DNA of 62,132 nucleotides. Origin: an uncultured Lachnospiraceae bacterium. GTDB lineage: Bacteria > Bacillota > Clostridia > Lachnospirales > Lachnospiraceae. The notes beneath the pieces were generated by a model. It was not told where the DNA came from. It saw nothing but the letters and a program-made list of their open reading frames with translations, and did no database searches. A program made the translations under genes and the position numbers. The stretch spans positions 1 to 62,132 of the forward strand of contig CACYMQ010000018.1 of the NCBI GenBank assembly GCA_902775555.1, given 5' to 3'. This document shows, piece after piece, positions 1 through 62,132 of this stretch (its first letter is position 1; each line of letters begins with the position of its first letter).

Positions 1-1098
1 GCGGTGAAGGCGACTCCGAATCCGACGATCCTCAGGATCCTTCATGAGGAAGGCTGCGGAACGGACTGTTCGTCTCTTGCGGAGCTGATGATGTCCGAAC
101 GCTGCGGCATCGTGGGAAAGGAGATCATGTTCTCTTCCAACGATACGCCGGCGGAAGAGTTTGCATATGCGGCGAAGCTCGGCGCCACCATCAATCTGGA
201 TGACATCACGCACATTTCGCTGCTGGAGGAGACCTGCGGGATCCCGGAGAGGATCTCCTGCCGGTTCAATCCGGGCGGGTTCTTCGAGATCTCAAATGCC
301 ATAATGGATAATCCCGGAGACGCCAAGTACGGTATGACCAAGGATCAGCTGATGGAGGCGTACAGTTATCTGGCGGCACACGGAGCGAAGGAATTCGGTA
401 TTCACGCATTTCTGGCAAGCAATACCGTGACCAATGATTACTATCCGACCCTGGCGGGGATTCTGTTCCGCCTTGTGGTTGAGATCAAAGAGAAGACAGG
501 TGTGGAGCTTTCCTTTATCAATCTTTCCGGAGGAATCGGGATTCCGTATAAGCCCGATCAGGAGGGAAATGATATCAAGGTGATCGGTGAAGGTGTCCGT
601 AAGGTATATGAGGAAATACTGGTTCCGGCGGGCATGGGAAATATCAGCATTTTCACCGAATCCGGCCGGTTTATGCTGGCGCCTTATGGTCATCTGGTGA
701 CAAAGGCGATCCATGAGAAGCATATCTACAAGGAGTATATCGGAGTCGATGCATGTGCGGCAAATCTCATGCGTCCCGCTATGTACGGGGCATACCATCA
801 CATCACGGTGCTCGGAAAGGAAGATGCACCGAAGGATCACGTATACGATGTGACCGGCTCCCTGTGCGAGAATAATGATAAGTTTGCCATTGACCGGGAA
901 CTTCCGAAGATCGATATGGGAGACTATCTGGTGATCCATGATACGGGGGCCCACGGCTTCTCTATGGGATACAATTACAACGGGCGTCTTCGCTCCGCGG
1001 AGCTTCTGCTCCGTGAGGATGGAAGTGTAGCAGAGATCCGCCGTCCTGAGACAGTCGAAGACTACTTCGCCACCCTCGACGGGTACTGGAACGTGTAA
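1..1098 (+). CDS. lysA: Diaminopimelate decarboxylase, 5'-truncated by window edge
   Basis: This PLP enzyme decarboxylates meso-diaminopimelate to lysine, the last step of lysine synthesis. The visible 365 codons begin in the reading frame at base 1. The third codon (AAG, in VKATPNP) fits the lysine that binds PLP in the alanine-racemase-like barrel, so about 50-60 N-terminal residues lie outside the window, and the GTG at base 4 is not a true start. Family marks that can be seen are ESGRF, a Cys/Asn-rich stretch (GVDACAANLMRPAMYGAYH) and TGSLCENNDKFA, which contains the substrate-side cysteine. The gene ends before a strong hairpin shared with the convergent cyclophilin gene. Ornithine or arginine decarboxylases of the same fold are less likely because the C-terminal motifs match LysA best. 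Confidence 0.88.
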   Translation, partial: AVKATPNPTILRILHEEGCGTDCSSLAELMMSERCGIVGKEIMFSSNDTPAEEFAYAAKLGATINLDDITHISLLEETCGIPERISCRFNPGGFFEISNAIMDNPGDAKYGMTKDQLMEAYSYLAAHGAKEFGIHAFLASNTVTNDYYPTLAGILFRLVVEIKEKTGVELSFINLSGGIGIPYKPDQEGNDIKVIGEGVRKVYEEILVPAGMGNISIFTESGRFMLAPYGHLVTKAIHEKHIYKEYIGVDACAANLMRPAMYGAYHHITVLGKEDAPKDHVYDVTGSLCENNDKFAIDRELPKIDMGDYLVIHDTGAHGFSMGYNYNGRLRSAELLLREDGSVAEIRRPETVEDYFATLDGYWNV

Positions 1099-1117
1099 CG
1101 AGCCAAACCCCTGTGAC

Positions 1118-1176
1118 GAAAAATGAAAAGACATGGCATCACGCCACGCGTGAAATGCCATGTCTTTTCATTTTTC
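1118..1176. terminator. Bidirectional intrinsic terminator, lysA / cyclophilin
   Basis: A perfect 22-bp inverted repeat (arms 1118-1139 and 1155-1176) carries A-runs on one side and T-runs on the other. The loop itself contains a small CACGC/GCGTG stem. It lies between the convergent lysA and cyclophilin stop codons and should stop transcription from both sides. Confidence 0.9.
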
Positions 1177-1191
1177 GGAAGCGTCGCTTTG

Positions 1192-1716
1192 CTACTCTGC
1201 GATGGTTTCGGGTGCCGGATAATCCACCCCGAAGGTATCGACGGTAACGGTCTTCATCACCTGGGGACTGACCGGCTTATCAGCCCAGCCGGTGCGTGTA
1301 CCTGCAATCCGGTCCAGTACATCCTCGCCTTCGGTCAGCTTGCCGAAAGCCGCATACTGACCGTCCAGATGCGGAGAATCCTGATGCATGATGAAGAACT
1401 GGGAACCTGCGGAATCGGGACGCATGGAGCGTGCCATGGAGATCACTCCGCGGGTGTGCTTCAGATCGTTCGGGAATCCGTTTCCGGAGAATTCGCCTTT
1501 GATGGAATAACCCGGTCCGCCGGTCCCGCGTCCGTCCGGGTCGCCGCCCTGGATCATGAAGCCGCTGATCACCCGATGGAAGATCAGCCCGTTATAGTAT
1601 CCTTTTTGTGCCAGCGTGATGAAATTGTTGACTGTGTTGGGGGCGACTTCCGGATACAGTTCCAGTTTCATTGTGCCGCCGTCTTCCATGGTGATGGTAA
1701 CGATTGGATTTGCCAA
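1192..1716 (-). CDS. Cyclophilin-type peptidyl-prolyl cis-trans isomerase
   Basis: This 174-residue single-domain cyclophilin catalyses cis-trans isomerisation of proline peptide bonds. The catalytic and core motifs are all present: FHRVI with the active-site arginine, MIQGGDP, GSQFFI, and the LDGQYAAFG segment near the C-terminus. There is no signal peptide, so it is probably cytoplasmic. The start appears to be a TTG at 1716-1714, because a GAAGGG Shine-Dalgarno sequence lies 7 bases upstream on the minus strand and no ATG fits. It is transcribed divergently from mltG across a short AT-rich gap. Confidence 0.93.
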   Translation of the reverse strand: MANPIVTITMEDGGTMKLELYPEVAPNTVNNFITLAQKGYYNGLIFHRVISGFMIQGGDPDGRGTGGPGYSIKGEFSGNGFPNDLKHTRGVISMARSMRPDSAGSQFFIMHQDSPHLDGQYAAFGKLTEGEDVLDRIAGTRTGWADKPVSPQVMKTVTVDTFGVDYPAPETIAE

Positions 1717-1753
1717 AATAATGCCCTTCTTTCCTTGATATTTTGATTAAAAG

Positions 1754-1773
1754 ATGCTATTATATGATAGCAT
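1754..1773. repeat. Short inverted repeat between divergent genes
   Basis: The arms ATGCTAT (1754-1760) and ATAGCAT (1767-1773) are separated by 6 bases in the AT-rich gap between the divergent cyclophilin and mltG genes. It could be an operator or a small hairpin, and no consensus promoter with normal spacing stands out beside it. Confidence 0.35.
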
Positions 1774-1839
1774 TATTGTAAACTTAGTGCAAGTATGCCC
1801 TTTTTTAAAAAAACACACAGGATCAGGAGGGTTCGGGAT

Positions 1840-2967
1840 ATGACCCCGGGCAGGTTTTCTATCAAATTCATCAAGTTCGTGATCGGGATCTGCGCTGCGC
1901 TGGCGCTTGGGATGATCGTTATGACGAGGATCAAGGAATACAGAGCAGCATATGATGCCGAGCTGACAAATACCAGTACGACACAGGGGACCGACGTAAA
2001 GGTCGTGATCCCGGAAAATGCATCCGTAAAGCAGATCGCTCACATTTTATACAGGAACGGCCTGATCAAATATGAAGGTGCTTTCGTGGACAGGCTGCAG
2101 GACTCGGAATATCGCGGCAAGCTGAGACACGGAACCTATACCCTGAATACCGGAATGAACACACTGGATATGATGGCTGTCATGTCCAAGGAGGATGAGA
2201 CCGGCGGCGTGCTTCAGAAACTGGTGGTGCCGGAGGGCTTCACCATTGACCAGATCGCAGAACGCTGTGAAGAGCAGGATATCTGTTCGGCGTCAGATTT
2301 TATAAATGCTTGTAAGTCCGTGACCAAGACGAAATTCCGCTTCCTGGAGGATGTTCCGGTAGGCGTGGATGTCAAGTATCGTCTGGAGGGATATCTCTTC
2401 CCTGCAACCTATGATATCACTAAGGATACTACGGCGGAGTCTCTTGTGGACTGGATGCTGGATACATTTGAAATCTATTATAATGACGAGCTTCAGGCGA
2501 AGGCAGAAGAACTCGGGATGAATTCCTATGAAGTCATTACCAGGGCATCCATGATCGAGCGTGAGTGCCGTGTTCCGGAGGAACGTGCCATAGTGGCAGG
2601 ACTTATCCAGAACCGATTGAAGGATGAGATGCTCCTGCAGATCGACTCGACGGTCCTGTACCCCATCACCAACGGGCTCTATGACAAGAAGGAAGTCACC
2701 TATGAGGACCTTGAGGTTGACTCCAAGTATAATACATACAAGTATTCCGGACTTCCTGCCGGCCCTATCTGTAACCCGGGACTGGCATGTATCGAAGCGG
2801 TGTTGGATCCTGTAGAACATGGTTATTATTACTATCATATCGTGGATGAAAAGACAGGTGAGCATGCGTTCTACAAGACCTATGAAGAACATGAATCTTC
2901 GGAAGGTATTAAGGCATCCGAGATTCTGAAGGAATTTGAAGACAAGAAGAATGACGACTCAGAGTAA
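1840..2967 (+). CDS. mltG: Endolytic murein transglycosylase MltG (YceG family)
   Basis: MltG cleaves nascent glycan strands at the membrane and so ends peptidoglycan polymerisation. The product is 375 residues with one transmembrane helix at about residues 8-28 and an extracytoplasmic YceG domain. The signature SMIERE holds the catalytic glutamate (about Glu240), and the conserved YNTYKYSGLPAGPICNPG loop follows. I chose the ATG at 1840 because AGGAGGG sits just upstream; an in-frame ATG at 1795 has no ribosome site. Homologues usually have a LysM-like region before the catalytic part, which fits residues about 50-110. The FHA gene begins 47 bases downstream and may be co-transcribed. Confidence 0.93.
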   Translation: MTPGRFSIKFIKFVIGICAALALGMIVMTRIKEYRAAYDAELTNTSTTQGTDVKVVIPENASVKQIAHILYRNGLIKYEGAFVDRLQDSEYRGKLRHGTYTLNTGMNTLDMMAVMSKEDETGGVLQKLVVPEGFTIDQIAERCEEQDICSASDFINACKSVTKTKFRFLEDVPVGVDVKYRLEGYLFPATYDITKDTTAESLVDWMLDTFEIYYNDELQAKAEELGMNSYEVITRASMIERECRVPEERAIVAGLIQNRLKDEMLLQIDSTVLYPITNGLYDKKEVTYEDLEVDSKYNTYKYSGLPAGPICNPGLACIEAVLDPVEHGYYYYHIVDEKTGEHAFYKTYEEHESSEGIKASEILKEFEDKKNDDSE

Positions 2968-3014
2968 ACTGTTCCGGGTCGAAAGTATAGACAATAAAGG
3001 GAGGAAGTAAAGAA

Positions 3015-4601
3015 ATGAGAAGTTTCAGCTTTCACGCAAAAACCATCGGAAAGGAACGGTACCTCACCTACATTATGGGCGAGGGAATGGAACTGGATGA
3101 AGACACACTGGATTTCATGGAAGACGAGATGCCGGAGGATCTGGTCAGGGTTATCTTTGAACAGGACGAGGATTATGATTATCTGACATATGACATTTCG
3201 GGAAAGGTTTCGCTTCAGAAGTACACCTCGGGTGTGATGAATAAAGAAACGGTTCTTAAGATTCTGAGAAATGTGGCGCTGGGAATGATCAATTGCAAGG
3301 AGCAGGCGCTCCATCTCGCATATATCCTCCTTCATAAGGACTTTATATACGTTGATCAGGATACGATGAAGATGCAGTTCATCTGCCTTCCTGTAGAGGG
3401 AGAGGCATCCGTATCCACGGAGTTCAAGAGTTTTGTCCGTCAGCTGATCGCAAATTTCAAATATGATCTGGACGGAGATGTGGCATATGTCGGTACACTG
3501 CTTGCCTTCATCAATGGTGATACATTTAACTTACGAAATCTGATCGGCCTTACAGAGGCTCTGATGGAGGATGAGGGGATCGAATTCGAGGCGGAAGATG
3601 CAAGCATCGCCACAGAAGATGGAGAGGTTGTTGACAGTACGATCCCTGAACCGGAAGAAAAGGATATCTCCCACTTCATGAATGATCTTGGAACGGGAGA
3701 CGAAGCGCTGCCGGAGATCGGTGACGACGAGGACGATGATGAAGTTGAACTGAGCGATGCGGAGAAAGTATCGGAAGCAGAGGAACCTGTGGAGGAAACT
3801 GACGAAGCAGAAGAGGCAGCGGAGGAACCGCAGGAAGATGAGGAGCCTGAGGAAGAGGCTGTAGAGGAATCGCAGGAAGAAATCGAAGAGGAAGAAACAC
3901 CGGCCGAAGAAGAAGCGGTTCCGGAAGAACCTGCGGAGCCCACACTTGAGGAGCTTGCAGAAAAGGCAAAGCGTCTTGCAGAGGAAGCAAAGCAGGCAAC
4001 ACGCGGGGCTCGTGCAACTACCAAGAACATCAAGGTGAGCCGTGCGGCCATCATTCAGAACGCTGCTGCACAGGAAGCCGAGATCGTACAGGAGACCGGC
4101 GACCGCGCGAGCACAGAGCTGCTCAGAAGTGATGAGGTCCAGGAGTATTCCCAGGAATCCAAGAATGCGAAAGAGAAGAGAAACGTAGTAACCGAGGATA
4201 TCGCTTCCGTAGTTGCGCCTGATGAGGAGAAGGGTAAGGCAAAATCGAAGGCAAAGGCAAAGAAGGAAGAGCCGGCGGCTCCGGCAGTAGATGTATCCGC
4301 GATCAAGGTGAATCCGTATCTGATCCGTGAAACCACGGAAGAGCGTACCATGATCACGAAAAATGTCTTCAAGATCGGTAAGGCCAATCGTGGCGTAGAT
4401 TATCATGTAAGCGGTAACGGAGCTATCTCCAGACAGCATGCCATCATCACAAAGAAGGATGACGGATACTATATCAAGGACAATAAATCAACGAATCACA
4501 CCTATGTCAACGGCAAGGAACTGGAGGACGGAGAAGAGGTTCTTCTGAACAATAACACCAGGATCCGACTGGGTGATGAGGAATTCCTGTTTAAGTATTA
4601 A
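3015..4601 (+). CDS. DUF6382-like N-terminal domain and C-terminal FHA domain protein
   Basis: The product is a 528-residue soluble protein without a signal peptide. Residues 1-185 resemble DUF6382, a domain I associate with FHA proteins of Clostridia; the stretch with LHLAYILLHKDFIYVD recalls the inactive-kinase fold of EssB/YukC, but that similarity is from memory. Residues about 190-320 are extremely rich in Glu and Asp, and 320-430 are a Lys/Ala/Glu linker. Residues 430-528 form an FHA domain with IGK, ISRQHAII and STNHTYVNG, the set that binds phosphothreonine peptides. The neighbouring genes supply a kinase, a PP2C phosphatase and a second FHA protein, so a phospho-dependent adaptor role is inferred. 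DUF6382 proteins also occur near Tad pilus genes, another possible context. Confidence 0.82.
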   Translation: MRSFSFHAKTIGKERYLTYIMGEGMELDEDTLDFMEDEMPEDLVRVIFEQDEDYDYLTYDISGKVSLQKYTSGVMNKETVLKILRNVALGMINCKEQALHLAYILLHKDFIYVDQDTMKMQFICLPVEGEASVSTEFKSFVRQLIANFKYDLDGDVAYVGTLLAFINGDTFNLRNLIGLTEALMEDEGIEFEAEDASIATEDGEVVDSTIPEPEEKDISHFMNDLGTGDEALPEIGDDEDDDEVELSDAEKVSEAEEPVEETDEAEEAAEEPQEDEEPEEEAVEESQEEIEEEETPAEEEAVPEEPAEPTLEELAEKAKRLAEEAKQATRGARATTKNIKVSRAAIIQNAAAQEAEIVQETGDRASTELLRSDEVQEYSQESKNAKEKRNVVTEDIASVVAPDEEKGKAKSKAKAKKEEPAAPAVDVSAIKVNPYLIRETTEERTMITKNVFKIGKANRGVDYHVSGNGAISRQHAIITKKDDGYYIKDNKSTNHTYVNGKELEDGEEVLLNNNTRIRLGDEEFLFKY

Positions 4602-4625
4602 GAGTAAGATTGGGGGAAGAGCAGC

Positions 4626-7343
4626 ATGAAGAAGTATCGTATTGAGGTTGACCGGATGAATGGTTATCAGATGCTGAAGTATCTGGTGCAGGTTGCGGAT
4701 CAGGTGGATGAACGGGCTGTGGACCGGTCCAGAACGACACAGGTACACGGCATGATGTACATGCAGCCGGCAGAGATAAACGGGCAGAAGACCATGACGG
4801 TTAATGTGCCGGATTTTCCGACACTTTCCTCCTACATCCAGAAGGTTCTCGGAAAACAGGAAGTTCTTACGATCCTGAGAAATCTCGCAACTACATTTTC
4901 CGCAGGATCACAGGGGATTCCCGTAAGCTGTATCGTTAAGGATGAAGATGTGATCTTTGTGAATCCGCAGAATGCGCATACCATCTGTATGCTCCTTCCG
5001 ATCAAGCAGGAAGCTGTGGATATGACGGAGGTTCCCTGCTTCCTGCGGGGGCTGATCTCCAAAATGAAATTCGAGGAGGCAGACCGGGACAATTATGTTG
5101 CGCGGTTGCTTTCAGAGATAAATGCTTATCAGTTTAATATTGAGAGATTCCTTAAGCTGGTCAATGAACTCCTGTCCATGACCGGAGCGGAAGCAGGACC
5201 GGGCAAAGTGAATCGCATGGAAGTAATGAGAAATCGTGCTGCAGGACAGGCAGCGTATGGTGCGCCGCAGGGCATGGCACCGCAGGGAATGCCACCGCAG
5301 GGCATGGCACCGCAGGGAATGCCGCCACAGGGCATGGCACCACAGGGAATGCCGCCGCAGGGCATGGCACCGCAGGGAATGCCGCCACAGGGCATGAGAC
5401 CGCAGGGAATGCCGCCACAGGGTATGGCACCGCAGGGAATGCCACCACAGGGCATGAGACCGCAGGGCATGCCGCCACAGGGTATGGCACCGCAGGGAAT
5501 GCCGCCGCAGGGCATGAGACCGCAGGGCATGCCGCCACAGGGCATGGCACCACAGGGTATGGCACCGCAGGGAATGCCCCAGGGTATGAGACCGCAGGGT
5601 ATGCCTCAGGGTGAAGAGATGAAGTCCCAGGGAATCCCGGTAACGCTGGAAGTTCCGAAGACCCCGGAAGCACCGAAGATGGAGGAGAAGCCGGAAGCTC
5701 CGAAGGCACCGGAAGCACCGAAGATGGAAGAGAAGCCGGAAGCTCCGAAGGCACCGGAAGCACCGAAGGTGGAAGAAAAGCCGGAAGCTCCGAAGGCACC
5801 GAAGATGGAAGAGAAGCCGGAAGCTCCGAAGGCACCGAAGATGGAAGAGAAGCCGGAAGCTCCGAAGGCACCGGAAGTACCGAAGATGGCAATCCCGCCG
5901 CAGGGAGCACCGATGGGAATGGTACCGCCGATGGGAATGCCACCGCAGGGAATGGTGCCGCCGATGGGAATGCCCCAGGGCGCAGTACCGCCACAGGGAG
6001 CACCGCAGGGAATGGTACCTCCGATGGGAATGCCACCGCAGGGAGCGCCGCAGGGAATGGTACCTCCGATGGGAATGCCGAAGGGCGTAGTACCTCCGCA
6101 GGGTGCGCCGATGGGAATGGCACCGAAGATGGAAGAGAAGCCGGAAGTTCCGGAAACGCCGAAGGCACCGGAAGCGCCGAAAGCACCGGAAACTCCGAAG
6201 ATGGAAGAAAAGCCGGAAGCACCGAAGATGGCAATCCCGCCGATGGGAATGCCACCGCAGGGAGTAGTACCTCCGATGGGAATGCCCGCCGGACCGAAGG
6301 CGCCGGAAGGACCGAAGGCACCGGAAGCGCCGAAAGCACCGGAAGCCCCGAAGCCGGCAACACCGCCACAGGGAATGGTACCTCCGATGGGAATGCCTGC
6401 CGGACCGAAGGCACCGGAAGCCCCGAAGCCGGCAACACCGTCACAGGGAATGGTACCTCCGATGGGAATGCCGCAGGGAGCACCGCAAGGCATGCCACAG
6501 GGTGTTGTACCTCCGATGGGAATGCCCGCAGGACCGAAGGCTCCGGAAGCACCGAAGATGGGCAATGCACCTGTCGAGTCCGATATTCCGGCAGCAATGA
6601 AGAATCCGACCTCCGAACTGACATCCGCAGAAGAATTGGATCTTGGTTCGATGATGACAAATATAGCAAAACCGGAACCTCCGAAGGCACCGGAAGCACC
6701 GAAGCCGGCAACACCGCCACAGGGTGCGGTACCTCCGATGGGAATGCCACCGCAGGGAGCACCGCAAGGCATGCCGCAGGGCATGCCGAAGGGTGTAGTA
6801 CCGCCGGCAGGAATGCCTGCAGGACCGGAAGCACCGAAGCCCGGAATGCCGCCACAGGGTATGCCGCAGGGAATGCCGCAGGGTGTAGTACCGCCGGCAG
6901 GAATGCCTGCAGGACCGAAAGCACCGGAAGCACCGAAGCCCGGAATGCCGCCACAGGGCATGCCGCAGGGAGCACCGCAAGGTATGCCGAAGGGTGTAGT
7001 ACCGCCGGCAGGAGCACCGTCTGGACAGCCCGGAAAACCGGAACCCAACTTTGTGCGTAAGAATACAGGTGAGTGCATCGTATTTACCAAAGAGCGCTTC
7101 ACCATTGGAAAATCAAAACTCCATGCAGACTACTCGCTGGAGAATAATACCGCGATCAGCCGGACCCATTGTGAGATCGTTCGCAGAAACGGCGTTAATT
7201 ATCTGAAGGATCTGAATTCCACGAACGGAACCTTTGTAGACGGAAAACGCCTTGCACCGGGAGAAGAGATCCTTCTCAAGAACGGTTCGATCATACGCAT
7301 GGGCGACGAAGACTTTATATTCCGGCTCAGAAGAGGAGAGTAA
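4626..7343 (+). CDS. DUF6382-like and FHA domain protein with a long PQGM/APK repeat linker
   Basis: The product has 905 residues. The N-terminal 190 residues repeat the DUF6382-like layout of the previous gene (TILRNLATTFSAG, then EDVIFVNPQN). The middle, about 213-815, is low complexity: first PQGM-type pentads, then Ala-Pro-Lys/Glu blocks with MEEKPEAPK, then mixed PPMGMPPQG blocks. The C-terminus (about 825-905) is an FHA domain with FTIGKS, ISRTHCEI and the canonical STNGTFVDG loop. The gene starts 24 bases after the first FHA gene and ends one base before the phosphatase ATG, so translational coupling is likely. The linker resembles Pro/Gln/Met-rich flexible tethers and probably gives reach or phase-separation behaviour rather than enzymatic function. 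No catalytic motif was seen. Confidence 0.82.
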   Translation: MKKYRIEVDRMNGYQMLKYLVQVADQVDERAVDRSRTTQVHGMMYMQPAEINGQKTMTVNVPDFPTLSSYIQKVLGKQEVLTILRNLATTFSAGSQGIPVSCIVKDEDVIFVNPQNAHTICMLLPIKQEAVDMTEVPCFLRGLISKMKFEEADRDNYVARLLSEINAYQFNIERFLKLVNELLSMTGAEAGPGKVNRMEVMRNRAAGQAAYGAPQGMAPQGMPPQGMAPQGMPPQGMAPQGMPPQGMAPQGMPPQGMRPQGMPPQGMAPQGMPPQGMRPQGMPPQGMAPQGMPPQGMRPQGMPPQGMAPQGMAPQGMPQGMRPQGMPQGEEMKSQGIPVTLEVPKTPEAPKMEEKPEAPKAPEAPKMEEKPEAPKAPEAPKVEEKPEAPKAPKMEEKPEAPKAPKMEEKPEAPKAPEVPKMAIPPQGAPMGMVPPMGMPPQGMVPPMGMPQGAVPPQGAPQGMVPPMGMPPQGAPQGMVPPMGMPKGVVPPQGAPMGMAPKMEEKPEVPETPKAPEAPKAPETPKMEEKPEAPKMAIPPMGMPPQGVVPPMGMPAGPKAPEGPKAPEAPKAPEAPKPATPPQGMVPPMGMPAGPKAPEAPKPATPSQGMVPPMGMPQGAPQGMPQGVVPPMGMPAGPKAPEAPKMGNAPVESDIPAAMKNPTSELTSAEELDLGSMMTNIAKPEPPKAPEAPKPATPPQGAVPPMGMPPQGAPQGMPQGMPKGVVPPAGMPAGPEAPKPGMPPQGMPQGMPQGVVPPAGMPAGPKAPEAPKPGMPPQGMPQGAPQGMPKGVVPPAGAPSGQPGKPEPNFVRKNTGECIVFTKERFTIGKSKLHADYSLENNTAISRTHCEIVRRNGVNYLKDLNSTNGTFVDGKRLAPGEEILLKNGSIIRMGDEDFIFRLRRGE
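5262..5610 (+). repeat. In-frame tandem repeat encoding PQGM pentads
   Basis: Units of 15 bases encoding P-Q-G-M-x are arranged mainly as 30-base pairs ending alternately in Ala, Pro or Arg codons. Copies differ chiefly at third codon positions (CCG/CCA, GGC/GGA/GGT). Copy number in such arrays can change by slippage, so length may vary between strains. Confidence 0.9.
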
Positions 7344-7344
7344 C

Positions 7345-8118
7345 ATGGATTTTACTGCAACCTATAACACGGATATCGGGATCCGAAAGAATACAAATCA
7401 GGATTCCCTTGCACTCCGTATCATAGATACACCTTCCGGAAAGGTGGCTTTTGGCATCGTCTGTGACGGAATGGGAGGCCTCGCAAAAGGCGAACTGGCA
7501 TCCAAAGAAGTGATCCAGGCTTTTTGCGAATGGTTTGACAAGGATATGTCGCAGATGATGCTGACAGGAAGCTTCACGGTTGCGACACTCAGAAATGACT
7601 GGAATCGTATCATACAGGAACAGAATATACGACTGGGACGTTATGGCGCAGAGAACAATCTCATGCTCGGAACTACGGTTTCGGCGATCCTTATGTGCAA
7701 CGATGAGTTCTATATCGTTCATGTCGGTGACAGCCGGATCTATGAAATGTCGGACGCCGGGGTACGGATGCTGACCAATGACCAGACCTTTGTTGCCAGA
7801 GAGATCGCAAATGGACGTATGACACCGGAACAGGCGGCTGTAGATCCCAGACGAAGCGTCCTGCTTCAGTGTGTGGGAGCCTCAAGTGTGGTTGAGCCTG
7901 ATTTTGTTAAGGGACATCTGAAGAAAGGCGCAGTGTATATGCTTTGTTCGGATGGATTCCGTCACCAGATCTCGGATGATGAAATGGTTGAGAAGCTGGG
8001 GCCGCAGGCATGCATGACAGAAGAAGAAATGAAATACGGTTGTGTCTACCTGACGGAAGTCGTAAAGAACCGGAAGGAAACGGATAATATTACTGTAGCA
8101 GTGATTAAGACTATGTAA
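7345..8118 (+). CDS. PP2C-family Ser/Thr protein phosphatase
   Basis: This 257-residue PPM/PP2C phosphatase is predicted to remove phosphate from Ser/Thr residues using two metal ions. All core motifs are present: NQDS, VCDGMGG with the metal-binding aspartate, LGTT, HVGDSRIY, CSDGF and the final DNIT. It has no transmembrane segment and no extra domain, matching small bacterial PrpC/Stp enzymes. The ATG at 7345 has GGAGAG close upstream and lies directly after the stop of the FHA gene. It almost certainly opposes the kinase encoded 15 bases downstream, forming a reversible phosphorylation pair. Confidence 0.95.
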   Translation: MDFTATYNTDIGIRKNTNQDSLALRIIDTPSGKVAFGIVCDGMGGLAKGELASKEVIQAFCEWFDKDMSQMMLTGSFTVATLRNDWNRIIQEQNIRLGRYGAENNLMLGTTVSAILMCNDEFYIVHVGDSRIYEMSDAGVRMLTNDQTFVAREIANGRMTPEQAAVDPRRSVLLQCVGASSVVEPDFVKGHLKKGAVYMLCSDGFRHQISDDEMVEKLGPQACMTEEEMKYGCVYLTEVVKNRKETDNITVAVIKTM

Positions 8119-8133
8119 CGGGGATAAAACAGG

Positions 8134-10248
8134 ATGACTAAAGAAGGAACCGTCCTTGACGGAAAATATGAAATACTGAAGGAGATCGGTCGCGGTGGTA
8201 TGTCGATCGTTTACCTTGCCCGTGATAACCGACTGAACAAACAGTGGGCGGTCAAGGAGATGAAAAATGACGGATCCAAGAGCACGGAGACACTTCTGAA
8301 AGGACTTGAGCGGGAAGCAAATATTCTGAAGAATGTTGATCACCCCGTTCTTCCGCGAATTGTTGATATCATTAACAGCCGCGGTACGATTTATGTAGTA
8401 ATGGACTTCATCGAGGGAACCAACCTGGGAGATGTTCTGAAACAGGAAGGTGCCCAGTCTCAGGAGGATGTGATCGACTGGGGTATCCAGCTGGCTTCGG
8501 CTCTGGATTATCTCCATTCCATGAATCCGCCCATCATTTATCGTGATATGAAGCCGGCAAATGTTATGCTTCGCCCCGAGGGCGGCGTGAAGCTGATCGA
8601 CTTCGGAACGGCGAAAGAGTACACGATAGAGAATAACGCGGATACAACAGCTCTCGGAACCCGGGGCTACGCCGCACCTGAGCAGTTCGGTGATGCGCAG
8701 GGACGAGGCATCTATAAGACGGATGCCCGGACCGATATCTACAACCTGGGTGCGACGCTCTATCATATGGTAACAGGTATGAATCCCTGTGAGCCTCCTT
8801 ACGAGATCAAGCCCATCCGTCAGTGGAATCAGGCGCTGTCTACCGGTCTGGAACAGATCATCCTGAAATGTACCCAGCCGAATCCGAATGACAGATATCA
8901 GTCCTGCTCGGAGCTCCTCTACGCGTTGGAGCATTATACCGAACTGGATGATTCTTATAAGAAGGCAAATAAGAAGAAAGTGATCCTCTTCGGTGTCTGT
9001 GCGGCACTTTCCATCGTCTCCGCAGTAACGGCCATTATCGGATATAACGGTATGCGCCGTGAGGAGAAGGAGAATTATGCAGCCTATATCGAATCCGGAA
9101 ATGATCTGAAGATCCAGCAGAGATATCAGGAAGCGGCAGAGGAATATAAGAAGGCTTTTGATCTGAAGGATGATCAGCCGGATGCTTATGTAGATTACAT
9201 TGACCTGTATATCGATGCCACCAGGAATCCCAATGTGGCGGAAGCAAATGCGCTTAAGATGGATGATGGTCTGAGTACCATCGCCAACCGTGTGAATAAC
9301 GGAGATTCCGATGTAAGCAAGAATGCAGAGGTCCTGTACCGGCTGGGTCTGGCATATTTCACCGAGCTTGGTGATTATGCGGCTGCGGACAAGTATTTCC
9401 GCATGGTTCCCGCGGATGATCCGGAATACGGCGAACTGGCGGGTTATTATGAGAGTATCGCATTTATCCGCTCCAGCAGTAATCCGAATGTAGAAGACCT
9501 GATCGGAAATGTAAACCGGTTTGCTGACTATAACATGAGCCGGTTCTCAAATACCGATAAACAGAAATATGTGAATTATCAGACCCTGGGCAGCATCTAC
9601 GCCACATATGTAACCACGGAAGGGGTTGCGGAAAAGGGCGAAGAGGTCATGGGAAAGGCACTTGAAGATCTCGAAAACTATGATGGTGAGGATGCAAACC
9701 AGTTTGATTACGACTTTAACAACAGCCTTTCCGAGATCCGTTATGAACTCGGGAAGACAAATTCCTCCTACTATAAGCTTGCGATCCAAAGCTGTGAGGA
9801 GGTTGTAAGCTATATCAAGGGAAATCTCAATATCCTTCAGGCGGAAGGTGATAACGAAAGCCTTACGACCTACAGGAAATCTTATGAAGAGAAAATGTGC
9901 CGGATCGCAGAGATCTATGGTGTTCAGGGGGATTTTGACAATGCGGTCAAAACCTTCAAGGAAGCGGAAGATGAACTCTCGAAAGCAGGTGATGCTGCCA
10001 ATGAGAATCTGGCAAGGGTCTACACAAGACATCTGATGTATGTATATCAGACCTTTGCAGATAAGGAAAATGATATAACCAAATGGTCCGCAACGAACCG
10101 AAGTACGATCCTGGAGATCTATGAAGCAGGACGCAAGGTGCCCGGGATCGAGAAGAACTCCAACTGGGTGAAGCGTGTATCTGATATGGATACTCTGGAA
10201 TCCACGCGCAGCGGTGCAGGAACTACAACAGAAGAGAAGGGAGAGTGA
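8134..10248 (+). CDS. Transmembrane Ser/Thr protein kinase with helical-repeat C-terminal part
   Basis: The product has 704 residues. Residues about 10-270 are a Hanks-type kinase: glycine loop GRGGMSIVY, ATP lysine Lys41 (AVKEM), catalytic YRDMKPANVM with Asp138, DFG-type DFGTAK with Asp156, and GTRGYAAPEQF in the activation segment, whose threonines are likely autophosphorylation sites. A single hydrophobic helix at about 283-305 follows a KKANKKK stop-transfer patch. The remaining 390 residues look like TPR-style helical repeats (QQRYQEAAEEYKKAFD, GDYAAADKYFRMV, GDFDNAVKTFKEAE) and should be outside the cell, unlike the PASTA repeats of PknB/PrkC. The substrate is not visible from sequence; the E-T-x-V-L protein encoded next is my best candidate. 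Confidence 0.93.
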   Translation: MTKEGTVLDGKYEILKEIGRGGMSIVYLARDNRLNKQWAVKEMKNDGSKSTETLLKGLEREANILKNVDHPVLPRIVDIINSRGTIYVVMDFIEGTNLGDVLKQEGAQSQEDVIDWGIQLASALDYLHSMNPPIIYRDMKPANVMLRPEGGVKLIDFGTAKEYTIENNADTTALGTRGYAAPEQFGDAQGRGIYKTDARTDIYNLGATLYHMVTGMNPCEPPYEIKPIRQWNQALSTGLEQIILKCTQPNPNDRYQSCSELLYALEHYTELDDSYKKANKKKVILFGVCAALSIVSAVTAIIGYNGMRREEKENYAAYIESGNDLKIQQRYQEAAEEYKKAFDLKDDQPDAYVDYIDLYIDATRNPNVAEANALKMDDGLSTIANRVNNGDSDVSKNAEVLYRLGLAYFTELGDYAAADKYFRMVPADDPEYGELAGYYESIAFIRSSSNPNVEDLIGNVNRFADYNMSRFSNTDKQKYVNYQTLGSIYATYVTTEGVAEKGEEVMGKALEDLENYDGEDANQFDYDFNNSLSEIRYELGKTNSSYYKLAIQSCEEVVSYIKGNLNILQAEGDNESLTTYRKSYEEKMCRIAEIYGVQGDFDNAVKTFKEAEDELSKAGDAANENLARVYTRHLMYVYQTFADKENDITKWSATNRSTILEIYEAGRKVPGIEKNSNWVKRVSDMDTLESTRSGAGTTTEEKGE

Positions 10249-10253
10249 CAGCT

Positions 10254-11111
10254 ATGTATCGTACACTATTTTATGCCGGACTCATCCTCGCAATCGCCTT
10301 CCTGATCGCTGCAGTCGTACTCTTCTTTGTACTGAAGATACCGAGAGCGTTGGGCGTGGTTACCGGACGTACACAGAAACGTGCGATCGAAGAGATCCGG
10401 GCCGGTGGAATCGAAGCAAGAACAAAAAGAGAATCCAGAAGGGGTTCTGAAAAGAGGATCCACGTACGTGAAGTGGAAATGGATACGGGATCCCTTAATA
10501 AAACAGGAAAAACAGGAACCATGGCTGCACAGCAGGCCGCACAGCAGGCTGCCCAACAGGCTGCCGTCAGAGATGCGGCAAGGGATATGCAGACCGCGAC
10601 CACCCAGGTGGATCTGGAAACCGGATCTACGGTGGGAAGGACCATGAAGGATCGGAGTAAAGCCTATGAAGAAACCGAGGTCCTGGGCTTTACGGGAAGT
10701 CTGAACGGCGACGGAGTCGGTGCAAAAACAGAGGCGGAAACGGATGTTTTAGGGGGTCAGAACAGTAGCCCTCAGGATGAAGAAGAAACGGATGTGCTCA
10801 GCTCCGGATCTGAAAGTCAGATGGTTGGCGGTGGAACGGTAAGAATGCCGGATTACAGTCCCGAGATGGATGAAGAGACGGATGTACTTAGTACCGGACC
10901 CCGTCCGGCACAGAACAGAGACATGGAGACGGATGTACTCCTGTCCGGAACCTCCGTACCGGAGGATGCAAATATCGTCGGCCGGTACAGTGCCGAGGAG
11001 ACAGCGGTTCTTCGAAGCATACATACAGAAACGGAGCCGGTTGCTCCTGACAGCAGAGAGATAAGAGTGCTTTACAGTGAGACGATCGTTCATACGGAAG
11101 AAAGTCTGTGA
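10254..11111 (+). CDS. Small membrane protein with six E-T-x-V-L motifs
   Basis: I do not recognise a family. The 285-residue product begins with one strong transmembrane helix (about 5-28) followed by a basic region (40-70), an Ala/Gln segment, and then an acidic tail. The tail repeats the core Glu-Thr-x-Val-Leu at Thr141, Thr163, Thr179, Thr209, Thr226 and Thr250. In each copy leucine stands three residues after the threonine, a position FHA domains read. With kinase, phosphatase and two FHA proteins directly upstream, I infer that the cytoplasmic tail is a phosphorylated docking strip. I start it at the ATG at 10254, with GGAGAG 8 bases upstream; a GTG at 10245 is possible. It overlaps nothing but follows the kinase stop closely. 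Confidence 0.75.
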   Translation: MYRTLFYAGLILAIAFLIAAVVLFFVLKIPRALGVVTGRTQKRAIEEIRAGGIEARTKRESRRGSEKRIHVREVEMDTGSLNKTGKTGTMAAQQAAQQAAQQAAVRDAARDMQTATTQVDLETGSTVGRTMKDRSKAYEETEVLGFTGSLNGDGVGAKTEAETDVLGGQNSSPQDEEETDVLSSGSESQMVGGGTVRMPDYSPEMDEETDVLSTGPRPAQNRDMETDVLLSGTSVPEDANIVGRYSAEETAVLRSIHTETEPVAPDSREIRVLYSETIVHTEESL

Positions 11112-11183
11112 TAAAGTGAATTATCAATTAAGGTGAAACTTGAAAGTAATGCCCGGAACAGGGCAAAAGAAAGGATGGGAACA

Positions 11184-14100
11184 ATGAACAAGAGAGCGAG
11201 AAGGAAAAAACAGATCGCACGCCGTGTGACTGCTATTCTGCTCAGTCTGGCCATGGTTTTCAGTGTGATCTACATTAACAATAGGAACGACGAGGCAAAT
11301 GCTGCGTCAACTATTATTTATTCTGGGATCGATGAGTATGAGGAGACGCAGTTCCTGAGCGGGAAGGACTTTAAAACTTCGGGACAGAAATATAAGATCG
11401 TAAATCCTGTAGAAAAAGTGAAATTCCTTTTACCTGCAGTTACTTCGGACTCAGCTGATGAATACTATGGCTGGTATGAGGATGGCAAGGTCCCTGCGCC
11501 GGATGGCACATCTCCGTGGACGGTTTCGGGTGGTCAGCCCGTTACACATCTGAGCGGCCTGAGTGAAAGCGGCTGTACAAAGAAGGCGGTTCTTTGCCTG
11601 ATCCATAACGGGGCAGAGGCGGTTCCATCGTCAGGGGGCGATCCGGGGAGTTCACAGGTGGATGCGACCGTGACGGAACTGTCCTCTGTTGAACTTGTAA
11701 ATCAGCCACTGGTCAATATTCCTACGGTTACAGTGGATGACGAGAAGCAGACAGTGACAGTATCTGATGAAGATCCCATCTATTCCGTTGGATCAACATC
11801 AACAGATCCACTGGAACTGAAATATGCGCAGGTTTCATATGCGTACGAAAAGAACAGCAGTTCTGCGGATGTAAAGAGTAAGGATCAGGCTGGCAGCATT
11901 AACGGATGGGGATCCCTTAGCACGATGGGAACAGCCCTTAATGCTGACGGTGATTCTGCTGATGGTTTCTATCATATCTATACAAAGGTTGTTATAAATA
12001 AGAACGGGACAGAGGAGATCATAGACTGGAAGACTTTAGATTATGAAAGGAACTTCTGTTTCAATTTCAGTAAGATGACCATAAGTGCCGGTTCGGTGGA
12101 AGGTTCTTATGATCCCGGTTCGAAGAAATTTACCATCGGCGGAGTGGGTCCTATGGATCCGGTTGTTATCGCGTTTACAACGACCGATACCATCGACAGC
12201 ATCGTGGCGAAGAAGGGCTCCGATACGATCACGGGAAGCGGGAACAGCGTTACGATCCCGGGAGCGGCCGGTAATGACGGATTGCAGAATGTGGAATATA
12301 CCATAGATGTTTCTGCTTCCGGAAAAAAAGCAGAATCATTTACTGCGGTTATTTCGTATAAATCAACAAAGCCGACGATTCAAAGTGTCGGCCTGAAGTC
12401 CGGGGATACCGTGATTTCGAGAACGGATACTACCGGAAGGTATCTGGTCAATGTAGACGATACGAAAGATAATAAGGTTGTGAAGGTCACAGCAGCCGTT
12501 AACACCACTGAAGGGACTTCCATCACCGCAAAACTTCTTAAGGGTTCTGACCAGGTGGGGGATGCACAGACCGTCAATGCGAATTATGGGACGTTTGAGT
12601 TCCCCGTCACATTGACTACAGCCGGCGAATATGAGTATAAAGTAAGTGCGGAAAGCGGGAATGTCGAGGCAGATCCCGCAGGTTCGGTAAAACTGTTTTA
12701 TGATAATTCCAAACCCAGGTGTGACAAGGTTCAGATCACCCAGACTTTTAGTGGCGGTGACCGCACACAGACGGAAGCTGACGGAACATTCGCGACAAAG
12801 CTCAGTGCTGCAAAAGATTTCACACTTACGGTAACAGCCACGGATGAAGCGAATACGCCGAATGAAAGTCAGGTCAAATCAGTTACAGTCAATATGTGGG
12901 GACCTCATGTGGCGACGTCTGTTGACGGCAACGATTATAAGTTTACCTTCCCGGCGAATGACGCTTATAAATACCAGACAAACGGCCTGCCATTTGAAAT
13001 TGTAATTGAAGATAATGCAGGAAATGTTACTACGAAGACGGTAACAGTCTTTTTTGCAAAAGATGAAATCAAGGTCAATAGTGATATCAAGGATGAAAAT
13101 GCAAAGACGAAGCAGGTGACCGGTAACGGGAATTTTGACATCGAGTATACGTTCGATGCCGATGCACCTCTCGAATCAGCCCAGTTAACACTGAAGCAGA
13201 CGATCGATGGGAAATCCACGGATGTTGTGGTTGATATCGAAAAGGCTAAACTTGATGAAACAATGACACAGGATGCGGCGGGAGTATACCATTATACGTA
13301 TACTTACAATGTAAAGGTTGATAAAACCGCAAAACTGGAAAAGATCACCATGACCGCAACAAATCATAATGATGCGGTTGGTAAAAATGAGATTGACGTC
13401 ATCAATATTGATATGACGGACCCGGATGTAAGTTATACATTTGATCCGGATGATCTGGCAAGGATAAGCAGTGGCGGATGGTTCAGAAATCTGATCATCA
13501 ATGTCACATATACAGATAGCGATCCTTCCGGCGGGTTCCACAATGATCCGGATGGTTCCAAGACATTCCCGCTCCAGACCGGCGTTATCGTTAGTTCGAA
13601 TCAGTTCGATGGTTCGACCGGAAAAGGAAGCGCAGTACTTAAGGTGGATGCATCAAATGATACATCCGGAACGGAAGTTGAATTCCACTTGATGGATGCG
13701 ATGGGAAATCTTTACAAATTCCCGAAAACCACGGTTTATGTGGATGCAATACCGCCCCAAGTCACTTCCATCAGGGTTAACGGTCAGGATACCGTTACAA
13801 GTTCGGTCAAGGGAGATCCTATGGTATCTTTTGCCACATGGGATAACCTGGGAGTGGTTGATGTCAAAGCCAGCATCAGCAGGAAAAACGGTGCTACGGT
13901 GGATATCACTTCCTTTGTGGATAAAAGCAAGATGGAACTGAAGGCAACGGCTCTCAGTACATTGCTTGGCGGAAGCCCTGAGGATGGAGATTATACCGTT
14001 ACCGTGACAATCGCAGATCTTCCAGTGGAATCTGTTACAACACCATATGGCGGATATGAAACGGTAACACAATCCTTCAATTTCACTTTGGACAATACGC

Positions 14101-16565
14101 CTCCGACTCTTTCTGCAAAGCTTGAGAGTCCGGAGATCATTAAAAACGGTATGTATACCAATGAGAAGGAAGTGGTGGTACTCCTGCATGTGGAGGAGCC
14201 GCATCTGGATCCTGCGACATTAAAGGTGACCGATAACTCCATCGAGCAGAAAGTAAGCTGGAAGGATTCTGCAGGCGGAGTAAAGGACGCGCGTCTTGTG
14301 GTTAAAGGGCAGGCCGTTCATACGATCAGGCTTGAGGCAGTGGATGACGCAACGAATACAAATGCAGCTGTAGTACCGCAGTTTGTGATCGATACCACAA
14401 ATCCTTCCATCGCAACAACCCTTGGCGATGCTCCTTATTATGAAAAGAGTTATAGTTATCTTCGTAAGACGGCAAACATCGGCGTGACCGTTTCGGATAA
14501 CAATAAGGATGCTGTCCATGGTCTGACGATCACGGAAGAACTGATGCCCCACGATGGATCCAAGTCCACCACGACGGTACGGAAGGATCAGAAGGACGGC
14601 ACCTATAAGTATTCGTCGGATGGAGATTACGTGATCACATATGCGGCTGTGGATCTTGCAGGTAATAAGACCACAAGGAAGATCCGTTTCACAGTGGACA
14701 AGACGGTTCCCGTGAATGACATCACCATCCGCAAGCCGGAGGATGCTGCGAAGTATGCCCGGTATCAGACGAAGTATGAGAATGAGGAAACAGGTGCTTC
14801 CTACAGCTATGCGCAGTATTATAATCATGATGTTGTAATGGATATTACGGCGGAAGATTACAATATGAAGAAGATCCTGGCTACGGATTCTGCAAGTGAT
14901 ACTCCGATCCTGGAGATCGATAACTATGACAGCCAGGAGTCCGGCGCCTACAGCATTCCTTATACTGCAAGTTCGGAGGGAATGCATACAATCGCCGTTA
15001 CCACCTGGGATCGTTCCGGAAATGTTTCGACGGTAAAGAATGTATCCTTTGTGATCGACAAGACAAAACCGGTACTTAACACAACGCTGAACGCAAGCTC
15101 ATTTGTCAGCGGCGGAGAGACCAGATATCTGAACACAAACGGTACGGTAGCGGTTACGGTATCGGATGCAAATAAGGATAAAGAAGATCTGACAAGAACC
15201 CTGAAGGTGACACCTCCGGGAGGAACTGCATCCACAACTGTTTCGAAGGTCAATGAAGGCTCACAGGACTTTACTGCAGAATCAGACTATGATGTAAGCT
15301 TTGTAGCGGTGGATCTTGCGGGAAATGAAAGTGCAACCCATGAGGCAACCTTCCGTGTGGATAAGACGGCTCCGGAGCTCCGGATCAGCGGTGCCTCGGA
15401 CGGCGGTGCATCAACACAGGCAGTCAACATCGTTTACAATGTACATGAAGCCTTCTACAGTGATATGACGAAGGCCATCGTAAGAGTCTACAGAAAGGTG
15501 GACGGTTCGGGCGAGTCTCTGATCCGTACAGTGGACTTCAAGGCTACCGGACAGGATTCCAGTATGACGGAGAACTTCTCGGAAGACGGCGAGTACCGCT
15601 TCGAATTTGAGGCAGAAGACAGAACCGGAAATACGGCAAATACAAGTTACAGCTTCATGCTGGATGCAACGGCTCCGACTATCGTTCTGAATGGCGTAAA
15701 GAATTACGACAAGACCAAGGAAGATGTGGAAGTCGGAATCCTGGTAACCGAGAATTTCTATACCACGAATACGCTGAACATTGACGGTACACGTATCGAC
15801 ATCGACGGTAAGAAAAATGCCGTTAAGGTCGAACCCTTCAATGCAAATAGAAGCCGTGAACTGAATATCGTCCAGATCTTTAAGGAAGACGGCATCTATG
15901 ACCTGAATATTAATTCCAAGGACAGAGCCGGAAATGAAGCAAAGCAGTCCGTACATTTCACTATTGATAAGACAGCTCCGGAGATCGGTGATCTGTCGAA
16001 GTATGACGGAAAGAAGCTGAATAAGTTCGTATGGGATATCGACGAGCAGAAACTGGTTCGTGACCTGACGGTATGTGATGTGACCATCTACCTGGATGGT
16101 ACGGTATACGACGGTATGGCAAATCTGACGGATGGTTCTCATGTCCTTCGTGTTACGGCTACGGATGAACTGGGCAATACCTCCAGCAAGGAAGTGACCT
16201 TCCAGCTGGATCAGATCGCTCCGAATATCATCGTAACCGGTATCGAGGATAAGCAGAGGATCGAGGAGCCGGTAAATATCTCGGTTTCACTTCAGATCGA
16301 CACGGATATCCTGGATTCTGTTACATTAAATGACAGTCCGGTCACTCTGGACGGAAATACAGCAAACTTCAAGGTAGATTCCGCCGGAGATTACAAGCTT
16401 GTGGTGAAGGCCCATGACGAGGCAGAGAACCAGGCAGAGCTTGAGTGGACATTTACCTACGGATCCAAGTTCAACTGGTGGTGGATCGTGGCAGCCGGCG
16501 GAGGAGTTCTGCTTCTCCTGATCATACTGCTCATCATCCGCAGGAAGAGCTGGAGTAAGAAGTAG
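11184..16565 (+). CDS. Giant secreted Ig-like-repeat protein with C-terminal membrane anchor
   Basis: The product is 1793 residues. The ATG at 11184 gives a basic N-terminus followed by a hydrophobic signal segment (VTAILLSLAMVFSVIYI) and cleavage near ANAAS. The bulk is a chain of beta-sandwich-like repeats, recognisable by about eleven boundary motifs of the type V/L-D-x-T-x-P (for example VDKTAPE, LDNTPPT, IDKTKPV), as in bacterial Ig-like adhesin or stalk proteins. The C-terminus has a WWWIVAAGGG-type hydrophobic helix and a RRKSWSKK tail, so it is anchored in the membrane rather than sorted by LPXTG. It lies at the end of the kinase/FHA block and may be its secreted or surface-exposed partner; ligand unknown. 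An earlier in-frame GTG at 11133 lacks good ribosome spacing. Confidence 0.82.
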   Translation: MNKRARRKKQIARRVTAILLSLAMVFSVIYINNRNDEANAASTIIYSGIDEYEETQFLSGKDFKTSGQKYKIVNPVEKVKFLLPAVTSDSADEYYGWYEDGKVPAPDGTSPWTVSGGQPVTHLSGLSESGCTKKAVLCLIHNGAEAVPSSGGDPGSSQVDATVTELSSVELVNQPLVNIPTVTVDDEKQTVTVSDEDPIYSVGSTSTDPLELKYAQVSYAYEKNSSSADVKSKDQAGSINGWGSLSTMGTALNADGDSADGFYHIYTKVVINKNGTEEIIDWKTLDYERNFCFNFSKMTISAGSVEGSYDPGSKKFTIGGVGPMDPVVIAFTTTDTIDSIVAKKGSDTITGSGNSVTIPGAAGNDGLQNVEYTIDVSASGKKAESFTAVISYKSTKPTIQSVGLKSGDTVISRTDTTGRYLVNVDDTKDNKVVKVTAAVNTTEGTSITAKLLKGSDQVGDAQTVNANYGTFEFPVTLTTAGEYEYKVSAESGNVEADPAGSVKLFYDNSKPRCDKVQITQTFSGGDRTQTEADGTFATKLSAAKDFTLTVTATDEANTPNESQVKSVTVNMWGPHVATSVDGNDYKFTFPANDAYKYQTNGLPFEIVIEDNAGNVTTKTVTVFFAKDEIKVNSDIKDENAKTKQVTGNGNFDIEYTFDADAPLESAQLTLKQTIDGKSTDVVVDIEKAKLDETMTQDAAGVYHYTYTYNVKVDKTAKLEKITMTATNHNDAVGKNEIDVINIDMTDPDVSYTFDPDDLARISSGGWFRNLIINVTYTDSDPSGGFHNDPDGSKTFPLQTGVIVSSNQFDGSTGKGSAVLKVDASNDTSGTEVEFHLMDAMGNLYKFPKTTVYVDAIPPQVTSIRVNGQDTVTSSVKGDPMVSFATWDNLGVVDVKASISRKNGATVDITSFVDKSKMELKATALSTLLGGSPEDGDYTVTVTIADLPVESVTTPYGGYETVTQSFNFTLDNTPPTLSAKLESPEIIKNGMYTNEKEVVVLLHVEEPHLDPATLKVTDNSIEQKVSWKDSAGGVKDARLVVKGQAVHTIRLEAVDDATNTNAAVVPQFVIDTTNPSIATTLGDAPYYEKSYSYLRKTANIGVTVSDNNKDAVHGLTITEELMPHDGSKSTTTVRKDQKDGTYKYSSDGDYVITYAAVDLAGNKTTRKIRFTVDKTVPVNDITIRKPEDAAKYARYQTKYENEETGASYSYAQYYNHDVVMDITAEDYNMKKILATDSASDTPILEIDNYDSQESGAYSIPYTASSEGMHTIAVTTWDRSGNVSTVKNVSFVIDKTKPVLNTTLNASSFVSGGETRYLNTNGTVAVTVSDANKDKEDLTRTLKVTPPGGTASTTVSKVNEGSQDFTAESDYDVSFVAVDLAGNESATHEATFRVDKTAPELRISGASDGGASTQAVNIVYNVHEAFYSDMTKAIVRVYRKVDGSGESLIRTVDFKATGQDSSMTENFSEDGEYRFEFEAEDRTGNTANTSYSFMLDATAPTIVLNGVKNYDKTKEDVEVGILVTENFYTTNTLNIDGTRIDIDGKKNAVKVEPFNANRSRELNIVQIFKEDGIYDLNINSKDRAGNEAKQSVHFTIDKTAPEIGDLSKYDGKKLNKFVWDIDEQKLVRDLTVCDVTIYLDGTVYDGMANLTDGSHVLRVTATDELGNTSSKEVTFQLDQIAPNIIVTGIEDKQRIEEPVNISVSLQIDTDILDSVTLNDSPVTLDGNTANFKVDSAGDYKLVVKAHDEAENQAELEWTFTYGSKFNWWWIVAAGGGVLLLLIILLIIRRKSWSKK

Positions 16566-16634
16566 GAAGCTGGGAAGTGCTAAGCAGACGAAATGCTAAA
16601 CAGATCATGGAATGATGATCATAAAATGTGGAAT

Positions 16635-16665
16635 AGCGCGGGTCCGTCGCCCGCGCTGTTCTTGT
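16635..16665 (+). terminator. Probable terminator after the Ig-repeat gene
   Basis: The 8-bp GC-rich stem AGCGCGGG / CCCGCGCT has a 7-base loop and is followed by GTTCTTGT. The U-tract is weak, but the position, 70 bases after the stop codon, is right. Confidence 0.55.
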
Positions 16666-16713
16666 ATAGGAACGCCGGAGCCTCGGCGGCAAAGTTTATA
16701 TAGAGGAACTTAT

Positions 16714-17367
16714 ATGGGAAAATATAAAGCAGTTGTTTTTGATATGGATGGTGTGATCTTTGATTCCGAACGGGTCTACCGTATGATGGAGCACCGGGAG
16801 GCGGCAAAATACGGGTTCCCGGATGAACTGGTGGAGCCCTTCTGCAACAAGATCGCCGGCGGAACGAAGGACACCAACCGCAGGCACTTTGAAGAAACCT
16901 TCGGTACGGAGGTTGACTATTTTGTGTTCCGGGAGGGTGTGAATGCCGGTGTGGATGCCTATGGCAGAGATCCCGGATATGACGTAAAGCCGGGAATCCG
17001 GGAACTTATGGATCACCTGAAGAGAGAAGGGATCCGGATCGGACTCGCAACCTCTACGGCACATGAGAGAGCGGAGTACCATCTGAAACGCCATGGCCTC
17101 TATGATTATTTTGATGAGATCGTTTACGGAGATTCCGTTCCCAGAGGAAAACCGAATCCGGACATATACCTGGCGGCGTGCCAACGGCTGGGCGTGGATC
17201 CGGCGGAAGCAGTGGGGGTTGAGGACTCCATCAACGGAGTGGTCTCCTGTAAGAGAGCCGGTCTTTTCACGGTCATGGTGGTGGATCTTATCCAGCCGGA
17301 TGATGTGGTAAGGGCACATGTGGATGTGATCCTGGACCGTGCGGATCAGTTGATCCCGCTGCTATGA
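16714..17367 (+). CDS. HAD-superfamily phosphatase, beta-phosphoglucomutase-like
   Basis: The product is a 217-residue HAD hydrolase. The nucleophile motif is DMDGVIFDSE, motif II is the TST in LATSTAHERAEYHL, and the loop GKPNPDIYLAA and VGVEDSINGV complete the metal site. The cap domain (about 18-85) is the small helical type found in phosphoglucomutase, phosphonatase and DOG phosphatase relatives. I start at 16714 because GAGG lies 7 bases upstream; a longer in-frame extension has no ribosome site and an atypical composition. The substrate cannot be decided from sequence. It sits alone between a terminator and the SCIFF promoter. Confidence 0.87.
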   Translation: MGKYKAVVFDMDGVIFDSERVYRMMEHREAAKYGFPDELVEPFCNKIAGGTKDTNRRHFEETFGTEVDYFVFREGVNAGVDAYGRDPGYDVKPGIRELMDHLKREGIRIGLATSTAHERAEYHLKRHGLYDYFDEIVYGDSVPRGKPNPDIYLAACQRLGVDPAEAVGVEDSINGVVSCKRAGLFTVMVVDLIQPDDVVRAHVDVILDRADQLIPLL

Positions 17368-17377
17368 TAGTTTTTGT

Positions 17378-17405
17378 TTGCAAATGTATGGGAATGTGTT
17401 ATAAT
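17378..17405 (+). promoter_or_regulatory. Promoter of the SCIFF peptide gene
   Basis: TTGCAA and TATAAT are separated by 16 bases, with a TG one base before the -10 hexamer (extended -10). It lies about 55 bases upstream of the SCIFF start, giving a leader that contains a palindrome. Confidence 0.8.
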
Positions 17406-17419
17406 GTCACCTGGACTTT

Positions 17420-17440
17420 GTCCCTTTTCAGAAAAGGGAC
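17420..17440 (+). repeat. Perfect palindrome in the SCIFF leader
   Basis: Arms GTCCCTTTTC (17420-17429) and GAAAAGGGAC (17431-17440) flank a single A. It starts about 15 bases after the -10 box and ends 7 bases before the GGAGG ribosome site, so it could be an operator at the transcription start or a leader element. Confidence 0.7.
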
Positions 17441-17460
17441 GTTAAAGGGAGGAAGAAAAA

Positions 17461-17601
17461 ATGGATAGAATTCAGACACTTACAGAGACCACATATCAGG
17501 AAACACAGGAGCATGGTGGATGTGGCGAGTGCCAGACATCCTGCCAGTCTGCATGCAAGACTTCCTGCACGGTAGGAAATCAGAGCTGCGAAAATCAGTA
17601 A
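17461..17601 (+). CDS. scfA: SCIFF ribosomal peptide precursor (six cysteines in forty-five)
   Basis: This 46-residue peptide is the substrate of the radical SAM thioether maturase encoded next. The N-terminal half acts as leader (TLTETTYQETQEHGG). The C-terminal half holds exactly six cysteines, at 21, 24, 28, 32, 36 and 43, in the spacing CGEC-QTSC-QSAC-KTSC followed by a longer gap to the last. This is the defining pattern of the family found across Clostridia. In characterised relatives the maturase links a cysteine to a threonine in the core, and Thr26/Thr34/Thr37 are candidates here. The start has GGAGG 8 bases upstream. The biological role of mature SCIFF is not known. Confidence 0.95.
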   Translation: MDRIQTLTETTYQETQEHGGCGECQTSCQSACKTSCTVGNQSCENQ

Positions 17602-17640
17602 AAGGCCCTGTAAAAGACTCTGTTATAGAAATCTTTAGGT

Positions 17641-17670
17641 AAGGGGACCATCCCGAGGGATAGTCCTCTT
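17641..17670 (+). promoter_or_regulatory. Hairpin between SCIFF precursor and maturase
   Basis: A 14-bp stem (17641-17654 with 17657-17670) has one A-C mismatch and one G-U pair and a two-base gap at its tip. It is followed by ATCTTG rather than a clean U-run. It probably acts as a partial terminator or RNA-end stabiliser that keeps precursor output above maturase output. Confidence 0.55.
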
Positions 17671-17689
17671 ATCTTGCATGGAGAGCGTT

Positions 17690-19162
17690 ATGAAGCAGGT
17701 TCATCAATTTAAGAATAACGGTTATAATATCGTGCTGGATGTCTGCAGCGGCTCCGTCCATGTGGTTGACGATCTGGTATATGACCTGATCTCACTCTAC
17801 GAGAAGAATCCGAAGGATACGGTGATCCGCAGACTGAAGGAGGACTATCCCGAAGAGACGGAAGAAGGGATCGCGGAAGCATACGAGGCGGTACGGAAGC
17901 TGGAGGCGGATGGTCGTCTCTTTGCAGAGGATACCTATGAGAATGCGGTGATCGATTTCAAGAAGAGAAAGACCGTGGTGAAAGCACTCTGCCTGAATGT
18001 GTCCCATGACTGCAATCTGGCATGCAGATACTGCTTTGCCGGACAGGGAGAGTATCACGGAGACCGTGCGCTGATGTCCTATGAGGTGGGAAAGCAGGCG
18101 CTGGATTTCCTGATCGCCAATTCCGGGAACCGGAGGAATCTCGAGGTTGACTTCTTCGGCGGCGAGCCCCTTATGAATTTCGAAGTGGTGAAGCAGCTGG
18201 TGGCTTACGGGCGGCAGAGGGAGAAGGAGACCGGAAAGAATTTCCGTTTTACCCTGACTACGAACGGGATCCTTCTGGATGACGAGGTCATTGATTTTGC
18301 AAACCGCGAACTGAAGAATGTTGTCCTTTCCATAGACGGAAGGCGTGAGGTAAATGATGCCATGCGTCCCACCCGGAACGGGAAAGGAAGTTATGATATC
18401 ATTCTTCCTAAATATAAACATTTCAAGGAGAAGCGGAAGGGCGAGTACTATATCCGCGGAACCTTTACCCGTAAGAATACGGATTTTTGTGAGGACGTAC
18501 TGAATCTCATCGATGAAGGCTTCGATGTGATCTCCATGGAACCGGTGGTAGCGCCGCCGGAGGAGGATTACTCCATCCGTGAGGAGGACGTACCGAAGCT
18601 TTTGGAGCAGTACGACCGTCTGGCAGCGGCTCTGGTGGAAAGAGCAAAGGCAGGGAAGCCGGTGACCTTCTTCCATTTCATGATCGATCTGACCGGCGGT
18701 CCGTGCGTATACAAACGTCTGGCCGGCTGTGGTTCCGGAACGGAGTATCTGGCCGTGACCCCCTGGGGCGATCTGTATCCATGTCATCAGTTTGTGGGAG
18801 ATGAAAGATTCCTGCTCGGTGATGTATGGAAGGGCGTGCAGAAGACAGAGCTGGTGGATGAGTTTAAGTGCAACAACGTCTATGCCAAGGAGAAATGCAG
18901 AGACTGCTTCGCAAGATTCTTCTGCAGCGGAGGCTGTGCGGCGAATGCATTTGCCTTCCATGGAAAGATCCTGGAGGCCTATGATATCGGCTGTGAACTG
19001 GAGCGGAAGCGCGTGGAATGTGCGCTGATGATGAAAGCGGCTCTGGCTGGGACACGGGCAGCAGGAGCCTTACAGAAGGAAAGCGATGCCTGCGGCAGGC
19101 AGGATGAAGGAACTGACTGTGAGGATACCTGTGAGGTGACCGGAGGTATGCCGGTGTGCTGA
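17690..19162 (+). CDS. scfB: SCIFF radical SAM maturase
   Basis: The product is a 490-residue radical SAM/SPASM enzyme that forms thioether bonds in the SCIFF peptide. Residues 1-95 resemble the peptide-binding RRE-like region (VHQFKNNGYNIVLDV). The cluster-binding motif is CNLACRYC with Cys108, Cys112 and Cys115. The C-terminal half carries the extra-cluster cysteines of a SPASM domain (GPCVYKRLAGCGSG, YPCHQF, CRDCFARFFCSGGC). I place the start at ATG 17690, which has GGAG 6 bases upstream and gives the MKQVHQF N-terminus typical of the family; the ATG at 17678 lacks a ribosome site. An unusual Cys-rich tail (about 465-490) follows the SPASM region. Confidence 0.95.
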   Translation: MKQVHQFKNNGYNIVLDVCSGSVHVVDDLVYDLISLYEKNPKDTVIRRLKEDYPEETEEGIAEAYEAVRKLEADGRLFAEDTYENAVIDFKKRKTVVKALCLNVSHDCNLACRYCFAGQGEYHGDRALMSYEVGKQALDFLIANSGNRRNLEVDFFGGEPLMNFEVVKQLVAYGRQREKETGKNFRFTLTTNGILLDDEVIDFANRELKNVVLSIDGRREVNDAMRPTRNGKGSYDIILPKYKHFKEKRKGEYYIRGTFTRKNTDFCEDVLNLIDEGFDVISMEPVVAPPEEDYSIREEDVPKLLEQYDRLAAALVERAKAGKPVTFFHFMIDLTGGPCVYKRLAGCGSGTEYLAVTPWGDLYPCHQFVGDERFLLGDVWKGVQKTELVDEFKCNNVYAKEKCRDCFARFFCSGGCAANAFAFHGKILEAYDIGCELERKRVECALMMKAALAGTRAAGALQKESDACGRQDEGTDCEDTCEVTGGMPVC

Positions 19163-19262
19163 GAACAGGTACATGGTATATGAAAACACGCCGAGTGTGG
19201 GAAACCATGTGATAAGAGGTACATTTTTCCGGGAAACCGGATGAAAAATAAGGAGTAAAACG

Positions 19263-21515
19263 ATGAAGAAAGCAAAGAGAAATGCGGTGCTCGGTCTTCT
19301 GCTCTTCGCCTTGCTGGTTGCAGGTGCCGTTTATACGGTCCTGTGCGGATTGGGTGAAACCAATGCAGGACGTGCAGAGGATATCGTCCTGGGTCTTGAC
19401 CTTCGGGGCGGTGTCAGTGTAACCTACGAGATCGTAGAGAAGGATGCAGATGATGCAGCGATCGCCGCAACCAAGGACAAGCTGCAGCGAAGAGTTGATA
19501 ACTACAGCACGGACGGTGAGGTATACCTGGAAGGCAGCGACCGTCTGACCGTAGAGATCCCGGTGGATACCAGCAAGTACGATCCCAATAAGATCCTGGA
19601 TGAGCTGGGACGTCCCGGTACACTGGAGTTTATCGATCCTGCCAATATCACTGCATTTCAGCAGGGTCAGGCCTATACGGCAGCTCTGACCGGTGCCGAT
19701 GTTAAGGATGCCCAGGGCGGGATCCGTGAGGATCAGACCACAGGAACCAAGGAAAATGTGGTTTCCCTGCAGTTCACCGAGGAAGGCGCTAAAAAATTCG
19801 GGGATGTTACCGCAGCAAATGTCGGCTCTCCAATCTACATCGTATATGACGGAGAGATCGTAAGTGCCCCGAATGTAAATGAGGCGATCACCGGCGGAAA
19901 TGCCGAGATCAACAATATCTCCACTTATGAGGAAGCTGAGTCGCTGGCAAGTACCATCAAGATCGGTGCACTGCCGCTGACTCTTAAGGAGCTGCGTTCG
20001 CAGGTCGTTGGTGCAAAGCTGGGTAATGATGCGGTTTCCACATCTCTGATGGCCGGTGGTATCGGTCTCGGACTTGTGTTCCTGATCATGATCATCGTAT
20101 TCCGTTTCCCCGGATTCCTTGCATCCATCGCTCTTTCCGTATATGTGATCCTGGATCTGTTCTTTATCCAGACCCTGAATATCTCACTGACTCTTCCCGG
20201 TCTTGCAGGTATCATACTGGGTATAGGTATGGCCGTGGATGCGAACGTCATCATATTCACGCGTATTAAAGAGGAGATCGGAGACGGAAAGACGGTTAAG
20301 ACTGCCATCAAGAACGGTTTCTCCAAGGCCTTCTCCGCTATCTTCGACGGAAATATCACGACCATCATCGCAGGCGTTGTGCTTCTTTCCATGGGTTCCG
20401 GTGCGGTCATGGGCTTTGCGAAGACCCTGATCCTCGGTATCGTTCTTTCCATGTTCACAGCCCTTGTTGTAACAAGAGTTCTTCTGAACTGCTTTGCAAA
20501 TCTGGGTGTAACGAATAAGAAGCTTTACGGCGAGTCCAGGCATAAGAAGGTAGTGAAGTTCTCCAAGGCTTTCAAGTTTACTTCCCTGATCTCCATTCTG
20601 GTGATCGTATGCGGTGTCGGTGCACTCTTTGTAAATAAGAATATGGACAGCCGTGGAAGTACTCTGAATTACAGTCTGGAGTTCAGCGGCGGTACATCTA
20701 CCACCGTAACCTTCGACAAGGCATATACTCTGGCAGAGGCTGAGTCGGAGATCGCTCCCGTGATCGCAGAGGCAGCGGGTATCAATGCGGGAACCGTTCA
20801 GATCCAGATCGTTGACAATACCAACCAGATCGTATTCAAGACCTCAGAGCTGAATGAAGATACGCGTTCTGCGGTAAGCAAAGCGTTGGAATCCAAGTTC
20901 AATCTGACGGATGACAAGATCGATTCGCAGAATATCAGCAGCACCATCTCCAGCGAGATGCAGAGAGATGCCATCGTAGCCGTAATCGTAGCGTCGATCC
21001 TGATGCTGATCTACATCGCGTTCCGGTTCTCGGATGTCCGTTTCGGTGCGGCAGCCGTGATCGCCCTTGTACACGACGTCATGGTAGTCTTCATGGTTTA
21101 CTCCGTGGCCTATCTGTCGGTCGGCGGTACATTTATCGCATGTATGCTGACCATTGTGGGTTACTCCATCAATGCGACCATCATCATCTTTGACCGTATC
21201 CGTGAGAACCTGCGCGATATGAACGTCAACCAGGTGGGTTACGATACGGTAGTGGATACCAGTATCTCACAGACCATGACCAGAAATATCTATTCAACAC
21301 TGACGACCTTTGTTACGGTGCTGATGTTGTATATCCTGGGCGTTCCTTCGCTGAAGGAATTCACCCTGACCCTGATCGCAGGTCTGCTCTGTGGTCTCTA
21401 CTCCTCAATCTTCATTACCGGTCCGCTATGGCTGTTCCTGAAGAAGCATATCGGAGGCAAGAAGAAGGCACCTGCGGATACGTCGAATAAGAAGACGGCA
21501 AAGGCAGGTAAGTAA
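19263..21515 (+). CDS. secDF: SecD-SecF fusion protein-export membrane protein
   Basis: This 750-residue RND-type accessory of the Sec translocon uses the proton gradient to pull exported proteins. The SecD half (about 1-425) starts with one membrane helix, then the extracellular P1 region with LDLRGGVSV, and a five-helix bundle including the conserved GIGMAVDANVIIFTRIKEEI. The SecF half begins near residue 430 (a second first helix and SLEFSGGT) and repeats the bundle with GYSINATIIIFDRIRENL. Fusion of the two is common in Firmicutes. The C-terminus is Lys-rich. It lies 100 bases after the SCIFF maturase on the same strand; a role in SCIFF export is possible but not shown. Confidence 0.95.
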   Translation: MKKAKRNAVLGLLLFALLVAGAVYTVLCGLGETNAGRAEDIVLGLDLRGGVSVTYEIVEKDADDAAIAATKDKLQRRVDNYSTDGEVYLEGSDRLTVEIPVDTSKYDPNKILDELGRPGTLEFIDPANITAFQQGQAYTAALTGADVKDAQGGIREDQTTGTKENVVSLQFTEEGAKKFGDVTAANVGSPIYIVYDGEIVSAPNVNEAITGGNAEINNISTYEEAESLASTIKIGALPLTLKELRSQVVGAKLGNDAVSTSLMAGGIGLGLVFLIMIIVFRFPGFLASIALSVYVILDLFFIQTLNISLTLPGLAGIILGIGMAVDANVIIFTRIKEEIGDGKTVKTAIKNGFSKAFSAIFDGNITTIIAGVVLLSMGSGAVMGFAKTLILGIVLSMFTALVVTRVLLNCFANLGVTNKKLYGESRHKKVVKFSKAFKFTSLISILVIVCGVGALFVNKNMDSRGSTLNYSLEFSGGTSTTVTFDKAYTLAEAESEIAPVIAEAAGINAGTVQIQIVDNTNQIVFKTSELNEDTRSAVSKALESKFNLTDDKIDSQNISSTISSEMQRDAIVAVIVASILMLIYIAFRFSDVRFGAAAVIALVHDVMVVFMVYSVAYLSVGGTFIACMLTIVGYSINATIIIFDRIRENLRDMNVNQVGYDTVVDTSISQTMTRNIYSTLTTFVTVLMLYILGVPSLKEFTLTLIAGLLCGLYSSIFITGPLWLFLKKHIGGKKKAPADTSNKKTAKAGK

Positions 21516-21530
21516 AGACATACGAATTCA

Positions 21531-21561
21531 GAGCCACAGGTTATCCTGTGGCTCCTTTGAT
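21531..21561 (+). terminator. Intrinsic terminator after secDF
   Basis: The stem GAGCCACAGG / CCTGTGGCTC has a TTAT loop and is followed by CTTTGATTCC. It is 10 bp and perfect, but the U-tract is interrupted. Confidence 0.75.
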
Positions 21562-21577
21562 TCCTTGAGGAGCGGGA

Positions 21578-23323
21578 ATGAGAAAGAATGTAGAGTGGCG
21601 AATGTATACGAAGAGGGCGGACTTCCGGGCATTGGGCGAACGGCTGGGGATCTCTCCGGTCATGGCCAGAGTGCTTGTGAACCGCGGGATGTCCACGCCG
21701 GAAGCGCAGGAACGCTATCTCTATGGAGGACTGAACAGTATTCCGGATGCAAAGCGGATGAAGGGCATACGCGAAGCTGTATCGCTCCTGCAGGAGAAGC
21801 TGAAGGAGAAGAAACCGATCCGGATCATTTCCGACTATGATGTGGACGGAGTCACATCGAACTATATCCTCTATGACGGGCTGAAGAAACTGGGGGCAGT
21901 GATCTCATATGACATCCCGGACCGGATCCGGGACGGATACGGGATGAATGTGCGTCTGGTGGAGGAAGCCTATGATGACGGAATCGATACGCTGCTTACC
22001 TGCGATAACGGGGTCTCCGCCTTTGAAGCAGTGGATCGGGCAAAGGAACTGGGTATGACGGTGATCATAACGGATCACCACCAGATACAGGACGGACTCC
22101 CGGCGGCGGATGTGATCGTGAATCCGTGGCAGCCGCTCTGTGAATATCCGTTCAAGAGTATTTGCGGTGCGGAGGTGGCCTACAAGCTGATCCGGGAACT
22201 GGCCGAAGCGGAGGGAAAGCCGCTCTCCGTTACGAAGTACCTGGATTTCGCAGCCCTGGGTACCGTATGTGATGTTATGCCGCTTGTAGATGAGAATCGG
22301 ATCCTGGTGCGGGAGGGAATGCGGGTCATGTCGGACCCGGAGAATGCAGGCCTTCGGGAACTGCTCCGTGTAAATGATCTGCTTGGATCCGACATTTCCG
22401 CTTACCATTTGGGATTTCGGATCGGGCCCTGTATCAACTCGGAGGGAAGGCTCTCCAGTGCAAAGGAAGCCATGAAGCTGTTCCTGTCGGAGGATCCGGA
22501 AGAGATCTCCCGGCTGGCTATGGATATGAAGCGGCTGAATGATGAAAGAAAGAATGCGACGGTCCGTGGGGTCGAGCAGGCAGTAAAGATCATCGAAGAA
22601 GAGCATTTGATCGAAAAGGATCATGTCCTGCTGGTCCGGGTGCCGGAGCTTCATGAGTCCCTGGCCGGGATCGTGGCGGGCAGGATCCGGGAGCGTTATT
22701 ATCGTCCTGTGATCATTTTCACGAAGGCAGAAGATAAGGAAGGATTTCTGAAAGGGTCCGGACGGTCCGTAGAGGAATACAATCTCTTTGAGGCGCTGAC
22801 CTCCGCGGCTTCCCATATAGAAAAATTCGGCGGGCATCCCATGGCAGCGGGACTTACCATAAGGGAAGAAGAGTTTTCCGCTCTGGCAGCCACGTTGAAC
22901 GAAGAGGAGGAGCTGACGGACGCAGATCTGACGGAGAAACTCTTTATCGACGTGCCGATGCCGCTATATTATGTAAACTTGAACCTGGCGGAGCAGCTGG
23001 AACAGCTGGAACCCTTCGGAACAGGAAATCCCAAACCGCTCTTTGCAGAAAAAGGTCTTCAGCTGGAGGATTTCAGGGTCTTCGGCGGAGGCAGGGTAGG
23101 ACAGCTCATTCTGAGGGATGGGAAAGGACAGAGGGTTTTCGCCAAGACATTTGATGTGCAATCCTTAAATGAGGATATAAAAATGTGGTCGGAACCCAAC
23201 GAGTATGGTAAAATAGGAACATATCCGAAACTGGATATCATGTACAGAGTGTCGGTAAATGAATTCCGCGGGGAGCGAAGCGCGGATTGTATCATAGAGC
23301 ATTACAGAAAATGTGTAGAGTAA
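21578..23323 (+). CDS. recJ: Single-strand-specific DNA exonuclease RecJ
   Basis: The product is a 581-residue DHH-superfamily exonuclease that degrades single-stranded DNA 5' to 3' in recombination and mismatch repair. The first metal motif is SDYDVDGVTSN, the second CDNGVSA, and the DHH motif is TDHHQ. Further on are GPCINSEGRLSSA, and the DHHA1 domain with GSGRSVEEYNLFEAL and FGGHPMAAGLTI. A C-terminal OB-like part with LEPFGTGNPKPLFA completes the protein. Length is typical of Firmicutes RecJ. The start ATG 21578 has GGAG 8 bases upstream. apt follows 18 bases downstream, an arrangement often seen in this phylum. Confidence 0.95.
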   Translation: MRKNVEWRMYTKRADFRALGERLGISPVMARVLVNRGMSTPEAQERYLYGGLNSIPDAKRMKGIREAVSLLQEKLKEKKPIRIISDYDVDGVTSNYILYDGLKKLGAVISYDIPDRIRDGYGMNVRLVEEAYDDGIDTLLTCDNGVSAFEAVDRAKELGMTVIITDHHQIQDGLPAADVIVNPWQPLCEYPFKSICGAEVAYKLIRELAEAEGKPLSVTKYLDFAALGTVCDVMPLVDENRILVREGMRVMSDPENAGLRELLRVNDLLGSDISAYHLGFRIGPCINSEGRLSSAKEAMKLFLSEDPEEISRLAMDMKRLNDERKNATVRGVEQAVKIIEEEHLIEKDHVLLVRVPELHESLAGIVAGRIRERYYRPVIIFTKAEDKEGFLKGSGRSVEEYNLFEALTSAASHIEKFGGHPMAAGLTIREEEFSALAATLNEEEELTDADLTEKLFIDVPMPLYYVNLNLAEQLEQLEPFGTGNPKPLFAEKGLQLEDFRVFGGGRVGQLILRDGKGQRVFAKTFDVQSLNEDIKMWSEPNEYGKIGTYPKLDIMYRVSVNEFRGERSADCIIEHYRKCVE

Positions 23324-23341
23324 GGAGCATGGAAGAACGTT

Positions 23342-23866
23342 ATGAAAGAGTTGAAGGATTATATTAAATCGATTCCGGATTTTCCGACACCGGGGGTTAT
23401 GTTCAGGGATGTGACAAGCGTATTGGATGACCCGGAAGGCTTTCAGTTATCTGTGGAAGAACTGATCCGGCTTCTGGACGGGGTGGAGTATGACGTGATC
23501 GCCGGTGTAGAGTCCAGAGGATTCATTTTCGGTGCTCCGCTGGCATACAGACAGGGAAAGGCTTTTGTTCCCGTCAGGAAGAAAGGGAAGCTGCCGAGAG
23601 AAACGGTGGAGATGACCTATGATCTGGAATACGGGACCGCAACCATCGAGATCCATAAGGATGCGATCAAACCCGGGCAGAAGGTGGTGATCATCGATGA
23701 CCTGATCGCTACCGGAGGGACCATAGAAGCAGCTGCAAAGCTGGTAGAACAGCTGGGGGGAGAGGTTGTAAAGATGATCTTCCTCATCGAACTCACGGAT
23801 CTGAAGGGACGTGAGCGCCTGGCCGGGTATGATGTGGCCAGCGTCGTACAGTACGAGGGAGCCTGA
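23342..23866 (+). CDS. apt: Adenine phosphoribosyltransferase
   Basis: This 174-residue enzyme converts adenine and PRPP to AMP in purine salvage. The N-terminal DFPTPGVMFRDVT segment and the ESRGFIFG loop are typical of the family, and the PRPP-binding motif is VVIIDDLIATGGT. Length is standard. It follows recJ by 18 bases and precedes the (p)ppGpp gene, from which it is separated by a 230-base gap full of repeats. Confidence 0.96.
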   Translation: MKELKDYIKSIPDFPTPGVMFRDVTSVLDDPEGFQLSVEELIRLLDGVEYDVIAGVESRGFIFGAPLAYRQGKAFVPVRKKGKLPRETVEMTYDLEYGTATIEIHKDAIKPGQKVVIIDDLIATGGTIEAAAKLVEQLGGEVVKMIFLIELTDLKGRERLAGYDVASVVQYEGA

Positions 23867-23869
23867 GCC

Positions 23870-23959
23870 GGAAGAAAGCACGTGTGAGGGAAGAAAACGC
23901 ATGTGAAGAAAGCGCGTGTGACGGAAGAAAACGCATGTGAGGAAAGCGCGTGTGAGGGA
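23870..23959 (+). repeat. Degenerate tandem repeat downstream of apt
   Basis: About five imperfect copies of a 17-18 base unit of the type GGAAGAAAGCGCGTGTGA lie in the gap between apt and the (p)ppGpp gene. Copies alternate between ACGCATGTGA and GCGCGTGTGA endings. No open frame or promoter was recognised within it. Confidence 0.7.
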
Positions 23960-23974
23960 AGGCAGACCCCGCCG

Positions 23975-24044
23975 TGTCATTCTGAGGAGCGAAGCGACGA
24001 AGAATCTTAAATCCGAAAGATCCTTCGCTTCGCTCAGGATGACA
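23975..24044. repeat. REP-like dispersed palindrome, copy A
   Basis: It begins with TGTCATTCTGAG and ends with CTCAGGATGACA, with GAAGAATCTT and GATCCTTCGCTTCG between, so the ends form an imperfect inverted repeat. A partial extra end lies at 24051-24062. Two more copies occur in this window. Confidence 0.8.
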
Positions 24045-24099
24045 AGCGCTGCTCAGGATGACAGGCATAAATTGAGAAAACAAGAGAAAGGAGGAAATG

Positions 24100-26373
24100 A
24101 TGGAAGATACAATTCATACCTTGATCAAACAGCACAGACCGGAACAGGAATTGTCCACGCCGGAGGATTTTACTGCCCCAGACGAACTCTATCAGGTCCT
24201 TCTGGAAAAGATCCGGCTCTACCATCCGTCCGATGATTTTTCCATGATCGAGAAAGCTTATCATGTGGCGGATGAAGCCCATGAGGGACAGAAGAGAAAA
24301 TCCGGAGAACCCTATATCATTCATCCCATCTGCGTGGCTATCATCCTGGCAGAACTGGAAATGGACAAGGAAACCATCGCGGCCGGACTTCTCCATGACG
24401 TGGTGGAAGATACAGCCATGACCAAGGAAGAGGTGGCCAGAGAATTCTCCGAAGAGGTGGCTCTTCTTGTGGACGGAGTCACAAAACTGACGCAGTTGAA
24501 CCTGACCCAGGATAAGATCGAGATCCAGGCGGAGAATCTACGGAAGATGTTCCTTGCCATGGCCAAGGATATCCGTGTCATCATCATCAAACTTGCGGAC
24601 CGTCTTCACAACCTGCGGACGCTGCAGTATCAGTCTCCGGCCAAGCAGATCGAGAAGGCGAGAGAGACCATGGATATCTATGCGCCCATCGCACACAGGC
24701 TGGGTATCTCCAGGATCAAGATCGAAATGGATGATCTCTGCATGCGTTATCTCTATCCCCAGATCTATGCGGGACTGAAGCAGAAGATCGATGAGCGTCT
24801 GACCGAACGTGAGGATTTCATTGCCCAGATGGTGGAAGAGGTCAAAGCCTATATCGCCGAGGCGGGGATCGAAGCGGAGATCGACGGACGCGTGAAGCAT
24901 ATGTTCAGCATTTACAAGAAGATGAAGACCCAGAACAAGACACTGGATCAGATCTATGATGTATTTGCGCTTCGTGTAAAGGTAGATACGGTCAGGGACT
25001 GTTATGCCGCATTGGGTATCATCCATGCGAAGTATAAACCGATCCCGGGACGTTTCAAGGACTATATCGCCATGCCGAAGGCGAACATGTACCAGTCGCT
25101 TCATACCACATTGATCGGACATGAAGGACGTCCCTTCGAGATCCAGATCCGAACCTACGAGATGCACAGGACAGCGGAGTATGGTATCGCTGCCCATTGG
25201 AAATATAAGGAAAGCGGTTCGAAAAATGTGAGCCGCGAGGAAGAAAAACTGAACTGGCTCCGTGAGATCCTGGAGTGGCAGAATGATACCCAGGATAATA
25301 AGGAGTTCATGAATGCGGTTAAGACCGATCTGGATCTGTTCCAGGATCAGGTATATGTCTTTACCCCGGCGGGTGATGTAAAGAGTCTGCCGAAGGGATC
25401 CACACCGATCGATTTTGCATATCTGATCCATACGGCTGTGGGAAATACCATGGTGGGGGCAAGGATCAACGGGTCCATGGTGCCCATCGAAACAGAGCTT
25501 CGGAGCGGTGACCGGGTTGAGATCATCACCTCCGGCAATTCCAAGGGACCCAGCCAGGACTGGCTGAAGGTCGTAAAGAGCTCCCAGGCCAAGACCAAGA
25601 TCAACCAGTGGTTCAGGCAGGAGCATAAAGCCGGAAATATACAGAAGGGCAAGACGGCCCTGGAGGAATACTGCAGATCCAAGAATATCATTCTCTCCGA
25701 GCTTCTGACGCAGCCTCTTATGGAGGCAACCCTTAAGAAGTACAACTTCCCGGACTGGGACAGCCTTATGGCAGCGGTAGGCCACGGAGGGATCAAGGAA
25801 GGGCAGATCGTTAACCGCCTCACGGTTGAAAAGGAACGGATGGAAAATGCCGGGAAGACCGACGAAGAGGTGGTATCCGAGATCCGCAGAGGGAACCGGG
25901 TCTACGAGATTCCGAAGGACGGGATCAAGGTTCATGGGATCCATGATGTGGCGGTGCGTTTCTCCAAATGCTGCTCACCGGTGCCCGGAGATGAGATCGT
26001 GGGATTCATTACCCGCGGACGCGGGATCTCCATCCATCGGACGGATTGTATCAATATCGTAAGCATGGAAGAGGGAGACAGAGCCCGGCTCATCGATGCG
26101 GAGTGGGCGGAAGGTGTACAGGATGCCGACTCCGAGTACGTGACGGAGATCAATGTTTACGCCACAGGCCGGCAGGGTATCCTCTTTGAGATTTCCAAGA
26201 TCTTTAATGAGGCAAAGGTAAATATCAAGGGTATGACGGTACGTACCTCCAAGCAGGGGAAGGCCACCATATCCATGCAGTTCGGTGTCCGCTCCAAGGA
26301 GCAGCTGGCCTGGTTGTCCGCGAAGATCCGCGGCATCGAGGGCATCATCGATATCGAACGGACCACAGGTTGA
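24100..26373 (+). CDS. Bifunctional (p)ppGpp synthetase/hydrolase, RelA/SpoT family
   Basis: This 757-residue long RSH enzyme makes and degrades the alarmone (p)ppGpp. The hydrolase HD domain is intact (EPYIIHP, then AGLLHDVVEDT). The synthetase domain has KMKTQNKTLDQIYDVFALRV and the substrate loop YIAMPKANMYQSLHTT. A TGS domain (VYVFTPAGDVKSLPKGSTPIDFAY) and a C-terminal ACT domain (about 680-757) follow, with the conserved CCSPVPGDEI between them. Two adjacent ATGs exist; AAAGGAGG spacing favours the second, at 24100. Because both catalytic domains look complete, it is of the Rel/SpoT type rather than a synthetase-only RelA. Confidence 0.95.
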   Translation: MEDTIHTLIKQHRPEQELSTPEDFTAPDELYQVLLEKIRLYHPSDDFSMIEKAYHVADEAHEGQKRKSGEPYIIHPICVAIILAELEMDKETIAAGLLHDVVEDTAMTKEEVAREFSEEVALLVDGVTKLTQLNLTQDKIEIQAENLRKMFLAMAKDIRVIIIKLADRLHNLRTLQYQSPAKQIEKARETMDIYAPIAHRLGISRIKIEMDDLCMRYLYPQIYAGLKQKIDERLTEREDFIAQMVEEVKAYIAEAGIEAEIDGRVKHMFSIYKKMKTQNKTLDQIYDVFALRVKVDTVRDCYAALGIIHAKYKPIPGRFKDYIAMPKANMYQSLHTTLIGHEGRPFEIQIRTYEMHRTAEYGIAAHWKYKESGSKNVSREEEKLNWLREILEWQNDTQDNKEFMNAVKTDLDLFQDQVYVFTPAGDVKSLPKGSTPIDFAYLIHTAVGNTMVGARINGSMVPIETELRSGDRVEIITSGNSKGPSQDWLKVVKSSQAKTKINQWFRQEHKAGNIQKGKTALEEYCRSKNIILSELLTQPLMEATLKKYNFPDWDSLMAAVGHGGIKEGQIVNRLTVEKERMENAGKTDEEVVSEIRRGNRVYEIPKDGIKVHGIHDVAVRFSKCCSPVPGDEIVGFITRGRGISIHRTDCINIVSMEEGDRARLIDAEWAEGVQDADSEYVTEINVYATGRQGILFEISKIFNEAKVNIKGMTVRTSKQGKATISMQFGVRSKEQLAWLSAKIRGIEGIIDIERTTG

Positions 26374-26421
26374 CATAATTCAGCCTGCCCGGACAGACAG
26401 ATACAGAGAGAGGTAAAAGCA

Positions 26422-27057
26422 ATGGTTGATCTGAATATCATTTCGGCGGTTCTCGGACCCATCAGCACCAACTGTTATACGGTAGCAAATGTGCAGACCA
26501 AGGATGCGGTGATCATCGATCCCGCAGACAGCGGTGAACATCTGGTAAAGATGATCGAGGATCAGGGACTGATCCCGAAGGCGATCCTCCTGACCCACGG
26601 ACATTTTGATCATTGCATGGCGGTTCCGCGTCTGAAGGAAGAATATCCGGAGGCAGAGGTGATCATCGGAGCGGATGACGTACAGTGGCTGAAGGATCCT
26701 CAGCTGAATCTCTCCATGCCCTTTATCGGTGAGGCATTTACGCTGGAGGCGGACCGGACCGTGACCGATGGCGAGGAGATCGAGATCCTTGGCACGAAGA
26801 TGCAGTGCATCCAGATCCCGGGGCATACACCCGGCGGGATCTGCTATTATTTCCCGGAGCAGCATCTGCTTTTTGACGGGGATACCCTTTTCTCCGGAAG
26901 CGTGGGAAGGACCGACTTCCCGGGCGGAAGCCAGGATGCCCTGATGAGCGGGATCCGGCAGAAGCTCTTCACCCTCCCGGAAGAAACACTGGTTTTCCCG
27001 GGACATGACCGGGCAACCACCATCGAGAAGGAGATTCGGGAGAATATGTATTTCTGA
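26422..27057 (+). CDS. Metallo-beta-lactamase-fold hydrolase, glyoxalase-II-like
   Basis: The product has 211 residues. The zinc motif THGHFDHC, a later GHTPGGICYY, DGDTLFSGSVGRTDFPGG, and the final FPGHDRATT supply the full metal-ligand set of the GloB-like branch. It lacks the C-terminal glutathione-binding extension of true glyoxalase II, as usual for the short YcbL-type Firmicutes proteins often found next to the (p)ppGpp gene and hemZ. The natural substrate is unknown; a thioester is likely. Confidence 0.88.
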   Translation: MVDLNIISAVLGPISTNCYTVANVQTKDAVIIDPADSGEHLVKMIEDQGLIPKAILLTHGHFDHCMAVPRLKEEYPEAEVIIGADDVQWLKDPQLNLSMPFIGEAFTLEADRTVTDGEEIEILGTKMQCIQIPGHTPGGICYYFPEQHLLFDGDTLFSGSVGRTDFPGGSQDALMSGIRQKLFTLPEETLVFPGHDRATTIEKEIRENMYF

Positions 27058-27111
27058 GCAGGGAAAGATACTGTAGAGGCAGAATGACGTGTTGGAGAAA
27101 GGGGGCTTCAT

Positions 27112-28605
27112 ATGATACTTCTGGTAGAAAATGAAACAACCTATACCAATGATCTTCGTTCCATGCTGCAGGCATTCTATGCGGAGGAGAAGATCCAGGG
27201 CGTGACGCCCGGACAGGTGGCAGATTACAAACGGGAGCTCTTTGCGGAGTTCCGGTTTGTCTTTACTGCCCTTTTTTTAGAGCATCATACCAGACTCAGG
27301 CTGGAAGAGAACGGTAAGGTGGTCTTTACCGCCTATATCAACGGGGATTATGAGGATAAGTCCAGGTTCAGGAACCGTCTGAAGCTGGCGGCCTACCGCC
27401 TGCTCTCGGATTATACGGGCAGGGAGCTTCCCTGGGGAAGTCTGACAGGCATGCGTCCCACCAAGATCGCTTCCAAGGCACTTCGGGATGGTTTGGAACG
27501 GGATGAGATCATAGACGGATATATGGAGGCGTACCAGGTATCGGAGGAGAAGGCGACTCTGGCAGTGGACGTGGCGATCCGGGAGAAGGAGATCCTGGAG
27601 GATGTGGATCCCATGCGGGATTACTGCCTGTATATCGGCATCCCATTCTGTCCCACCAGATGTCTCTATTGTTCCTTCGCATCCTATCCCATCGATATGT
27701 ATTCCCAGTCCATCAGTGACTATCTGGATGCCTTGATACGGGAATTGCAGATTATTTCTTATGTAAACCGGAAACGGAGGCTGGTCTCCGTTTATATCGG
27801 TGGCGGAACTCCGACCTCTCTTGAAGCGGGATTCCTGGACCGGCTGCTGGGAGCGGTGGAGGATAATTTCGATTTCACGAACCTCAGGGAATATACAGTG
27901 GAAGCCGGACGCCCGGACAGCATATCCGTGGACAAAATGCGGGTGCTGAAGCGAAGGGGAGTGACAAGGATCAGTATCAATCCGCAGACCATGCGGGACA
28001 AGACGCTGCAGAGGATCGGAAGAGATCATAATTCCGAGGATGTGATCCGTGCATTCCGGATGGCGAGAGAGCTGTCCTTTGATAATATCAACATGGATAT
28101 CATAGCGGGGCTTCCGAAGGAGACGACGGACGACATGCGCTATACGCTCGGCATCATAGAGAAGCTGGCGCCGGACAGTCTGACGGTGCACAGCCTGGCG
28201 GTGAAGCGCGCTTCGGAGCTTAAGAATCAGTTTGACGAGCTGCGTCACACATTTCACAGATATACGGATCAGATGCTGACGCTGGCACATGATTCCGCGC
28301 GAAGGATGGGGCTGGAGCCTTATTATCTTTACAGGCAGAAGAACATTTCCGGCAATCTGGAAAATGTGGGATATGCCAAGGTTCCCTGTCTCTACAATGT
28401 GTTGATCATAGAAGAAAGGCTGGATATCATGGCGGCGGGCGCCGGGTCCGTTACGAAGCTTCTCCGTATGAATGAGGAGGAGGGCGTCATCACCGGAGTG
28501 GACCGGGTGGAGGACGTGAAAAATGTAGATCAGTACATGGACCGGATCGACGAGATGATCGAACGGAAGCGGGAGGCAACGGAGGGAATGCTCCGGTTCT
28601 CCTGA
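27112..28605 (+). CDS. hemZ: HemZ, radical SAM coproporphyrinogen III oxidase-like protein
   Basis: The product is 497 residues. The N-terminal 170 residues form the HemZ-specific extension with LPWGSLTGMRPTK. The radical SAM core follows, with CPTRCLYC (Cys180, Cys184, Cys187) and the HemN-type IGGGTPTSLEA and ISINPQTM motifs, and the C-terminus holds PYYLYRQKNISGNLENVGY. HemZ is annotated as an oxygen-independent coproporphyrinogen dehydrogenase, but many Clostridia that carry it lack a full haem pathway, so the substrate is uncertain. It ends before a strong terminator. Confidence 0.9.
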   Translation: MILLVENETTYTNDLRSMLQAFYAEEKIQGVTPGQVADYKRELFAEFRFVFTALFLEHHTRLRLEENGKVVFTAYINGDYEDKSRFRNRLKLAAYRLLSDYTGRELPWGSLTGMRPTKIASKALRDGLERDEIIDGYMEAYQVSEEKATLAVDVAIREKEILEDVDPMRDYCLYIGIPFCPTRCLYCSFASYPIDMYSQSISDYLDALIRELQIISYVNRKRRLVSVYIGGGTPTSLEAGFLDRLLGAVEDNFDFTNLREYTVEAGRPDSISVDKMRVLKRRGVTRISINPQTMRDKTLQRIGRDHNSEDVIRAFRMARELSFDNINMDIIAGLPKETTDDMRYTLGIIEKLAPDSLTVHSLAVKRASELKNQFDELRHTFHRYTDQMLTLAHDSARRMGLEPYYLYRQKNISGNLENVGYAKVPCLYNVLIIEERLDIMAAGAGSVTKLLRMNEEEGVITGVDRVEDVKNVDQYMDRIDEMIERKREATEGMLRFS

Positions 28606-28631
28606 CAGGATCTGTGACTCATAGGATGACT

Positions 28632-28674
28632 GCCTCTTCGCCGGCGTTTGTACCGGCGGAGGGGCTTCTTTTTT
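28632..28674 (+). terminator. Intrinsic terminator after hemZ
   Basis: A GC-rich stem built on CGCCGG / CCGGCG extends outward to GCC / GGC and is followed by TTCTTTTTT. It lies 26 bases after the hemZ stop. Confidence 0.9.
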
Positions 28675-28677
28675 ACG

Positions 28678-28706
28678 TTGTTTTCCGTCCCCGGATGTGA
28701 TAAAAT
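28678..28706 (+). promoter_or_regulatory. Promoter of aspS
   Basis: TTGTTT and TAAAAT are separated by 17 bases, with TG one base before the -10 box. It lies directly after the hemZ terminator and 85 bases upstream of the aspS start; no T-box features were seen in the leader. Confidence 0.7.
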
Positions 28707-28791
28707 CAAAGAACGGCTGTTACTTTCGCGGCAGTCATAATGCCGCTGATACAGCAATAGAAAAAGTGTCATCAGAAGGAGATGGACAGGA

Positions 28792-30591
28792 ATGGCAGAA
28801 TCCATGAAGGGACTGAAGCGGTCCCACAGATGTGCAGAGCTTTCAAAGGCAAATGTAGGGGAATCGGTTACGGTAATGGGCTGGGTACAGAAGAGCCGCA
28901 ACAAGGGCGGTATCGTATTCACCGACCTTCGGGACCGGTCCGGAGTACTGCAGATCATTTTTGAAGAGAAGACAGCCGGTACGGATGCCTTCGAGCGGGC
29001 AGCCAGACTTCGCTCGGAGTTCGTCATCGCAGTTACCGGAAAGATAGAGCTTCGCGCAGGCGGAGTAAATGAGAATATGGCTACCGGCGAGATCGAGCTG
29101 ATCGCGGACTCTCTCCGGATCCTGTCCGAGGCGGAGACCCCTCCGTTCCCGGTGGAGGCAGACAGCAAGACCAAGGAGGATATCCGGCTGAAATACCGGT
29201 TCCTGGATCTTCGCCGCCCTGACATCCAGAAGAATATCATGCTTCGAAGCAAGGTGACTACCACCGTGCGCGCGTTTATGGCGGAGGAGGGCTTCCTTGA
29301 GATCGAAACCCCGATCCTCTGCAAGTCCACACCTGAGGGAGCAAGAGATTATCTGGTTCCGAGCCGGATCCATCCGGGGAAATTCTATGCACTTCCCCAG
29401 TCTCCGCAGCTCTTTAAGCAGCTTCTGATGTGTTCCGGTTATGACCGGTATTTCCAGATCGCAAAATGTTTCCGTGACGAGGATCTTCGTGCAGACCGTC
29501 AGCCGGAATTTACGCAGATCGATATGGAGCTGTCCTTCGTGGATGTAGATGATGTCATCGATGTGAATGAGCGTCTGCTGCAGCGGATGTTCAAGGATGC
29601 CATCGGTGTGGATGTACAGCTCCCCATACAGAGAATGACATGGGCGGAGGCGATGGAGCGCTATGGCTCCGATAAGCCGGATCTTCGTTTCGGTATGGAA
29701 CTGACCGACATTTCCGATGAGGTCCGGGGGACGGAATTCGTGGTATTCTCCGGTGCCCTTGAAGCCGGCGGGACCGTGCGTGCCATCAATGTAAAGGGAA
29801 TGGGCGGTATGCCGCGTAAGAAACTGGATGCCCTGACAGAGTTCGTAAAGGGCTATGGCATGAAGGGAATGGCATATATCTCGATCCCGGCGGAAGGAGA
29901 GGAGAAATGCTCCTTTGCCAAGTTCATGAAGCCGGAAGAACTGGAAGCGATAAAGAAGAAGACAGAGGCATGCCCCGGAGATCTGATCCTGATCCTGGCG
30001 GATGCCAGGAAGAAGCTTGTGCTGGAGACGCTGGGTGCGCTCCGCTGTCATATGGCAGAGGAAATGGGGCTTTGCGATAAGGATACCTACCGGTTCGTAT
30101 GGATCACCGAATTCCCGCTTCTTGAGTGGAGCGAGGAGGAGAACCGTTTCGTTGCCATGCATCATCCCTTCACCATGCCTATGGAGGAGGATCTGGACAA
30201 GCTGGAGAGTGATCCGGGTGCAGTCCGCGCAAAAGCGTATGACATCGTGCTGAATGGTGTGGAGATCGGCGGAGGTTCTGTCCGTATCCACCAGAATGAT
30301 ATACAGGAGAAGATGTTTGAGGTGATCGGTCTTACCAGGGAAAGCGCGGAGGATAAGTTCGGATTCCTGCTGACTGCTTTCAAGTATGGTGTACCGCCCC
30401 ATGCAGGTCTGGCTTACGGTCTGGACCGTCTTCTCATGCTGATGTGCAAATGTGATTCGATCCGTGACGTTATGGCATTCCCGAAGGTGAAGGATGCTTC
30501 GGACCTGATGAGTGAGGCTCCGAATGTTGTGGATCCTGTGCAGCTGGAAGAACTGGGGATCGCGCTGGTTCCCCAAAAGGAAGAAGAGTAA
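28792..30591 (+). CDS. aspS: Aspartate-tRNA ligase
   Basis: This class II synthetase of 599 residues charges tRNA(Asp). The N-terminal OB fold (VTVMGWVQKSRNKGG), the GAD insert typical of bacterial AspRS (about 290-410), and class II motifs 2 (FRDEDLRADRQPEF) and 3 (AYGLDRLLML) are present. Motif 1 is in the FMAEEGFLEIETPIL region. Whether it is discriminating or also charges tRNA(Asn) cannot be decided here, since no gatCAB or asnS genes lie in the window. Confidence 0.96.
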   Translation: MAESMKGLKRSHRCAELSKANVGESVTVMGWVQKSRNKGGIVFTDLRDRSGVLQIIFEEKTAGTDAFERAARLRSEFVIAVTGKIELRAGGVNENMATGEIELIADSLRILSEAETPPFPVEADSKTKEDIRLKYRFLDLRRPDIQKNIMLRSKVTTTVRAFMAEEGFLEIETPILCKSTPEGARDYLVPSRIHPGKFYALPQSPQLFKQLLMCSGYDRYFQIAKCFRDEDLRADRQPEFTQIDMELSFVDVDDVIDVNERLLQRMFKDAIGVDVQLPIQRMTWAEAMERYGSDKPDLRFGMELTDISDEVRGTEFVVFSGALEAGGTVRAINVKGMGGMPRKKLDALTEFVKGYGMKGMAYISIPAEGEEKCSFAKFMKPEELEAIKKKTEACPGDLILILADARKKLVLETLGALRCHMAEEMGLCDKDTYRFVWITEFPLLEWSEEENRFVAMHHPFTMPMEEDLDKLESDPGAVRAKAYDIVLNGVEIGGGSVRIHQNDIQEKMFEVIGLTRESAEDKFGFLLTAFKYGVPPHAGLAYGLDRLLMLMCKCDSIRDVMAFPKVKDASDLMSEAPNVVDPVQLEELGIALVPQKEEE

Positions 30592-30683
30592 GAGAGTAAC
30601 TGCCGGACCCTCGTGAAGGAAGAGGCAGGACCCTTGTGGAACCAAGGAAGGATCATGTAAGACCGAATGAAGGAGGAAGGAGT

Positions 30684-31655
30684 ATGCAGGCGCTTTGGAT
30701 CGCTTTATTTATCATAGCCGGGATCTGTATCGCCGGTGTACTTGCTGTCATCAACCGACGCTGGAATGCACGGATCATTTCGGAAGAAGAGTACGATGTG
30801 GAGATCCACGGCAAGCTGTCCAAGAAGGAAAGAGAAGCCTTTGAAGCAAAGAGAGAGGCGGAAGCGAAGCTGACGAGGATGCCCTTCGGCGATGCCGTAA
30901 AGGAACGCCCGGGGCGGTTTGCGGCCAGTTTGTTTCTGGGTGCGGTTGCTTCCGTATCCCTGGCATTTCGTTATGACATCAGCGTGTCGAACTGTATCCT
31001 GCTGGCATTTCTGCTGGATCTCATCCTGATCGCATGGATCGACCTGGATACGCAGATGATCCCTTTCCCCCTGAACGTATTTATCCTGTGTCTCGCTGTG
31101 CTGTCGGTCTTCTTTCTCCCGGATATTTCCGTGAGTGATAAGCTGCTGGGAGCGGGAGTGATCCTGCTGTTCGGAGTATTTGACTGGCTGATACTGGACA
31201 AGGTGGAATTCTCCGAAAAGCATTGGGGATTTATGATGTTTCTTCAGGCGCTGGTGGTGTTCCTTCCGCCTTTTATCTACATCCTGCTGGTGAAACCGCC
31301 GGCGGTCATCACGGACCGGCTGATCGGAATGATGTGTGTAGGTGCACCGCTGATCCTGCTGAATTCCCTGATGTGGGTGTGGAAGGAACTGGAAGCCTTC
31401 GGCTTTGGTGATATCAAACTTCTGATAGCCGCCGGAGCGTTACTTGGCTGGAAGATGACGGTTATCGGATTCTTTATGGGGGCAGTCGTCGGCGGCGTGA
31501 TCAGCGTGATCCTGCTGATCCGTAAGAAGAAGGGGGGGAAGGATCATATCCCCTTCGGACCTTCTCTCTGCATCGGCCTGTATCTGGCGCTGATGTTCGG
31601 AATTCAGCTGGTGGACTGGTATACGGAGATCCTGAAGCGCTCCATGGGACGGTGA
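30684..31655 (+). CDS. A24-family prepilin-type peptidase
   Basis: This 323-residue membrane protein has about eight hydrophobic helices. The two catalytic aspartates of the family are visible in WIDLDTQMIPF and GFGDIKLL. The usual four-cysteine methyltransferase region is absent; instead there is a hydrophilic charged stretch (about 25-75) after the first helix. It would cleave type IV or Tad prepilin leaders at the membrane. I start at 30684, where AAGGAGG lies close upstream; an upstream in-frame ATG at 30636 has no ribosome site. No pilin or pilus ATPase gene lies in the window, although the DUF6382-FHA proteins at 3015-7343 are of a type seen at Tad loci. Confidence 0.88.
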   Translation: MQALWIALFIIAGICIAGVLAVINRRWNARIISEEEYDVEIHGKLSKKEREAFEAKREAEAKLTRMPFGDAVKERPGRFAASLFLGAVASVSLAFRYDISVSNCILLAFLLDLILIAWIDLDTQMIPFPLNVFILCLAVLSVFFLPDISVSDKLLGAGVILLFGVFDWLILDKVEFSEKHWGFMMFLQALVVFLPPFIYILLVKPPAVITDRLIGMMCVGAPLILLNSLMWVWKELEAFGFGDIKLLIAAGALLGWKMTVIGFFMGAVVGGVISVILLIRKKKGGKDHIPFGPSLCIGLYLALMFGIQLVDWYTEILKRSMGR

Positions 31656-31738
31656 CACGAAAACAGCGTCTTTTAAATATGAGAATAGTATCCGGCAGAG
31701 TTTAAGAGGCCGGAGAAAACAGGGAGGAGAAGTTGCTT

Positions 31739-33235
31739 ATGAGAAAAGGGGTGAGCCTGGCAGCCGGGCTGGTATTGATGGGAATGGTATGTGCACCCTC
31801 AATGCCATCGGAAGCGGCGGTAATTACGGGAGTCGGCGGGACGGGGGTGCGTTATGCCGATCAGGGTACCATGGTGAACAAGTGGGTGAAGTCCGGCGCG
31901 GATTGGACCTATTACAATGCAGGAGGGGTTAAGCAGAACGGCTGGGCCGAGATCAACGGAAAATGGTATTATTTCGGATCCGACGGGATCATGAAGACCG
32001 GCTGGAAGTATATCGGAAAGAAGTATTATTTCTTTACGAAGGACGGAGCGATGTCCACCGGCTGGAAGAATATCGGTAAAAAGACCTATTACTTCGATGA
32101 GAACGGTGTAAAGCAGACCGGTTGGAAGAAGATCGACGACAAATGGTATTTCTTCCGGGAATCCGGTGTGATGAAGACCGGCTGGATGAAGCAGGGAGAG
32201 AAATGGTATTATCTGGATTCATCCGGTGAGATGGTGACCGGACAGAAGATCATCGGAAATAAGTTCCATGACTTCGACAGAAACGGAGTCTGGTGTGGCG
32301 AGGTGAATACCTCCGGCTCCTCATCCGGTACTTCCAAGGGCGGTTTTAAATACAAGGCGGACGCCGCTGTGGAATTTGCCATCACCCATACCGCGGTGGA
32401 TGTAAATAAGGGTCTGCCGAGAAGCCAGTGCGTTAACGGCTGGCTGTGCGCCGAGTTCCTGTCCAACTGTATCGGCAAGGGCGGCATGAACGAGTATGAC
32501 CAGCATGCCACCTTCCTGCATGACAAGCTGGCAAAGGATCCCAGAGTCACGGAGATCGTGATCCCCATGGACAGCAAGGGATATATCCGTCTGGAAAATG
32601 TACCGAAGGGGGAGATCACCACAGGTGATCCGATCCTGCTTTACTGCCCCAAATGTACAGACGGGCATCCGTTCGTTCACTCCCTTCTTTTTGTGGGCTG
32701 GAGTGAAGACGGTCTGGCAAAGATCTACTGCCACAACAACCGGAACGTGGGCGTTGTCAATCGCTGGCCGGCATGCTATGCCTGCGGTGCGCATCTGACG
32801 GAAGCACATTGCATGCATATCAATGCAAATGTACCGAGTGCGGACAAGAAGTATCCCACTTATACACCGAACTGCTGGATGAAGGTCAAGGGTAAGACCT
32901 GGCATATCAATTCCAAGGGAATGAAGGAGATCGGCTGGTCGGAGATCGGAAGAAAATGGTACTATTTCAATGAGTACGGTGAGATGCAGACCGGATGGCA
33001 GAAGATCGACGGAAAATGGTACTACATGGATGAGAGCGGTGCCATGGCGAACGGCTGGCAGAAGATCGGGTCCAACTGGTACTATTTCAGTCATGGTGCG
33101 ATGTGGACCGGATGGATCCGGCTGGATGGCAAGTGGTATTATATGAATCAAAAGGGTATCATGGTAACGGGAACGGCACGGGTCGACGGAAAGAATTATA
33201 CCTTCCGGAAGAACGGAACCTGTGTAAATCCGTAA
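31739..33235 (+). CDS. Secreted protein with cell-wall-binding repeats around a putative amidase domain
   Basis: This 498-residue protein has a signal peptide ending near PSEA. About six choline-binding-type repeats (TGWKKIDDKWYFF, DGIMKTGW and similar) lie at residues 30-185, and five more at about 380-498. Between them, about 200-375, is a papain-like domain: SQCVNGWLCAEFLSNCIGKG offers the candidate nucleophile cysteine and HPFVHSLLFVGWS the histidine, resembling Amidase_6/NlpC-like hydrolases. The repeats bind teichoic-acid choline or glucan-like polymers in relatives. It is probably a secreted peptidoglycan hydrolase or wall-bound factor; the exact bond cut is unknown. A TTG at 31733 is an alternative start. 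Confidence 0.82.
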   Translation: MRKGVSLAAGLVLMGMVCAPSMPSEAAVITGVGGTGVRYADQGTMVNKWVKSGADWTYYNAGGVKQNGWAEINGKWYYFGSDGIMKTGWKYIGKKYYFFTKDGAMSTGWKNIGKKTYYFDENGVKQTGWKKIDDKWYFFRESGVMKTGWMKQGEKWYYLDSSGEMVTGQKIIGNKFHDFDRNGVWCGEVNTSGSSSGTSKGGFKYKADAAVEFAITHTAVDVNKGLPRSQCVNGWLCAEFLSNCIGKGGMNEYDQHATFLHDKLAKDPRVTEIVIPMDSKGYIRLENVPKGEITTGDPILLYCPKCTDGHPFVHSLLFVGWSEDGLAKIYCHNNRNVGVVNRWPACYACGAHLTEAHCMHINANVPSADKKYPTYTPNCWMKVKGKTWHINSKGMKEIGWSEIGRKWYYFNEYGEMQTGWQKIDGKWYYMDESGAMANGWQKIGSNWYYFSHGAMWTGWIRLDGKWYYMNQKGIMVTGTARVDGKNYTFRKNGTCVNP

Positions 33236-33277
33236 GCATCACGGGCGCGTCTGCCTGAGTGTGGATATCTAAAACAT

Positions 33278-33312
33278 AAAAAAGGAGCTGCTGATCATGC
33301 AGCTCCTTTTTA
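33278..33312. terminator. Bidirectional terminator between convergent genes
   Basis: The stem AAAAAGGAGCTGC / GCAGCTCCTTTTT has a 7-base loop, with A-run and T-run ends. It serves both the wall-binding protein gene (plus) and trpB (minus). Confidence 0.92.
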
Positions 33313-33338
33313 TGGTTCAGGCCGGAAGGCCGGATCTG

Positions 33339-34715
33339 TTATTCAACCTTCGGAAGCTTTGCGATGGATGCGGCGATCTCTTCGTCCGTCGGGATGTAGT
33401 CCGTCATCTCACCGTCATTGTACTTCTGATATGCTACCAGATCAAAATATCCGGTTCCTGTCAGACCGAAGACAATGGTCTTCTCCTCACCGGTCTCGGC
33501 ACATTTCTTTGCTTCATTGATCGCAACACGGATCGCATGGGAGCTCTCGGGTGCCGGAAGGATGCCCTCGGTGCGCGCAAAGAACTCGGCTGCTTCAAAG
33601 ACTTCGGTCTGCTCAACGCTGGTTGCTTCCATATAACCGTCATGATACAGCTGCGACAGTGTGCTGCTCATGCCGTGGAACCGGAGGCCGCCTGCATGGT
33701 TTGCGGACGGGATGAAGCTGGATCCCAGTGTATACATCTTTGCCAACGGGCAGATCATGCCGGTATCGCAGAAGTCGTAAGCGTATGTTCCGCGGGTGAA
33801 GCTCGGGCAGGATGCCGGCTCTACGGCAACGATGCGGTAATCAGCCTCTCCGCGAAGCTTCTCGCCCATGAAGGGAGCGATGAGTCCGCCCAGGTTTGAA
33901 CCGCCGCCGGCACAGCCGATGATGATATCCGGCTTGATGCCGTACTTGTCCAGTGCAGCCTTGGTCTCAAGACCGATCACGGACTGATGCAGGAGTACCT
34001 GGTTCAGCACGGAACCCAGAACGTAGCGGTATCCGGGATTTTTGGTAGCTACCTCGACCGCTTCGGAAATCGCACAGCCAAGGCTTCCGGTGGTTCCCGG
34101 GAACTCAGCCAGGATCTTGCGACCTACCTCGGTGGTGTCCGAGGGAGACGGAACTACGGATGCACCATAGGTCCGCATTACTTCGCGGCGGAAGGGCTTC
34201 TGCTCATAGGAAACCTTTACCATATAGACCTTGCAGTCCAGTCCCAGATATGCGCAGGCCATGGAGAGAGCAGTTCCCCACTGACCGGCTCCGGTCTCTG
34301 TGGTAACGCCCTTCAGGCCCTGCTTTTTTGCGTAATATGCCTGTGCGATGGCGGAATTCAGCTTGTGGCTTCCGCTGGTGTTATTTCCTTCGAATTTGTA
34401 ATAGATCTTTGCCGGAGTCTTCAGCTTCTCCTCCAGGCAGTATGCCCGTACCAGCGGTGAGGGACGGAACATTTTATAGAAATCACGGATCTCCTGCGGG
34501 ATCTCGATGTAGGGAGTGTCATTGTCCAGCTCCTGCTTCACCAGCTCCTCGCAGAAGATGGGTGTCAGCTCCTCGGCAGTCAGGGGCTTGCCTGTGCCGG
34601 GATTCAGAAGCGGTGCGGGTTTTACCTTCATGTCGGCGCGCAGGTTATACCATGCCGTCGGCATTTCCTCTTCGGTGAGATAAATCTTGTACGGGATCTT
34701 TGTTTCTGCTGCCAT
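33339..34715 (-). CDS. trpB: Tryptophan synthase beta chain, TrpB2 type
   Basis: This 458-residue PLP enzyme joins indole and serine to tryptophan. The PLP lysine is in EGNNTSGSHKLNSA and the phosphate loop is GCAGGGSN. The extended N-terminus and the ETGAGQWGTALSMA segment mark the TrpB2 branch, which works without a tight TrpA partner. No trpA or other trp genes lie nearby, so it likely salvages indole. The ATG at 34715 has AAAGGAGG on the minus strand, and a complete Trp-specific T-box precedes it, supporting a role in tryptophan supply. Confidence 0.95.
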   Translation of the reverse strand: MAAETKIPYKIYLTEEEMPTAWYNLRADMKVKPAPLLNPGTGKPLTAEELTPIFCEELVKQELDNDTPYIEIPQEIRDFYKMFRPSPLVRAYCLEEKLKTPAKIYYKFEGNNTSGSHKLNSAIAQAYYAKKQGLKGVTTETGAGQWGTALSMACAYLGLDCKVYMVKVSYEQKPFRREVMRTYGASVVPSPSDTTEVGRKILAEFPGTTGSLGCAISEAVEVATKNPGYRYVLGSVLNQVLLHQSVIGLETKAALDKYGIKPDIIIGCAGGGSNLGGLIAPFMGEKLRGEADYRIVAVEPASCPSFTRGTYAYDFCDTGMICPLAKMYTLGSSFIPSANHAGGLRFHGMSSTLSQLYHDGYMEATSVEQTEVFEAAEFFARTEGILPAPESSHAIRVAINEAKKCAETGEEKTIVFGLTGTGYFDLVAYQKYNDGEMTDYIPTDEEIAASIAKLPKVE

Positions 34716-34779
34716 AGTTTTTCCTCCTTTTTTCCGCCCGTTAAAACGGTACGATATTTTGAGCAGATCGTTGGGAAAA

Positions 34780-35070
34780 CGCACAAAGGCCTGTCCCAAA
34801 CAGTTACTGCTGGGACAGGCCTGAAATTCTTCTTTCTGCCTGCGGTGCCACCCGGCTTGATGCATATCCTGCATCCACTTAGCGCATACCTTACGATATG
34901 CCGGATTTCTTAACGGAGATCACGTACTCCGGCGTCCATACTTGCGGTTCCGCTTTCAGGTTGCCCTCGGAAGTCCATTCGGCAGAAGCATATCCACTGC
35001 AGTCTCACCCTTCTGCAGTTCTCTGTGAGAATAGCGGCCCGGCCTACTTACTCTTCTTCAACGGTTTAAG
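34780..35070 (-). promoter_or_regulatory. Tryptophan T-box riboswitch upstream of trpB
   Basis: Read on the minus strand, the leader has the AGTA and AGAGAACTGC elements of stem I. The specifier loop is GAATGGACTTCCGAG with TGG (Trp) at 34977-34975. The T-box sequence GGGTGGCACCGC (34853-34842) follows, and then a 12-bp terminator hairpin (AGGCCTGTCCCA with its partner, 34787-34822). Uncharged tRNA(Trp) should pair with the TGG and the T-box bulge, favouring the antiterminator and switching trpB on. Confidence 0.93.
34787..34822 (-). terminator. T-box terminator hairpin of trpB leader
   Basis: Arms 34811-34822 and 34787-34798 form a perfect 12-bp stem; the downstream U-tract on the minus strand is short (TTTGTGCGTTTT). 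It is mutually exclusive with the antiterminator formed by the T-box sequence. Confidence 0.88.
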
Positions 35071-35072
35071 TT

Positions 35073-35101
35073 ATGCTAACACATTTTTTTTGAGATGTCA
35101 A
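35073..35101 (-). promoter_or_regulatory. Promoter of the trpB T-box transcript
   Basis: On the minus strand, a consensus TTGACA (35101-35096) is separated by exactly 17 bases from TAGCAT (35078-35073), with TG before the -10 box. It lies just upstream of stem I and after the stop of the aminotransferase gene. Confidence 0.85.
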
Positions 35102-35117
35102 AGAAAATGTGCCAGGT

Positions 35118-36170
35118 TTAGACAATCTCGAGGATCGTATTGACCATCAGGTCATTTTGCTTCGGGTTCATGAAGCAGAAGCGGATGTACTTGTTGGAGA
35201 GTCCGCGGATATCATCACATTTCCGGATCATGATCCCCCGAAGGGCACAATGCTCGGCTACCTTGGAAGAGGTAAGGTCCTCGGAAAGCAGCTTCATCAG
35301 CATGAAGTTGGCGGAGGGCTTATAGAGCTTGATCGTACGGCAGGGTGCCATGGCCAGATACACCAGACTTCTCTCTGTATGGATCGTGGAGCGGGAATCC
35401 TCGATGTACTTGGTATCCCGGAACATATCGATCCCGGCGATGGCCGAAAGTGTGGCGATATTGTTCTTGGTAGTGGTAAGATCGATGATCTGATCCAGTT
35501 CTTTGTTGTTCATTACGGCATAAGCGAAACGAAGTCCGGGTACCGCAAAGAACTTGGATACGCTCCGGAGAACGGCCAGATTCGCGTATTCGTCGGTCAG
35601 GGGAACTGCCGTTACCGATTCATAGTCGTCCAGGAACTCCACATACATTTCATCCACCAGAAGGAAAATGTCCAGCGATCTGCATGCTTCGGCGATGGCT
35701 GCCACATCCTCCCGGAGGATCCGTTTGGAGGTGGGGTTGTTGGGATTCCCGAGGATCAGCAGATCCAGGGAGGAATCCAGGGACCGGATCAGATCGGGAA
35801 CGTCCAGCTCAAAATCCTTTTCCTCATCCAGTTCATAGAATACCGCTTCACAGCCGTAGGAGGTGATCACCTTCTCATATTCCGTGCTGCTGGGAACCAG
35901 GATCATGGCTTTCTTCGGGGTAAGAAGGGCCGCGAAGAGACGGAGCAGATCCGGAGATCCGTTCCCCATGATGATCCGTTCCAAAGATGTTCCTGCGTAG
36001 TACGCGATGGCTGTCTTCAGATTTGCGTAGTAAATGTCGGGGTATTTGATGATGGAACCGATATTATTTGCGATGGACTGCTTTACGGATTTCGGGATCC
36101 CCAGGGGATTCAGGTTTGCATCGTAAAGCACCGTTTCGTATTGATCGATCCGTAGTTGATTTGGACTCAT
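35118..36170 (-). CDS. PLP aminotransferase, histidinol-phosphate aminotransferase-like
   Basis: The product is a 350-residue fold-type I aminotransferase. ANLNPLGIP near the N-terminus, LGNPNNPT, LVDEMYVEF and RSVSKFFAVPGLRFAY with the PLP lysine match the HisC/CobD branch. MGNGSPDLLRL replaces the more common NGSDE motif, so the substrate may not be histidinol phosphate. The start has GGAGG 7 bases upstream. It is on the same strand as trpB but separated by the T-box promoter, so trpB is probably transcribed on its own. Candidates include aromatic or threonine-phosphate substrates. Confidence 0.85.
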   Translation of the reverse strand: MSPNQLRIDQYETVLYDANLNPLGIPKSVKQSIANNIGSIIKYPDIYYANLKTAIAYYAGTSLERIIMGNGSPDLLRLFAALLTPKKAMILVPSSTEYEKVITSYGCEAVFYELDEEKDFELDVPDLIRSLDSSLDLLILGNPNNPTSKRILREDVAAIAEACRSLDIFLLVDEMYVEFLDDYESVTAVPLTDEYANLAVLRSVSKFFAVPGLRFAYAVMNNKELDQIIDLTTTKNNIATLSAIAGIDMFRDTKYIEDSRSTIHTERSLVYLAMAPCRTIKLYKPSANFMLMKLLSEDLTSSKVAEHCALRGIMIRKCDDIRGLSNKYIRFCFMNPKQNDLMVNTILEIV

Positions 36171-36201
36171 TCCGAAACCTCCGGCGTGCAGATATTTAGA
36201 C

Positions 36202-36230
36202 TTTCAAAACATGAACGAATCTGCTATAAT
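36202..36230 (+). promoter_or_regulatory. Promoter of the DUF5717-like gene
   Basis: TTTCAA and a perfect TATAAT (36225-36230) are 17 bases apart, with TG one base before the -10 (extended -10). It lies about 90 bases before the start codon, in the gap after the divergent aminotransferase. Confidence 0.72.
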
Positions 36231-36318
36231 AAGTTGATTTCGTATGTTCAATACACGCTGGTTCTATTCTACAACAAGATGAGTGGAATCCGCAAGTTTT
36301 TTTATCGGAGATAGCTGC

Positions 36319-39300
36319 ATGAAGGCCATTGTAGAGCAGTATGCAAAGGGTGAGTTTCGGATCGACCGCCCGGACGTGCATATATCGAAACAGAACTTCA
36401 AACTGAACATAGAGGCCGGAACCATCTATGAAGGCTCCTTCACCGTAGAGAGCAGGAATAAATTCCCCATAAAGGGGATGGTATACGACAGCCGGTATCT
36501 TCTTCGTTTCGAGAGTCATAGTTTCATCAGCCGCCGTTTCGAGGTGTGTTATTCCTTTGATGCAACCTGTCTGGAGGCAGGACAGAACTTCCGTGGGCAC
36601 ATCAATGTGATCACCGACGGGGGTGAATTCCGTCTGCCTTACGATATCAGTATCGTTCCTCCCTGTGTGACCTGCGGGAGCGAGAGGATCGATGACCTTT
36701 TCAAGTTCGCGGCATTGGCAGAGAGAAACTGGACGGAAGCGGCCAGGCTTTTTATGAGCGATGACTTCCGCCGTACATTTATCAACAGGGAACCCCATCT
36801 GAAACTGGTCTATGAGAGTCTTCTGGACAGTCATTCCGTGGATCAGGCTATGGAGGAGTTCCTTGTTCTTGTGCATAAGAAGAGGACGGTTACCCTTTCC
36901 ACGGACAAGGCGAAGCTGGATATGGTGATGCCTGCCGAGACGGAGAGCGTCTCCATCACACTTTCTAAGAATACCTGGGGTTATACCCATTCCGAGGTTC
37001 GGAGCAATGCGGAATTCATCATTCCGGCCAAGAAGACACTGACTTCGTCGGATTTCATGGCAAATACCTGTGATCTCAATGTCTACATCTCTCCGGAGCA
37101 TGTGCCGGACGGCGAGAACAGCGGGAAGCTGATCATAGAGAATATCTACCAGAAGATCGAGATCGACATCCATCTGGAGAGACCGAAGCAGCGGAGGGTG
37201 GATCAGGAAAACCGCCTGAAGGAGCAGGAATATAAGCAGTGCAAGATCAATCTCACCCAGGCCTATCTGGATTTCCGCATGGACCGGATCGGGCTGGAGG
37301 AGTATGTGGCGGATACCCTGGAAGCGCTGCGTGTGCTGATGGAGATGGAGCCGGAAGAGGATATGTACCGGCTTGCCGTGATGCACATGAACATCCTGAA
37401 GGGGGATCTGGCCAAGGTAGAGCAGGAATTCCTCAGGATCGAGGCCGATGTGGACCGGAGCCTCATGTCGAATCAGGAGAAATGCTACTACGAATACCTG
37501 AAGGCCATGGTGCTGCGTGACGAGGAGACCATAGAGAAGACTGCGAATATGATCCGCCGCAATTACAGGACACAGGAGCCGAAGATGTTCTTCTTCTGGC
37601 TGCTGCTCTTCGTGGACCCTGTATATAATGACGATAAGGGTGCGCTGTACCGGGAACTCGGGGAAATGTTCGAAGAGGGAGAGAACAGTCCCATCATTTA
37701 TTTCGAACTCTGCGATATCCTGAATTCGAATCCGCTGATGCTGAAGCGCCTGACTCCCTTTGAGATCACAACCATTAAATGGGGACTTCGTCATGACTAT
37801 ATCACGGATGATGTACTGAACGAGTTCGTGAAGCTGGCAGGACGCAATAAGGAGTTCAATAAGCAGATCTTCGATGTGCTCCGCTCCATTTACGATAAGA
37901 ATGAAGATGAACTGAGAAGGGAAAGACTGAAGCGTGAGCGTCAGTCCATGATCGGAGAGGAACCGGTTGAGGAAGAGACAGAGGAGAAGGCGGAGGAAGA
38001 GTCCTTTGCGGAGGATGATTTCATCTTTGCCGGCTTCGATGAGGAGGAAGAGACCGGGGAGGAAGAAGAGGAGAGCGCCGGCATCAATGATCCGGAGGAT
38101 CCGCTCCGTCTTTCCACCGAGGATGAAAAATACGATCCGGAAAGCGAGAAGCTCGAGCGTAAGGTCCGTCAGTCCTTCGATGACAGATTTGACGAGACCA
38201 TCCGTGCCGAGGAGGAGGAACGGCTCCTCAAGAAGGAAAATGAGAATCTGGAGGTCCTGGGTTCCATCTGCTCCATGCTGATCTCCGCAAATATGCTGGA
38301 CGTCCGCTATCATCGTTTCTATAAGGCAGCGGTACTTCAGTCGCTGAAGTTCATCGGGTTGAATGAGTGTTATATCCGGAGCATGGACCGGGCGCATTAT
38401 GAACTGATCCCGGCTTCGGTCCTCATGTATCTGAATTACAAGAATACGCTGAATGAGGATGAGCTGGCTTACCTCTATGCAAATGTGATCTATAACAAGT
38501 CCGAGCATATGAAGATCTATCATGAATATGCGCCTACCATGGAGGATTTCATGGAGAGCATGATCATGAAGGGCAAGGTCAATGATGATCTGACGGTGAT
38601 CTATGACGAGTTCCTGGAACCGGAATCTGTCAGCTCCCTGTTCGCCGGCAAGCTGATCAATATCATCTTCCGCCGGAAACTGGTCTGCTACAACAAGAAT
38701 ATCCGGGCCGTGATCGTGAGCCACAGCGAACTGTCCCATGTCCAGCATGTGCAGCTGGATGACGGGGAGGCTTATGTGGAGATCCTGTCCGACAATGCTT
38801 CCATCATTTTCGAGGATAAGGACGGAAACCGTTATGCGGGTTCCATTCCCTACCACTTCGAACGGATCGTGGATGAGAAGGCCTATATTCCCATTTGCCG
38901 GGAATACAGCCCCAGAGATTACCGGGTCCTTCTCTACAACTATGAGAGCATCGGTGAGTTCACCTACAAGAACGCGCGGGAGGTCAATGCGGCGCGGGAG
39001 ATCATCAACTGTGATGAGATCTCGGACGATTACAAGCAGTCCGCGTGTCTGGAGATCATTGAGTATTATCACGAGAATCTGGATACGGATGTGCTGGTGA
39101 AGTACCTCCGGAGATTGGATATCGGCTATCTGACCCATGCAAATGCCCGGACGATCATTACGTACCTGATCGACATGAACCTTTTCGATAAGGCGTTCCA
39201 GGCCGTAAAGCTCTATGGATTTAACGAGCTGGATGTCAGGGAGCTGTACCGTCTGGCGGACTACGGCGTGCAGGATTCAGAGGGCTTCCTGAATGAGAAC

Positions 39301-40221
39301 CTGATGTCCATCTGCCTGAACCTGTATAAGACAGGTACCGTAAATGCAAATATACTGACCTACATGGCCATGAATTTCAATGGTTCCATCGACGAACTGG
39401 CCGGACTCTTTAAGCTGGCGAAGGATCGTGTGACCGATGTGGGAACCCTGGCCGAGAATACCCTGGCACAGATGATGTTTGCGGGAGAGCATCTGGAATA
39501 TATCTATGATGTCTTCGCCACTTACTACAACGGACGGAGCCGTGGCCTGGTGGTAAAGGCCTTTCTCCGGCTGGCAGCCCATAATTATCTGATCCGGGAT
39601 ATGCAGGTCCCGAACTATATCTTCGAGGCCCTTTATTCCGAGATCATGAAGGGCAATATCGACGACGAGATCTCATCCATGGCGCTGCTCTTATACTTCA
39701 GCCGCCTGGAGCGCTATACGAACGAGCAGAAGAAATGGATCAGCGAAACGGCGCTGCGCTTTGTGGATGCGGGAAAGATCCTTCCCTTCTACAAGAGCTT
39801 CGTTTCCTTCCTGGAACTGCCGCAGGATGTGTTCCTGAAGACCTATCTGATCTACAAGTCCGAGAACCGGCGGCAGGTCTTCGTCCGTTACAGCACGGGA
39901 ACCGGCGTGAGAGCAAATGAGAAGACCAAGGTCCACCGGATGGAGGAAGTGGTCAGCGGTCTGTATGTCATGGAATTCGTCGTATTCCACGGAGAACGTC
40001 TGGTCTACCAGATCGAAGACGACCCCGAGGGAAATGCGCAGATCGTGGAGAGCGAGGTCCTGAAGAAGAAGTCCTACAACAAGCAGGATCTGAACCGCTT
40101 CGAGATGATCAACAGCATGCTGGTTAAGCAGGAGATGCGGAAGGACCGGGAGCTGCTTGAGGACCTGGATGTCTACATCAATACCATCCACCTCTTTGAG
40201 GAGAATCTGACATTATTGTAA
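36319..40221 (+). CDS. Large DUF5717-like protein of unknown function
   Basis: I match this 1300-residue protein from memory to DUF5717, found mainly in Lachnospiraceae; no function is known to me. The N-terminal 150 residues look beta-rich (GTIYEGSFTV, FRGHINVITDGGEF). A mostly helical middle has repeat-like segments, with a very acidic insert at about 550-650 (EEETEEKAEEES). The C-terminal part returns to beta-rich segments and ends with VYQIEDDPEGNAQI and a helical tail. There is no signal peptide or clear membrane helix. The start at 36319 has GGAG 8 bases upstream. It is followed by the Hsp70-like gene and a small helical gene, suggesting a three-protein module. Confidence 0.78.
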   Translation: MKAIVEQYAKGEFRIDRPDVHISKQNFKLNIEAGTIYEGSFTVESRNKFPIKGMVYDSRYLLRFESHSFISRRFEVCYSFDATCLEAGQNFRGHINVITDGGEFRLPYDISIVPPCVTCGSERIDDLFKFAALAERNWTEAARLFMSDDFRRTFINREPHLKLVYESLLDSHSVDQAMEEFLVLVHKKRTVTLSTDKAKLDMVMPAETESVSITLSKNTWGYTHSEVRSNAEFIIPAKKTLTSSDFMANTCDLNVYISPEHVPDGENSGKLIIENIYQKIEIDIHLERPKQRRVDQENRLKEQEYKQCKINLTQAYLDFRMDRIGLEEYVADTLEALRVLMEMEPEEDMYRLAVMHMNILKGDLAKVEQEFLRIEADVDRSLMSNQEKCYYEYLKAMVLRDEETIEKTANMIRRNYRTQEPKMFFFWLLLFVDPVYNDDKGALYRELGEMFEEGENSPIIYFELCDILNSNPLMLKRLTPFEITTIKWGLRHDYITDDVLNEFVKLAGRNKEFNKQIFDVLRSIYDKNEDELRRERLKRERQSMIGEEPVEEETEEKAEEESFAEDDFIFAGFDEEEETGEEEEESAGINDPEDPLRLSTEDEKYDPESEKLERKVRQSFDDRFDETIRAEEEERLLKKENENLEVLGSICSMLISANMLDVRYHRFYKAAVLQSLKFIGLNECYIRSMDRAHYELIPASVLMYLNYKNTLNEDELAYLYANVIYNKSEHMKIYHEYAPTMEDFMESMIMKGKVNDDLTVIYDEFLEPESVSSLFAGKLINIIFRRKLVCYNKNIRAVIVSHSELSHVQHVQLDDGEAYVEILSDNASIIFEDKDGNRYAGSIPYHFERIVDEKAYIPICREYSPRDYRVLLYNYESIGEFTYKNAREVNAAREIINCDEISDDYKQSACLEIIEYYHENLDTDVLVKYLRRLDIGYLTHANARTIITYLIDMNLFDKAFQAVKLYGFNELDVRELYRLADYGVQDSEGFLNENLMSICLNLYKTGTVNANILTYMAMNFNGSIDELAGLFKLAKDRVTDVGTLAENTLAQMMFAGEHLEYIYDVFATYYNGRSRGLVVKAFLRLAAHNYLIRDMQVPNYIFEALYSEIMKGNIDDEISSMALLLYFSRLERYTNEQKKWISETALRFVDAGKILPFYKSFVSFLELPQDVFLKTYLIYKSENRRQVFVRYSTGTGVRANEKTKVHRMEEVVSGLYVMEFVVFHGERLVYQIEDDPEGNAQIVESEVLKKKSYNKQDLNRFEMINSMLVKQEMRKDRELLEDLDVYINTIHLFEENLTLL

Positions 40222-40222
40222 C

Positions 40223-40328
40223 AGATCCTTCGGGCATACGCCCTCAGGATGACAGACACTCGTGTCATTCTGAGCGAAGCACTCGTGTCAATCTGAGCGG
40301 TGTCATTCTGAGCGAAGCGAAGAATCTT
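40223..40328. repeat. REP-like dispersed palindrome, copy B
   Basis: Between the DUF5717-like and DUF5716-like genes lie GATCCTTCGGGC, CTCAGGATGACA, TGTCATTCTGAGCGAAGC and, after a partial duplication, a full TGTCATTCTGAGCGAAGCG ending in AATCTT. The internal duplication (40263-40300) suggests nested insertion or slippage. Confidence 0.8.
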
Positions 40329-40362
40329 ATAAGACGCAGTATAGAAAACAGAGGAAGAAACT

Positions 40363-41560
40363 ATGGCAGACGCATTTTATATCGGAATGGATCTATGCTC
40401 CGATTTCACACAGTTGTCATATTACAATGACATCACGCGTGAGCCGGAGTCAGTCAGCCAATTGAATAATAAAGAGACGTATCTCATGCCCAATATCCTG
40501 TTCCACAGTACGGAGACAGGACACTGGTATGTGGGAGGGGAAGCCTCCGAGGCACGTTTCAATGAAGACGGAGTCATCATTGACGGTATCTTTGAGAACC
40601 TGGAGAGCAAAGAGACCATTATGGTGGAGGGTGAGGAATATACCTATCCGGACCTCTTTGTTAAGATGGTGAAGCTTCATATCGATTCCTTCCTGTACCG
40701 GTACGAGGACGCCACGATCCGTAAGCTTGTGATCTCGGTGCCGGAATACAGCAGCAGGATCTACAACCTGCTTTCGGGACTCTATAAGCTGATGGAGGTT
40801 CCGGAATCCGCGATAGAGATCACCAGTCATCTGGACAGCGGCCTCTATTATATTTTCAATCAGGAGCAGGGACTCTGGATCAATTCCGTCGCGCTTTATG
40901 ATTACAATGCCGACGGACTGAATTATTACCGGATCGACATTTCCAGGAATAAGAGTCCGAAGCTGGTGACGGTGACCCATGAGGATTATTCTTCGCAGAT
41001 GTCGCTGGGGCATTACGGGAATGATACCTATCAGATGGATGTGGATTTTGCGAAGATCGCGGATTATGAAATGAAGAAGGCATATATCTCCTCGGTATAC
41101 CTGACGGGAGTCGGCTTCTATCTACACCAAGGGAGCCTGCTACCGTGCGGTGGGCGGAGAATACAAGGCCTTCTATGATCAGTTCTTTGTGGAAACCAAG
41201 GAAAATGTTCTTTTTGACGTGGGGATCTCGCTCGGAGACGAGAAGGATACCTTTATCCCTATCGTAAACGGCGGAAAGCAGTGGTACAACATTCATGGAA
41301 AGATCCATGTGATCCTGGATGATACGGATACCATTACGCTGGTTTACCGCAGCCGTCACACGGAGGAAGAAAAGCGGGAGGTTGCAAGGATCCACGGGAT
41401 CCCGAAGCGCCCCAACAAGACCACGAAGCTGTCTTTGGAGGTAGAATTCGAGAATCCTACGGACGGTGCGGTGATCATCCGTGATCTGGGCTTCGGAAAG
41501 CTCTTTCCAACGACCAATAAAGTCTACAGAAAGGAGTTCTCCATCGTATGGCAAAAATAA
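40363..41560 (+). pseudogene. DUF5716-like Hsp70/actin-fold protein, broken by a frameshift
   Basis: The first frame (40363-41178) encodes an Hsp70/actin-like start: YIGMDLCSDFTQLSYY resembles the phosphate-1 loop and LVISVPEYSSRIYNLL the VPA-type segment. After YLTGVGF (to about 41119) the homology leaves this frame. It resumes in the next frame at IYTKGACYRAVGG, with no start codon of its own before GTG 41150, and continues to FSIVWQK at 41560. As I recall, relatives have about 20 residues between these motifs, so a small out-of-frame deletion is likely. It could be a real mutation or an assembly error. The following gene overlaps the end by 13 bases, which argues that the frame is normally open. 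Confidence 0.75.
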
Positions 41561-42381
41561 TCGTATGTTCGCCCAAACAGGCAGAGACTCCTTTTACATT
41601 TTTGAATACCAAGGTGGAGATCTACACCTATGAGGAACTGTGTTTCTACATTTACAACAATACGGTGCTGATCTCAAAGACGGCTCTGTCGGACAAGCTA
41701 TGGAGCTGGATCCGGGATGAACTGGATATGCCCGGGCTGGCGGACCGGCTGGCGGGACTTGCGAACAAGACCCCCTTCGCACAGGATCTGCTGGTGGAGA
41801 TCCTGAATTACGGGGATTACTATACGCCGGACGAGGTGAAGACCTATGCGGCGGCCTGGCAGAAATACCGGAAGCTGTCCCCCCTGCAGAGGGAGAAGCT
41901 GAAGGCGGACGGGTACCTGGGATACCGCAGGTTCATTCGTGCATCCATCATATATGACGGGATCATCGAACAGGAAGCGGAGATCCAGGACAAGGAATTC
42001 CTCGGAAATGTATATCATAACCGCGCAGTGGCGGCAGCGAATAACCTGGATACGGAGGATGCCAAGCGCTTCTTCCTGAAGGCCTATGACCTGAACAGCA
42101 ATCAGGAATCGCTGAAGGGATATTTTTATGTGGTTTCGGTCACCGAGGATATCACCACCTTGAAGAACGAGGTCCATAAAATGGGACTTTCGGAGCGCTA
42201 TTTTGAGGATATCATGATGGAGATCGGAGACTCCAAGGATGATGTCCGGGAGATGACGATCTATGCCATGCTCCAGCGTGCCGTCTACAATAAGATGCAC
42301 AAGGACATGACGGACTATGACAAGCGGATGGATATCATCCTGGCCCAGCTGAAGGATGAATTCCGCGACCAGATTGTTTAG
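41548..42381 (+). CDS. Helical (TPR-like) protein of unknown function
   Basis: I do not recognise a named family. This 277-residue protein has a short beta-rich N-terminus (AKIIVCSPKQAETPFTFLN) and is then almost wholly helical, with EFLGNVYHNRAVAAANNLD and DAKRFFLKAYDLN resembling a TPR pair. It overlaps the DUF5716-like gene by 13 bases, using a ribosome site inside it, so the two are translationally coupled. It likely acts with the DUF5716/DUF5717-like proteins. Confidence 0.75.
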   Translation: MAKIIVCSPKQAETPFTFLNTKVEIYTYEELCFYIYNNTVLISKTALSDKLWSWIRDELDMPGLADRLAGLANKTPFAQDLLVEILNYGDYYTPDEVKTYAAAWQKYRKLSPLQREKLKADGYLGYRRFIRASIIYDGIIEQEAEIQDKEFLGNVYHNRAVAAANNLDTEDAKRFFLKAYDLNSNQESLKGYFYVVSVTEDITTLKNEVHKMGLSERYFEDIMMEIGDSKDDVREMTIYAMLQRAVYNKMHKDMTDYDKRMDIILAQLKDEFRDQIV

Positions 42382-42411
42382 ATAATCAAATGCAAGGAGA
42401 CATATAAGAAA

Positions 42412-45078
42412 ATGGCTAAGGAACTGGAAAAGAATTACAACCCGGAGGAGATTGAGGGAAGACTGTATCAAAAATGGGTGGATGCAGGGTATTTTCATGC
42501 AGAGGCCGATCGGTCGAAGAAGCCCTTCACCATCGTGATGCCGCCTCCGAATATCACGGGACAGCTGCACATGGGGCATGCGCTGGACAATACCATGCAG
42601 GATATACTGATCCGTATGAAGCGGATGCAGGGGTACAATGCACTGTGGCAGCCGGGTACCGACCATGCGGCCATTTCCACTGAGGTGAAGATCATCAATG
42701 CGCTGCGGGAGCAGGGCATCGAGAAGGCAGATCTGGGACGCGAAGGCTTTCTGAAACGTGCCTGGGAATGGCGCGAGGAGTATGGCGGACGGATCGTCCA
42801 GCAGCTGAAGAGGATGGGTTCCTCCGCGGACTGGCAGAGAGAACGCTTCACCATGGATGAAGGAAACAACAAGGCGGTGGGAACCGTCTTCAAGAAACTC
42901 TATGATAAGGGCTGGATCTATAAGGGCTCACGGATCGTAAACTGGTGCCCGGTATGCAAGACCTCCATTTCCGATGCGGAGGTTCTGCATGAAGAGCAGG
43001 AAGGACATTTCTGGCATATCAATTATCCCGTAGTGGGAGAGCCGGGACGTTTTGTGGAGATCGCAACCACCCGTCCGGAGACCATGCTGGGTGATACCGC
43101 GGTCGCCGTCAATCCGGAGGATGAGCGTTACAAGGATATCGTTGGCAAGACACTGGAGCTGCCGCTGACCGGCCGGACCATTCCGGTGATCGCGGACAGT
43201 TATGTAGATAAGGAGTTCGGAACCGGCTGCGTGAAGATCACGCCGTCCCATGATCCGAATGACTTCGAGGTCGGAAAGAGAAATCAGCTGGAAGAGATCA
43301 ACATCATGAACGATGATGCGACCATCCGGCTTCCCGGCAGCAAGTACGACGGCATGGAACGCTATGAGGCAAGAAAGGCCATCGTAGCGGATCTGGAGGC
43401 ACTGGGCCTTCTGGTCAAGGTCGTTCCACATACCCATATGGTAGGAACCCATGACCGCTGCGGAACTACGGTTGAGCCGCTGGTTAAGCCCCAGTGGTTC
43501 GTTAAGATGGCCGAAATGGCCAAACCGGCGAAGGAAGCGGTGGAAAAGGGCGAGCTTCGTCTGGTTCCGGAGCGAATGAACAAGGTATATTATAACTGGC
43601 TGGACAATATCCGTGACTGGTGTATCTCCCGTCAGCTCTGGTGGGGACACCGGATCCCGGCATGGTACTGCGATGCGTGCGGTGAGGTTACGGTGGTGAA
43701 CCCGACAGTGGACGGCGTTCCCTGCAAGTGTCCGAAGTGCGGATGTGAGAACCTGACGCAGGATCCGGACACACTGGATACCTGGTTTTCTTCCGCCCTG
43801 TGGCCCTTCTCCACGGTGGGCTGGCCGGATACGGAAAATGAGGATTATAAGTATTTCTTCCCTACGGATGTGCTGGTAACGGGCTACGATATCATTTTCT
43901 TCTGGGTTATCCGTATGGTCTTCTCCTCCATCGAGCAGACCGGGAAGCTGCCCTTCCATACCGTACTGTTCCACGGACTGGTCAGAGACGATCAGGGACG
44001 TAAGATGAGTAAGTCCCTGGGCAACGGCATCGATCCGCTGGATGTGATCGACCAGTATGGTGCGGACGCACTCCGTTTCACGCTGATCACCGGAAATGCA
44101 CCGGGAAATGATATGCGTTTCTACTGGGAGCGTGTAAAGGCAAGCCGGAATTTTGCAAATAAGATCTGGAACGCATCCAGATTCATCATGATGAATATCG
44201 ATAAGGCGGATCCCGCAGCCATTGCTTCCGTGACGGCAGAGCAACTGACGCTGGCGGACCGCTGGATCCTCAGCAAGTGTAACACCCTGGTGAAGGATGT
44301 TACCGAAAATATGGAGAAGTATGAGCTGGGTATCGCGGCAGATAAGATCTACAGCTTCCTCTGGGAGGAATTCTGCGACTGGTATATCGAGATGGTGAAG
44401 CCCAGACTCTGGGATGACGCGGATGAGACGAAGGCGGCTGCCCTCTATACACTGCGTACCGTGCTGTCAAATGCACTGAAGCTGCTTCATCCTTACATGC
44501 CCTTCGTAACGGAGGAGATCTTCTGCACACTGACGGACGAGGAGTCCATCATGATCTCCGACTGGCCGGTTTACAGCGATGCACTTCATTTTGAGAAGGA
44601 AGAGAAGCATACCGACATACTCAAGGAGGCGATCCGCAGTATCCGGAATGTCCGTGCGGAGATGAATGTTCCGCCGTCAAAGAAGGCAGGCGTGATCGTG
44701 GTTTCGGAAGAGGAAGAACTCCGGAAGCTTTTCGAAGAAACGAAGAATTTCTTCGCACCTCTGGCTTATGCCGGCGAGGTTGAAGTACAGGCAGACAGAT
44801 CGGGCATCGCAGAGGATGCGGTCTCGGCCGTGATCCATAATGCGGTTCTCTACATGCCCTTTGCGGATCTTGTGGATACCGAGAAGGAGCTGGAGCGCCT
44901 GAACAAGGAGAAGACGCGCCTTGAAGCCGAGATCAAACGGGGAGAGAATATGCTCGGAAATGAGCGTTTCCTCAGCAAGGCTCCGGCAGCGAAGGTAGAA
45001 GAAGAGAAGCAGAAGCTGCAGAAGTATAAAGAGACTTACGAGCAGGTGCTGGAGCGGCTGAAGAGCTTCGAAAAATAA
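42412..45078 (+). CDS. valS: Valine-tRNA ligase
   Basis: This 888-residue class I synthetase charges tRNA(Val). The HIGH motif appears as HMGH in PPPNITGQLHMGHALDNTMQ, and KMSKS is in GRKMSKSLGNGIDPLDV. The editing (CP1) domain with TTRPETMLGDTAVAVNP lies between them, and zinc-type cysteines occur in CDACGEV and CKCPKCGCENL. The C-terminal coiled coil (about 815-885, KELERLNKEKTRLEAEIKRG) is the tRNA-binding arm specific to ValRS. No T-box is visible upstream; the gene starts 30 bases after the preceding helical protein gene. Confidence 0.97.
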   Translation: MAKELEKNYNPEEIEGRLYQKWVDAGYFHAEADRSKKPFTIVMPPPNITGQLHMGHALDNTMQDILIRMKRMQGYNALWQPGTDHAAISTEVKIINALREQGIEKADLGREGFLKRAWEWREEYGGRIVQQLKRMGSSADWQRERFTMDEGNNKAVGTVFKKLYDKGWIYKGSRIVNWCPVCKTSISDAEVLHEEQEGHFWHINYPVVGEPGRFVEIATTRPETMLGDTAVAVNPEDERYKDIVGKTLELPLTGRTIPVIADSYVDKEFGTGCVKITPSHDPNDFEVGKRNQLEEINIMNDDATIRLPGSKYDGMERYEARKAIVADLEALGLLVKVVPHTHMVGTHDRCGTTVEPLVKPQWFVKMAEMAKPAKEAVEKGELRLVPERMNKVYYNWLDNIRDWCISRQLWWGHRIPAWYCDACGEVTVVNPTVDGVPCKCPKCGCENLTQDPDTLDTWFSSALWPFSTVGWPDTENEDYKYFFPTDVLVTGYDIIFFWVIRMVFSSIEQTGKLPFHTVLFHGLVRDDQGRKMSKSLGNGIDPLDVIDQYGADALRFTLITGNAPGNDMRFYWERVKASRNFANKIWNASRFIMMNIDKADPAAIASVTAEQLTLADRWILSKCNTLVKDVTENMEKYELGIAADKIYSFLWEEFCDWYIEMVKPRLWDDADETKAAALYTLRTVLSNALKLLHPYMPFVTEEIFCTLTDEESIMISDWPVYSDALHFEKEEKHTDILKEAIRSIRNVRAEMNVPPSKKAGVIVVSEEEELRKLFEETKNFFAPLAYAGEVEVQADRSGIAEDAVSAVIHNAVLYMPFADLVDTEKELERLNKEKTRLEAEIKRGENMLGNERFLSKAPAAKVEEEKQKLQKYKETYEQVLERLKSFEK

Positions 45079-45099
45079 AGGAGATCGTGGGAGACTATC

Positions 45100-47151
45100 A
45101 TGTCAGGTAGCAGAGGAGTACGGAGTAAAATCAAATATCTGATCCTGGTTCCGATCTTGCTGGCTGTGGCCCTTCTGGCCATCTGCATCATGAATTTCGG
45201 GATAGAGTCCAGGGAGGCCGTGATCACCATTATCGTTGTGGCGGTCTATATCCTTGTGGTCATAGTGGCCTACCTTCGCCTGGCACCCATGGTCAAGGCT
45301 ACCATGGTGGACTATTCCCTGGAACAGGGTAAGGTACAAAAAGAGCTTCTTCACGGACTTGCAGTGCCCTATGCGCTTCTGGACACAGACGGCAAGGTGC
45401 TTTGGGCCAATGCCATGTTCTATAAGACCATCGGAGTCAATGAGAAGAAATTTCTCCAACGGAAGATCGACAGTTATTTTCCGGAACTGGATCCTGCCCT
45501 TTTCGAAGATGTCGAGGGCGAGTTCAAGATGGATGTCAGATACAATGACCGCCGGTTCAATGCCATGATCCGCAGAGTGGATCTGTCCACCGTATTTGAG
45601 GATAATAAGCAGGAGAAGAAGGGGGATGACGTGGTCATCGTCATGTACCTTTTCGATGTTACGAACGAGCGCCGGCTGGAGAAGGAAGCATACGATCAGA
45701 AGCTTTTTGCGGGTCTTGTCTATATCGATAACTATGATGAGGTTATGAATTCCCTGGAGGAGGTAAAGCACTCCATCCTGACGGCACTTGTGGACCGGAA
45801 GATCAATATGTACCTGTCCAATATCGACGCCATCGTGAAGCACCTGGAGAATGACAAGTATCTCTTCGTCTTTCGTCAGAAGTACATCAAGACCCTGCAG
45901 GATGACAGGTTCTCCCTGTTGGATGCGGTAAAGAATCTGAACGTGGGAAATGAGATCCCCATGACGCTTTCCATCGGTATCGGTGCGGGAAATGAAAGCT
46001 TCACGGATGCATTTGAAAATGCGAAGATCGCCATCGGTCTGGCACTCGGACGAGGCGGGGATCAGGTGGCACTGAAAAACGGGGAACAGGTAACCTACTT
46101 CGGCGGCAAGAGCGCCGGAACAGAGAAGACCACCCGTGTGAAGGCCCGGGTTAAGGCACAGGCCTTTGAAGAACTGTTGGAGAACAAGGAACGCGTCATC
46201 ATTATGGCACATAAACGTCCGGATGCGGATGCCTTCGGGTCGGCAGTGGGGATCTATCGCCTGGTGACGACGCTCGGAAGAAAGGCATTTATCGTTCTGG
46301 ATGAGGATACGGAAGCGATCCGTCCTCTGGTCAACAGTTTTAAAGGCAACAATTTCTATGGAGACATGATCATTTCCAGCGGACGTGCCCTCAGTATGGT
46401 GGATGCAAATACCATGCTGGTGGTCTGCGATGTCAACCGTCCCAGCATGACGGAGTGTGAGGAGCTGCTTTCCCTGGTATCCACTGTCGTTGTATTCGAT
46501 CATCACAGACAGTCGCATGAGCCGATCGAGAATGCAACGCTGTCCTACATCGAGCCTTTTGCGTCTTCCGCCTGTGAGATGATCACGGAAATGTTCCAGT
46601 ACATTTCCGTAAAGCCGAAGATCCGTCCGGTGGAAGCAGATGCCATGTATTCCGGTATCCTGATCGATACGGATAACTTCCTGAATAAGACGGGAGTCCG
46701 GACATTTGAAGCGGCTTCCTATCTTCGGAAGAGCGGTGCGGATATCACCCGGGTCCGGAAGATGTTCCGCAGTTCCCTGGAGTCCATGAAGGAACGGGCA
46801 CAGGGTATCAGCAATGCGGAGATGTATATGGGTTGTTTTGCCATTTCCTATGTGACGGCGGATCCGGATTCGAAGGATGCACCCACCGTTCCCGTGGCAA
46901 AGGCGGCAAATGAACTGCTGAATGTAGAGAATGTCAAAGCATCCTTCGTTGTAACGGAAGCGGAGAACGGGACTCTGTATGTGTCGGCCCGTTCCATCGG
47001 TGATGTAAATGTCCAACTGGTCATGGAACGCTTCAACGGCGGCGGACATGCCAATGTGGCAGGCGCCCAGCTTCCGGGTGTGACAAAGGAGGATTTTTTC
47101 CAGGAGCTTCGCCGTACCCTGAAAGAGATGACGGCGGAAGGAAGTATTTAA
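45100..47151 (+). CDS. gdpP: Cyclic-di-AMP phosphodiesterase GdpP
   Basis: This 683-residue membrane enzyme hydrolyses c-di-AMP to pApA. Two N-terminal membrane helices (about 12-32 and 40-60) are followed by a PAS-like domain (ALLDTDGKVLWANAMF), a degenerate GGDEF domain (LVYIDNYDEVMNSL, ending GRGGDQVALK), and the DHH-DHHA1 catalytic part. That part has AHKRPDADAFGSA, CDVNRPS, FDHHRQ and a terminal FNGGGHANVAGAQL. The order matches the Firmicutes family exactly. It precedes rplI and dnaB, the classic gdpP-rplI-dnaB order. Confidence 0.97.
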   Translation: MSGSRGVRSKIKYLILVPILLAVALLAICIMNFGIESREAVITIIVVAVYILVVIVAYLRLAPMVKATMVDYSLEQGKVQKELLHGLAVPYALLDTDGKVLWANAMFYKTIGVNEKKFLQRKIDSYFPELDPALFEDVEGEFKMDVRYNDRRFNAMIRRVDLSTVFEDNKQEKKGDDVVIVMYLFDVTNERRLEKEAYDQKLFAGLVYIDNYDEVMNSLEEVKHSILTALVDRKINMYLSNIDAIVKHLENDKYLFVFRQKYIKTLQDDRFSLLDAVKNLNVGNEIPMTLSIGIGAGNESFTDAFENAKIAIGLALGRGGDQVALKNGEQVTYFGGKSAGTEKTTRVKARVKAQAFEELLENKERVIIMAHKRPDADAFGSAVGIYRLVTTLGRKAFIVLDEDTEAIRPLVNSFKGNNFYGDMIISSGRALSMVDANTMLVVCDVNRPSMTECEELLSLVSTVVVFDHHRQSHEPIENATLSYIEPFASSACEMITEMFQYISVKPKIRPVEADAMYSGILIDTDNFLNKTGVRTFEAASYLRKSGADITRVRKMFRSSLESMKERAQGISNAEMYMGCFAISYVTADPDSKDAPTVPVAKAANELLNVENVKASFVVTEAENGTLYVSARSIGDVNVQLVMERFNGGGHANVAGAQLPGVTKEDFFQELRRTLKEMTAEGSI

Positions 47152-47169
47152 TAAAAGGATGGTAAAAAA

Positions 47170-47619
47170 ATGAAGGTTATTTTATTACAGGATGTAAAAT
47201 CTCTCGGAAAAAAGGGAGAGATCGTAGAAGTTAATCCGGGTTATGCAAGAAACTTCGTCCTTCCCAAGAAGTTGGGAGTAGAGGCAACACCCAAGAATCT
47301 GAATGATCTGAAGCTGAAGAATCAGAATGATGCAAAGGTGGCGGCAGAGAATCTGGCAGAGGCAAAGGCTCTGGCGGAGAAGATCGGTGCCTCCTCCGTA
47401 ACGGCGGAAATGAAGATGGGAGAAGGCGGAAAGGCCTTCGGATCCATTTCCTCCAAGGAGATCGCGGAACTGATGAAGAAACAGCTGGGTCTCAACATTG
47501 ACAAGAAGAAGATCCAGGTGAAGGATCCCATCAAGGCGCTGGGGACCTACAGGGTTCAGATCAAACTTCATCCGGAAGTAACGGCTGAGCTTCCTGTAAA
47601 TGTGAAGGAACAGGGATGA
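47170..47619 (+). CDS. rplI: 50S ribosomal protein L9
   Basis: This 149-residue protein binds 23S rRNA at the L1 stalk base. The N-terminal [17 protein letters not shown] and [13 protein letters not shown] are the family signature; the long helix and C-terminal domain ([15 protein letters not shown]) follow. The gene lies 18 bases after gdpP and 9 before dnaB, so the three are probably one operon. Confidence 0.97.
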
Positions 47620-47628
47620 TCAAAGCTT

Positions 47629-48969
47629 ATGGCAGATACAGATGGTGTTGTAAAAAGAATAATGCCCCACGATAATCTGGCGGAGCGGAGTGTCATAGGT
47701 TCCATGCTGATGGATGCGGATGCGGTATCCGAGGTTAGCAGTCTTTTGGATAAGGAAGATTTCTATAATGCCCAGTACGGGATCCTTTTTGAAGCGATCG
47801 CAGGTCTGCATGAGGAAGGAAAGGCAGTGGATGAGGTGATCCTTGCGGAAAGGCTCAGATCCATGGGAGCACCGGAGACTCTGTATGATATGAGTTATCT
47901 GGGGGATATCCTGGCTGAGCAGCAGACATCGGTCCATGCGGTTGAGTATGCGCAGATCGTAAGGGATAAGTCTGCCATGCGGAAAATGATCCGGACGGCA
48001 GAGAATATCGCAAAGGATTGTTATGAATCCAGGGGAAGCGTGGATGCCATCATGGATCAGGCAGAGGAGAGCATCTTCAATCTGATCCAGAATAAGAATA
48101 AAAACAGGGAATTTGCTTCGATGCAGAGCATCGTGGTGGATGTCATCGATCAGATGGAGGAGGCATCCCGAAGAGACGGGAAGCTCAGTGGGATCCCCAC
48201 GGGGTTCCTGGATCTGGATCAGCAGCTGACAGGTTTACATAAAGGCGAACTTGTGCTGGTTGCCGCGCGCCCTTCCATGGGAAAGACCGCACTGGTCCTG
48301 AATATCGCAAAGCATGTGATCATGAAGGAAAGGATCCCGACGGTGATCTTCTCCCTGGAGATGGACAAGGAGTCGCTGGTCAGCCGTCTGATCGCCATGG
48401 ACGCGATGGTTGATGCGCAGTCGATCCGTACAGGCAATCTGACAGACAGTGACTGGGATAAGATCATAGACAGTACGGAGAAGTTATCCCACGTGCCGCT
48501 TTTCATAGAGGATAATTCTTCCGTGACCATACCGGAGCTTCGTACGAAATGCCGGAAGTTGAAGAAAAATAAACAGCTGGGACTGATCATCGTGGATTAT
48601 CTCCAGCTCATGAATTCCAATAAACCGGTAGAGTCCCGGCAGAACTTTATCGCTGAGGTATCCCGCTCCCTGAAGGGAGTTGCAAGGGAACTGGAGGTGC
48701 CGGTGATCGCGCTTTCCCAGTTGAACCGTGCGGTAGACTCGCGTACAGATCACAGGCCGGTACTGGCCGACCTGCGTGAGTCCGGGTCCATCGAGCAGGA
48801 TGCGGACGTGGTTATGTTCATTTACAGGGATGATTATTACAATAAAGAAGCTTCAGAGAAACCGGGTATTGCCGATATCATCGTGGCCAAGCAGAGAAAC
48901 GGTGCCGTAGGGACCATCGAACTGGTATGGCAGGGAAAATATACCCGCTTTGCAAATAAAGAACACTGA
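47629..48969 (+). CDS. dnaB: Replicative DNA helicase DnaB
   Basis: This 446-residue hexameric helicase unwinds DNA at the fork. The N-terminal DnaB domain (PHDNLAERSVIGSMLMD) is followed by the RecA-like ATPase: Walker A ARPSMGKTALVLN, Walker B LGLIIVDYLQLM, and the later LSQLNRAVDSR and SGSIEQDADVVMF motifs. No intein is present. Its stop is only 3 bases from the stop of the convergent CARF nuclease gene, and no terminator fits between them, so transcripts probably overlap. Confidence 0.97.
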   Translation: MADTDGVVKRIMPHDNLAERSVIGSMLMDADAVSEVSSLLDKEDFYNAQYGILFEAIAGLHEEGKAVDEVILAERLRSMGAPETLYDMSYLGDILAEQQTSVHAVEYAQIVRDKSAMRKMIRTAENIAKDCYESRGSVDAIMDQAEESIFNLIQNKNKNREFASMQSIVVDVIDQMEEASRRDGKLSGIPTGFLDLDQQLTGLHKGELVLVAARPSMGKTALVLNIAKHVIMKERIPTVIFSLEMDKESLVSRLIAMDAMVDAQSIRTGNLTDSDWDKIIDSTEKLSHVPLFIEDNSSVTIPELRTKCRKLKKNKQLGLIIVDYLQLMNSNKPVESRQNFIAEVSRSLKGVARELEVPVIALSQLNRAVDSRTDHRPVLADLRESGSIEQDADVVMFIYRDDYYNKEASEKPGIADIIVAKQRNGAVGTIELVWQGKYTRFANKEH

Positions 48970-48972
48970 GCA

Positions 48973-50175
48973 TCAGGCTCCCTGGATACGCTGGAGTTTC
49001 CGGAGAAGCTGCTCGTCCGACATGGAGTAGAGGTCGTCAATGACCCAGATATGCATATCCTTGGCTCTTTGTTTAAAGAAGGAGGTCCCGCTTGTGGATG
49101 CGTCGCAGGGCGTAGACATGGCGAGGACCTTCTTTGCATATTTACCCCCGAACCGCGATGTGACGGTTTCGAGTTCGTGCAGAGCCTTGGAGTCCGCGCG
49201 GCCGCTCTTACAGGAGATAAATGTGGGAACGGCGGAACGCATCAGGATCACGTCGATTTCATTGATGGTTTCGCTTCTGGGGTGGCCTTCCGTTTCGAAG
49301 GACGGATTTGTGGCTTCACCGTCCCAGTCGATCACGGCTCCGACCACGGCATCCGTGAAGTCCGTGGGTTTACGGGTGGCAACCTCATACACATGAAGCT
49401 CCAGGATATTTCCCGTCTTGGTGACGATCTCCCGGATCTGTTTTGACTTGAAGCGGAAGACGACACGGGAATGCTCATAACGGAAGAAATTCATCATTCC
49501 CGCTTCATTCAGGCGCTGAAGGGTCTGGACTGCATCCCTGAGAGCTGCCTTCGGCATCCGGTAGACACCGTCATCGTCTGCCGGATAATTCTTCACAACC
49601 TCCTCGATCACCGCCAGATGCTTGTTCCAGCTGTGGCGGAGTTCTTTTGCAACCCCCCAGATGATACGGATCTCTTCCCGGAACTGATCTGTAAAGCGCC
49701 AGTTGTTCATCGGAGCACGAAGAACACCGCCGTGGAGAATGATATTCTCGGCGACGGAAATTCTGACGTTGGATTTGCAGGAAACAGGGGCCATGCCCTC
49801 TGAGAAATCCATCTCGGTTCCCGTGTAGGGATCGATCCGGAGTGTCCGGGTCTGACGGCTGGCACTCACATATCCGAAGGCGATCAGGAACATCTCCCCG
49901 CCACCGGTCAGCTCGAAGCGGGCGTCCGGATATTCGATACAGATGTCATCCAGGGTCTGGATGCATAGTTCCAGACTGTCTCTCGGAACTTCGATGAATT
50001 CCAGGACCGTGTCCGGAGAGGTGATGGAAGCAAACTTCCTGAGGCTCTTCATTTTCTTGGTGATCATATTGTGTTTATGACCGAGATATATGATCCTTTC
50101 AGGTTTATACTGCAGCAGGACCATGATATTCTCCAGTGCTTCTTCCGAGAAAAACTCTACAAATACATCTCCCAT
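48973..50175 (-). CDS. Orphan Card1/Can2-like CARF-nuclease (DUF1887-like)
   Basis: The product is 400 residues. The N-terminal ~140 residues look like a CARF Rossmann domain (VFVEFFSEEALENIMVLLQ, PERIIYLGH, GGGEMFLIAFG), which in relatives binds cyclic oligoadenylate. A middle winged-helix-like part (about 165-260) follows. The C-terminal restriction-endonuclease-like part has INEIDVILM and FISCKSG, matching the PD-(D/E)xK layout of Card1; serine replaces the usual glutamate before the CK, which I believe is common in this family. Card1 and Can2 cut DNA and RNA when activated by type III CRISPR signals. No CRISPR array, Cas10 or cyclase lies in this window, so the trigger is unknown. The start has GGAGG upstream. 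Confidence 0.8.
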   Translation of the reverse strand: MGDVFVEFFSEEALENIMVLLQYKPERIIYLGHKHNMITKKMKSLRKFASITSPDTVLEFIEVPRDSLELCIQTLDDICIEYPDARFELTGGGEMFLIAFGYVSASRQTRTLRIDPYTGTEMDFSEGMAPVSCKSNVRISVAENIILHGGVLRAPMNNWRFTDQFREEIRIIWGVAKELRHSWNKHLAVIEEVVKNYPADDDGVYRMPKAALRDAVQTLQRLNEAGMMNFFRYEHSRVVFRFKSKQIREIVTKTGNILELHVYEVATRKPTDFTDAVVGAVIDWDGEATNPSFETEGHPRSETINEIDVILMRSAVPTFISCKSGRADSKALHELETVTSRFGGKYAKKVLAMSTPCDASTSGTSFFKQRAKDMHIWVIDDLYSMSDEQLLRKLQRIQGA

Positions 50176-50236
50176 GCTGTATCCTCCGTTATGATTCCAT
50201 GATTTCCCGGCAGCTGCCCGGGTCAGTGCCGCCCAC

Positions 50237-50286
50237 GCCGGAACCGTACTGGCCGGAACCGTCCGCGCCGGAACTGTCTGTGCCGG
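50237..50286 (+). repeat. Short tandem repeat, 15-base unit
   Basis: Three imperfect copies of GCCGGAACCGTNNNN begin at 50237, 50252 and 50267, followed by a partial fourth. It lies in the gap between the CARF nuclease and dehydrogenase genes, immediately beside repeat copy C. Confidence 0.75.
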
Positions 50287-50288
50287 TT

Positions 50289-50409
50289 AGATTCTTCGCT
50301 TCGCGCTGCCGCTTGGTCGATACTCGGCGCACGTAATGCGTGCCACCGGCACGCGTGCGCCCGCTCAGAATGACATTGTCATCCTGAGGGCTTCAGCCCG
50401 AAGGATCTT
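50289..50409. repeat. REP-like dispersed palindrome, copy C
   Basis: The arms ATTCTTCGCTTCGC and CGCTCAGAATGACA, plus TGTCATCCTGAGGG with AAGGATC, match copies A and B in reversed orientation. A GC-rich hairpin insert (about 50315-50360, with GGCGCACG and GTGCGCC) separates the arms. Confidence 0.78.
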
Positions 50410-50415
50410 TCGCCG

Positions 50416-51153
50416 TCAGTACCATCCGCCGTCGATGCGTATGGAGGCCCCGGTGAGGTAGGAAGGCATCTCCGAAAGCCGCAGGATGGCATCCGCCACT
50501 TCCTTCGGGGTGGCAAAGCGGTCATAAGGGATCTCCTCCGACAGTGCGCTCCGGTCAGCCTCCGTCAGAAGACCGTTCATATCCGTATCTACAACTCCGG
50601 GCTGCAGACAGTTGACTGCGATCCCCGAGGGCGCAAGCTCCTTGGCCAGTGCACGGCTGAAGGCGATCACTCCTCCCTTGGCTGCGCTGTAGGCAACCTC
50701 ACAGGAGGCGCCCACGCTGCCCCAGACGGAGGACAGATTGATGATCCTGCCGTTTTGAGTTGACATAAGATCCGGAATAAATGTGTGACAGGTGTTGTAA
50801 AGGGCCGTCAGGTTGGTTCTGAGGACCCGGTCCCATTCCTCCGGTTGCATATCGATCAGAAGCCCGTGATAGCTGACAGCGGCATTGTTGATCAGAAGCT
50901 GTACGGTCCCGCCGGATCCGTGCAGTTCGCCGGCCAGTTGTTCCACGAAGGAAAGATCTCCGATATCGCCGGTGCGGCAGAGAACTGCCTGCTCAGGATA
51001 ATTGCTCCGGATCTCATTCGCAAGGGCCTGAAGCATTTCTTCATTTTTATAAGCGGTCAGGCAGAGCAGGGGGTATGTGCCGGCTTCGGCCAGCGCCAGT
51101 GCGGTCGCCCGCCCGATCCCCCGGGAAGCTCCGGTGAGTAAAGCTGTTCTCAT
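50416..51153 (-). CDS. Short-chain dehydrogenase/reductase, FabG-like
   Basis: This 245-residue NAD(P)-dependent SDR has the cofactor motif TGASRGIG, the INNAA motif (LLINNAAVSYHG), the catalytic Ser in INLSSVWGS, and the Tyr-x-x-x-Lys in VAYSAAKGG. The C-terminus (PSYLTGASIRIDGGWY) is typical of FabG-like proteins. It stands apart from any fatty-acid gene cluster, so the substrate is unknown. I start at 51153, with AAGGG upstream on the minus strand; an ATG six codons earlier lacks a ribosome site. Confidence 0.9.
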   Translation of the reverse strand: MRTALLTGASRGIGRATALALAEAGTYPLLCLTAYKNEEMLQALANEIRSNYPEQAVLCRTGDIGDLSFVEQLAGELHGSGGTVQLLINNAAVSYHGLLIDMQPEEWDRVLRTNLTALYNTCHTFIPDLMSTQNGRIINLSSVWGSVGASCEVAYSAAKGGVIAFSRALAKELAPSGIAVNCLQPGVVDTDMNGLLTEADRSALSEEIPYDRFATPKEVADAILRLSEMPSYLTGASIRIDGGWY

Positions 51154-51297
51154 ATGCAGGAATCCCTTCATCTCATTTTATAACAGTATTGTATCACATT
51201 TTCGTTTGGATATATACCAACTCATGACAAATATAAAAAGCCCGACAAACATATGTTCGGCCGTAAACCATGTATCATAAAATAGTCTCTCATTTTA

Positions 51298-51326
51298 TTG
51301 AAAACGGAAAAGACATTTGCTATACT
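51298..51326 (+). promoter_or_regulatory. Promoter of the LytR_C protein gene
   Basis: TTGAAA and TATACT are separated by 17 bases, 37 bases upstream of the start codon, with a good AGGAGGGG ribosome site between. Confidence 0.8.
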
Positions 51327-51362
51327 ATGGGTTAGTGATTGGTTACTTAGGAGGGGTGGCGT

Positions 51363-51902
51363 ATGAAGAAGAAACAGAGTGCCTCAGGCATCTTTTTTTC
51401 CATGTTTCTGAGAGCGGTTGTGGTGATCCTTGCGATCGTGATCGTCTGCCTTATCTTCGCTTTAGTCCGTTCCCTGATCCACGGGAAGAGCGAAAAAGAA
51501 GGAACCACGGGAAATACAGGCGTGGTTGCATCGGAGAATCAGTCGGATCCGCTGCTTACTGCGCAGAAGACGGAAGCAACTACGGAGGCTCCGCAGGTGG
51601 ACTTCGGGATCAAGATCGCCGTGCTGAACGGAACGGAGACCAACGGACTTGCAGGCGCCTGGAGAGAGAAGCTGAACGGACAGGGATACACCTCTGTGGA
51701 AGCAGGAAATTATAAGGAGGTTACCGAGAACTCCAAAATCTATGTACTGAAGGAAGGAAAGGGACTTGAACTTTCGGGATATTTCGCAGGCTCCACCGTG
51801 GAAACCGGAAATTTTAATCCGGAGGATACGGATGTGGATATCAAGGACCTGGATGTGATCATAGTTATAGGTACAAAAGACGATATTTTATCGGTAAATT
51901 AA
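51363..51902 (+). CDS. Membrane-anchored protein with LytR_C domain
   Basis: This 179-residue protein has one N-terminal transmembrane helix (about 11-35), a low-complexity Thr/Glu/Ser linker (45-75), and a C-terminal domain with IKIAVLNGTETNGLAG and ISV-type strands. That domain matches the LytR_C domain that follows LytR-CpsA-Psr enzymes. The LCP catalytic domain itself is absent, so it is not a wall-polymer ligase. It probably works at the outer membrane face or in the wall; role unknown. It has its own promoter and terminator. Confidence 0.82.
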   Translation: MKKKQSASGIFFSMFLRAVVVILAIVIVCLIFALVRSLIHGKSEKEGTTGNTGVVASENQSDPLLTAQKTEATTEAPQVDFGIKIAVLNGTETNGLAGAWREKLNGQGYTSVEAGNYKEVTENSKIYVLKEGKGLELSGYFAGSTVETGNFNPEDTDVDIKDLDVIIVIGTKDDILSVN

Positions 51903-51993
51903 AGAAATGACAGCAGGTTGTACAAGATTGACCCCTTGATTTTGTCATCTTGATAAGTGGTTTACATATTTGATGTATTTTTCACAAAGGATG

Positions 51994-52027
51994 GGTGCTT
52001 TTCAAAAGAAGCACCTTCCTTTTTTTG
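51994..52027 (+). terminator. Intrinsic terminator after the LytR_C gene
   Basis: The stem GGTGCTTTT pairs with AGAAGCACC (one G-U), followed by TTCCTTTTTTTG. It lies about 90 bases after the stop. Confidence 0.8.
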
Positions 52028-52201
52028 TTCAAAATGATGGGCGTTATTGGGACGGTGTGCAAGATAGACAAACTTTTTCGGACTTATTTATGCAATTCAC
52101 ATATAGTTTAATAAAAACAAAAAGGTTAATATAGGTAGCAGTGAAAAAACGGAGATAAAACTATCTTAGTAAGTTTATATTATTCTTAGGAGGAAGTAAA
52201 A
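52028..52201 (+). other. AT-rich leader of the ABC ATPase gene
   Basis: The stretch between the preceding terminator and the ATP-binding protein start must hold its promoter. Candidates such as TAGACA-N17-TTATGC are weak and I cannot choose one. A clear AGGAGG lies before the start. No riboswitch motif was recognised. Confidence 0.4.
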
Positions 52202-53314
52202 ATGGCTAGTTTATCACTGAAGAACATTTATAAGATCTACCCGAATGGCTTTAACGCAGTTAAAGACTTCAATCTGGAGATCGCAGACAAGGAGTTCATC
52301 ATTTTCGTTGGACCTTCCGGATGTGGTAAGTCTACAACCCTTCGTATGATCGCAGGACTCGAGGACATCAGTTCCGGTGAGCTGTGGATCGGCGATAAGC
52401 TTGTGAACGCAGTAGAGCCCAAGGATAGAGATATCGCCATGGTATTCCAGAACTACGCTCTGTATCCTCATATGTCCGTATATGACAATATGGCATTTGG
52501 TCTGAAGCTTCGTAAGGTTTCCAAGGAGAAGATCGATAAGTCCGTACATGAGGCAGCTAAGATCCTTGAGATCGAGCACCTGCTGGATCGTAAGCCGAAG
52601 GCTCTTTCCGGTGGTCAGAGACAGCGTGTGGCTATGGGACGTGCCATCGTGCGTGAGCCGAAGGTATTCCTGATGGACGAGCCTCTTTCCAACCTGGATG
52701 CTAAGCTTCGTGTTCAGATGCGTGTCGAGATCTCCAAGCTTCATCAGAGACTGCAGACAACCATCATCTACGTAACACATGACCAGACCGAGGCTATGAC
52801 ACTGGGTACCCGTATCGTAGTTATGAAGGATGGTATCATCCAGCAGGTAGATACACCGCAGAATCTGTACGATCATCCGATCAACCTGTTCGTAGCAGGA
52901 TTCATGGGAATGCCGCCGATGAACTTCATCGACTGCAAGGTGGTTAAGTCCGGAGCAGATGTACTTCTGATGTTCGGTTCTCACTCCATCAAGGTTCCTG
53001 AAGCTAAGGCTAACAAGCTGATCGCAGGCGGATTCATTGACAAGGATGTTGTTCTTGGTATCCGTCCCGAGGATATCCATGATGAGCAGCTCTTCATCGA
53101 GTCCTCACCGGAGTCCGTTATCGATGCACGTATCAATATCTACGAAATGCTTGGTGCTGAAGTATACCTGTACTTCTCCATCGACCAGTTCGATATCACA
53201 GCTCGAGTTAATGCACGTACAACTGCCCGCCCCGGCGACACCGTACAGTTTGCATTCGACCTGTCCAAGATCCACATCTTCGACAAGGAAACTGAACAAA
53301 TTATTGCGAACTGA
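52202..53314 (+). CDS. msmX: Multi-sugar ABC transporter ATPase, MsmX/UgpC type
   Basis: This 370-residue ATPase energises carbohydrate importers of the MalK class. Walker A is GPSGCGKSTT, the Q-loop is VFQNYALYPHM, the signature is LSGGQRQRVAMGRA, Walker B is VFLMDEPLSNLDA and the H-loop is VTHD. The C-terminal regulatory domain (about 240-370) holds LGIRPEDIH, as in MalK-like proteins. No permease or binding-protein gene lies nearby, which fits a shared ATPase serving several sugar transporters. Codon use is strongly biased (TCC, CGT, AAG, GGA), suggesting high expression. Confidence 0.95.
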   Translation: MASLSLKNIYKIYPNGFNAVKDFNLEIADKEFIIFVGPSGCGKSTTLRMIAGLEDISSGELWIGDKLVNAVEPKDRDIAMVFQNYALYPHMSVYDNMAFGLKLRKVSKEKIDKSVHEAAKILEIEHLLDRKPKALSGGQRQRVAMGRAIVREPKVFLMDEPLSNLDAKLRVQMRVEISKLHQRLQTTIIYVTHDQTEAMTLGTRIVVMKDGIIQQVDTPQNLYDHPINLFVAGFMGMPPMNFIDCKVVKSGADVLLMFGSHSIKVPEAKANKLIAGGFIDKDVVLGIRPEDIHDEQLFIESSPESVIDARINIYEMLGAEVYLYFSIDQFDITARVNARTTARPGDTVQFAFDLSKIHIFDKETEQIIAN

Positions 53315-53351
53315 CGCGACAAAAGCCACTATTCGCAGTGAGTACATAGAA

Positions 53352-53391
53352 ACAGGCGGCCGCATGCTTGCATGCAGGGCCGCCTGTTTTT
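53352..53391 (+). terminator. Intrinsic terminator after msmX
   Basis: The stem ACAGGCGGCC / GGCCGCCTGT has a GCATGC-rich loop that can pair with itself, followed by TTTTTAT. It is strong, GC-rich and well placed. Confidence 0.93.
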
Positions 53392-53413
53392 ATGTGATCA
53401 ACCTGCGAAGCAG

Positions 53414-53500
53414 GGGCCTCACGTATCGCCGCGACGTAAAGCCGCGAAGCGGCGACATACGCACGGAGTGCGGATGGGTCGCGGTCGAAACGTGAGGGAC
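53414..53500. repeat. Structured palindromic repeat, copy 1
   Basis: The outer arms CCTCACGT (53417-53424) and ACGTGAGG (53490-53497) continue inward through TCG/CGA and CGCGAC/GTCGCG. Inside are two perfect mini-hairpins with 3-base loops: GCCGC-GAA-GCGGC (53441-53453) and CGCAC-GGA-GTGCG (53460-53472). The whole folds as a three-way junction. Confidence 0.8.
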
Positions 53501-53530
53501 TGTGAATGGTGAGGAGAGAATGAGCGAAGC

Positions 53531-53620
53531 AGTGGCCTCACGCATCGCCTCGGCCATGAGCCGCGAAGCGGCGGCATACGCACGGAGTGCGGATGGGGCG
53601 AGGCCGATGCGTGGGGCTGC
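53531..53620. repeat. Structured palindromic repeat, copy 2
   Basis: The two inner mini-hairpins are identical to those of copy 1, but the outer stem differs: CCTCACGCATCG (53536-53547) pairs with CGATGCGTGGGG (53605-53616), and CCTCG with CGAGG. Changes on one arm are matched on the other, so pairing is kept while sequence changes. Confidence 0.8.
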
Positions 53621-53654
53621 GAATAGTAAAATAGTAAAAATATATGAAATTTCT

Positions 53655-53697
53655 GAGGAAATACAGCGAATGGCCGTATTTCCTCTTTATTTTTTTG
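53655..53697 (+). terminator. Terminator-like hairpin directly before the CdaR-type gene
   Basis: The stem GAGGAAATAC / GTATTTCCTC has an 11-base loop, then TTTATTTTTTT. It ends 22 bases before the regulator's start codon, too close for a promoter to fit between them, so it may work as an attenuator for that gene. Confidence 0.82.
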
Positions 53698-53719
53698 TGA
53701 AATGAAAAGGAGAAGAAGC

Positions 53720-54811
53720 ATGATTTCAAATCAGATTCTGCAGGATACCATTGAAGGAATCCGTATCATAACCAAGGTTGACCTGGTTGTTATGGATGTG
53801 GAAGGCAGGGTGCTGGCAAAGACGATTGAAGGGTCGGTAGACGGATACGAGGAGGCAGTTACGGCTTTTGCGGATTCACCGGCAGAGAGTCAGGCCATGC
53901 TGGGGTGTCAGTTCTTTAAGGTGAACGATGATAAGCAGCTGGAATACGTGATCATGGCAAAGGGAGAGAATGATACAACCTACATGGTAGGCAAGATGGC
54001 AGCATTTCAGATCCAGAATCTCCTCGTAGCATATAAGGAGCGGTTCGATAAGGATAATTTCATCAAGAACCTGCTGTTGGACAATCTTCTGCTTGTGGAT
54101 ATCTATAATCGTGCAAAGAAACTGCACATCGATACCGATGTAAAAAGAGTCGTCTTTATCATTGAGACGAAGACAGAAAAGGATAATAATGCTCTGGAGA
54201 CCGTCAGAAATCTTTTCGCCAGCAAGACGAAGGATTTCATCACTGCCGTGGATGAGAAGAATATCATCCTGGTGAAGGAAGTAAAGGCCACCGAGAATTA
54301 TGATGAGTTGTCCCGGATCGCAAAGGTGATCGTGGATATGCTGAATACGGAGGCCATGTCCAGCGTACATGTAGCCTTCGGTACCATCGTAAATGAGATC
54401 AAGGAAGTATCCCGTTCCTACAAAGAGGCAAAGATGGCTCTGGATGTAGGTAAGATCTTCTACAGTGACAAGAATATCATTGCGTACAACAATCTGGGCA
54501 TCGGCCGGCTGATCTATCAGCTGCCTATCCCGCTCTGCCGTATGTTCATCAAGGAGATCTTCGACGGAAAGTCTCCGGATGAATTTGACGATGAGACTCT
54601 GGTCACGATCAACAAGTTCTTCGAAAACAGCCTGAATGTTTCCGAGACCTCACGCCAGCTGTATATTCACAGAAATACACTGGTTTACCGGCTGGACAAG
54701 ATCCAGAAGGCTACCGGTCTGGATCTTCGCGTCTTCGAGGACGCCATCACTTTCAAGATCGCATTGATGGTAGTTAAATATATGAAATATATGGAGACGT
54801 TGGAATTCTGA
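53720..54811 (+). CDS. CdaR/PucR-family transcriptional regulator
   Basis: The product is 363 residues. The N-terminal 130 residues resemble the putative sugar-diacid recognition domain (MISNQILQDTIEGIRIITKVDL). A middle GGDEF-like part spans about 140-280 (VVFIIETKT, SVHVAFGTIVNEIKEVSRSYKEAKMAL). The C-terminal PucR-type helix-turn-helix has FFENSLNVSETSRQLYIHRNTLVYRLDKIQKATG. The start at 53720 has AAGGAG 7 bases upstream. It is preceded by a terminator-like hairpin and followed by ftsEX. The ligand is unknown; the nearby sugar ATPase makes a carbohydrate-derived signal plausible. Confidence 0.9.
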   Translation: MISNQILQDTIEGIRIITKVDLVVMDVEGRVLAKTIEGSVDGYEEAVTAFADSPAESQAMLGCQFFKVNDDKQLEYVIMAKGENDTTYMVGKMAAFQIQNLLVAYKERFDKDNFIKNLLLDNLLLVDIYNRAKKLHIDTDVKRVVFIIETKTEKDNNALETVRNLFASKTKDFITAVDEKNIILVKEVKATENYDELSRIAKVIVDMLNTEAMSSVHVAFGTIVNEIKEVSRSYKEAKMALDVGKIFYSDKNIIAYNNLGIGRLIYQLPIPLCRMFIKEIFDGKSPDEFDDETLVTINKFFENSLNVSETSRQLYIHRNTLVYRLDKIQKATGLDLRVFEDAITFKIALMVVKYMKYMETLEF

Positions 54812-54846
54812 CGTAACCATAAGTAATAAGTGGAAGGATACCCATT

Positions 54847-55533
54847 ATGATTACAATGGAAAATGTAACAATGAAGTACCCGACCGGAACCCTTGCATTG
54901 CAGGACGTCAGCCTTCATATCGAGAAGGGTGAATTCGTCTTTATCGTGGGAAGTTCCGGATCCGGGAAGACAACCATGCTGGAACTGATGCTCCGGGAGC
55001 TGGTTCCGACAAAGGGTAAGATCCGGGTGGCAGGCTTTGACTATTCGAAACTGAAACGCCGCCAGATCCCCAAGGTACGAAGAAAGCTTGGATTCGTATT
55101 CCAGAATTTCCGACTGATCAAGGATCGGACGGTTTATGAAAATGTAGCATTTGCCCAGCGGGTTGTGGAAACACCCGCAAGGTATATCCGTCGTCAGGTT
55201 CCTGCCATGCTTACCATGGTAGGACTGGCCGACAAGTATAAATCCTATCCCCGTCAGCTGTCCGGCGGTGAGCAGCAGAGAGTTGCTCTGGCCCGTGCCC
55301 TTGTAAATAAGCCGGATATCATTCTGGCAGATGAGCCTACCGGAAACCTTGACTCCAAGAATACCTGGGAGGTAATGAATCTTCTGGAGGAGATCAATGC
55401 AAAAGGTACCACTGTGGTAGTGGTAACACATAATAAGGAGATCGTAAATGCCATGAAGAAGCGGGTAATAACGTTGAAGAAGGGCGTTATTATCAGTGAT
55501 GTGGAGAAGGGAGGCTATATCGATGAGGATTAG
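54847..55533 (+). CDS. ftsE: Cell-division ATP-binding protein FtsE
   Basis: This 228-residue ABC ATPase of the FtsEX complex controls peptidoglycan hydrolases at the membrane. Walker A is GSSGSGKTT, the Q-loop is VFQNFRL, the signature LSGGEQQRVALARA, Walker B IILADEPTGNLD, and VTHN is the H-loop. KYPTGTLALQDVSL at the N-terminus is typical of FtsE. The ftsX start lies inside its last codons (11-base overlap). Confidence 0.96.
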   Translation: MITMENVTMKYPTGTLALQDVSLHIEKGEFVFIVGSSGSGKTTMLELMLRELVPTKGKIRVAGFDYSKLKRRQIPKVRRKLGFVFQNFRLIKDRTVYENVAFAQRVVETPARYIRRQVPAMLTMVGLADKYKSYPRQLSGGEQQRVALARALVNKPDIILADEPTGNLDSKNTWEVMNLLEEINAKGTTVVVVTHNKEIVNAMKKRVITLKKGVIISDVEKGGYIDED

Positions 55534-56431
55534 TTCAATCGGTTATAGTCTGCGACAGGGCTTTAAGAACATCCGGAGAAATCTCCTGTTCTCTCTGGCA
55601 TCCATCGGTACCATTGTTGCCTGCCTCTTCCTGTTTGGACTTCTTTATGCAGTTATCGTCAATTTCCGTACTGCCATCAAGAATATTGAAGGAAATATCT
55701 CCATCTCCGTATTCTTTGATACGGGTATCTCGGAGAATCAGATCGATCTGATCCGGGAGCAGATCAGGACAAGAGATGAAGTGGCTACGCTGGATTATGT
55801 TTCGGCAGAGGACGCATGGAAGCAGTTCTCCGAAGCGAACTATGATGATCCGGAAGCGGCAAGAGAGACCTTCGGTGCAGATAACCCGTTGGCAAACTCT
55901 TCATCCTTCACCATTACGCTGAAGGATGTAACCTATCAGGCGGACTTTGTACAGTTCGTAAGCTCCATTAAGGGCGTGCGAAAGGTAAAGAGCTCCGAAT
56001 ATACGGCGAACAATGTGGCAGCCATTAACAAGTTCGTAGGTTATGCATCTGCATTTATCATAGCGATCCTGTTCTTGGTATCCATATTCCTTATCAGCAA
56101 TACCATTACCATCGGTATCACTGTCCGGAAGGAAGAGATCAAGATCATGAAGCTGATCGGTGCAACCAATGCATTTGTACGTGCACCGTTTATTGTAGAG
56201 GGTGTGACGATCGGTCTGATCGGTTCGGTTATCCCTGTAGTGATCCTGTATTATATGTATGAAGCGGTGATCGACTACGTGGTAGGACGATTTGCCGTGT
56301 TACAGTCCATCTTTGAATTCGTACCGGCGATGGATCTGTTCAAGGTTCTTGCACCTATGTCCCTGCTGATCGGTATCGGCATCGGTTTCATAGGAAGCTG
56401 GTTGACGACCAAGAAACATTTGAAGGTATGA
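55523..56431 (+). CDS. ftsX: Cell-division permease FtsX
   Basis: This 302-residue permease has four membrane helices: about 23-48, then after the extracellular loop three more at about 170-300. The extracellular domain (about 50-165) holds ISVFFDTGISENQIDLI and would contact the hydrolase encoded next. The cytosolic IKIMKLIGATNAFVRAPF motif is the FtsX signature that touches FtsE. The ATG at 55523 has GGAGG 8 bases upstream and overlaps ftsE by 11 bases, indicating translational coupling. Confidence 0.95.
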   Translation: MRISSIGYSLRQGFKNIRRNLLFSLASIGTIVACLFLFGLLYAVIVNFRTAIKNIEGNISISVFFDTGISENQIDLIREQIRTRDEVATLDYVSAEDAWKQFSEANYDDPEAARETFGADNPLANSSSFTITLKDVTYQADFVQFVSSIKGVRKVKSSEYTANNVAAINKFVGYASAFIIAILFLVSIFLISNTITIGITVRKEEIKIMKLIGATNAFVRAPFIVEGVTIGLIGSVIPVVILYYMYEAVIDYVVGRFAVLQSIFEFVPAMDLFKVLAPMSLLIGIGIGFIGSWLTTKKHLKV

Positions 56432-56456
56432 CATTGGCAATTAGGAGGCGATCCGA

Positions 56457-57926
56457 TTGAAGAAAAGACTGCGTTTATTGTTAGCATGTATACTGATCTT
56501 CGGACTGTCCGGGGCATCCGTTTATGCGGATGATCCGGTTACTCCTGTTGGAGATGGAAGCTCAGAGCAGACAAGTCAGACCGACGCAGAGCCGGATTCG
56601 ACTGAAGCTTCAGAGCAGAAGTCTGAGACGTCTTCGGAAACGACCACTGAAAAAACTTCGGAAAAGGCTTCGGAAGGAAATCCTGAGCAGGGATCCGAGC
56701 AAAACTCCGAACAGGGGAGTGAACAGAACTCCGAGCAGGGATCCGAGCAGAACTCCGAACAGGGGAGTGAACAGAACTCCGAGCAGGGTTCCACTCAGGC
56801 TTCCACCGCTGTGGTCGCTCCCTATTACAATGCAGCAGAGATTGCAGCACTTCGCCAGCAGTATGCCGAAAGCGTTCAGGAATCCCAGGCGGTTCAGAAG
56901 AAACTGAATGAAATGAAGAAGACGCAGAACAGCTTCATTGAGAATCTGCAGGAGATGGATAACGAGATCATCCGTCTGCAGGATGAGATGGATGAGCTGG
57001 CCATGCAGCGCAGCAAGGTGGATGCCACGATCACACAGTTGAAGTATGAAATGGAATTCGCCGAAGAGGATGTCCAGGTCCAGTATAATAAACTGAAGGA
57101 CCATATCCAGAATTCCTACGAGAACGGAAATTATTCCTATATGGATGCTCTGCTTCAGGCGGTTTCCTTCGCGGACGTTCTGAATAAAACAGAGTATGTG
57201 GAGCAGGTGAGCCGGTATGACGAGGTTCTTCTTAAGAATTACCAGGCGGCACGCCAGCAGCTTGCCAACAAACTGAAAATGCTTGAAACCATGGTTGAGG
57301 ATTACGGGATCATGGAAGAGGTCTATAAGGACCGGCAGGATGCAATGGTCATACTCTCGGATGAGAAAGAGAGACAGATCAATGATTATCAGGCCCAGAT
57401 TGATGAAGCACAGGCCGGACTTACCAAGCTTCAGGTTCAGGAGCAGATCCAGGCAAACCGGATCGCTGAGATCGAGGCACAGGCACATACTACGATCACC
57501 TACGATATCGTGAATTATAACGGAGCGGTATTTGTGTGGCCGCAACCCTCAAGTACCTATATCACATCCGATTACGGATACCGTGGCGATATCGGTATCC
57601 CGGGCGCGTCGAAGGATCATAAAGGAATCGATATCAAGGCAAAAATGTATGATCCGGTGGTTGCAGCTGCAGACGGAACCGTGATCTACGTTGGATATTA
57701 CGGTACCGGTGGAAAGACGGTCATGATGGATGTCGGAAGCGGGATCACCATCATCTATCATCATCTGAATGATTATGCCGTTGTCACAGGTCAGAGCGTT
57801 ACTGCGGGAACCGTAGTGGGACATGTGGGAATGACCGGTGTGACCGGCGGACCGCATCTGCATTTCAGTGTGCGGTTGAATGGGCAATATGTAAATCCGA
57901 GACCGTATCTCGGACTGCCGTATTGA
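56457..57926 (+). CDS. Secreted M23 peptidoglycan endopeptidase with coiled coil (FtsEX effector type)
   Basis: The product has 489 residues. A TTG start (AGGAGG 8 bases upstream) gives a signal peptide cleaved near VYA. Next is a Ser/Glu/Thr-rich linker with several EQNSEQGS repeats, then a long coiled coil (about 120-350) and an M23 LytM domain with HKGIDIK, VIYVGYYG and HLHF, the zinc-ligand set. The coiled coil plus M23 layout and the place directly after ftsEX match CwlO/PcsB/EnvC-like hydrolases that FtsX activates. The domain is complete and looks active. Function in cell separation or elongation is inferred from context. Confidence 0.93.
   Translation: MKKRLRLLLACILIFGLSGASVYADDPVTPVGDGSSEQTSQTDAEPDSTEASEQKSETSSETTTEKTSEKASEGNPEQGSEQNSEQGSEQNSEQGSEQNSEQGSEQNSEQGSTQASTAVVAPYYNAAEIAALRQQYAESVQESQAVQKKLNEMKKTQNSFIENLQEMDNEIIRLQDEMDELAMQRSKVDATITQLKYEMEFAEEDVQVQYNKLKDHIQNSYENGNYSYMDALLQAVSFADVLNKTEYVEQVSRYDEVLLKNYQAARQQLANKLKMLETMVEDYGIMEEVYKDRQDAMVILSDEKERQINDYQAQIDEAQAGLTKLQVQEQIQANRIAEIEAQAHTTITYDIVNYNGAVFVWPQPSSTYITSDYGYRGDIGIPGASKDHKGIDIKAKMYDPVVAAADGTVIYVGYYGTGGKTVMMDVGSGITIIYHHLNDYAVVTGQSVTAGTVVGHVGMTGVTGGPHLHFSVRLNGQYVNPRPYLGLPY
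56684..56790 (+). repeat. In-frame tandem repeat encoding EQGSEQNS units
   Basis: Near-identical 24-base units (GAGCAGGGATCCGAGCAAAA type) alternate with 'GAACAGGGGAGTGAACAGAA' type units inside the linker of the M23 peptidase gene. The nucleotide identity suggests recent expansion by slippage. Confidence 0.85.
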
Positions 57927-58000
57927 TCCCAAAGCGTAAATCTATATGCCATACCCGCCCGTTTAACGGGGAGGGGAGTGGAAAGGAAGCGGAACTAACG

Positions 58001-59443
58001 ATGAGAAAACTGAAAAGGGTCCTTGTATTAGCGCTTACTGCAGGACTTATGATGTCTGCCGGAAGCTGTGGGAAGTCAGGAGAAGAGACCAGTGAAAATG
58101 CCGGCGCGGAAAGTAATGCCGGATTTGATATCAATTCCCAAAAGATCCAGGATAAAACGAGGGTTATTGAGTCGCTGATCAATAACAACTTTTATTATGA
58201 AACAGATCCGGAGAAACGGGAAGCTGCTTATTATAAAGGTCTGATGTATGGACTGGATGATAAATATGCGACCTATTATACGCCGGAGGAGTTCGCCAGA
58301 GTCAAAGAGGATGACGAAGGGGAATATGTAGGGATCGGCGCGACTGTATCCAAGAACATGCAGACAGGCGAGATCTATATCGTGTCGCCGATCAAGAACA
58401 GTCCTGCCGAGGAGGTGGGTCTGCTTCCGGATGATGTTTTTGTGGAGATTGACGGAACGGAACTCACTACCGATATGGAACTGGATGAGGTGGTGAAGAT
58501 CATCCGGGGATCGGAAGGGTCTACGGCACATTTGAAAATGTACCGCGAAGGGGAATCGGATTTCCTGGAATTTGATGTTCCCAGGAGAAAGATCCAGAGC
58601 GTTACGGTGGAATATGAGATGCTGGAGAACGGATATGGATATATCAAGATCTCCCAGTTTATCGAAACGACCGCAGACCAGTTCCGCGCTGCAGTGGATG
58701 AACTGGTATCCAAGGGGGCGAAGGGTCTGATCTTTGATGTCCGGAATAATCCGGGAGGACTTACCGATATTGTCGATCAGATGGTGGATTATCTGGTAAA
58801 GGATGATGCGATCGCAAAGGACGGAGATCCTGCGAAGCCCGGGCTGATCCTGGAAATGAGGGATAAGAACGGAACGATCCTTTACAGTGATTCCGCCAAG
58901 GACGGACACTTTGTAGATCTTCCCATGGCAGTGTTGATGAACGGCAACAGCGCCAGCTCTTCCGAGATCTTTATCGGATGTCTCAGAGACTATGGGAAAG
59001 TAGTCATGATCGGCGAGAAGAGCTACGGAAAGGGGATCGTACAGCAGACATTCCCCCTTACGGACGGATCCGCGGTGAAGATGACCATAGCTAAATACTT
59101 CCTTCCGGCAGGAAGCAATATCCATGAAACGGGGATCGAGCCGGATCAGGTGGTAGAGCTTACCAAGGAGCAGAAGCGGATGCTGTATAAGCTTCCCTAT
59201 AATGAAGATCCACAGCTTGCTGCAGCAATCAAGGCATTGGGCGGACAGCCGCTTCCGGCGCCCCGGTCCGCCGAGAGTGCAGGTTCCGGCACGACCGAAA
59301 CCACTGAGGGGAAGAACTCGGAGTCTACCGAAGGAACCGGTTCCGAGACAACGGAAACGACAGAGGACAAGAGTACGGAAACGACAGAAGATAAGAGTAC
59401 GGAAACGACAGAGGATAAGAGTACGGAAACGACAGAAGAGTAA
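58001..59443 (+). CDS. Lipoprotein carboxyl-terminal processing protease (S41)
   Basis: This 480-residue CtpA-type serine protease starts with a lipoprotein signal peptide whose lipobox is SAGSC, so it is anchored outside the membrane. The N-terminal dimer part is followed by a PDZ domain (about 95-185, EYVGIGATVS, IDGTELTTDMELDEVV). The catalytic domain has FDVRNNPGGLTDIV, the serine in GNSASSSEIF (Ser317) and the lysine in SYGKGIVQQ. The C-terminal 60 residues are Thr/Glu-rich repeats (ETTEDKST). Start 58001 is chosen because it gives the lipobox; the upstream extension is unlike a signal. It follows the M23 gene and may process cell-wall proteins; such a partnership is known for CtpB- and Prc-type enzymes. 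Confidence 0.93.
   Translation: MRKLKRVLVLALTAGLMMSAGSCGKSGEETSENAGAESNAGFDINSQKIQDKTRVIESLINNNFYYETDPEKREAAYYKGLMYGLDDKYATYYTPEEFARVKEDDEGEYVGIGATVSKNMQTGEIYIVSPIKNSPAEEVGLLPDDVFVEIDGTELTTDMELDEVVKIIRGSEGSTAHLKMYREGESDFLEFDVPRRKIQSVTVEYEMLENGYGYIKISQFIETTADQFRAAVDELVSKGAKGLIFDVRNNPGGLTDIVDQMVDYLVKDDAIAKDGDPAKPGLILEMRDKNGTILYSDSAKDGHFVDLPMAVLMNGNSASSSEIFIGCLRDYGKVVMIGEKSYGKGIVQQTFPLTDGSAVKMTIAKYFLPAGSNIHETGIEPDQVVELTKEQKRMLYKLPYNEDPQLAAAIKALGGQPLPAPRSAESAGSGTTETTEGKNSESTEGTGSETTETTEDKSTETTEDKSTETTEDKSTETTEE
59345..59440 (+). repeat. Tandem repeat encoding TTEDKSTE units
   Basis: Three to four near-identical 24-base units (ACGGAAACGACAGAGGATAA type) lie at the 3' end of the protease gene. The repeat is in frame and likely slippage-prone. 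Confidence 0.85.
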
Positions 59444-59458
59444 TAGAGTGACTAAGGG

Positions 59459-59487
59459 ATCCCCTGCGTTCGTTGCAGGGGATTCTT
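59459..59487 (+). terminator. Probable terminator after the S41 protease gene
   Basis: The stem ATCCCCTGC / GCAGGGGAT has a 7-base loop and is followed by TCTTAAGAA. The U-tract is short, so termination may be partial before guaA. Confidence 0.65.
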
Positions 59488-59515
59488 AAGAATAAGAGGA
59501 AGGGATAGAACCATT

Positions 59516-61096
59516 ATGGACCGTGAGATGATCGTCGTCCTGGATTTCGGAGGACAGTACAATCAGTTGATCGCACGAAGGGTGCGGGAGTGCAATGTGT
59601 ATGCGGAGGTGCATCCGTATACGATCACCATTGAACAGTTAAAGGAATTAAAACCGAAGGGGATCATTTTCACAGGTGGGCCAAACAGTGTCTATCTGGA
59701 GGAGTCGCCATCCTACAGCAGGGAGATCTTTGAACTTGGGATCCCAATCCTCGGAATCTGCTATGGATCCCAACTCATGGCACATTTGCTTGGGGGGAAG
59801 GTTGCGACTGCGCCTGTCAGTGAATATGGGCGGACCCGGACCATGGTATCCGTTTCCGATGCGGAGAACGGGAGCGGGGAAGGCTCGATCCTTTTCTCAA
59901 ATGTAGGTGAAACCTTCACTTCCTGGATGAGTCATACAGATTATATTGCAGAAGTTCCAGAAGGCTTCCGGATCACTGCGAAGACGGAACACTGTCCGGT
60001 GGCAGCTATGGAGTGCCCGGAGAAGAAACTGTATGCAACGCAGTTCCATCCGGAAGTTCAGCATACAGAGTTTGGACAGGAGATCCTGAAAAACTTCGTC
60101 ATTCGTGTCTGTGGCTGCAGTGGAAGCTGGCGGATGGATTCCTTTGTGGAAACTGCTGTCCGGGAACTGAGAGAGAAGATCGGTACGGGCCGGGTGCTCT
60201 GTGCTCTGTCCGGTGGTGTGGATTCCTCCGTGGCTGCGGTACTGCTGTCCAAGGCTGTTGGTAAACAGCTTACCTGCGTCTTCGTGGATCATGGCCTGCT
60301 TCGAAAGGATGAAGGAGATGAGGTGGAAGCGGTCTTCGGGCCGAAGGGTCAGTATGATCTGAATTTCATCCGCGTAAATGCACAGGAGCGTTTCTATCTG
60401 AAACTTGCCGGTGAGACGGATCCGGAGAGAAAGCGCCATATCATCGGTGAGGAATTCATCCGTGTCTTTGAGGAAGAAGCGAAGAAGATCGGAGCAGTGG
60501 ATTTTCTGGCGCAGGGAACCATCTATCCGGATGTGATCGAATCCGGCCTCGGAAAGTCAGCCGTGATCAAATCCCATCACAATGTGGGCGGACTGCCGGA
60601 GCATGTGGATTTCAAGGAGATCGTAGAGCCTCTCCGGATGCTCTTTAAGGATGAGGTGCGTAAGGCCGGCCTGGAGCTGGGGATCCCGGAGTATCTGGTA
60701 TTCCGTCAGCCCTTCCCGGGACCGGGACTGGGTGTCCGTATCATAGATGATATCACTCAGGAGAAGGTGCGCATCGTGCAGGAAGCGGACGCCATCTACC
60801 GGGAAGAGGTAGATGCGGCTATTGATAGAGGAGAGATCGTTACACCTCCGAACCAGTATTTTGCGGCCCTGTCCAATATGCGGTCCGTGGGTGTTATGGG
60901 AGATTTCCGGACCTATGATTACGCTGTGGTCCTTCGCGCTGTCTGCACCAGTGACTTCATGACCGCAGACTGCACAGACATTCCTTTTGCGGTTTTGCAG
61001 CGTTGTATGACCCGGATCATCAATGAGGTAAAGGGAGTGAACCGCGTACTCTATGATCTCACCTCCAAGCCGCCGGGAACCATAGAACTCCTTTAA
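59516..61096 (+). CDS. guaA: GMP synthase (glutamine-hydrolysing)
   Basis: The product is 526 residues. It aminates XMP to GMP in purine synthesis. The N-terminal class I glutaminase has GICYGSQLM with the catalytic cysteine and [11 protein letters not shown] with the histidine. The ATP-pyrophosphatase loop is [12 protein letters not shown], and the C-terminal dimerisation domain has [11 protein letters not shown] and ends [10 protein letters not shown]. In most relatives I recall the protein ends in GTIEWE; here the last residues are LL. The 3' end of guaA is a known integration site for mobile elements, and mobile-type genes follow here. Confidence 0.97.
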
Positions 61097-61108
61097 TACA
61101 AAAAGGAT

Positions 61109-61144
61109 CGAGAGCCCTTAATTTACAAGGGCTCTCGTTTTTTA
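61109..61144 (+). terminator. Intrinsic terminator after guaA
   Basis: The stem CGAGAGCCCTT / AAGGGCTCTCG has a 7-base loop and is followed by TTTTTTA. It is a strong terminator. Confidence 0.93.
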
Positions 61145-61164
61145 TGCCTACATTATGCCTACAT
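61143..61164. repeat. Tandem 11-base repeat beyond guaA
   Basis: TATGCCTACAT occurs twice back to back. It lies between the guaA terminator and the broken regulator and could be an integrase arm or core site, or simply a short duplication. Confidence 0.6.
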
Positions 61165-61178
61165 TTCCAGGTCATTTC

Positions 61179-61729
61179 TCAATTTTCGTCTTTTTTATTC
61201 TTTGCGGTTTCCGCATCAAGTATCGCACGCATAACGGCAAGACGCCGGTTAAATCTCTCTTTTTCTGTGAGGGAAGAAGTATTGAACATAGTCAGCGGGA
61301 AGGCGTTGTATCGCTCAATCATCTCCTTCTTCCGGCTGTCATAGAACTCTTGCGTGCATTCATAGTTTTTCAGCTCGTTATGCATCTCCTGAACTATCTC
61401 CAGAGCCTGGCAGACATCTGCGGAGAACAGCGGCTTTCCATCCCGAAGGATATCGCCGTAATAGAAGGTCAGCCGGACCAGGTTGCGACCGCTGTCCCCA
61501 TCTTCCGGGTGCTCCCGGTCAATCCGGTTTTGGATCTCGGTCTTAAAGGTCAGTTCATTTGCATCATAGAGATCAAAAAGAAATCCAACCAGATCCCCCA
61601 TGGAGTTCAGGTAATTATGATTCCGAGCATTTCGGAGAATTCCTTCTGTGTTTTGTTCATTACGGTTTCCCGCAGGATTCTGAGTCGCCTTCCGAATATA
61701 TTATTTTTGTCATTTGCAAATAAGCTCAT
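61179..61729 (-). pseudogene. XRE-type helix-turn-helix regulator, broken
   Basis: On the minus strand, ATG 61729 begins a protein with the first helices of an HTH_3 domain (FGRRLRILRETVMNKTQKEF, then SEMLGI), which stops at 61607. Homology resumes in another frame with NYLNSMGDLVGFLFDLYDAN and continues to 61179 as a 140-residue helical C-terminus. The recognition helix and the rest of the HTH are missing between the two parts, so a deletion that also changes frame is likely. It may be a dead regulator or an assembly fault. A ribosome site (AAAGGGG) precedes the ATG. The divergent excisionase-like gene is 199 bases away. Confidence 0.7.
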
Positions 61730-61798
61730 GGTAAATGGACCCCTTTCCCGTCGTGTGTATCTGATGATGTTGAACATATGGTTTTGCTCTTTAATGTA

Positions 61799-61827
61799 AG
61801 TATAACATAAAGATTTTGATATTGATA
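61799..61827 (-). promoter_or_regulatory. Probable promoter of the XRE regulator
   Basis: On the minus strand, TATACT (61804-61799) has TG one base before it (extended -10), and a weak TATCAA lies 17 bases upstream. Confidence 0.55.
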
Positions 61828-61902
61828 GCAAAAAATGAAAAATATAGCAAATAATGATATTGACAACATATTTCAATATGATATACTGATTGTGATAGCA
61901 AA
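61826..61902. promoter_or_regulatory. Operator-like TAGCAAA direct repeats
   Basis: TAGCAAA occurs at 61826, 61845 and 61896 in the divergent promoter region, the first two 19 bases apart and the third just after the plus-strand -10 box. The context ATAGCAAAtAATGATAT is partly shared. It is likely a binding site for the neighbouring regulator. Confidence 0.5.
61860..61887 (+). promoter_or_regulatory. Promoter of the excisionase-like gene
   Basis: TTGACA (61860-61865) and TATACT (61882-61887) are separated by 16 bases, followed by a GAAGGAGG ribosome site before the ATG. Confidence 0.82.
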
Positions 61903-61928
61903 TACTAATATTTGAAGGAGGTGAGACT

Positions 61929-62132
61929 ATGAGAAACGACAAGGACACTTTATTCGTCGGAGTAGATCAGGTGCAGTTCGACCTGGGAGTATCCCGGGCA
62001 AAAGCATACGAAGTGATCAGAACTCTGAATGACCAGTTAAAAAAAGCGTATCCGAAAGCAATCGTCGTAGCAGGTCGCGTAAATCGCATCTGGTACGAGG
62101 AGGCTTGTCTTAAATCCGGGCGTGACAGAAAG
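61929..62132 (+). CDS. Excisionase-like helix-turn-helix protein, cut by window end
   Basis: The first 68 codons are visible, with no stop before the window ends. FVGVDQVQFDLGVSRAKAYEVI and the later VVAGRVNRIWYEEACL resemble Tn916 Xis-like and other excisionase-family DNA-binding proteins, which bend DNA for an integrase. GAAGGAGGTGAG before ATG 61929 is a very strong ribosome site. Position beside a phage-type regulator and beyond guaA supports an integrated element; the integrase would lie downstream, outside the window. Confidence 0.72.
   Translation, partial: MRNDKDTLFVGVDQVQFDLGVSRAKAYEVIRTLNDQLKKAYPKAIVVAGRVNRIWYEEACLKSGRDRK

Follow-up and report, generated by a model that had tools for sequence, protein, structure and literature searches.

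Why should a single-pass membrane protein, encoded beside FHA-domain proteins, a protein phosphatase and a kinase, carry one short threonine motif six times in its tail, and what might read such a strip? The question is raised by the protein termed TMP here, whose gene lies in the window, the whole stretch of 62,132 nucleotides of DNA that was analysed (Table 1).

Table 1. Features of the TMP locus, in window positions; residue numbers in brackets refer to TMP.
Feature	Position	Strand	Description	Basis
FHA1	3015..4601	+	DUF6382 (kinase-like fold), linker with one T-E-L-L (T367 of FHA1), FHA domain	
FHA2	4626..7343	+	DUF6382-like, long P/Q/G/M- and K/E/A/P-rich repeat linker, FHA domain	weak Pfam match for the DUF6382-like part
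PP2C-type protein phosphatase	7345..8118	+		Pfam/NCBIfam
Ser/Thr kinase	8134..10248	+	YRD, DFG and APE present; TPR C-terminal part	Pfam/NCBIfam
TMP	10254..11111	+	single-pass membrane protein, helix residues 2-26, tail with six T-x-V-L	
Motif 1, ETEVL (T141)	10671..10685	+		translation, motif scan, alignment
Motif 2, ETDVL (T163)	10737..10751	+		translation, motif scan, alignment
Motif 3, ETDVL (T179)	10785..10799	+	T and L invariant in 27/27 aligned tails	
Motif 4, ETDVL (T209)	10875..10889	+		translation, motif scan, alignment
Motif 5, ETDVL (T226)	10926..10940	+		translation, motif scan, alignment
Motif 6, ETAVL (T250)	10998..11012	+		translation, motif scan, alignment
Ig-like repeat protein	11133..16565	+	1,810 residues	Pfam/NCBIfam

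TMP and its neighbours in the window

Translation, motif scan and shuffling bore out the original prediction of six E-T-[EDA]-V-L motifs in TMP, with Leu at +3 of Thr in 6/6, and Pfam/NCBIfam matches agreed with it in placing two FHA genes, a PP2C gene and a kinase gene directly upstream. Six T-x-V-L were reached by 0/20,000 shuffles of TMP residues 51-285, the maximum being three for T.VL and one for ET.VL. The codon strings of the six motifs differ from each other and no tandem DNA array was found over them (Tandem Repeats Finder, score of at least 50), which indicates that the motifs do not derive from recent DNA duplication and rules out a DNA repeat artefact for the window. The ETxVL codon pattern occurred 97 times genome-wide on both strands, versus 118 for a backwards control, and, among the matches listed, more than two fell inside 400 bases at the six TMP motifs and nowhere else, the others being scattered. 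At the nearby-hit pairs C3, C17 and C19 of the window's genome no second multi-motif protein was found, this being a called ORF of at least 80 aa on the same strand that covers the hits and holds more than one T-x-[VI]-L.

TMP had no match to a Pfam/NCBIfam family at E 0.01. The AF2 model gave a confident helix at residues 2-26 (pLDDT 93, 96 and 79 for the blocks of residues 1-30), mostly 38-56 for blocks of the tail and an overall mean of 51.9. Residues 27-70, which follow the helix, hold 13 K/R versus 5 D/E, and since basic residues follow the helix the tail is predicted to be cytoplasmic under the positive-inside rule. TMP also ends in a second element that is conserved among homologues (window 11085-11108) of a hydrophobic stretch followed by H-T-[DE]-E-x-[IL], IVHTEESL in the window; a loose version of this pattern fits 59 of 92 homologous tails and mostly contains no T-x-x-L site.

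The gaps separating the PP2C, kinase, TMP and Ig-like genes are 15, 5 and 21 bases, and a scan of positions 2800-17000 gave no + strand terminator-like site upstream of 12145; the short gaps and lack of an early terminator are consistent with an operon. The kinase has a hydrophobic stretch near residues 283-303, and the Ig-like protein has an N-terminal hydrophobic segment and a C-terminal hydrophobic anchor as judged from its sequence. DUF6382 scored above cut-off in FHA1, while in FHA2 it reached 19.4 bits against a curated cut-off of 26.7. Tandem repeats with units of 15, 30, 45 and 36 bases, among others, lie inside the FHA2 linker (window 5263-7015) and encode PQGM-type and KAPEAPKMEEKPE-type repeats, and short tandem repeats were also seen in long ORFs at 56677-56792 (24/48 bases) and 59351-59436 (24 bases). 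Rfam gave nothing in the window at gathering scores.

Constraint on threonine and the +3 leucine in homologous tails

Homologues were collected with P0001 alone as query, which matched in 24/200 family genomes, and with a profile of the N-terminal helix (A1), which matched in 72/397 genomes. The best 64 of 75 match rows, window included, were analysed as TMP loci and the 11 weakest were left out; stretches of up to 20 kb were taken per locus, some of which end at contig ends. Within these stretches a kinase gene was present in 64/64, PP2C in 56/64 and FHA in 44/64. Upstream of TMP a kinase ORF was directly adjoining in 62/64, the exceptions being L147 and L137 (a single frame carries both the kinase and the TMP match). 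Beyond the kinase, PP2C followed in 53 loci and FHA after it in 35. A named search yielded 35 loci assigned to Lachnospiraceae, Eubacterium, Ruminococcus, Clostridiales or Eubacteriales, all of which had T-x-[VI]-L in TMP (35/35) and the kinase followed by PP2C directly upstream (35/35); FHA lay beyond PP2C in 34/35, and the contig of the remaining locus (L169) starts inside the PP2C stretch. The locus also occurs in a cultured relative, Eubacterium ruminantium ATCC 17233 (L168). An ORF of at least 900 aa, on the same strand and starting at most 3 kb downstream of TMP, was found at 68 of 92 loci. The wider profile A3 matched in 15/391 genomes of a class sample, seven from the same family and eight from other families (4/8 weak, E 2e-4 to 9e-4), and in 3/299 genomes of a phylum sample, all of the same family and all already known. 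With at most 20 candidates scored per genome, the few relatives in the phylum may reflect a lack of sensitivity.

Thr and Ser behaved very differently in these tails. In the 64 tails T..L occurred 249 times versus 45.1 expected and S..L 47 times versus 40.7, with Leu at +3 for 249/704 Thr (5.5-fold over background) and for 47/618 Ser, while T.[VI]L occurred 140 times versus 5.4 expected (300 shuffles, maximum 13) and S.[VI]L 4 times versus 4.7; such shuffles ignore shared ancestry, and the Ser counts and neighbouring proteins are the better controls. Enrichment was also found in 28 further named loci (T..L 209 versus 33.8 expected; S..L 32 versus 33.0) and in seven further loci, four from other families of the class and three from one genus of the same family (T..L 18 versus 3.2; S..L 6 versus 3.6). 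Over 92 tails at least one T..L was present in 89, at least two in 80 and T.[VI]L in 71.

Alignment of 27 close tails located the constraint. Thr was kept in 150/162 motif cells, with Ser in 1, and the +3 Leu in 149/162; mean conservation was 0.93 for T, 0.92 for the +3 L, 0.73 for V at +2, 0.40 for E at -1 and 0.31 for the other tail positions. Judged from these alignments the conserved core is Thr with Leu at +3, and the E at -1 and V at +2 of the original motif drift. Motif flavours shift jointly per protein, as in the TELL series of L132, the six TTKL of L150 and the four ATMVL of L142; Thr is constant across flavours and +3 is otherwise Leu, with Met in the four ETTVM of L113. A low-complexity repeat expansion without function might be argued from homologues at L173, L188, L130 and L132 that look recently expanded, but it is highly improbable given the differing codons and lack of a DNA tandem array in the window, spacers that drift while T and L stay, and an enrichment that recurs in the further sets. 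A PDZ-type reading of ETDV/L was ruled out by the internal position of the motifs and the near-complete avoidance of Ser.

Among neighbouring proteins, the FHA linkers were enriched as well (T..L 105 versus 31.2 expected; S..L 38 versus 35.3). In the close clade this enrichment concerned T..L (50 versus 15.2 expected) and not T.[VI]L (3 versus 1.5), whereas outside the close clade T.[VI]L reached 32 versus 1.7 expected. No enrichment of T..L was found in the C-terminal parts of the kinases (116 versus 137.5 expected) or in the giant downstream surface proteins (695 versus 672.6 expected). PP2C had T..L at 84 versus 120.2 expected, S..L at 166 versus 108.1 and S.[VI]L at 49 versus 15.8, and the folded kinase domains were above chance for both residues (T..L 182 versus 128.5; S..L 162 versus 109.7); fixed positions of folded domains can produce excesses of this kind.

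An enrichment restricted to Thr, with Leu at +3, is as expected for FHA readers. The TMP tail is thus probably a multivalent phosphothreonine (pThr) docking platform read by FHA domains; this reading retains the phospho-docking strip of the original prediction with its core changed to T-x-x-L in place of E-T-x-V-L. The neighbouring membrane kinase would phosphorylate Thr of the T-x-x-L sites, the FHA domains of FHA1 and/or FHA2 would bind pThr and read the +3 Leu, as its conservation suggests, and several FHA proteins would thereby gather at the membrane until PP2C resets the platform. Signal or cargo may come from the kinase's TPR part and from the Ig-like protein, both predicted to lie outside, and the role of the module would be in envelope signalling. 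This reading names Thr and the +3 Leu as the residues that matter, and it predicts that FHA readers in such loci are recruited by multisite phosphorylation.

The same residues could instead form the substrate consensus of the neighbouring kinase, where multisite phosphorylation would alter the charge or spacing of the acidic tail and reading by FHA domains would be incidental. A hydrophobic +3 residue is a preference of PknB-like kinases, the kinase ORF adjoins TMP in 62/64 loci, including those without a nearby FHA gene, and T..L is enriched in the latter loci too. Part of the motif could stem from what the kinase itself prefers. As a full explanation we consider it unlikely. Hanks-type kinases accept Ser, yet S..L stayed at the level of chance in the main sets; the motif was enriched in FHA linkers and not in the C-terminal part of the kinase, and an exact Leu at +3 would be needless for regulation by charge. 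For a different kinase, 59% of the PrkC-dependent sites of C. difficile were pSer and the sole enriched pThr motif was GXT, according to the part of the report consulted (PMC9674922).

FHA proteins as candidate readers

Loss of the motif despite retention of kinase and FHA genes, the outcome that would have spoken against docking, was not seen. Where the fetched stretch contained an FHA gene, window included, T..L was present in 44/44 loci and T.[VI]L in 34/44, in comparison to 17/20 and 9/20 where it did not. This link between T.[VI]L and nearby FHA genes (Fisher p 0.020; Mann-Whitney p 0.0046) goes largely with tail length and is weak, tails with and without local FHA being 137 and 85 residues long with 3.4 and 2.7 T..L per 100. 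Just three of 92 tails lacked T-x-x-L (L133, L140 and L148), none of which has an FHA gene in the fetched stretch, that of L133 being shortened upstream by a contig end. Strict co-loss of the motif and the local FHA gene was accordingly set aside as a weak argument that is partly an effect of tail length. At the 20 loci without local FHA, T..L was still enriched (45 versus 8.8 expected) and S..L was somewhat high (15 versus 8.6), which indicates that the reader need not be a neighbour. FHA domains were found in 62/62 genomes with TMP versus 52/62 genomes without a TMP match, and there are ten FHA matches in the window's genome; co-occurrence at the genome level was weak as support because FHA is common anyway. 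The original prediction had the long-linker FHA protein, here FHA2, as the one recruited; the reader may be FHA2, FHA1 or another of the ten.

In 95 aligned FHA domains Gly (1.00), Ser (0.99), Arg (0.97), His (0.99) and Asn (0.97) were kept, which we take to be the usual FHA binding face. The residue following the first Gly was Lys at 0.89 and Arg at 0.08, while FHA domains usually have GR at this place; with Lys replacing the usual Arg, it is not certain that these domains bind pThr. The same 95 domains have an Arg ahead of the first strand at 0.98, which together with the Lys possibly makes up an altered phosphate pocket. The closest PDB chains were from Rad53 FHA for the FHA1 domain and from TB39.8, which is presumably FhaA, for the FHA2 domain (including 3oun).

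The DUF6382 part of FHA1 (window 3015-3560) was predicted to adopt a protein-kinase-like fold (pLDDT 90.3), and the model matched structures of kinases, YukC/EssB and Rv3910 (chain 3uqc). HRD, DFG and APE are absent from FHA1 residues 1-182 and FHA2 residues 1-190, and FHA1 has HKD at 107-109, the D of which is not kept in several relatives (HKG, NKK, NKE). Because of the kinase-like fold, the absence of HRD, DFG and APE, and the HKD that is not kept, FHA1 and FHA2 are probably fusions of a pseudokinase with an FHA domain. A kinase-like fold of this type could, by its predicted shape, hold a peptide, and the strip might then bind an unphosphorylated partner such as DUF6382 itself or a protease adaptor. 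We regard this as quite improbable, since Thr is required (Ser in 1/162 cells) and a kinase gene accompanies TMP in 64/64 loci and PP2C in 56/64.

Returning to pThr docking by FHA domains, the candidate readers carry the same tag. The FHA1 linker has one STELL site at T367, and T-x-L-L is also found in the linkers of L161, L170, L171 and L177. In other lineages the FHA linker has six ETT[IV]L (L075), or pairs such as GETTVL-GETTVL end the linker before the FHA domain (L062, L068 and L076). Such G-E-T-T-V-L pairs resemble GarA/OdhI-type N-terminal sites. With the same tag in their linkers, FHA readers may also bind one another, and a layer or cluster would result.

Relation to known docking and type VII secretion systems

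Three known systems resemble parts of the proposal, here compared from the portions of each report that were consulted. In the type VI secretion system of A. tumefaciens, PpkA phosphorylates the membrane protein TssL and Fha then binds (PMC3953482), which is like the proposal in that a cytoplasmic part is phosphorylated and its pThr is bound by FHA. TssL has one site (T14) in a Gram-negative type VI system whereas TMP has a strip, and single-site peptides of the TssL-Fha pair bind weakly, with Kd of 0.54 and 1.58 mM (PMC3953482). Where each site binds weakly on its own, a strip would be favoured, and multivalency is the main departure from TssL-Fha. The MviN tail of M. tuberculosis is phosphorylated by PknB and recruits FhaA, and thus shares with the proposal a phosphorylated membrane-protein tail read by FHA as well as a pseudokinase domain; pseudokinase and FHA are on two proteins there and fused in one in the window, and the consulted text describes no repeat strip (PMC12599244). 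The pTQXF repeats of human MDC1 bind the FHA domains of RNF8 and Pellino and are like TMP in having several pThr sites, a fixed hydrophobic +3 and FHA recruitment (PMC11884936). MDC1 is a human DNA-damage protein with TQ sites phosphorylated by ATM and Phe at +3, and no homology is claimed (PMC11884936). In bacteria the TMP strip would correspond to the repeat docking of MDC1, in a form that could be rebuilt from purified parts.

The original prediction knew of no described example of its arrangement; this does not hold for the gene set, which resembles the kinase, phosphatase, FHA, membrane and Ig components of the type VII systems T7SSe and T7SSj, as far as these are covered in the consulted text of PMC11217815. 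T7SSe comprises the EssC-type ATPase TseC, the WXG100 proteins TseA/TseA2 and the ubiquitin-like TseB, and as accessory components the kinase TseD, the phosphatase TseF, the DUF6382 and FHA protein TseJ, the Ig-like TseI and the single-helix proteins TseK and TseH; T7SSj has the TPR kinase TsjD (PMC11217815). A membrane kinase, a PPM phosphatase and a DUF6382 and FHA protein are common to these systems and the window, where domains matching TseD, TseF and TseJ adjoin one another (Pfam/NCBIfam domain match). The TPR C-terminal part of the window kinase is like that of TsjD; TMP is like TseK and TseH in layout, orthology aside, with one helix and an unstructured cytoplasmic stretch; and the Ig-like protein is like TseI by domain layout, with an N-terminal signal and a C-terminal helix (PMC11217815). 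The two FHA proteins of the window are unlike the T7SSe set, and no mention of a T-x-x-L strip was found in the consulted description of T7SSe/T7SSj (PMC11217815). In the open-licence literature PMC11217815 alone was found for DUF6382, TseK, T7SSe and TseJ, and no report was found for the motif strings combined with 'FHA domain'. The docking strip would give a concrete role to a T7SSe-like membrane component so far described, in the text consulted, as a helix and an unstructured stretch (PMC11217815).

Membership of the window in a type VII system was ruled out and the likeness kept. EssC had no match over cut-off in the window's genome, which is 99.49% complete (TIGR03928; two partial matches at 107.7 and 107.6 versus a cut-off of 778.4 bits, probably FtsK-like proteins), and WXG100 proteins of the TseA/TseA2 type (PF06013) had no match at E 0.01. 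Because neither was matched, the module here seems to function independently of a type VII system; in some relatives it stands beside one. At E 1e-40 EssC was found in 32 of the 62 genomes with TMP (31 over cut-off), and a comparison of positions by hand placed it no more than 17 kb away, on the same contig, at 15/64 TMP loci (14 genomes). The phospho-relay gene set thus exists also in a genome without detected EssC or WXG100. A more tentative extension, which we hold to be possible and rather doubtful, is that kinase-controlled, multivalent pThr tails and tag-bearing pseudokinase-FHA readers assemble beneath the membrane into a signalling cluster, a lattice or condensate that is reversible. 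In some lineages it would gate a type VII system; in others, among them that of the window, it would gate a surface Ig protein.

Gene content upstream of the module was also noted at L069, where positions 14370-18482 encode a WG-repeat protein, a prepilin (A24) peptidase and two more proteins without a family match, possibly a Tad-pilus locus.
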